Below, in pieces: positions 1 through 25,123 of a stretch of 25,123 nt of DNA (position 1 is the first letter of the stretch; each line of letters starts with the position of its first letter). The position numbers and the translations under genes are program-made. The notes below the pieces were generated by a model. The model had not been told where the DNA came from and searched no databases. It saw only the letters and a program-made list of their open reading frames with translations. This stretch comes from an uncultured Prevotella sp. GTDB taxonomy: Bacteria > Bacteroidota > Bacteroidia > Bacteroidales > Bacteroidaceae. The stretch covers positions 1 to 25,123 of the forward strand of contig CAKQDQ010000026.1 in assembly GCA_934229335.1 (NCBI GenBank). Reading direction: 5' to 3'.

Positions 1-585
1 GACGCCTATCCTTATTATCAGCATACAGCAATAGGCTACAACTACCGCATGAGCAATGTCTGCGCAGGAATAGGCCGCGGTCAGATGACGGTTCTCAACG
101 ACCACATAGCCCATCACAAACACGTGCAGGCTCTTTATGAGGAACTGCTGAAAGGTGTGCCAGGCGTACATATCCATAAGCAGCCAACCGACAGGCGATA
201 TGACGCCAACTTCTGGCTTTGCGCTGCAACACTTGATAAGGACGTGAAGATACAAGGTCAGGAGAATGCCTATAAGGAAGTCATCAAGACAGCTGTAGGC
301 GGTGCGGCAGGTGTAATCCATGCCGTAGACTCAGCCGTAACGGATTGCCAACCGAATGAGAATGTAGAGGCTCTGCGTGTGTTCATGCTTGGCAAGAAAA
401 TAGAGTGCCGTCCGGTATGGAAGCCGATGCACAAACAACCCGTGTATGAGGGTGCTCCAGTATATACCAATGGTATTGAAGAAGAACTCTTCAAGGTTGG
501 CTTCTGTTTGCCAGCTGGTCCGTATGTGAAGGATGATGATGTGAAGTATATCGTAGAGAGCATCAAAGAAGCAATTGTAAGATAA
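1..585 (+). CDS. DegT/DnrJ/EryC1/StrS-family PLP aminotransferase, 5'-truncated by the window
   Basis: The reading frame is open from base 1 and ends with TAA at 583-585, so about 195 C-terminal residues are present and the true start lies upstream. The ATG at 49 falls inside the conserved segment GYNYRMSN, typical of this family, and is not the start. Later landmarks are RPVWKPMHKQPVY and the C-terminal CLPAGPYVKDDDVKYI, both typical of sugar aminotransferases. These enzymes transfer an amino group from glutamate to a nucleotide-linked keto-sugar, using PLP, for surface polysaccharide or glycan synthesis in the cytoplasm. The PLP-binding lysine would be in the missing N-terminal part. The WbuC-type cupin downstream fits the end of a polysaccharide locus. 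The exact sugar substrate cannot be named. Confidence 0.88.
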   Translation, partial: DAYPYYQHTAIGYNYRMSNVCAGIGRGQMTVLNDHIAHHKHVQALYEELLKGVPGVHIHKQPTDRRYDANFWLCAATLDKDVKIQGQENAYKEVIKTAVGGAAGVIHAVDSAVTDCQPNENVEALRVFMLGKKIECRPVWKPMHKQPVYEGAPVYTNGIEEELFKVGFCLPAGPYVKDDDVKYIVESIKEAIVR

Positions 586-596
586 ACAATAGATTG

Positions 597-652
597 GTGA
601 GCGATTAATGGACGTGATGTGTAGGCTGCATAGATGTCCGTTAATCGCTCAT
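597..652. terminator. Long imperfect hairpin after the aminotransferase gene
   Basis: The arms 598-613 and 636-651 pair over 16 positions with one G-T wobble, around a 22-base loop. The hairpin begins 12 bases after the aminotransferase stop codon, which suggests a transcript end or mRNA-stabilising structure. No T-tract follows. A second exact 6-base repeat (CGTATA at 654-659, TATACG at 665-670) lies immediately after it. The terminator role is inference. Confidence 0.4.
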
Positions 653-714
653 TCGTATAAAAACTATACGCATAATGAGAAACTTTATAGTAACAATTTG
701 GAAGTTGATTTCAT

Positions 715-759
715 CGAATGCCATCGCGATTCGGCAAACCTCAAACAAGTTTGGTTTGC
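715..759. repeat. Two back-to-back small hairpins
   Basis: CGAAT at 715-719 pairs with ATTCG at 729-733. Directly abutting, GCAAACC at 734-740 pairs with GGTTTGC at 753-759, with further AAAC/GTTT complementarity inside. Two adjoining hairpins in a non-coding gap resemble a REP-like or other dispersed repeat unit, but only one copy is visible here. The rest of the 586-835 gap shows no convincing promoter or gene. Confidence 0.3.
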
Positions 760-835
760 TCTCACTGCTTTGGCAATTCTGTTCTTTCCTTTTTGTCCCT
801 CGTAAAGCGAACAGATTACCTAATGACTAACGATA

Positions 836-1423
836 ATGGAAATAAACAAAGATTTCTTAGGCAAACTCTTTGGACAGGCGGTAGAGAATCCACGCTTGCG
901 TCAGAGCTACGACTTACGTACAACATCGGATGATAACTCGCAACGTATTCTGAACGCATTACTGCCAGAAACCGTTGTTCCCATTCATAGACATCCAAAT
1001 AGCAATGAGAATGTATTGCTGTTGTGTGGTAAACTTATAGAAGTTATCTATGACGAAAATGGCAACGAGAAAGAACGCATTCATCTTGACCCTACCATTG
1101 GGAATTATGGCTGTGTGGTACCTCCTGGTGCATGGCATTCTGTTGAAGTACTTGAACCTTCAGTTATCTATGAAGCAAAGGATGGAAAATATGGAGAAGA
1201 TGGGAGTGAAACGCTTGATGTTTTCAATGCAAAGGAAGCGGAATACAACACAGCTCCAACATTCTCCAACAGTCTTGGCGACCTCAGAAAAAACATCGAG
1301 TATTTGATTGGCATGGAACGTCAATCAGGTAGGATGGATGAAATTACTCTGCTTTATGTATCTCGTATGCAGAATGTGCCTTTGGAAGATGTGGAGAAAG
1401 TGATGAGGAATATGGATGTTTAA
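836..1423 (+). CDS. wbuC: WbuC-family cupin-fold metalloprotein
   Basis: This 195-residue cytoplasmic protein has a cupin core. IHRHPNSNEN (residues 50-59) supplies the probable metal ligands His51, His53 and Glu58. The second cupin motif, VVPPGAWHS (94-102), supplies His101. This arrangement and the IYEAKDGKYG stretch match WbuC-type cupins found in O-antigen and capsule loci. Their enzymatic role is not well established; sugar isomerisation or a similar reaction is plausible. Residues from about 135 to 195 form a mostly helical C-terminal extension, making the protein somewhat longer than I expect for WbuC. The ATG at 836 starts where the cupin homology begins. The upstream aminotransferase, 250 bases away, supports a polysaccharide role. 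The FRG gene follows after 30 bases, so both may share a transcript. Confidence 0.75.
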   Translation: MEINKDFLGKLFGQAVENPRLRQSYDLRTTSDDNSQRILNALLPETVVPIHRHPNSNENVLLLCGKLIEVIYDENGNEKERIHLDPTIGNYGCVVPPGAWHSVEVLEPSVIYEAKDGKYGEDGSETLDVFNAKEAEYNTAPTFSNSLGDLRKNIEYLIGMERQSGRMDEITLLYVSRMQNVPLEDVEKVMRNMDV

Positions 1424-1453
1424 GAATCCGTACTGAAGAGTTTGAAATAAAAT

Positions 1454-2764
1454 ATGACAATTCAAGAGTTAATAGAAATAATAAGAAAAGAAGAATTAAA
1501 ACGCGATTTCCGTCATGAAAAGACTCCTGCAAATAGTGCTCTGCTAAAACAAAAATGCGCAGGAACCTTTGAAGCTGTTGTCACAAGGAATAAGGATGAA
1601 ATTTGTTTGATACCACAAGTTGGTACTTTACATTTTCTGTTTAGAGGTCAGAATAAGGAGTATATACCATGTGTACCATCTTTATATCGAGGAGAGCCGT
1701 CTGACGTAGAAATATTCATAGAAAGGATGCGATATGTAATGTTTCGAAGATTATTATCAAGCCATCCCATTATTAAATATTTCTTCAGGAAACATCATTT
1801 CAAAGTTGATGAAGAAGGACTTGCTCAACATTATGGTTTAAAGACCTCAGTTTTGGATCTGACAAGCAATTTGGATATTGCTTTATTCTTTGCAACCTGT
1901 TGGTATGATTCAGATAACGATTGTTACCATTACTACGATGACGACAAAATACATGATGCAATTTTGTATGTTTTTATCCCAATCTTAGATAATGAGCCAA
2001 CACCTTCAATAAATGAGAAGAATTATCTCAATCACAATATAAAGCCAATAGGATTACAAGCTTTTCCAAGACCAGGAATGCAAGAAGGTTATGGGTTACA
2101 TATACCTAAAAATGAAAGTACTAAAAGTTTTATGTATCGATTTACATTTACTTGTGAAGACTCAAAGACCTTTTATGAAAAAATCATGAAGGATAAAGAT
2201 GTGTGGGGACATGACATCTTGATAGAAAAAGCTAAACATATAGCCCAAATAGATAAATTCTCTTTTAAAGTGTTCAATGAAACATTCAGAGAATTTCGCC
2301 CTTCTGGATATTCTGCTACAAGGTTGAAAAAATCACTAAAGCATTTTGTAACATTGAAGACTAAAAGAAATGACATTGTGTTTAGTACAATAGAGCAAAA
2401 AATGATTATTGAGGAATGGAACAATCATTTAGGGGAAGAAATGGTTTCAAAGATATATCGAAAGTATTGGTTTGAACATGATAGAATGGATGAAAATGAA
2501 TCTGGGGTTGGAGGTAAAATCACCGGAATTCATAATAGGCAAGAGTTCCGAACGCTTGTCAGAATCTCTATGGAACAGATGTTGAACTATATTGCATGCC
2601 CAAATCCATTAGAAAAGTCAGAATGGAGAAACTATACAGGCAAGCCGAGACCGACAGAAATAACACCTAAAGATTTTGAAAAATGGAAGAAAGTTCCAGC
2701 ATCTATGGAAGAAATGTTTGGAAAACCATATTTGACGAAAGATGACTGGTACATTAAGTTATGA
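1454..2764 (+). CDS. FRG-domain protein
   Basis: This 436-residue protein carries the FRG domain signature. LFRGQ at residues 62-66 is followed by VPSLYRG (74-80), and then by GLAQHYGLKTSVLDLTSN (122-139) and DIALFFAT (141-148), which form the second conserved block. FRG domains are named for the Phe-Arg-Gly motif. Their biochemical activity is poorly known, and they recur in bacterial accessory and defence regions. Residues 220-436 have no domain I recognise. The gene looks clearly more AT-rich by eye than the cupin before it or the helicases after it, which suggests separate acquisition. It lies 30 bases after the cupin and 69 bases before the coiled-coil gene on the same strand. No signal peptide or membrane segment is visible. 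It may be an effector or sensor of the module with the two helicases; that link rests on position alone. Confidence 0.72.
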   Translation: MTIQELIEIIRKEELKRDFRHEKTPANSALLKQKCAGTFEAVVTRNKDEICLIPQVGTLHFLFRGQNKEYIPCVPSLYRGEPSDVEIFIERMRYVMFRRLLSSHPIIKYFFRKHHFKVDEEGLAQHYGLKTSVLDLTSNLDIALFFATCWYDSDNDCYHYYDDDKIHDAILYVFIPILDNEPTPSINEKNYLNHNIKPIGLQAFPRPGMQEGYGLHIPKNESTKSFMYRFTFTCEDSKTFYEKIMKDKDVWGHDILIEKAKHIAQIDKFSFKVFNETFREFRPSGYSATRLKKSLKHFVTLKTKRNDIVFSTIEQKMIIEEWNNHLGEEMVSKIYRKYWFEHDRMDENESGVGGKITGIHNRQEFRTLVRISMEQMLNYIACPNPLEKSEWRNYTGKPRPTEITPKDFEKWKKVPASMEEMFGKPYLTKDDWYIKL

Positions 2765-2833
2765 TGTATTTTCCGATAGACTTCTTCGTATTGGAAAGAA
2801 TATTTGCGAAGGTAATAGCAGAAGAAAACAAGA

Positions 2834-4096
2834 ATGGGCAACACCAATAAAACCTACAATTGGGAATTCAACCTGTTTGAAAAGACATGGAGTTTTCGAG
2901 GAATACCCTGTCCCGACTGCGTGAACGAGAGCAACTGGAGAGCATGGCAGCAATACCTGTCAGGACTGATAAGCAAGCATCTGTGCACTGAGACCATGCA
3001 GACGGCAGAGTTTCAAAAAGAGTTGGAGACTGTCCGTAGAGATGAGGAAGAACGTCTTGAACGCCGGAAAAGATTGGATGAAGTAGCTGAGACACGCAGA
3101 CGAAGAAGTTGCATGGAACGCCCGAAGATAGACTACATTCCCAAGGGATTGCATATAGACTTGGAAGCAGCTTACGCCAAGTATTTCCAACAGGTTGTGA
3201 CCTTTATACCAACGGACAAGGACGACTTCATGTATATGCTGCGTCTGTTGGAGCGTTGGGAGAAGAAGTCTGTGCCGGCAGTGTTGGCGAAAGGCAGACC
3301 CGATGCAGCGTATGCGATAGCGATGGGGCTGTGTGAACATCTGCCATTGCTGATAATGAGGGATGATATAGAAGACTATCTGAAAGAATACAAACTGCGC
3401 ATCGGAAAACTGATATACGCCAGTTTTGCAGCATTGGTGGACAGCGTGACCGCATGGAACAACGAGGAAAAGCGAGAAAACGTGTTCACCTACATCTTTA
3501 CACACCTGTCACGGTTTGACGACTTCAAGCGCGTGCAGAACAATATACAGATGTTGGCACCCAACAAAAAGTTTGTTGGAGAACCAGTGAAGATAGAGCG
3601 AGAGATGAACGAAGAGGAAGAACGGGCAGCAAGAGAGGCAGAGCGGAGACGACAGGAAAAGGAACGGAAGATGCAGGAAGCGGAGAAAGAAGCCAAGTCG
3701 CTGATACCACTGAACAAGAACTATGAAGAGCACATTTTTAACCACAGAAACGTGGGTTGGGACTGCCATACCATTTGGCAACTGATGCTGGACGAGAACA
3801 AGGAAATCAAGAAGCAGATTACCGCAGGGGAATATAAGACGGCTGCGTTGATGTTCATGCAGATGACGAAATCCATGTGCAGACATTTTGTGATGGACAG
3901 GCATTGGGAGTACTTTGACGATATGTATAGTCCGGAATATGCGGTAAGTGACATGATGGAAGTATTTGAACGGTTAGCGAAAGAGGGGAAACTGCCGAAA
4001 GAAGTAAATGAGTATATGCATGAGGCGTGGAAAGAAATTGAGGAAATGGAGAGTAGCGTGGGGTATGGTATTCCGAGAAGAGGACTACCGTTTTAG
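2834..4096 (+). CDS. Unrecognised charged, coiled-coil protein (420 residues)
   Basis: I do not recognise a named family. The protein is soluble, with no signal peptide or membrane segment. Residues 59-93 and 255-290 are very rich in Glu, Arg and Lys and look like long helices or coiled coils. Between them (about 105-250) is a predicted helical block that could be an alpha-solenoid. The C-terminal part (about 296-415) contains Trp, His and aromatic-rich helices (DRHWEYFDDMYSPEYAVSD) and ends in a Gly/Pro-rich tail. A CPDC pair at residues 26-29 could bind metal, but no second pair is obvious. The ATG at 2834 has only a weak upstream purine stretch, as is common in Bacteroidales. Its place between the FRG gene and the twin helicases suggests an adaptor or scaffold in that module; this is inference. 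Confidence 0.6.
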   Translation: MGNTNKTYNWEFNLFEKTWSFRGIPCPDCVNESNWRAWQQYLSGLISKHLCTETMQTAEFQKELETVRRDEEERLERRKRLDEVAETRRRRSCMERPKIDYIPKGLHIDLEAAYAKYFQQVVTFIPTDKDDFMYMLRLLERWEKKSVPAVLAKGRPDAAYAIAMGLCEHLPLLIMRDDIEDYLKEYKLRIGKLIYASFAALVDSVTAWNNEEKRENVFTYIFTHLSRFDDFKRVQNNIQMLAPNKKFVGEPVKIEREMNEEEERAAREAERRRQEKERKMQEAEKEAKSLIPLNKNYEEHIFNHRNVGWDCHTIWQLMLDENKEIKKQITAGEYKTAALMFMQMTKSMCRHFVMDRHWEYFDDMYSPEYAVSDMMEVFERLAKEGKLPKEVNEYMHEAWKEIEEMESSVGYGIPRRGLPF

Positions 4097-4136
4097 GAGC
4101 CTCTTCTTGGAATTTAGATTAATAAGCCTTTTAAGA

Positions 4137-4166
4137 CCGACTGAGCCGTTGGGGAATGGCTGTCGG
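4137..4166 (+). other. Hairpin in the gap before the first helicase
   Basis: CCGAC (4137-4141) pairs with GTCGG (4162-4166), and AGCC (4144-4147) pairs with GGCT (4158-4161). No T-tract follows, so it is not an obvious terminator. It could be an mRNA structure between the coiled-coil gene and the helicase pair. I see no consensus promoter in 4097-4241. Confidence 0.3.
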
Positions 4167-4241
4167 GGAATATGAGACAAATGGAAAACGAAAGGACAAA
4201 CGAAGTAAGGCTGGAGAGAAGAATTGAGGAGAAACACAAGC

Positions 4242-6524
4242 ATGACAAAGGATATACAGTTATACGACTACCAAAAGGACATGGTGAGGCGGATTGAGGT
4301 GGCGTTTTACAGTCATCAGTCCGTAATGGTGCAGATGCCGACAGGTACGGGGAAAACACACGTGTTGGTAGAGGTAGTGAAAGATGAGGAGCAAAGAGTT
4401 GACAAACCACGAGTGTGGATTATCGCCCACCGCAGGGAGCTGGTATCGCAGATAGAGGACACCGTGAGAACATTCGGGATAGAACCCTACTCAGCGGAAC
4501 ATACGGACAGCAAGATAAGGGTGCAGTCGATACAGTGGCTGACACGACATTATAACGTGATGGACGAGAATCCGACACTCATCGTGATAGACGAGGCGCA
4601 TCACGCATTGGCGAAGACATACGCAGAGGTGATGAACGCCTTTCCTGAGGCAAAGAAACTCGGAGTGACGGCAACACCCTGCCGACTTAACAAGCGAGGC
4701 TTTACCGATTTGTTTGACGTACTGCTATGTTCCCACTCCATTCCCACCTTTATCAAAGATGGCTATCTGTCCGATTTTGACTACGTATCGCTTAATCCAA
4801 GCAGTGAAGACCAAAAGAAGATAGACGGACTGGAGAAACGAGCTACGGACGGTGACTATAATGTGGCAGAGATGCAGGATGTGTTGGACTGCAAGCCTTC
4901 CATCGAGAGGCTGTTTCAGACTGTGATGGAGTTTGCCCCAGAAAAGAAAGGTATCGTGTATGCCATCAATATAGAACACGCGGAGCATGTGGCAGAATAC
5001 TATCGGGAGCATGGCATTGAGGCAGTGGCGATAAGTTCAAAGACATCGCTTGCGGAGAGGAAAATGCTTATTGAGCGGTTTAAGGAGTCTTCCGTTGACT
5101 GTAAGCCGAACTATGCCTCTTCAAGCCTTTCTATGCCGTTGGATGAAAAGAATGTTGCAGGAAATAAGGCAAATACTGCATCAGCGTCAGCAAGCAACAT
5201 TCAAGTATTGGTGAATGTGGACTTGTTCGGAGAAGGCTTTGACTGTCCCGATGTGGAGTTCATCCAGTTGGCGAGACCCACGCTGTCGCTGGCGAAGTAC
5301 CTGCAGATGGTGGGACGAGGACTGCGTGTAGCGAAGAATAAGGAATGCTGTACCATCTTGGATAATGTAGGACTGTACCGACTTTTCGGACTACCCACAA
5401 CAGAATGGGATTGGGCAGCCATGTTCAGAGGAACGCAGAGTGGAAAAGGAACAGTTAATGTAGCCATAGACCTATCATTGAGAGCCGTCAGCGCAGGATA
5501 TAGCACGACAAGGAGAACCAATGAACCCGATGCGGAGATGGTGGTCATAGCACGCCATGACCAACCCAAGATACAAATTCGGCTGGCAGAAATGCAGGAA
5601 GCGTTCCGAGGTACCAACCGATTGGAGCGGAGACGGTACGGGTATATGGGAGGCGGACGCTATATCCGCATTGCTGATACCATGCAGGGAATATACAACA
5701 CCACCAATGAGGTACGTTTCAACTGGAGACTTATGAATAAAGCAGAAAACGGCATGAGGAAATACTATCTGCTGAACGAGTCAAACGAGCGCATCGTGTA
5801 TGTAGGCAGGAAATCTCCTTGGGAAGAGTATGCTGATGGTGTGATAGAGCGGTATTATTATACAGACTATAGAAATAAGCTGTCGAGCATTCATGTTGAC
5901 GAGACAGAATATATCACAGGAGAAAAGCGCAGGCCCATGCGCAACAGTATCATGAAGAAAGTATGGGGCGAAGAGCAGTTGGTGACATACGTATATTACG
6001 GCATCAACAAGAACAAGGGCAAGCACTTTGACAGCAAGGACGCATACGTTTGCGAACACTTCATGCGCAACGAGTATGCCATCAGCAATAACAACAACCG
6101 CATCATCTTGGAAGGCTTGAAAAGCGTGAGACTCAGTGATGACAATATAGCTGAAGTGGTGTTCGAGGGAGAAGACAAAACTACATGGGTGAACCTTTAC
6201 ACCATGCAGGAGTTTGACGAACGTCCGACCATAGAGCGTATGGGATTTATGGAACTGCTGAAAGTTGGCTACGACTACTATTTTTACAAAGAGAGACAGA
6301 TGGCAGGCATTCCTATCCGAGATTGGAGCTGCGCTGTGAATGAACGGATATTCCAATTCTCAGACCAGTATGTCATATTGAAAGACAGCCCCAACAAAGT
6401 GTATTATGTGGCAGGAGAATGTCAGAAGAACAGGCAGTGGTATCTGAAACTGAACGAAGTAGGTTGTAGAAACTCGAAAAAATGTAAGGAAGTGCCTTCT
6501 GCATGGTTTCCAAGGAAAGACTGA
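4242..6524 (+). CDS. DEAH-box superfamily 2 helicase, first of a tandem pair
   Basis: This 760-residue protein has the superfamily 2 helicase motifs. PTGTGKT (33-39) is Walker A, DEAH (117-120) is motif II, GVTATP (141-146) is motif III, DLFGEGFDCPD (327-337) is motif V, and QMVGRGLR (355-362) is motif VI. The last motif resembles type I restriction HsdR-like and related DNA translocases. It probably uses ATP to translocate on or unwind nucleic acid. About 350 residues after the helicase core are not a domain I recognise. They include a WVNL...GFMELLKVG segment that recurs in the next protein. Relative to that paralogue, residues 283-319 are an extra insert. I chose the ATG at 4242, preceded by GAGGAG, because its MTKDIQLYDYQ start matches the paralogue's MKNDIQLYDYQ; a TTG at 4224 in frame is the alternative. 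Confidence 0.85.
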   Translation: MTKDIQLYDYQKDMVRRIEVAFYSHQSVMVQMPTGTGKTHVLVEVVKDEEQRVDKPRVWIIAHRRELVSQIEDTVRTFGIEPYSAEHTDSKIRVQSIQWLTRHYNVMDENPTLIVIDEAHHALAKTYAEVMNAFPEAKKLGVTATPCRLNKRGFTDLFDVLLCSHSIPTFIKDGYLSDFDYVSLNPSSEDQKKIDGLEKRATDGDYNVAEMQDVLDCKPSIERLFQTVMEFAPEKKGIVYAINIEHAEHVAEYYREHGIEAVAISSKTSLAERKMLIERFKESSVDCKPNYASSSLSMPLDEKNVAGNKANTASASASNIQVLVNVDLFGEGFDCPDVEFIQLARPTLSLAKYLQMVGRGLRVAKNKECCTILDNVGLYRLFGLPTTEWDWAAMFRGTQSGKGTVNVAIDLSLRAVSAGYSTTRRTNEPDAEMVVIARHDQPKIQIRLAEMQEAFRGTNRLERRRYGYMGGGRYIRIADTMQGIYNTTNEVRFNWRLMNKAENGMRKYYLLNESNERIVYVGRKSPWEEYADGVIERYYYTDYRNKLSSIHVDETEYITGEKRRPMRNSIMKKVWGEEQLVTYVYYGINKNKGKHFDSKDAYVCEHFMRNEYAISNNNNRIILEGLKSVRLSDDNIAEVVFEGEDKTTWVNLYTMQEFDERPTIERMGFMELLKVGYDYYFYKERQMAGIPIRDWSCAVNERIFQFSDQYVILKDSPNKVYYVAGECQKNRQWYLKLNEVGCRNSKKCKEVPSAWFPRKD
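5088..5198 (+). other. In-frame 37-codon insert within the first helicase
   Basis: The paralogue reads IERFKE-GE-IQVLVNVDLFGEGFD, whereas this gene has 37 low-complexity codons between IERFKE and IQVLVNVDLF, ending in ASASASN. The segment contains a partial direct repeat with a 20-base period (5103-5117 and 5123-5137, 12 of 15 identical). It sits on a predicted surface loop just before helicase motif V. The frame is kept, so the protein is probably still made. Confidence 0.6.
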
Positions 6525-6525
6525 A

Positions 6526-9066
6526 GTGAAGAACGACATTCAGCTTTACGACTATCAGGAAGAAATGAGGGGGAAGATTGACACGACATTCAAGTCGTGC
6601 CAATCTGTAATGGTGCAGATGCCGACAGGTACGGGAAAGACGTATCTGTTGGCTTCTGTCGTATATGGGGAGATAGAGCGGTCGGACAAGGCAAGCGTAT
6701 GGATTGTAGTACACCGCAAGGAGCTGGTGGAACAGATAGAAGAGACACTTGAGAAGTTCGGAGAAATGCTGAATGACAAGGTGGACTTTGAGAAAACCTT
6801 TCCCCTTTTATCGGAAGAACATCGGATAAAAGTGATGTCGATACAATGGTTGTCACGGCACTATGAGGAATTAGAAGAACAGCCCAGTCTGATAGTGATA
6901 GACGAGGCACATCATGCCGTGGCGAAGACCTATGCGGAGGTGATGAACGCCTATCCCGAAGCCAAGAAACTCGGAGTCACGGCAACGCCATGCCGACTGA
7001 GAAAACGAGGTTTTACAGATTTGTTTGACACACTGCTGATGTCATGGTCAACCAAACGCTTTATTGCAGCAGGACGACTGTCGTTGTACGACTATATGAG
7101 CATCAAGGCAGACAGTGAAGGCCAACGCAGGATATTGGGGCTGACGCAACGAGGAGCTGACGGAGACTTTTCGATGAAAGAGATGAGCGAGAAGTTAGAT
7201 GTAAAGCCGAGTATAGAACGGTTGTGCGACACAGTGTTGCGCTATGCAGCAAACAAGAAGGGCATCACATACGCCATCAATATTGCCCATGCGGAGCATA
7301 TAGCCGAGGAATACAGACAGCATGGGATAAATGCAGTGGTGATAAGCTCGAAGACAGCCAAGGAAGAGAGACGCACGAATATCGAAAGATTCAAAGAGGG
7401 AGAAATTCAGGTGTTGGTGAATGTAGACTTGTTTGGCGAAGGCTTTGACTGTCCTGATGTAGAGTTTATCCAGTTGGCAAGACCGACCCTGTCGTTAGCA
7501 AAATACATGCAGCAAGTGGGACGTGGACTGCGCGTGTTCGAAGGCAAGAAATACTGTCTGATATTGGACAATGTCGGACTGTACCGCCTGTTCGGATTAC
7601 CATCAGACGACAGAGACTGGCAAGCGTTGTTTGAAGGGGCTATAGCCGGAAAGGGCGACATGACTCAGGCGGAAGAGCAATACTATGACGCCTATTCCGT
7701 TCGCAATGAATCTGTGCCGATAACATCAGACAGCCAGACGGAACTGAAAACCGTGATGACACATGACGGACAGCGCATGGACTTGGATGCGGCATACGGA
7801 TATGAAACCGTAGAAAATACAGACGGTCTGTTTGGTGTAGTCGATAAAGAAGGCAACGAGATCTTGCCTTGTATATATAACAAGGTAGAACTAAAAGCCT
7901 ATGGCTTTGCCAAGCTCTATTCCAGGCGGAAGATAGACAGGGAACGGCCGTGGATAGACCTGCGGAATGGCGTAAGGTTTTTGAAACGTCCCAAGGTTGA
8001 GAAACACGGCTTTCTTGATTTCTCTACCACTGATGGAGTACTCTTTTATCCAAGAGTATGTACACGACAAATGGATGTAAACAGCTTTGTGTTAGAAGCA
8101 ATTTTCGAATGTGGCATAGATGATGGACTGCGGTTCAAGACCTTTTTTGTCCAGCCATCAGAGCCAGAGAGACTTTACTCGTTCAGGGAAAAAATAGATG
8201 ATGTGACGCTGTGGGAGAATGAACAAGGCGGTTTGGCATGGCGCAAAGGGTGGGAAGCAACGCTGCATCCGATAACCTCAGCAGAATGGGCGATCAGGAA
8301 AACGGCTTGGGAAGAAGAGATAAAGCAGTTTGAGGAAGAAGAGAAACAATACATACGGTATTTCAAACCCGAAATCAACATAGACGACATTTTCGGCAAG
8401 ACACGCTTGGCAGACTATGAAGAACCACAATATCTGAGAACATCATGTATTACCAAAAGCAACTATCAGGTATATTATCGCAAGCATTGGTTGGATAAAT
8501 GGGAATCTGTAGGCACTTATCTCAAAGTCTTTCCACAAGCATACGGCATCCGGGTGGTGCAAAACTGGAACGGGAAATACCTTGTACGCACCTCACTCTT
8601 CAAACCCTTGGAAACCCCGGAGCAAGAATATGAATATGCGGAGTTGCAAGACAACTACATATTGTATTTTACCGAAGGAAGCAAGGAATACTGGGTCAAT
8701 CTGGAAAACAAAGTCTGCTTTACCATAAAGCCAGAGTTCGTGACCATCGGCTTTATGGACTTCATCAAAATAGGCAATGTGTATATGGAACGATATTCCT
8801 ATAGCACTAAAACCTATCGAAGGGCGGAGATAAGGATGTATGAAGAGGTCTGCTTCTTAGGTAACAAGTACATAATAGTTAATTCAAAGCATAGCGGAAG
8901 GAGATTCGAGATACTACAGCGGAATGTGGACGGCAAGCATTTCGTATTGAAAGATGAGAATAATCCCAACAGCAGCTTCTACGATATGTATTATGACGGC
9001 AAGAAATTACCGATAATCATAAGACGAAAGAAAGATTATGAAATGAAAGATAGAATAAAGCCGTAG
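6526..9066 (+). CDS. DEAH-box superfamily 2 helicase, second of a tandem pair, with WG-like C-terminal region
   Basis: The gene starts with GTG one base after the stop of the first helicase, so the two are almost certainly translationally coupled. The 846 residues carry PTGTGKT (33-39), DEAH (126-129), GVTATP (150-155), DLFGEGFDCPD (301-311) and QQVGRGLR (329-336). The helicase core is strongly similar to the first protein, while the C-terminal halves diverge. Residues 432-452 (DGLFGVVDKEGNEILPCIYN) resemble one WG beta-repeat. A unit of about 40 residues occurs twice, as WIDLRNGVRF...HGFLDF (476-499) and WVNLENKVCF...IGFMDFIKIG (723-750), and once in the first helicase. These may be beta-rich substrate- or partner-binding repeats. 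Sequence alone does not show whether the pair forms a heterodimer or has split specificity. Confidence 0.85.
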   Translation: MKNDIQLYDYQEEMRGKIDTTFKSCQSVMVQMPTGTGKTYLLASVVYGEIERSDKASVWIVVHRKELVEQIEETLEKFGEMLNDKVDFEKTFPLLSEEHRIKVMSIQWLSRHYEELEEQPSLIVIDEAHHAVAKTYAEVMNAYPEAKKLGVTATPCRLRKRGFTDLFDTLLMSWSTKRFIAAGRLSLYDYMSIKADSEGQRRILGLTQRGADGDFSMKEMSEKLDVKPSIERLCDTVLRYAANKKGITYAINIAHAEHIAEEYRQHGINAVVISSKTAKEERRTNIERFKEGEIQVLVNVDLFGEGFDCPDVEFIQLARPTLSLAKYMQQVGRGLRVFEGKKYCLILDNVGLYRLFGLPSDDRDWQALFEGAIAGKGDMTQAEEQYYDAYSVRNESVPITSDSQTELKTVMTHDGQRMDLDAAYGYETVENTDGLFGVVDKEGNEILPCIYNKVELKAYGFAKLYSRRKIDRERPWIDLRNGVRFLKRPKVEKHGFLDFSTTDGVLFYPRVCTRQMDVNSFVLEAIFECGIDDGLRFKTFFVQPSEPERLYSFREKIDDVTLWENEQGGLAWRKGWEATLHPITSAEWAIRKTAWEEEIKQFEEEEKQYIRYFKPEINIDDIFGKTRLADYEEPQYLRTSCITKSNYQVYYRKHWLDKWESVGTYLKVFPQAYGIRVVQNWNGKYLVRTSLFKPLETPEQEYEYAELQDNYILYFTEGSKEYWVNLENKVCFTIKPEFVTIGFMDFIKIGNVYMERYSYSTKTYRRAEIRMYEEVCFLGNKYIIVNSKHSGRRFEILQRNVDGKHFVLKDENNPNSSFYDMYYDGKKLPIIIRRKKDYEMKDRIKP

Positions 9067-9095
9067 AGGGGGGATTAGCGACAAATTTCTAAGGC

Positions 9096-9138
9096 AAAGG
9101 CGGATGCGCAAGATGGAGATTCTTGGGCATCCGCCTTT
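9096..9138. terminator. Bidirectional terminator between convergent operons
   Basis: A perfect 12-base stem (AAAGGCGGATGC at 9096-9107 and its complement at 9127-9138) is extended by GCAAG/CTTG inside the loop. It lies 29 bases after the + strand helicase stop and 13 bases from the - strand nuclease stop, so it can serve both. The T-tracts are short (three bases each side). Confidence 0.75.
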
Positions 9139-9151
9139 GAGCGTTTATGGC

Positions 9152-10366
9152 TTATCTACTATTAACCTCAAGTATTTGCCCCAAGTGATATTCCACTACG
9201 CCATTGTTGTATGTAGTGTCCAGCACCTGCACCAATGCGCTGTCACGGTCTTTGTGATAGCCCACATAAAGGCGAATAGCATCATAACGCCGCAGATAAC
9301 GTTTGCCGTCGGCAGCGTCAATGTAAGTATATTTATTCAAAGTGGTTTGCTTCAAATCTCGATATTCTACAGTCTTCTTGCCACTAATAATCTGTTTGAA
9401 ATACACATCCTTAATGTTAAGCGTCAGCACCTTTAGCCCTTTGGTGTTGAACGTAGGCGAGTTCTTCACGATACGTCGCTCCAGACATTGCAGTTCCGCA
9501 TTGTAAGAATAATTGATAATGCTACCATCAGCAATCTTCCTTATCACCCTTTCTATAATCTCCAGTGGTGCAACATACCATTCTGACGGCACGTGTTCGT
9601 TACCATCCTCATCATATACCTTCACCTGAAACTGCACCTGACTAAACACCTGATGCACAATATTCTCGAATATCTGCGAGTTCATGTTCACAATCTGTGC
9701 CGTCAGCATAATCTTCACGGGTGCCATGAGGTACGTAGGCTCATGTATAGCGTTACTAATGCGTTCTTCTACGCTGTTAGTAGTAAAGCCTATCTTATAC
9801 AGGTTCTTCACATCCGCTATTGCCTTGTCAGTAGATAGCGAACAGAGCACATACACATAGCCCGTAGTCTTGTCTTCGCTTGTCGTAGTATTACAAAAAT
9901 TCTCATGCTCATTCTCTTGCGTTTCCGTTATGCCATAGCCGTTGTACAGCACGTTTCTACGCAATGTTTCAAGCAGAATGTCCGACTCCGTACCGTTCTC
10001 GTATATGCATCGCGTTCTTCCGTCAGGCATACCGTTGCGTGCCTTCTTTGTCTCAGCGATGTCGGCAAGATACAGCATCATCCCGTCTACAATGTAGAAG
10101 TGCCCTTCCTCCATGCTCGCCGTCTTCGAAGTCTTTATAAGGCTTCGTTTCCCCTCTTTCAGTTCCGCGTGCACCTTCTTGAACATCGGCTCATAAATAT
10201 AGAAGTCCTCACATGCTTTCTTCTGCGCATAATGGTCAGGCTGTATGCGTCTTGCCTCCATAACGCACTTCATGTCCGCTGGGATGTTAAACAAGTCAGC
10301 CTCATGCTGCGTAAGATTCAGCAGTGGGTCGTCAAACAACTCCTTCAGTTCCCTATCTATATCCAT
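9152..10366 (-). CDS. GIY-YIG nuclease (T5orf172-like) with C-terminal ASCH domain
   Basis: This 404-residue protein has three parts. Residues 1-140 form an N-terminal region (FKKVHAELKEGKRS, then RTRCIYENGTESDILLETL at 118-136) that I associate with this nuclease family. Residues 168-275 are a GIY-YIG domain: GYVYVL (169-174), LYKIGFT (189-195), Arg202 and the likely catalytic Glu234 in IFENIVH. Residues 310-400 match an ASCH domain: VLTLNIKDVYFKQIISGKKT followed by VEYR gives the hallmark GxKxxExR (Gly329, Lys331, Glu334, Arg336). GIY-YIG domains cut DNA with a divalent metal; ASCH/PUA-like domains bind nucleic acid. As last gene of the methylase-helicase operon it is the probable effector nuclease. 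The start has a good AAGGAG site and overlaps the upstream 75-residue ORF by 10 bases. Confidence 0.83.
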   Translation of the reverse strand: MDIDRELKELFDDPLLNLTQHEADLFNIPADMKCVMEARRIQPDHYAQKKACEDFYIYEPMFKKVHAELKEGKRSLIKTSKTASMEEGHFYIVDGMMLYLADIAETKKARNGMPDGRTRCIYENGTESDILLETLRRNVLYNGYGITETQENEHENFCNTTTSEDKTTGYVYVLCSLSTDKAIADVKNLYKIGFTTNSVEERISNAIHEPTYLMAPVKIMLTAQIVNMNSQIFENIVHQVFSQVQFQVKVYDEDGNEHVPSEWYVAPLEIIERVIRKIADGSIINYSYNAELQCLERRIVKNSPTFNTKGLKVLTLNIKDVYFKQIISGKKTVEYRDLKQTTLNKYTYIDAADGKRYLRRYDAIRLYVGYHKDRDSALVQVLDTTYNNGVVEYHLGQILEVNSR

Positions 10367-10584
10367 AGTCCTTTCTCCTTATATGTACGTAAAGATACCG
10401 CCAACAGCCGTTCTTGCATGCTCCCTTTGCTGTCGGGTTCACGTCCGTTGCGTTCTATCCATTCACGCAGTTCGTTAATCTTACGTTGTATTCTGTCGTC
10501 AGCAGTAATGGCGGCAGGCTTCGGTTTTACGTCCTTTAATAGCGGATCGTCAAACAGTTCCAGTAATTCTTTAGACCATTCCAT
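10357..10584 (-). CDS. Small 75-residue protein, probable detached N-terminal module of the nuclease
   Basis: The protein begins MEWSKELLELFDDPLL, echoing the nuclease start MDIDRELKELFDDPLL, so the two N-termini look duplicated. Residues about 31-70 (IQRKINELREWIERNGREP, then SMQERLLA and TYKEKG) form a short helical module. From memory, related GIY-YIG proteins carry this 'NGREP...ER.L' module in their own N-terminal region. A similar pattern ends the neighbouring helicase (LQQWVAEHSGQMP, then LQERELAQAY). It may be an interaction or DNA-contact domain shared by the subunits. Its stop overlaps the nuclease start by 10 bases, which implies coupled translation. I see no frameshift that would restore a single long protein, because the nuclease has its own start and ribosome site. 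Confidence 0.62.
   Translation of the reverse strand: MEWSKELLELFDDPLLKDVKPKPAAITADDRIQRKINELREWIERNGREPDSKGSMQERLLAVSLRTYKEKGLWI
10375..10380 (-). promoter_or_regulatory. Strong Shine-Dalgarno site for the GIY-YIG nuclease gene
   Basis: AAGGAG on the minus strand lies 8 bases before the ATG at 10366-10364, inside the end of the 75-residue coding region. Strong sites are uncommon in Bacteroidales. It supports independent initiation of the nuclease rather than a frameshifted fusion with the upstream ORF. Confidence 0.55.
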
Positions 10585-10590
10585 AGTATA

Positions 10591-10669
10591 AAGTAAGTAT
10601 TCAAAATTATTTATATATATCAGTAAGTGAACATTATCATTTCTATAATTATATTTTGAACACTTACTT
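10591..10669 (-). promoter_or_regulatory. Inverted-repeat region with competing hairpins and a possible promoter element
   Basis: The arms 10591-10607 and 10653-10669 match as inverted repeats at 16 of 17 positions, spanning the AT-rich gap between the helicase stop and the 75-residue ORF. A third copy at 10622-10629 (AGTAAGTG on the + strand) can also pair with the 10653-10669 arm over 8 bases, so two hairpins exclude each other on the minus-strand transcript. TAATTTTG on the minus strand (10609-10602) matches the Bacteroidetes -7 element, but a -33 element is weak. It could tune nuclease expression relative to the helicase. Confidence 0.45.
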
Positions 10670-12692
10670 ACTCCGTTGGTTTTAATCCCATCATAAACCT
10701 TATCTTCTCATTCTTTATCACGGCATACGCCTGCGCCAGTTCCCTCTCTTGCAGGTTAGGCGAATCCAGCGATGGCATCTGTCCGCTGTGTTCCGCTACC
10801 CATTGCTGCAAAGGTCCCTTAAAAAGCGTGATGGCATCGGCAACAGACATATCAAAACGCTGCTCGGCAATAGTGTCCTGTATAATCTTCAGCGTCTCCT
10901 TGTCCACGTTCTTCGATATCACCTCGTAAGCCTTTTGGTACGGATTGATAGAGTCAATGAGGTTAATGCTCAGTTTGTCTATATTAATAAACTTGTTGGC
11001 AATCTTTATCAGTCTGTTACCTTCCGACGGACTATCATCGTCTTTCGGCTGAATCATACCTGGCGAAACATCCACAGGATCCCCCTTATCGTCAGTAATG
11101 TTATTACCTTTCACCAAAGTGTTGAGCAAGAAGTGCTGTCGCACCTCCTCCACCTCTTCTGGCGTAAGGTCAGGGTAACGCTTTATTATCACCTTCGGGA
11201 TAATATTCTTCGTCACGTTCTCTGCCGTGGTGCTGCCGCTCAGTGCCCTTATTGTCATCTCGTCCTGTAGCACCGCCGCCTGCAGGTCGTCCAGTTGTTC
11301 CTGTATAATCTTGCGAGTTCTGTCCGTAGACAGCGGTTTCAGTCCCTCTACAATGATAGTGTTCACCAGAGGGTCGTGCTCATCGTCCTCCTCTTTAGTA
11401 GTCTTAAACGTCCAACTTGGTGCCATCACCTGCTCCATAAGCAGCGATGCGGTAATGGCTTTCAGAAAGTCGTTCACCGCCACCTTCACCTCTGCCTGCT
11501 CCGCGTCGGGCATAGCAATCATGTTAACGAACCTTGCCGTCTCTTTTCCTTCGCTGTCGCGGGTGCATCGTCCTATAATCTGTATCACCTCCGTCAGCGA
11601 TCCTCTCACGCCAATGGTGAGACACGTCTCGCACCATTCCCAGTCAAAGCCTTCCTTGGCGGTACCTAAGGCTATGATGATGTCCATGTCCTCACGCCTC
11701 TTCATGTGCTGAAGGTAGTACTGTATCCGTGCTCTCTCGTTAGTGTCATTCTCCACAAGGTCCGCCACCTTCAGCAGTCTGCCGTCAGGAGTCCTCAGCG
11801 TATATACGCATGTGTTATAATCCTTCGCCACCAGTTCGCCAATGCGTTTCATTATCTCCCTCGTCTCATCGTATTTATTCCCCGATGACGCTCTTGAGTT
11901 AATGCTCGGAATATGTATTATGGTTTTCTTCTTCGTGTCGAGCACCTCGCTTATGTGCTCTATGTAAGAGCCATGATAGAAATGATAGCCCAACACAAGA
12001 TTCTTCAAATACCTGTAACCGTTCAGTTGTTGGTAATAGTTATAGGTCACGGGGTGGAACTTCGCCTCGTCTTCTGCCCTCAATACCGGCACGCCATCGC
12101 CACGAAAATAACTTCCCGTCATGGCAACAATATGCCCCGTAGAGTTGTTTATCACTCTGCGCACGATGTCTCCCAGTCCGCTGTCAGCATCAGCACTGGT
12201 ATGGTGAAACTCGTCTATCGCCAGCAGACAGTCGTTAAACTCCTCGTCGTTCAGTTCCTTCATGCCGTTACGCAGCGTGGCATGTGCGCAAACAAGTATG
12301 CGTTCTTTGCTCTTACGAAAGAACTCCAAGAATGTTCCCACCTTATCTTTCTCGTTTCCCAAGGCATCGCATAGGTTATACTTCTGCATCACGTGCCAGT
12401 TGGCAAAGAAGCCATTGCTCATAAGGTCCGTGTCCTTAAACGACCTGCCTATGCTTTTCTCAGGTACCGCCACCACCACTTTCTTTATACCCTGATGCTC
12501 CAGTTTGTCGAGAGCCACAAACATCAGTGCCCTCGACTTACCACTTGCTGGTGGTGCCTTTATCAATAAGTATTTCTCGTTGCGTGCTTCGTATGCCTTG
12601 GCTTGCATCTCTCTCATGCCGAGGCTGTTGGTTGATGTTGACGAACCTGTCTGCTGATAGTGTATGTCAACAAAATCATTCTTTGCGTTCAT
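10668..12692 (-). CDS. Superfamily 2 DEAD/DEAH-like helicase of the methylase operon
   Basis: This 674-residue ATPase has Walker A APPASGKS (46-53), motif II DEFH (160-163), motif III-like MTGS (191-194), motif V GTAKEGFD (343-350) and motif VI QIIGRCTRD (371-379). Motif II departs from the usual DEAH or DEAD. Residues 400-674 are an accessory region. Its end (FKGPLQQWVAEHSGQMPSLD, then ERELAQAY) resembles the module in the 75-residue neighbour. The likely role is ATP-driven translocation on DNA to license or guide the GIY-YIG nuclease in a methylation-sensitive restriction-like system. It starts 52 bases after yoeB and ends 83 bases before the 75-residue ORF. From memory, the combination recalls the Bacillus subtilis yeeA-yeeB-yeeC cluster; I could not check this. 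Confidence 0.82.
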   Translation of the reverse strand: MNAKNDFVDIHYQQTGSSTSTNSLGMREMQAKAYEARNEKYLLIKAPPASGKSRALMFVALDKLEHQGIKKVVVAVPEKSIGRSFKDTDLMSNGFFANWHVMQKYNLCDALGNEKDKVGTFLEFFRKSKERILVCAHATLRNGMKELNDEEFNDCLLAIDEFHHTSADADSGLGDIVRRVINNSTGHIVAMTGSYFRGDGVPVLRAEDEAKFHPVTYNYYQQLNGYRYLKNLVLGYHFYHGSYIEHISEVLDTKKKTIIHIPSINSRASSGNKYDETREIMKRIGELVAKDYNTCVYTLRTPDGRLLKVADLVENDTNERARIQYYLQHMKRREDMDIIIALGTAKEGFDWEWCETCLTIGVRGSLTEVIQIIGRCTRDSEGKETARFVNMIAMPDAEQAEVKVAVNDFLKAITASLLMEQVMAPSWTFKTTKEEDDEHDPLVNTIIVEGLKPLSTDRTRKIIQEQLDDLQAAVLQDEMTIRALSGSTTAENVTKNIIPKVIIKRYPDLTPEEVEEVRQHFLLNTLVKGNNITDDKGDPVDVSPGMIQPKDDDSPSEGNRLIKIANKFINIDKLSINLIDSINPYQKAYEVISKNVDKETLKIIQDTIAEQRFDMSVADAITLFKGPLQQWVAEHSGQMPSLDSPNLQERELAQAYAVIKNEKIRFMMGLKPTE

Positions 12693-12744
12693 AGTGATAA
12701 GTGGTTATGAACGCTCTATGAAATATAGGGTGTAAAAAATGTTG

Positions 12745-13011
12745 CTACTTATAATAATGATATTTCATGGACAGAATCTCAACCACTATCATGTCATCTT
12801 CTACTTTATAAATGATTCTATGCTCACTATTGATTCTTCTTGACCATAGCCCCGTTAAGTCAAACTTTAATCTTTCAGGTTTTCCTATTCCCCAAAATGG
12901 GTGTTCGCATATATCCTCAAGCAGTCTACTAATCCTTTTTGCAATTTGAGGATTAGTGCGTCTCCATTCTTTCCATTGTTCTAATGCCAATGGAGAAAAT
13001 ATCATTTCCAT
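12745..13011 (-). CDS. yoeB: YoeB/Txe-family mRNA interferase toxin
   Basis: This 88-residue protein matches YoeB: IFSPLALEQW at the start, then KPERLKFDLTGLWSRRINSE and HRIIYKV, ending KYHYYK. Glu46 and Arg65 fall at the same positions as in Escherichia coli YoeB, and His85 corresponds to the C-terminal catalytic His. YoeB cleaves mRNA in the ribosomal A site and is neutralised by YefM. The start at 13011 gives alignment with E. coli YoeB from residue 1 and overlaps yefM by 10 bases. A second ATG at 13005 would give an ATGA overlap. All catalytic residues are present, so the toxin looks active. It sits inside the methylase-helicase-nuclease operon. Confidence 0.92.
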   Translation of the reverse strand: MEMIFSPLALEQWKEWRRTNPQIAKRISRLLEDICEHPFWGIGKPERLKFDLTGLWSRRINSEHRIIYKVEDDMIVVEILSMKYHYYK

Positions 13012-13262
13012 AAATCTTCTAGGCTTACTTTTATTCCTTTGCCATTATTAATATCTTCTTCCGCTTGACGTATATCCTCCATCGTCTTAGGTGAAGACAT
13101 TAAATAAAGTGTCTCCATTAGAGAGTTGTATTCATCAAGTGACAGAAGTACTGCTGCTTCATTATTGTCACCATTTACAATAATAGAGTCACAGTTATCA
13201 ATAACAGATTTGAAGTATCCATTAATATTAGAAGAAAAATCATTATAGGAAGTTGTTCTCAT
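13002..13262 (-). CDS. yefM: YefM/Phd-family antitoxin
   Basis: This 86-residue protein begins MRTTSYNDFSSNINGYF and contains NEAAVLLSLDEYNSLMETLY, both typical of YefM/Phd antitoxins. The N-terminal part dimerises and binds the operator, while the C-terminal tail wraps and inhibits YoeB. The frame is open farther upstream to an ATG at 13328. I place the start at 13262 because homology begins there and a consensus promoter lies at 13287-13318, downstream of the alternative ATG. The YefM-YoeB complex normally represses its own promoter. The pair looks more AT-rich by eye than the flanking helicase, which suggests separate acquisition. Confidence 0.9.
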   Translation of the reverse strand: MRTTSYNDFSSNINGYFKSVIDNCDSIIVNGDNNEAAVLLSLDEYNSLMETLYLMSSPKTMEDIRQAEEDINNGKGIKVSLEDLWK

Positions 13263-13286
13263 AATCAGAAGTTGTTGGTTATGTTG

Positions 13287-13318
13287 CAAAAGTAGCAAAT
13301 AAATTTCAATCTTCCAAA
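13287..13318 (-). promoter_or_regulatory. Bacteroidetes-type promoter for yefM-yoeB
   Basis: On the minus strand, TTTG (13318-13315) is followed after 20 bases by TACTTTTG (13294-13287), matching TTTG-N19-21-TAnnTTTG. Transcription would begin near 13281, about 20 bases before the yefM ATG at 13262. This gives the toxin-antitoxin pair expression independent of the methylase promoter. Confidence 0.72.
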
Positions 13319-13375
13319 TTTTTGTCATTATTTATTTTTTACACATTATTTCAAAGAGCGCTCGGTTTAATTGTG

Positions 13376-16135
13376 TTATTTTTTCTTCGTCATTTTCTCA
13401 TATAGTTTGAATAGACACTCCAGTCTTTCTTCGTCCGTAGCGAAAGGATATCCTTGGTAGCACGACTCTACTATGCTGTCTAACCTATGGTGTGCTTCCT
13501 TCAGGTCGTCCGGCATCTTGTCTGGGTCATATAGGTCTGCTAATGTGCTTCCCATAGCGAGATATGGCTCACGCGTTATCAGTATCTCTGTTGCTGCTTC
13601 CTCTATCTCTTGCTTCTTTAAGGCGGAGATGGGAGGGAAAGGGAAGGTATTGTAACACATATTTGTGTAACGGTAATCAGTTTTCAACCTTCCTCCTATT
13701 GTTTTCATCCATATCATGCTCATCATAGATGTAACAATTCCAAACGTATATAGGTCTGCATTATAGACCATATACATGGCATTTGTTACAACCATATTGC
13801 TATCTGCATATCCCATAGGTATATAAGTCCTACTCTCGGACGATGTAGAAGGAATTATTAAAGTTCTTTCATCGCATGCGTTAAACTCTCTGAATTGGTA
13901 TGGCTTAGTTGCTAAAGAACGAGCACCAATATCAGAACTTGACAAGCGCATTTCTTTTGTTTTTTCAATTCTTTCCTTAATCTCTGGTATTTGAATAGCA
14001 TTTTGATATTCATTATCCGCTATCCATAGACAATATCTTACTTGTCCTCTGATATAATCTGCGGCACTATATATCTTTTTTATAAATAGATTAGCCTGTG
14101 GGTACATACTACATAAGCCATGTCTTTCATCTTCTGATAAGAGAAGATTACCTCCATCGTAAGGCATACACCCTCTGTTTATATTAGGCAGATTTGATAT
14201 AGGAGTAGTATGTTTATGCACAATCATGTTTCCGCCTTCTGTAAGGTAAGGGGTTATAGATGAAACCATCCGTTGACCTTTGCTGTCAAATAGTATTTTA
14301 TTTTTATTATTCTTTTGAGAAATACCTACTATCGTACAAGTAACTCCTGCATTATATTTCGCATTGTTTCTCCATTTGAATGACATATACGCAAAGTCTA
14401 TAAACACGTTCATATTAAAAATATGACTCCACAATGGTTCTACCATTTCACCTTGACATATTGAGTTTGTACTTACAAAGGCGCATTTACTACTTGAGTT
14501 ACTTACCATTTGCGCTCCTTTTATAAACCATACACATATATAGTCAAGTTTTTTATATCCGATACAGTTTCCTATGGCATACCGCATATCTTCTTTTTGT
14601 GTTTTATCTTGTAGACTAACTCCCAAATACGGTGGGTTACCAAACAGGAACACTTCTTCGTCTTTGGTATGCGGACACACTGTATTCCACTCCATGCGGC
14701 AGGCGTTGCCTTGACGGATATTCTGAATGTCATGAAGCGGTAGGGCTTGCGTGTTCACGCCAAAGTCTTCGTGCATCTTCTTATTCATCTGGTGCTCGGC
14801 AAGCCATAGTGACAGACGCGCTATCTCGTGAGGGAAGTCGAGGAGTTCTATGCCGTAAAACTGCTGAATGGAGATAAAACTACCGTCAATGAAAGGCAGA
14901 CTGCCCTGTGGGGTACATTGAGAGACGAGAGAAAAGATCTTCATCTCAAGCAGGCGTAGTGCCTTATAGGTAATGATAAGGAAGTTACCGCTGCCGCAGG
15001 CAGGGTCAAAGAACTTCATCTTCGATATTCTTAGCAGTAAGGCATTACACCTCTTCTCTAAAGGTTTCGTAAGAGCATAAAACTGCCCTTGGCTAATCTC
15101 GCCAATGTCTTTCCTCGTTTTCAGTTTCTCAAGGTCGGAGGCGATGGCGCTGTACAAGCCATTCAGTTCGTCGAGGAAGAGCGGATTAATAACCTTCATG
15201 ATGTTAGGCACACTGGTATAGTGCATACCCTGGTTGGCACGCTCTTCTGGATTTACCACGGCTTGAATCATAGAGCCGAAGATGTCAGGGTTGATGTTCT
15301 GCCAATCTAATTCACCACTCTCTATTATTATCTGCCTCGCCTTCATCGACAGTTGCGGTATCTCTATGTCCCTCTCAAACAGTCCGCCGCCAACATACGC
15401 AAAGTGTTGCTTGCAGTAGGTATGAAGCATACCAACAGGGATAGGTTTGCCACCCATAAAACGGAACATCTGGTCGAGAACCGTCATCAGGTTGGTGGCA
15501 TCGTTAGTAAATCGCACTATGGCGTTGGTGAACACGTTGTTGGCGAATATGCCTGTATCCTCCGCAAAGAAACAGAAGAGCAGTCGGGCAATGAAGGTGT
15601 TGAGGTCGTGAATGTCAGAGTCACTCGTAAACTCATTGTATGCCCTTATCTCGTCGTGCAGTTTCGCCAACTTCTCCGCTGCCTTGATGTCGGCAGGCGA
15701 TTCCTCCGTATACTCTATGCGCTCCACGCCAGCAAGAGGATAGAAAAACTCAAAGTCGCAGAACAGTCTCGCTACTTGTTGCTCAAAAGTCTCCCTCTGT
15801 CGTAGGTCGAAGGCACGTATGGTCTGTCCGTCGCTCACGGCAACAATCTTCGGTTGCGCCTTAATCACGGCGTTGTCACATTTCAGTTCATCAAGATCGT
15901 GAAGCAGACCGAGTGTAGAGGAAGGCTTATAGCAGAACAGCCCCTTAATGAGTATTCCCTCGCTGAATGTCTTTATTATGCCCTTGCCCTCCTTGTATCG
16001 CTCAATGTCGCGCTCCGTCTTGCCGAAGGCATAGAGCAAGCGGTAGCCTATTTCGTCTGCCGTACAGGGATTATACTTTAGGTTTTTCAGTCGTTCCTCT
16101 ATCTCCTTATAAGATAGTTGTATTTTTTTAGCCAT
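13376..16135 (-). CDS. MmeI-like class I adenine-specific DNA methyltransferase
   Basis: This 919-residue protein has motif I FFDPACGSGNF (375-385), which binds S-adenosylmethionine, and the catalytic motif IV NPPY (500-503), typical of N6-adenine methylases. LLFCFFAEDTGIF (185-197) and GMHYTS (303-308) are landmarks of the large MmeI/type IIL-like family. The N-terminal part (20-135) aligns loosely with that family's nuclease-side region, but I see no clear D...ExK site, so it is probably methylase only. Target recognition should lie in about 600-830. The DNA for residues 500-829 (14640-13650) is visibly more AT-rich than both flanks, as after exchange of the recognition part. It probably protects host DNA and sets specificity for the downstream helicase and nuclease. 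The ATG at 16135 lies beside a nested inverted repeat. Confidence 0.87.
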   Translation of the reverse strand: MAKKIQLSYKEIEERLKNLKYNPCTADEIGYRLLYAFGKTERDIERYKEGKGIIKTFSEGILIKGLFCYKPSSTLGLLHDLDELKCDNAVIKAQPKIVAVSDGQTIRAFDLRQRETFEQQVARLFCDFEFFYPLAGVERIEYTEESPADIKAAEKLAKLHDEIRAYNEFTSDSDIHDLNTFIARLLFCFFAEDTGIFANNVFTNAIVRFTNDATNLMTVLDQMFRFMGGKPIPVGMLHTYCKQHFAYVGGGLFERDIEIPQLSMKARQIIIESGELDWQNINPDIFGSMIQAVVNPEERANQGMHYTSVPNIMKVINPLFLDELNGLYSAIASDLEKLKTRKDIGEISQGQFYALTKPLEKRCNALLLRISKMKFFDPACGSGNFLIITYKALRLLEMKIFSLVSQCTPQGSLPFIDGSFISIQQFYGIELLDFPHEIARLSLWLAEHQMNKKMHEDFGVNTQALPLHDIQNIRQGNACRMEWNTVCPHTKDEEVFLFGNPPYLGVSLQDKTQKEDMRYAIGNCIGYKKLDYICVWFIKGAQMVSNSSSKCAFVSTNSICQGEMVEPLWSHIFNMNVFIDFAYMSFKWRNNAKYNAGVTCTIVGISQKNNKNKILFDSKGQRMVSSITPYLTEGGNMIVHKHTTPISNLPNINRGCMPYDGGNLLLSEDERHGLCSMYPQANLFIKKIYSAADYIRGQVRYCLWIADNEYQNAIQIPEIKERIEKTKEMRLSSSDIGARSLATKPYQFREFNACDERTLIIPSTSSESRTYIPMGYADSNMVVTNAMYMVYNADLYTFGIVTSMMSMIWMKTIGGRLKTDYRYTNMCYNTFPFPPISALKKQEIEEAATEILITREPYLAMGSTLADLYDPDKMPDDLKEAHHRLDSIVESCYQGYPFATDEERLECLFKLYEKMTKKK

Positions 16136-16137
16136 GG

Positions 16138-16207
16138 GATATAGTTGCTGCTAACGTCAGAGTGGTAGCCCCAACGCCAAAGGTTAGTGATATGGCTTAA
16201 CTATATC
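16138..16207 (-). promoter_or_regulatory. Nested inverted repeats abutting the methyltransferase start
   Basis: GATATAGTT at 16138-16146 pairs exactly with AACTATATC at 16199-16207, and inside it CTAAC at 16151-16155 pairs with GTTAG at 16183-16187. The outer arm ends two bases from the ATG, so in RNA the structure would lie against the ribosome-binding region. As DNA it could be an operator. Either would allow control of methylase synthesis. I found no consensus promoter inside it. Confidence 0.45.
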
Positions 16208-16270
16208 TCACGCTACTTAGTATACAAAGATGCAGGTATCGTGGTTTTTCGTAGTAAGAGAAAAGGGTAC

Positions 16271-16357
16271 AAAAAAAGTGTGAGCCACTTCTATGCGTTC
16301 ACCCAGGCAGCCTCGGAATGGAACCTGACCGTGCAGTTTATGAAGTAATGCTCACAC
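16271..16357 (-). terminator. Terminator-like stem with a T7 tract
   Basis: Eight exact base pairs (16350-16357 with 16278-16285) plus five more (16342-16346 with 16287-16291) close a loop of about 50 bases, followed on the minus strand by seven Ts. The loop is longer than in a typical intrinsic terminator, so termination efficiency is uncertain. Confidence 0.45.
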
Positions 16358-16558
16358 GATATCGTGCTCACATATTATAAACCACACGGTCTGGCATCCA
16401 CATACGAGGATGTCAACCATTATTATAGGCGTTTGTATTCCGAGAATAAGTTTCCGAGGCTTTTCCGGTGAACGCAAAATAATAGTTAATGCTTTATGTC
16501 AATATGTCGTTGAGTGTGCGTCCGCTGGGCGTTGTCGCTCAGTGGTGTGTCGCCAACT
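16271..16558 (-). ncRNA. Candidate structured RNA or attenuated leader upstream of the methyltransferase
   Basis: A near-perfect promoter (16565-16596) would start a transcript near 16558. It contains a hairpin with 5-base arms CATCC/GGATG (about 16397-16414) and a 12-base perfect palindrome at 16355-16366. It also has a closing stem of GTGTGAGC with GCTCACAC (16357-16350 with 16285-16278), extended by ACTTC/GAAGT and followed by seven Ts (16277-16271). No convincing coding frame fits inside. It could be a free RNA of about 290 bases, or a leader whose terminator limits read-through into the methylase 136 bases on. I do not recognise 6S RNA, RNase P RNA, tmRNA or SRP RNA. Confidence 0.4.
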
Positions 16559-16564
16559 CGATTG

Positions 16565-16596
16565 CAAATATACGAAGAAATGTTTAGTTTCACAAA
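16565..16596 (-). promoter_or_regulatory. Near-perfect Bacteroidetes promoter facing the methyltransferase
   Basis: On the minus strand, TTTG (16596-16593) is followed after exactly 20 bases by TATATTTG (16572-16565), matching both consensus elements. It points toward the candidate RNA and the methylase operon. The implied methylase leader, about 420 bases, is unusually long. Confidence 0.72.
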
Positions 16597-16640
16597 CTTT
16601 TGGGGGATTTTTTGCGTAAATGGTAGTTTCGCTCTACAAT

Positions 16641-16693
16641 CACAATGCTTTCGCCTTGCAATATCTATCTTATTGCATTGCAAAAGCATAGTG
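16641..16693. repeat. Imperfect 22-base inverted repeat
   Basis: The arms 16641-16662 and 16672-16693 are complementary at 18 of 22 positions around a 9-base loop. It lies upstream of the promoter at 16565-16596, between the MATE gene end and the methylase leader. No T-tract follows on either strand. It may be a protein-binding site, a remnant of a small mobile repeat, or an mRNA 3' structure. Confidence 0.45.
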
Positions 16694-16790
16694 ATTACGG
16701 AGTCATTAGGTACATTTTGCATATACACCATTATTTACCTTTTGAGGCGACAGCAAAAGGTAATGTTATGCATCTACTGTAGCTGAATAA

Positions 16791-16822
16791 TGACCATAAA
16801 AAAATGTGCTCTCAAATGGTCA
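16791..16822 (-). terminator. Possible terminator downstream of the MATE gene
   Basis: TGACCAT at 16791-16797 pairs exactly with ATGGTCA at 16816-16822, and the loop on the minus strand contains seven consecutive Ts. It lies 46 bases after the MATE stop codon. The T-tract is inside the loop instead of after the stem, so the assignment is weak. Confidence 0.3.
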
Positions 16823-16867
16823 ATGTTGATTGTGACAATAATTTTTTACCGTCACTTAGAGCCAGCC

Positions 16868-18634
16868 TTATACTTGTTTCGCGTTTTCCATATTTATGGC
16901 GTAAGTGACAGTTGTCATATTCTGGTGAAACAAATAATCGTACTTGATGTTCTGACAAAAGCCTCGTACAAGTAATAATCCTAAGCCAGTTTCCTTATCG
17001 TACTCTACAGGATTAAAGGCTTTGGCGTCATCGCTTATTACGACCTTTACGTGGTCGGGCAAAATAGTTAGACGAAAGTCGATATAGTGTCTATTGATTT
17101 TCGCCTTAACATTGTTAGTGTATTTGAAGCCATGCGTAATAATATTTTTCAACAACTCTTCAGAGCTTACTTCTATATGCGAAATAAGTGAAGAATCGCT
17201 AAGGTGTGTTTTTAGATATGCGTCAACCTGTTCTAAGGTCTCACCCATTGCCTGTATATTGGCACTGACAGAGGTTTCAAATCCCTTTAAGTTGTCATTG
17301 CGAGGAATAAGAATAACGGGACGCAGACGATGGTCGCGATGACGAAGCATGGTTGTGAATAGTGCTAAAAGTAATGCTATTACTATCTGCCCTAAGGCAA
17401 ATCCCCACCATACGTATTCTGGTGCCACTTCTGCCAACAGCCACATGCCAAGCATAGGTGCTAATGACTGTCCAACAGATATAAACGTTGCCATGGTCCT
17501 ATTCTCATACAGCTGATATATTGGTACTAACAAATATATGAGACATTGGAAAATGATATTAAGTGTGAAAGGAGGTATCGCTTTTGCTACGTAGTCAACA
17601 CAAACGGGTGATGATATACCGTAAAGCATTGCCACTCCGTGCGAGAAAAGTATCAGGGGGGCTATGTAAATAAACAGACTAATTAGCATAAAACGGTAAG
17701 CCTTGCGTATCACCATCAACACCCCTTGTGCGTCATCCGCACCCTTCAAGATAGATGCCACAGGCTGAAACGCTTTAAGGGTACCTGTCAAGATAATCAT
17801 TGATAGACCCAATAGGTATATACATACCGAAAGGGCGAGAATACCTTCTTCGCCTAAATAACTCATTGCGATGGTATTGTTGCCCCAGAACTGAACTGCC
17901 ATCAACATTGTGGCAAGTCCGAAAGGTAAGCCTGAAGATAAAACTTGACCTGCATATTTGATAAAAGAGTGAAAAACTAAACTTAGCGTGTCTTTCTTAA
18001 GGAAATGTGGCAGCAGAACGATGACTGACACAAGATAACTCAGAACTGTTGCTGTTGCAGCACCGCGTACGCCCCAACCGAAGCATTTGATAAACACATA
18101 GTCTAATGTCAAGTTGGTTATCACGCAGGAGATGACAGCTATTGTTACTCGTTTAGGATTGCCGTCAACTGCCACAAACATCTCAAGTACTACCGACATC
18201 ATATAAAACAATGCGCCATAAAGGGTAACATCAAGAAACTCTGTGGTAACACTCTTCAAACCATCGTCAGCACAAAGCAGGTTAACTAAAGGTTGCAACC
18301 AACTGAGACCCAACACCAAGAACACGGCTCCAACGATGACTACCATCATCATCACTACCGTAAATATCCTATTAGCTTCGTCACGATGGTGGTTACCTAT
18401 TGACATGCCCACCATCATAGATGAACCTGCTCCTATCCACATGCTTAGTGAGAAAAGCAACTGCATGACAGGACGACAAATATTAACACTGCTCATGGCT
18501 TGCTCGTCCACCAGATAGCTCAACATCATACCGTCAATAGTGGCTCCTAACTGGTTGGCTGCCACGGTAAGAAGTGAAGCTAACAAGATGCCGTAAAAAG
18601 CCTTGTTGACTAAATAAGATTTTCTTTTTTCCAT
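16868..18634 (-). CDS. MATE-family transporter fused to a C-terminal RsbW-like ATPase domain
   Basis: Residues 1-430 of 588 form a multidrug/oligosaccharidyl-lipid (MOP) superfamily, MATE-type membrane domain. They comprise about 12 hydrophobic segments, with ANQLGATIDGMMLSYL near the start and GWGVRGAATATVLSYL at 186-201. Residues 445-583 are soluble and match a GHKL/HATPase domain of the RsbW/SpoIIAB anti-sigma type. The N-box is EELLKNIITHG (492-502), the G1-like motif is DDAKAFNP (535-542), and the G2 motif is GLGLLLVRG (550-558). The transporter probably exports a small molecule by ion antiport. The ATPase could act as a kinase or nucleotide sensor at the cytoplasmic face. The gene follows the NRPS by 87 bases on the same strand, with a terminator between, so it is the likely exporter or self-resistance factor for the peptide product. 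Confidence 0.83.
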   Translation of the reverse strand: MEKRKSYLVNKAFYGILLASLLTVAANQLGATIDGMMLSYLVDEQAMSSVNICRPVMQLLFSLSMWIGAGSSMMVGMSIGNHHRDEANRIFTVVMMMVVIVGAVFLVLGLSWLQPLVNLLCADDGLKSVTTEFLDVTLYGALFYMMSVVLEMFVAVDGNPKRVTIAVISCVITNLTLDYVFIKCFGWGVRGAATATVLSYLVSVIVLLPHFLKKDTLSLVFHSFIKYAGQVLSSGLPFGLATMLMAVQFWGNNTIAMSYLGEEGILALSVCIYLLGLSMIILTGTLKAFQPVASILKGADDAQGVLMVIRKAYRFMLISLFIYIAPLILFSHGVAMLYGISSPVCVDYVAKAIPPFTLNIIFQCLIYLLVPIYQLYENRTMATFISVGQSLAPMLGMWLLAEVAPEYVWWGFALGQIVIALLLALFTTMLRHRDHRLRPVILIPRNDNLKGFETSVSANIQAMGETLEQVDAYLKTHLSDSSLISHIEVSSEELLKNIITHGFKYTNNVKAKINRHYIDFRLTILPDHVKVVISDDAKAFNPVEYDKETGLGLLLVRGFCQNIKYDYLFHQNMTTVTYAINMENAKQV

Positions 18635-18680
18635 TCTAACTATATTACGTTATTATGAAATGGCTTATTCTATAATACAT

Positions 18681-18715
18681 TAAAATTTCCCGCCACCGCA
18701 ATTGGTGGCGGGAAA
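18681..18715 (-). terminator. Intrinsic terminator between the NRPS and MATE genes
   Basis: A perfect 12-base GC-rich stem (18686-18697 with 18704-18715) and a 6-base loop begin 6 bases after the NRPS stop, followed on the minus strand by TTTTA. It probably reduces but may not abolish read-through into the MATE gene. I see no consensus promoter between this hairpin and the MATE start. Confidence 0.8.
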
Positions 18716-18721
18716 CTTTGG

Positions 18722-21700
18722 TTATTTCTCGAAGAAGTTGAAGCCGTCAATGGCTTTGATAAAGCGTTCTACATAGTCCCAAGAGGTGATAGGCCAGCGG
18801 TATCCTAAGCGATAAAGAACCTGACAGGTGTACTTGCTTGTATGTCCTATGAAGCGTACATCGTGACCTCCATTCTCGTTGTATGCCAACAAGGGTTGCA
18901 GAATCTGCGCCTTAGAGTCATCTTCCATCAACTGCTGAATGCGTTTCTCAAACTCTTCACGCTCAACAGGTTCTACATGTATGCCGATAATGTCTAAGCC
19001 TGCCAAGACGTCGCCTAATGGCAAAATGTGGTTGTTGCATGGATGGAATACCACCATGCTGCGAGGGGTCGTTGCTAACAGTCGGCAAGCATGGCAAACA
19101 TCATCAATAGGGGAGAACTCGCAGGGGGCATCGAGCACGTCGTATGGGGCATATCCTAAAAGCGCATACGACTTCAGTCTGCCCATAAAGCCATTGGTTC
19201 GGAAGTTAATCTGGAACTCACCGTCGGCGTTACGAGATGACAAGGTGCCTACACGCATAATCTTTGCGCTCAAACCTTTATGGCAAATAGCCTCGAAAAT
19301 GAGTTGTTCCGCATCATATTTTGATTTTGCATACTGGTTACTCAGTGATTGTCCGAAATCAAACATGTGTTCAGAGAGTAGGGTAGAGGGCGAAGGAGTA
19401 CCGTCAACGCTCTGTCCTGCCACGCTGATAGTAGAGGTGTGAACCAAGCGTGCGCCGTTCTTTAAGCACCAAGTTATCAGGTTGCGCACGCTCTCTACAT
19501 TCACTTTCTCTATGTCGTCGCCAGCAGAGAAGTGTTTAACATTGGCGGCACAGTTAATGACAGTGTCCACCTTCACGTCTAAGTGGTCGAAGAACGATGT
19601 GTCGGTAGTATCACCTTCCAATATCTGGATGCGATTGCCAAAGAGTTCCTCGTATGAATTGTCAAAATAGTAGAAGAGCAAAGAGCGTAGTCTACTGTCT
19701 GGAGCAACGCTGCCTTTACGGCGAAGCAGACAATAGATGCGGCCTGATTCATTCTCTATCAATTCGTGTAGGAAGTGAATACCCATAAAGCCAGTGGCAC
19801 CAGTCAGTAAGACATCGCCCAAAGACTGTCGCTCGTCATTATTCAACTTGTCAAGGCTGTTAGCCTCCAGTATATCTGCATACTGCGATTTCTGCTCCTC
19901 ATCTTGCGTGTGGTCTATCACGATGCTTTCGCTAACGGAAGCGCCGTCTTCCTTACCACGCAGATAAGCTGCCAGTACACGTGGCGTCTTGCAAGCGAAC
20001 ACGTCCTTGAACGACAAGCGATACCCCTTCAGGGTTAGAGCTGCAACAACTTTAATGGCAGAAATAGAAGTTCCGCCCAAGGTAAAGAAGTCATCATTGG
20101 CACTGATACGTTCTGCCCCCAGTATCTTGGTGAACGCCTCGGCAATATCTTGTTCTAACTGTCCTTCTGGCTCAACAAATGCAGATGTCTCAGCAGCAGA
20201 AATGGTAGGTGCAGGCAAAGCCTTACGATTAACCTTGCCATTAGGAGTAAGTGGTAACTGATCCAGCTGTAAGTAAGCATCAGGAACCATGTAATCGGTC
20301 AGTGACTCTGCCAAGAAAGCCTTTAACTTAGTAGAATCCACCTCAGCATCAGCAGTATAGTAAGCACAGAGATGTTGCAAACCGTTAATCTCCTTCACCT
20401 CGGCTACAGCGTTGCGGATGCCTTCATACCTGCATATGGCGTTTTCAATCTCACCTAACTCAATGCGGAAGCCACGCAACTTCACCTGAGTGTCGATACG
20501 GCTGATATACTCTATCTCCCCGTCGAAGTTCCAACGACAGAGGTCTCCCGTATGATACATACGAACCTTGCGTCCCCATGCATCTTTCTCAACGAAAGGA
20601 CAGTCGCCATAGACCTTGCTCGTTTGTTCCTCACGATGCCAATAACCTAAACCTACCTGTATGCCTGCGAAGCATAGTTCGCCAGCTACACCTTGTGGCA
20701 AAAGGTGACCTGCCTCGTCAACAACAAAGTTCCAGCAGTTGGCTATAGTCTTACCAATAGGTATTTCCTCAACACGAGTGCCTGCAGGAATAGTGTAGTA
20801 GGAGGTGTCATCAGTACATTCTGTTGGTCCATATACATTGATTATATCGATATGATCACTGTATACTCCCGCCATTTTTTCGCCACCACCAGTGATGAAG
20901 CGTATGGGCAGGTCGTCGAAGGTGTTTAGTAGCAAACAGGTAACGGCAGTAGAATAGCCACCACCCGTGATGTTATGGTCGAAAAGGAACTGGCGAATCT
21001 CTCCTAAGTCCTTGCGAATGGCAGACGGCATTATGTGGAATGAGCCTCCCAAGGTAAGCACAGGGTACATATCCTCGATGTGGGCGTCAAAGGAGAACGA
21101 GCGATGTCCGCTGATGCGATCAGCGGCAGTAAGGTGCTCCATGTCTATTACGGCGGCAATGAAGTTACGCAAACCTGCCTGGTGTAAGCGTGCTCCCTTA
21201 GGAGTACCTGTTGAACCAGAGGTGTAAATCATGTAAGCTACTCCCTCAGGGCGTGAAAGGTCTATTGCCTCTGACTGCGCGGCTTGTTGCGCAATGTCCT
21301 CCTTAGCCAATAGATCATCCAAGAAGAAAGGCTGTGCATTTGACAAGTTGAAATCTCCTTCTGCCAACTTTGCTTCCAGCACATCATGTGTAGTGATAAG
21401 CAGTTTTGACTCAGAGTTCTCCAACATATAGGAGAGACGTGCGTTAGGATATTCAAAATCCAGTGGTACGTAGGCTGCGCCACTCTTGTGAAGGGCCAAC
21501 ACCGTGAGAGGAAATAGCTTTGTACGCTCCAACATCACACATACTAAGTCATCAGGTAATATACCTAAGGCAATGAAACGATGAGCCAGCAGATTAGAGT
21601 ATTCATCCATTTCACGGTACGTAAACTGGCTATCGGCATCAGCCACGGCAAGATTGTCGGGCGTTCGTTGAGCCTGTTCCACAAAGAGATGGGCAAAGGT

Positions 21701-24700
21701 AGTGTTAATGTCCATATCTAAATGCTTGCCCTCGCCTAACAGAACGAGTTGTTGTTGTTGCTCTTCGGAGATGATTGGCAATGAGTTGATAGCGGTAGCA
21801 TTATCAGCTGCTGCCATGCGTTCAGCCATAGCGCGTACACACTGCCCTAAAGTTAGCATGTCAGTCTCTGAATACAGATTGCTATCATACTCTAACTCTA
21901 TCTCGATAGTATCTGCACTACGATGCCAAACGTCAATGATAATAGGCAACTTCACAATGTCACGACTCACCTTTATGTTCTCTCCGACGCTGTCACCCAA
22001 CATGAATTGTGAATCCAACACATCACCTTGGTACGCCAACATGATTTGTGGGCGCACGCCATATTTCTCTACTATTTTGGTAAATGGGTATTTGTCGTTG
22101 TCTATCGTGGTAAGCATCTGTTGGTGCATCTGCTTCACTGTGTCGGCAATGCTTCCCTTGCCATAATTGCTAACGACTGGTAAGGTTTGTACAAACATAC
22201 CCATCGTGTTACCCATAGCCGCAGAAGAACGACCATTTGATATGGTTGTTATCATTACATGATGCTCACGAGTTATACGATGGAGCACTTGCATCAAGGC
22301 GGTCATAAAGAAACTGCTCTCTGTTACTCCCAGTTGCTGGGCACATTGCTTGATGCCTGTGCGTGGCATTAGGACCGAACAATACTGCAAACATTTCTTC
22401 TGCAGTCCTTCGGTAGATAATGGATATTGCACAGACTCAGCGTCAGCCATCACTTGTTCAAAATACTTTTCTGCCTTTGTGCTATGCTCTGATTGCTGCC
22501 ACTCCTTGTTGTATAGGGCGTAGTCGTAAGAAGAGAATGTCTCTTCATGTAGACCTTCGCCCTTGTATGCCTGTTGCAAATCATGCAGGAATACGTTTAG
22601 AGAACCTCCATCAAATACGATGTGGTGAAAATCAAGTAGCAACCATGTTTCTTTTCCGTAGACATAAAGTTCTATATGATACAAGTCGTCGGTCAAGAGA
22701 TTAAAAGGCTTGATTCTATTCTGTAGGAAATCACTATCAGGTTTGTTGTCTAAGTGTATTACCTTGATGTCTATCTTCGCTTCGTCACGACGCATTTGCA
22801 TCACCTCGCCATCATGTAGAGCCAAGTGTACCTTTAAGTATGAGTGTGCTTCCAGTACCTTTTCTATACTTAGCTTTAGTAATTCGTTGTCTACATTGTC
22901 CAAACGTATGATACGTGTAACATTATATTGCAGCGAGTCTGGATGCTGTTCCCAGTCAATGTACACACCTACTTGGTTAGGAGTAAGCGGATAATAGGCT
23001 TGTACAGGATAAGCTGTTAGCGTCTCCTCCTCTTGATTACCTTGCTCCATCATAGAAGCCCACTGGCGAATAGTAGGAGTCTTCATGATGTCCTTAGTCT
23101 TTAAGGTGCATCCTATCTGCTTCTGTATGTTCACAGAGAGTTTTATTGCGCCAATGGAAGTAAGTCCCATAGAGATAAGATTGGTGGTAACACCGAAGTC
23201 GGTAGTCTTCAACTGGTCTGCCACTACATCGTAAAGCTTCTTTTCCATGGCTGTCTCAGGAGCAACAATCTCACCATTCTCAACAACAGGTTCAGGCAAT
23301 GCCTTTCTGTTTACTTTGCCATTAGGCGTCAGAGGCATCTCCTTCAACTGCATATAGATTTCTGGCACCATGAAGTCAGTCAAGCTCTTTTGCAAGAAGG
23401 CTTGTAACTCGTTAGTGTCAATATCCTGCTCAGAAGTGTAATAGGCACATAGCATTTGTACACCATGAACCTCTTTGACAACAACTGCCGACATATTTAT
23501 GGAATTGAAACGAGAAAGCACAGATTCAATCTCGCCTATTTCAATTCGCAGGCCACGCAGTTTTACTTGGTTATCGATTCGTCCGATAAAGACGAGTTCA
23601 CCGTCTTCGTTCCAGCGTACGAGGTCGCCTGTGCGATACATACGTTCACCATCAACCTCAACAAACTTAGCTGCTGTCATCTCTGGATTGTGAAGATACT
23701 CGCGTCCTACGCCTTCTCCCGCTATACACAGTTCGCCTGCTATGCCCTTAGGCACTAAATGTAGCGATTCATCCACTACGTACAGACGAACGTTAGCAAG
23801 CGCATGTCCGATAGGTGCGTCCTCGTTGTCATAGCGTATCTTATATGCAGTGCAGCAAAGTGTACATTCTGTAGGACCGTATGCATTATAGAACTGGAAG
23901 TTAGGCTTCTTGAAAGGCAACAACTTCTCGCCACCAACCATCATTGCTCGCAGGTGTTTATACTCGAAGAGCGTAGCCATCTGTACACCTATCTGGGTAG
24001 TAAAGAAAGCAAAAGTTATGGCATGGTCTTCCATATATTGGTGAACACTGGTCAAGTCCATGCGAATGTCTGATGGCAAGATATGTACACAAGCACCAGC
24101 AACCAAGAAAGGATATAGGTCACTCATGTGTGCATCAAAGCCAAAGTTGGCGTATGCCGCCATACGATCATTAGGAGTTATCTGAAGATCGCTATCATAC
24201 CAATGGCAGAAACTTACAATACAATGGTGCTCCAGTACGCATCCCTTTGGTCGTCCCGTAGAACCTGATGTATAAAGAACCACGAAGGCACTGGATGGTT
24301 GAGGCTTGTCTTCCTGTAAAATTTCCACATCTCCGTCTTCTTGATGATAAGAAATGTCTGCCAACTTCGCTTCTATATCCTCTACATTCAGCACATTCCC
24401 ATTAAAACCTGGCATTGATTCCTTGACAAGTTGCTTTTCTGAAAGAATCAACTTCACCTGTGCGTCTTCAACCATGTATGAGAGACGGTCTTCAGGGAAC
24501 TTAAAATCGAGCGGCATATACGCGCCACCAGCCTTCATAACAGCCAGTGGATATATAGCCATCCACTCGCTACGGTCTATCATTATGCCTACAACAGTCT
24601 CTCTTTTTACGCCATATTCACGTCGTAAGTAGATGGCAAGGCGAGTCGTCAGTTCGTCTAACTCGCGATAAGTGTAGTGCTGGTCTTGATAAACCACAGC

Positions 24701-25123
24701 CTCTGCGTCTGGTGTTAGTCTTGCTTGGTCAACAAATAAGTCCGCTAATGTCTTGCTTTTATCATACTCTAAGATGTCGCCAGTTCCTAAGTTTATCAGT
24801 TCTTGTCTCTCACTTTCAGAGACAATAGATATGTCTTTTAGCGAATCCGTCCAGTGGTCGATGAATTGTTGTACGCAAACTTTCACAGCCTCTACGAATC
24901 GTTGTATAAAGGTTTTGTCGTACATGGCATCGCTTGCCACTACTCTTATCTCGTAGGTGTCACCACGCTGGTATACCAGCATCGTAAGGTCTGTACCCGT
25001 AAGTTTGCTTGGTAATTGTAAGAAATCTACCTTTTCCCCATCCAAGCTAAAATCTTTACTCATTCTATTGCCTTGGTAAGAGAAGCTAACAGTAGGTTTC
25101 TGGTGTATATTGGCACATAGGTC
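18722..25123 (-). CDS. Nonribosomal peptide synthetase, (C)-A-T-C-A-T-R, 5'-truncated by the window
   Basis: The frame is open to base 25123, and the 20 codons before the ATG at 25063 continue a condensation domain, so the true start is outside. Numbering from that ATG: end of a C domain (1-80); A1 (100-590) with YTSGSTGRPKG (264-274), NAYGPTEC (393-400) and NGKVNRKALP (581-590); carrier T1 with GLTSIGAI (633-640; Ser636); C2 (690-1090) with HHIVFDGGS (813-821); A2 (1120-1617) with YTSGSTGTPKG (1280-1290) and NVYGPTEC (1409-1416); T2 with LGGTSISAI (1662-1670; Ser1666); and a reductase (1745-2113) with TGATGFMG (1754-1761) and YAKSK (1911-1915). The reductase should release the chain as an aldehyde or alcohol using NAD(P)H. 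All core motifs look intact. The MATE fusion downstream is the likely exporter. Confidence 0.93.
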   Translation of the reverse strand, partial: DLCANIHQKPTVSFSYQGNRMSKDFSLDGEKVDFLQLPSKLTGTDLTMLVYQRGDTYEIRVVASDAMYDKTFIQRFVEAVKVCVQQFIDHWTDSLKDISIVSESERQELINLGTGDILEYDKSKTLADLFVDQARLTPDAEAVVYQDQHYTYRELDELTTRLAIYLRREYGVKRETVVGIMIDRSEWMAIYPLAVMKAGGAYMPLDFKFPEDRLSYMVEDAQVKLILSEKQLVKESMPGFNGNVLNVEDIEAKLADISYHQEDGDVEILQEDKPQPSSAFVVLYTSGSTGRPKGCVLEHHCIVSFCHWYDSDLQITPNDRMAAYANFGFDAHMSDLYPFLVAGACVHILPSDIRMDLTSVHQYMEDHAITFAFFTTQIGVQMATLFEYKHLRAMMVGGEKLLPFKKPNFQFYNAYGPTECTLCCTAYKIRYDNEDAPIGHALANVRLYVVDESLHLVPKGIAGELCIAGEGVGREYLHNPEMTAAKFVEVDGERMYRTGDLVRWNEDGELVFIGRIDNQVKLRGLRIEIGEIESVLSRFNSINMSAVVVKEVHGVQMLCAYYTSEQDIDTNELQAFLQKSLTDFMVPEIYMQLKEMPLTPNGKVNRKALPEPVVENGEIVAPETAMEKKLYDVVADQLKTTDFGVTTNLISMGLTSIGAIKLSVNIQKQIGCTLKTKDIMKTPTIRQWASMMEQGNQEEETLTAYPVQAYYPLTPNQVGVYIDWEQHPDSLQYNVTRIIRLDNVDNELLKLSIEKVLEAHSYLKVHLALHDGEVMQMRRDEAKIDIKVIHLDNKPDSDFLQNRIKPFNLLTDDLYHIELYVYGKETWLLLDFHHIVFDGGSLNVFLHDLQQAYKGEGLHEETFSSYDYALYNKEWQQSEHSTKAEKYFEQVMADAESVQYPLSTEGLQKKCLQYCSVLMPRTGIKQCAQQLGVTESSFFMTALMQVLHRITREHHVMITTISNGRSSAAMGNTMGMFVQTLPVVSNYGKGSIADTVKQMHQQMLTTIDNDKYPFTKIVEKYGVRPQIMLAYQGDVLDSQFMLGDSVGENIKVSRDIVKLPIIIDVWHRSADTIEIELEYDSNLYSETDMLTLGQCVRAMAERMAAADNATAINSLPIISEEQQQQLVLLGEGKHLDMDINTTFAHLFVEQAQRTPDNLAVADADSQFTYREMDEYSNLLAHRFIALGILPDDLVCVMLERTKLFPLTVLALHKSGAAYVPLDFEYPNARLSYMLENSESKLLITTHDVLEAKLAEGDFNLSNAQPFFLDDLLAKEDIAQQAAQSEAIDLSRPEGVAYMIYTSGSTGTPKGARLHQAGLRNFIAAVIDMEHLTAADRISGHRSFSFDAHIEDMYPVLTLGGSFHIMPSAIRKDLGEIRQFLFDHNITGGGYSTAVTCLLLNTFDDLPIRFITGGGEKMAGVYSDHIDIINVYGPTECTDDTSYYTIPAGTRVEEIPIGKTIANCWNFVVDEAGHLLPQGVAGELCFAGIQVGLGYWHREEQTSKVYGDCPFVEKDAWGRKVRMYHTGDLCRWNFDGEIEYISRIDTQVKLRGFRIELGEIENAICRYEGIRNAVAEVKEINGLQHLCAYYTADAEVDSTKLKAFLAESLTDYMVPDAYLQLDQLPLTPNGKVNRKALPAPTISAAETSAFVEPEGQLEQDIAEAFTKILGAERISANDDFFTLGGTSISAIKVVAALTLKGYRLSFKDVFACKTPRVLAAYLRGKEDGASVSESIVIDHTQDEEQKSQYADILEANSLDKLNNDERQSLGDVLLTGATGFMGIHFLHELIENESGRIYCLLRRKGSVAPDSRLRSLLFYYFDNSYEELFGNRIQILEGDTTDTSFFDHLDVKVDTVINCAANVKHFSAGDDIEKVNVESVRNLITWCLKNGARLVHTSTISVAGQSVDGTPSPSTLLSEHMFDFGQSLSNQYAKSKYDAEQLIFEAICHKGLSAKIMRVGTLSSRNADGEFQINFRTNGFMGRLKSYALLGYAPYDVLDAPCEFSPIDDVCHACRLLATTPRSMVVFHPCNNHILPLGDVLAGLDIIGIHVEPVEREEFEKRIQQLMEDDSKAQILQPLLAYNENGGHDVRFIGHTSKYTCQVLYRLGYRWPITSWDYVERFIKAIDGFNFFEK

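Follow-up and report, generated by a model that had tools for sequence, protein, structure and literature searches.

The central operon of the window, as we call the whole 25,123-nucleotide stretch of DNA analysed here, is best explained as a restriction-modification operon of the DnmA-YeeB-YeeC type, whose methylase-helicase junction serves as a slot for interchangeable cargo, with the YefM-YoeB toxin-antitoxin (TA) pair now lodged there most likely acting as a back-up (probability about 0.6). The genes, the missing nuclease motif of the methylase, the split of a domain from the nuclease protein, the slot, its turnover and its common edges are all read from sequence comparison; restriction activity of the window's operon and a back-up or retention role of the pair are what we infer. 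All ORFs (Table 1) were found where an earlier, sequence-only reading had placed them, on the minus strand. That reading had counted five same-strand genes plus the TA pair; the common strand holds, and the number is four genes plus the pair.

Table 1. Features of the operon and its slot (window positions)
Feature	Position	Strand	Remarks
MTase gene	13376..16135	-	DnmA/YeeA-like, MmeI-family adenine DNA methyltransferase with target-recognition domain
Left inverted repeat of slot, GAGCGCTCTTTGAAATAATGTGTAAAAAAT	13334..13363	-	related to repeats of L001, L002, L005, L062 and L205
Promoter-like TTTG-N20-TACTTTTG	13287..13318	-	ahead of TA pair; consensus match
YefM antitoxin gene	13002..13262	-	Pfam PF02604 (PhdYeFM_antitox); TIGR01552 above cut-off; promoter position
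YoeB mRNA interferase toxin gene	12745..13011	-	Pfam PF06769 (YoeB_toxin) and TIGR02116, both above cut-off
Right inverted repeat of slot	12709..12740	-	inverted copy of left repeat
Predicted RNA hairpin with helicase start codon inside	12685..12714	-	fold prediction
YeeB-like SF2 helicase gene	10668..12692	-	Pfam ResIII, DEAD
75-aa protein gene, detached YeeC N-terminal domain	10357..10584	-	profile match
YeeC-like GIY-YIG (T5orf172) nuclease protein gene	9152..10366	-	Pfam PF10544, PF13455 (T5orf172/MUG113)
12-bp perfect hairpin, possible terminator	9096..9138	.	between converging genes; read by eye

The suggested kinship to Bacillus subtilis yeeA-yeeB-yeeC is borne out by the gene families and their order: in each locus the genes for a nuclease-less MmeI-family methylase, an SF2 helicase and a T5orf172/GIY-YIG protein follow one another in this order. 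The window's operon differs in its split YeeC, its ASCH-like tail and the TA pair between methylase and helicase. The methylase carries the Pfam MmeI_N/hel/Mtase/TRD/C domains, matches PADLOC PDLC03598 (939 bits) and resembles the type IIL enzyme MmeI (structure 5hr4) over residues 89-917. Unlike MmeI, however, its chain lacks the nuclease motif, the nuclease coming from another gene. As claimed previously, no D-x9-ExK motif is present in the window's methylase; it was found in 29 of 30 nuclease-type relatives (the best 30 MmeI_N loci, the remaining row being a wrong ORF) and in none of the 38 informative operon-type rows (of 40 in all, the other two being gapped at that column), the rows being drawn from L001-L107 only, with L165-L188 outside the alignment. 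A YeeB match was absent in 28 of the 30 genomes with nuclease-type relatives and lay on another contig in the other two. Target recognition lies in a domain of the methylase itself, unlike the separate HsdS subunit of type I systems, and the operon proteins matched no HsdS family in Pfam, PADLOC or NCBIfam.

The nuclease function had been assigned to a separate protein, and the GIY-YIG (T5orf172) family was indeed matched in a distinct downstream gene. G169, Y172, K191-I192-G193, R202 and E234 are invariant in 27 aligned members of this family, and the C-terminal part of the protein gave a weak ASCH-like match (18.1 bits against a Pfam cut-off of 21.2). A profile built from the separate small ORFs, of which the window's 75-residue ORF is one, aligned for at least 45 residues with the N-terminal region in 32 of 52 YeeC proteins (best E 7e-25), which rules out an unrelated small protein. 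By this profile evidence the ORF encodes the N-terminal domain of the YeeC nuclease protein, split off so that the protein is here made as two predicted chains of 75 and 404 residues. The sequence-only reading had overlooked this split, and also that the slot taken by YefM-YoeB varies in content among relatives. Neither the nuclease-family profile nor the helicase gave a solved-structure match by sequence.

The yefM and yoeB genes are adjacent and overlapping, antitoxin first, and belong to the Phd/YefM and YoeB families; YoeB aligns to solved YoeB toxins. The putative promoter of the pair, predicted earlier, was recovered as TTTG-N20-TACTTTTG, read from 13318 to 13287, the only minus-strand match within 9000-16500 to TTTG-N16-23-TAnnTTTG, which we take to be the Bacteroidota-type promoter consensus. 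A 108-aa yefM ORF opens at 13328, but a start there would lie upstream of this promoter, making the ATG at 13262 the likelier one. The single leader proposed for the operon was left unconfirmed, since the consensus had no match before the methylase gene and a sigma-70 scan of the window was at chance level. So was the terminator scan, although a perfect hairpin does follow the nuclease gene where a single terminator had been proposed; its loop exceeds the limit of the scan, which missed it. Searched against Rfam (gathering threshold) and for tRNAs, the window gave no matches. The hairpin predicted at the helicase start had a fold z of -5.5 on 61 nt and -1.6 on a 43-nt piece in which the stem is cut short. 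Over six slots 97.8% of its cells were paired, with one compensatory pair, a number reached by 265 of 500 shuffles.

Loci were collected by methylase (L001-L008) and helicase searches (all others), so that loci lacking these genes would go unseen. The proposed co-occurrence was borne out, methylase, helicase and nuclease genes (fragments included) lying together in 65 of 79 helicase-bearing loci. In ten of the other 14 loci the contig breaks off close to the place of the missing gene; L066, L072, L076 and L096 are not so explained. Plasmids also carry the system, with a helicase relative in 184 of 72,556 records. Carriage by phages was rejected, only two of 50,697 phage records having a partial helicase match and viral_contigs yielding a single contig.

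The methylase-helicase junction held extra sequence, nearly always genes, in 44 of 71 readable loci, slot states being assigned by hand from ORFs and Pfam matches; the empty class takes in L003, L004 and L065, with gaps of 277-300 bp (an 87-aa ORF in L065, a 63-aa ORF in L004), and L188, judged on a 65-residue methylase fragment, and the occupied class takes in L101 (a 930-bp gap with no clear gene and words in common with the RhuM slot of L106) and L071 (one 98-aa ORF). Outside the 71 stand L066 (which has the pair but lacks a methylase), L072 (fragmented methylase), L076 (methylase-free over about 25 kb), L205 (found via the repeat motif) and six loci with no readable junction (L032, L069, L082, L096, L173 and L179); L096 had no methylase match in 10 kb upstream. 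At the helicase-nuclease junction one gene-bearing case was seen in 66 readable loci, the gaps of 252 bp in L007 (broken helicase frame) and 191 bp in L071 being scored as no gene. Among the 67 loci with both junctions visible, 40 were filled at the slot only and one at the next junction only (sign test, 4e-11).

TA modules, with toxins of the YoeB, PIN and RelE- or ParE-like families, account for 13 of the 44 occupied slots, a count that includes one antitoxin-like ORF alone (L169), RelE calls below the Pfam cut-off (L184, L185), a short PIN ORF (L174) and a toxin called from 31% identity to that of L005 in lieu of a Pfam match (L062), and that leaves out a PemK/MazF case and a weak ParE match scored as 'other' (L107). 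The remaining cargos include RhuM, YhcG, Schlafen AlbA_2, kinases and unknowns. Slot state changed 21 times on the helicase tree against a shuffled mean of 21.8, so that occupancy was no more clustered than shuffled labels on this FastTree tree, which has several long branches. A TA insertion unique to the window's genome was ruled out by TA-loaded slots in relatives.

In the window's clade unlike cargos are enclosed by a common promoter-like sequence and inverted-repeat pair. The score of the right repeat as an inverted copy of the left was reached by none of 2000 shuffles. With up to three mismatches, the left repeat occurred at six sites in 128 genomes, all in the methylase-helicase slot (a reversed-pattern control gave none in 8 genomes and one in 121 genomes), which rules out a dispersed transposon as TA carrier. 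No exact copy of the repeat occurred in viral_contigs. L062 has two tandem frames, in each of which a promoter-like sequence and genes are followed by an inverted repeat that closes the frame. Ten slots of a second clade, with cargo on the opposite strand, have a similar promoter-like sequence beside the helicase; the TA cargos among them run against the operon, so the operon transcript is not simply common to them.

According to the explanation we favour, the MmeI-family protein would recognise and methylate a short site, and the SF2 helicase and two-chain GIY-YIG nuclease protein would attack DNA without the methyl mark. The junction takes interchangeable cargo, to which the window's clade adds the promoter-like sequence and inverted-repeat frame, the present cargo being a full-length YefM-YoeB pair. 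Should phage take-over or operon loss stop expression, the unstable antitoxin would run out and the toxin would arrest the cell. Two observations on the slot count against this explanation: the window's nearest helicase relatives, L003 and L004, have neither cargo nor frame, and the second-clade TA cargos lie opposite to the operon.

A serious, if less probable, contender is that the slot is a tolerated landing site without function, where selfish TA pairs and mobile genes gather and help themselves rather than the restriction system. YoeB-type pairs in either orientation would fit such a site, as would scars of ongoing insertion (the 3' end of the methylase gene present twice in L003, L071 and L171; a transposase in L090), the reduction of L169 to its antitoxin-like ORF and the empty slots of plasmids: of eight plasmid regions viewed, taken from the first 14 matches listed plus one lower match, seven showed no annotated gene between the final piece of the methylase and the helicase, and the eighth showed an unnamed one, in a gene table that is incomplete. 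However, the next junction is similarly tight where the slot is empty and is nonetheless almost free of genes, some cargos belong to phage-defence families (RhuM of L068, PADLOC candidate PDC-S05; SIR2-HerA adjoining yeeB in L076), and similar promoters and edges are kept around unlike cargos.

We consider it unlikely that the operon is a relic, as has been proposed for B. subtilis, with its methylase an orphan epigenetic enzyme and its TA pair merely stabilising a dead restriction system. The trio has already been described, and deletion of yeeA-yeeB-yeeC had no effect on the phages and transformation tested in B. subtilis (PMC7261158, PMC9973331); these results and their authors' own proposal favour a relic, and the lack of restriction or phage protection under those conditions also counts against our preferred explanation. 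In Vibrio crassostreae, on the other hand, loss of the homologous dnmA and yeeB is reported to have made cells more sensitive to some phages (PMC9973331, citing another study), the window's genes are full-length ORFs with the GIY-YIG residues kept, and the trio usually stays together. More improbable still is that the frame represents the terminal repeats of a mobile, TA-carrying cassette family inserting site-specifically beside the helicase gene, for although the tandem frames of L062 and the differing cargos inside similar frames would suit it, the left repeat is confined to the slot and no recombinase was recognised in the frames, as judged without a recombinase profile search.

The preferred reading of a restriction operon with a back-up has partial precedents. 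PrrC is a comparable toxin-like guard, encoded within the EcoprrI type Ic restriction operon (PMC3710099, PMC12707154), but is one protein kept inactive by the enzyme, whereas the window has a self-contained TA pair with many alternatives in relatives. TgvAB, from VPI-2 of V. cholerae, is a second defence module lodged in a type I restriction operon (PMC11411939), with a different core enzyme and cargo. The CreTA guards of CRISPR-Cas are also TA-like modules tied to a defence system (PMC9458426); they are RNA-based and regulated by the CRISPR effector, any comparable link between the window's pair and its operon being hypothetical. The general idea of embedded defence genes is shared with the preprint of Payne et al. 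(2024). Section 8 of PMC9973331 assigns position +1 to the helicase and +2 to the nuclease and notes that TA genes adjoin the B. subtilis locus, the slot not being described in that section. No description of the slot was found in the literature as judged by title and start of abstract, in a coverage mostly excluding subscription papers and preprints.

The core trio is thus known, and the slot with its swappable cargo is what the literature was not found to describe. It bears on the question of whether TA pairs protect other defence systems or serve only their own persistence, for several TA families alternating beside the same restriction genes, behind similar promoters, form a natural comparative experiment, and the slot provides matched empty and loaded operons for testing. 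More speculatively, and in our judgement doubtful, the methylase-helicase junction of DnmA-type operons could be a dedicated weapon socket with conserved edges and a promoter of its own, whose mounted, exchangeable TA or abortive-infection modules guard restriction and are triggered by phages that block or outrun it. If this were true, fast module exchange would let related strains retain a common first line of defence and differ in the second.

The window's core operon is of the already known DnmA-YeeB-YeeC type. Helicase searches of 399, 393, 369, 200 and 45 genomes (overlapping sets) retrieved matches in 23, 17, 12, 25 and 9 of them, and methylase and nuclease genes were both present on the stretch retrieved at 65 of the 79 helicase loci, in line with the methylase, helicase and nuclease set of the sequence-only reading. 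Ten of the 14 loci without the full trio end at a contig end; the four not so explained are L066, L072, L076 and L096 (L numbers denote related loci), and no methylase match was found within about 25 kb upstream of yeeB in L076.

The same reading had described the methylase as lacking a visible nuclease site, which was borne out by comparison with the 30 loci, from 30 genomes, fetched for the best MmeI_N matches (393 genomes of the order searched, 92 with a match). D-x9-E-x-K is found in the aligned columns of 29 of these 30, the remaining row being a wrong ORF, whereas E occupies the motif column in none of the 38 operon-type rows with a residue there (40 rows including the window, two gapped). 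A YeeB match (E 1e-50) was absent from 28 of the 30 genomes and lay on a different contig in the other two. Nuclease motif and YeeB partner are therefore mutually exclusive within this sample of the best 30 MmeI_N loci and 40 operon-type rows, in agreement with earlier work, cited in PMC7261158, on motif-less MmeI homologues flanked by yeeB and yeeC. The alignment of MmeI (5hr4) to the window methylase begins only at residue 89 of the latter.

Junctions were read from the flanks of helicase matches and from eight loci of a methylase search. Extra sequence was present at 44 of the 71 readable methylase-helicase junctions (hereafter the slot; window included), with ORFs in all occupied loci except L101, and a gene was seen at one of 66 helicase-nuclease junctions (L098 alone). 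Where both junctions were visible (n=67), only the slot was occupied in 40 loci and only the other junction in one (sign test, 4e-11). YefM-YoeB does lie inside the trio in the window, but it is no constant partner, the slots of relatives holding YoeB with a different antitoxin, other toxin-antitoxin (TA) modules, non-TA genes or nothing. Rows from Bacteroidales draws were occupied in 36 of 58 cases, 13 with TA modules, and the other rows in 8 of 13, none with TA; TA cargo was thus observed in Bacteroidales only.

Features of the window and of related loci, with slot cargo
Feature	Location	Strand	Remark
MmeI-family methyltransferase, YefM, YoeB, SF2 helicase, 75-aa protein, GIY-YIG (T5orf172) protein	window 9152-16135	minus	
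Imperfect inverted repeat AAGTAAGTRTTCAAAAT	window 10593-10677		between helicase and 75-aa genes; TAnnTTTG box near 10609
FRG-domain protein, 420-aa protein without Pfam family, two consecutive RadD-like SF2 helicases	window 1454-9066	plus	converge on operon
Single ORF, MatE transporter and histidine-kinase-like ATPase domains	window 16868-18634	minus	
2113-aa protein	window 18722-25063	minus	matches: two AMP-binding, one or two condensation, two carrier-domain; C-terminal NAD-binding (reductase-like) domain
Fragmented methylase	L072:8303-10040		acyltransferase-like ORF, read from sequence, among pieces
Short annotated methylase gene, 1272 bp	L189:4731-6002 (Proteus plasmid)		start adjoins IS26 transposase
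SIR2, HerA, AlbA_2-like protein	L076:5135-12041		immediately upstream of yeeB
Partial second methylase 3' end	L171:8118-8312		inside slot
YefM-YoeB	window slot	operon strand	
YoeB, different antitoxin	L064, L165, L175; also L066	opposite operon	L066 outside the 71-junction count
Another YoeB	L182		
PIN_3 toxin	L166, L174		
PIN toxin	L167		
Antitoxin alone	L169		91% identical to L167 antitoxin
RelE-like toxin	L184, L185		matches below cut-off
ParE-like toxin	L005, L062		
PemK/MazF	L205		outside the 71-junction count
RhuM	7 slots		
SLFN AlbA_2	4 slots		
Polyvalent-protein kinase	4 slots		
YhcG	3 slots		
Other cargo	13 slots		including AAA_15 ATPase, SF1 helicase, membrane-like proteins

Turnover was measured on a FastTree phylogeny built from all 71 helicase sequences. 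Occupancy is unclustered, with 21 changes against a shuffled mean of 21.8 (215 of 500 shuffles equally low), whereas all 14 slot states required 33 changes against 41.4 (0 of 200), so that cargo identity retains some kinship signal. The partial methylase end in the L171 slot shares 94.5% identity across 55 residues with the complete methylase 3' end of that locus and is probably a scar of exchange.

The edges of the slot recur. A CGCTCTTTGAAATnnTGTGGGAAA-like sequence (0-3 errors) precedes the cargo in the window, L001, L002, L005, L062 and L205, with TTTG-N20-TACTTTTG after it in all but L001, and an inverted copy lies directly upstream of the helicase start in all six of these framed loci. 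L001 has an extra AAA gene that the frame does not enclose, placed after the methylase gene and before the left repeat, and L062 carries two frames in tandem. Shuffling, applied to the window, L001, L005 and L062, matched the inverted-pair score of the window and L001 in 0 of 2000 trials; support is weaker in L005 and L062, where 22 and 24 of 2000 reached it. The inverted pair of L002 scores 44, and the right copy in L205 has 8 errors. At up to 3 mismatches the left repeat has six sites in 128 genomes, every one in a slot, and a reversed control pattern has one match in 121 genomes; the repeat is absent from L003 and L004, the window's nearest relatives on the helicase tree. In a second clade, TTTG-N-TAnnTTTG adjoins the helicase start in all ten opposite-strand slots examined, and the promoter-like sequences are alike across TA families; slots with kinase cargo have a third edge in common with L176, whose cargo is DUF6169. 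In the window's own clade the start codon of the helicase gene sits in a predicted hairpin (z -5.5) with one compensatory pair. As many as 265 of 500 shuffles also show one (covariation score reached by 13 of 500), and the evidence is slight.

The promoter of its own proposed for YefM-YoeB has a plausible counterpart in a match at 13318-13287, before the pair, to the Bacteroidota promoter consensus. Because the earliest possible opening of the YefM ORF (13328) lies upstream of this promoter-like sequence, ATG 13262 is the likelier start. The 75-aa gene, which shares 10 bases with the start of the GIY-YIG gene, encodes a YeeC domain. Such separate ORFs occur at 40 of 79 loci, and a profile built from them aligns with the N-terminal region in 32 of the 52 YeeC proteins for at least 45 residues (best E 7e-25), in 8 further ones, including the window's, for the first 17-18 residues only, and with the 95-aa ORFs of one Proteus and one Acinetobacter plasmid (6e-19 and 7e-19). 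The GIY-YIG residues are unchanged throughout 27 aligned YeeC members, and at least 16 of 52 YeeC proteins end in an ASCH-like stretch under the Pfam cut-off. Elsewhere in the window, the plus-strand genes are possibly a further defence cluster, and the 2113-aa product is a nonribosomal peptide synthetase.

B. subtilis DnmA methylates at GACGAG (PMC7261158), tests there for restriction by YeeB and YeeC were negative (PMC7261158, PMC9973331), and deletion of the dnmA and yeeB homologues reportedly made V. crassostreae more sensitive to some phages but left its sensitivity to others unraised (another study cited in PMC9973331). Toxin or defence genes within restriction operons are known in principle from PrrC (PMC3710099, PMC12707154) and TgvAB (PMC11411939). 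The titles and abstract openings searched gave no description of a recurrent, fast-turning slot in this operon with similar promoters and edges, and none is described where PMC9973331 deals with gene neighbourhoods (section 8). That the slot is merely permissive is a lesser, though real, possibility. The operon proteins most likely divide their tasks in a type I-like manner, and the window's TA pair would serve as a back-up or retention device.
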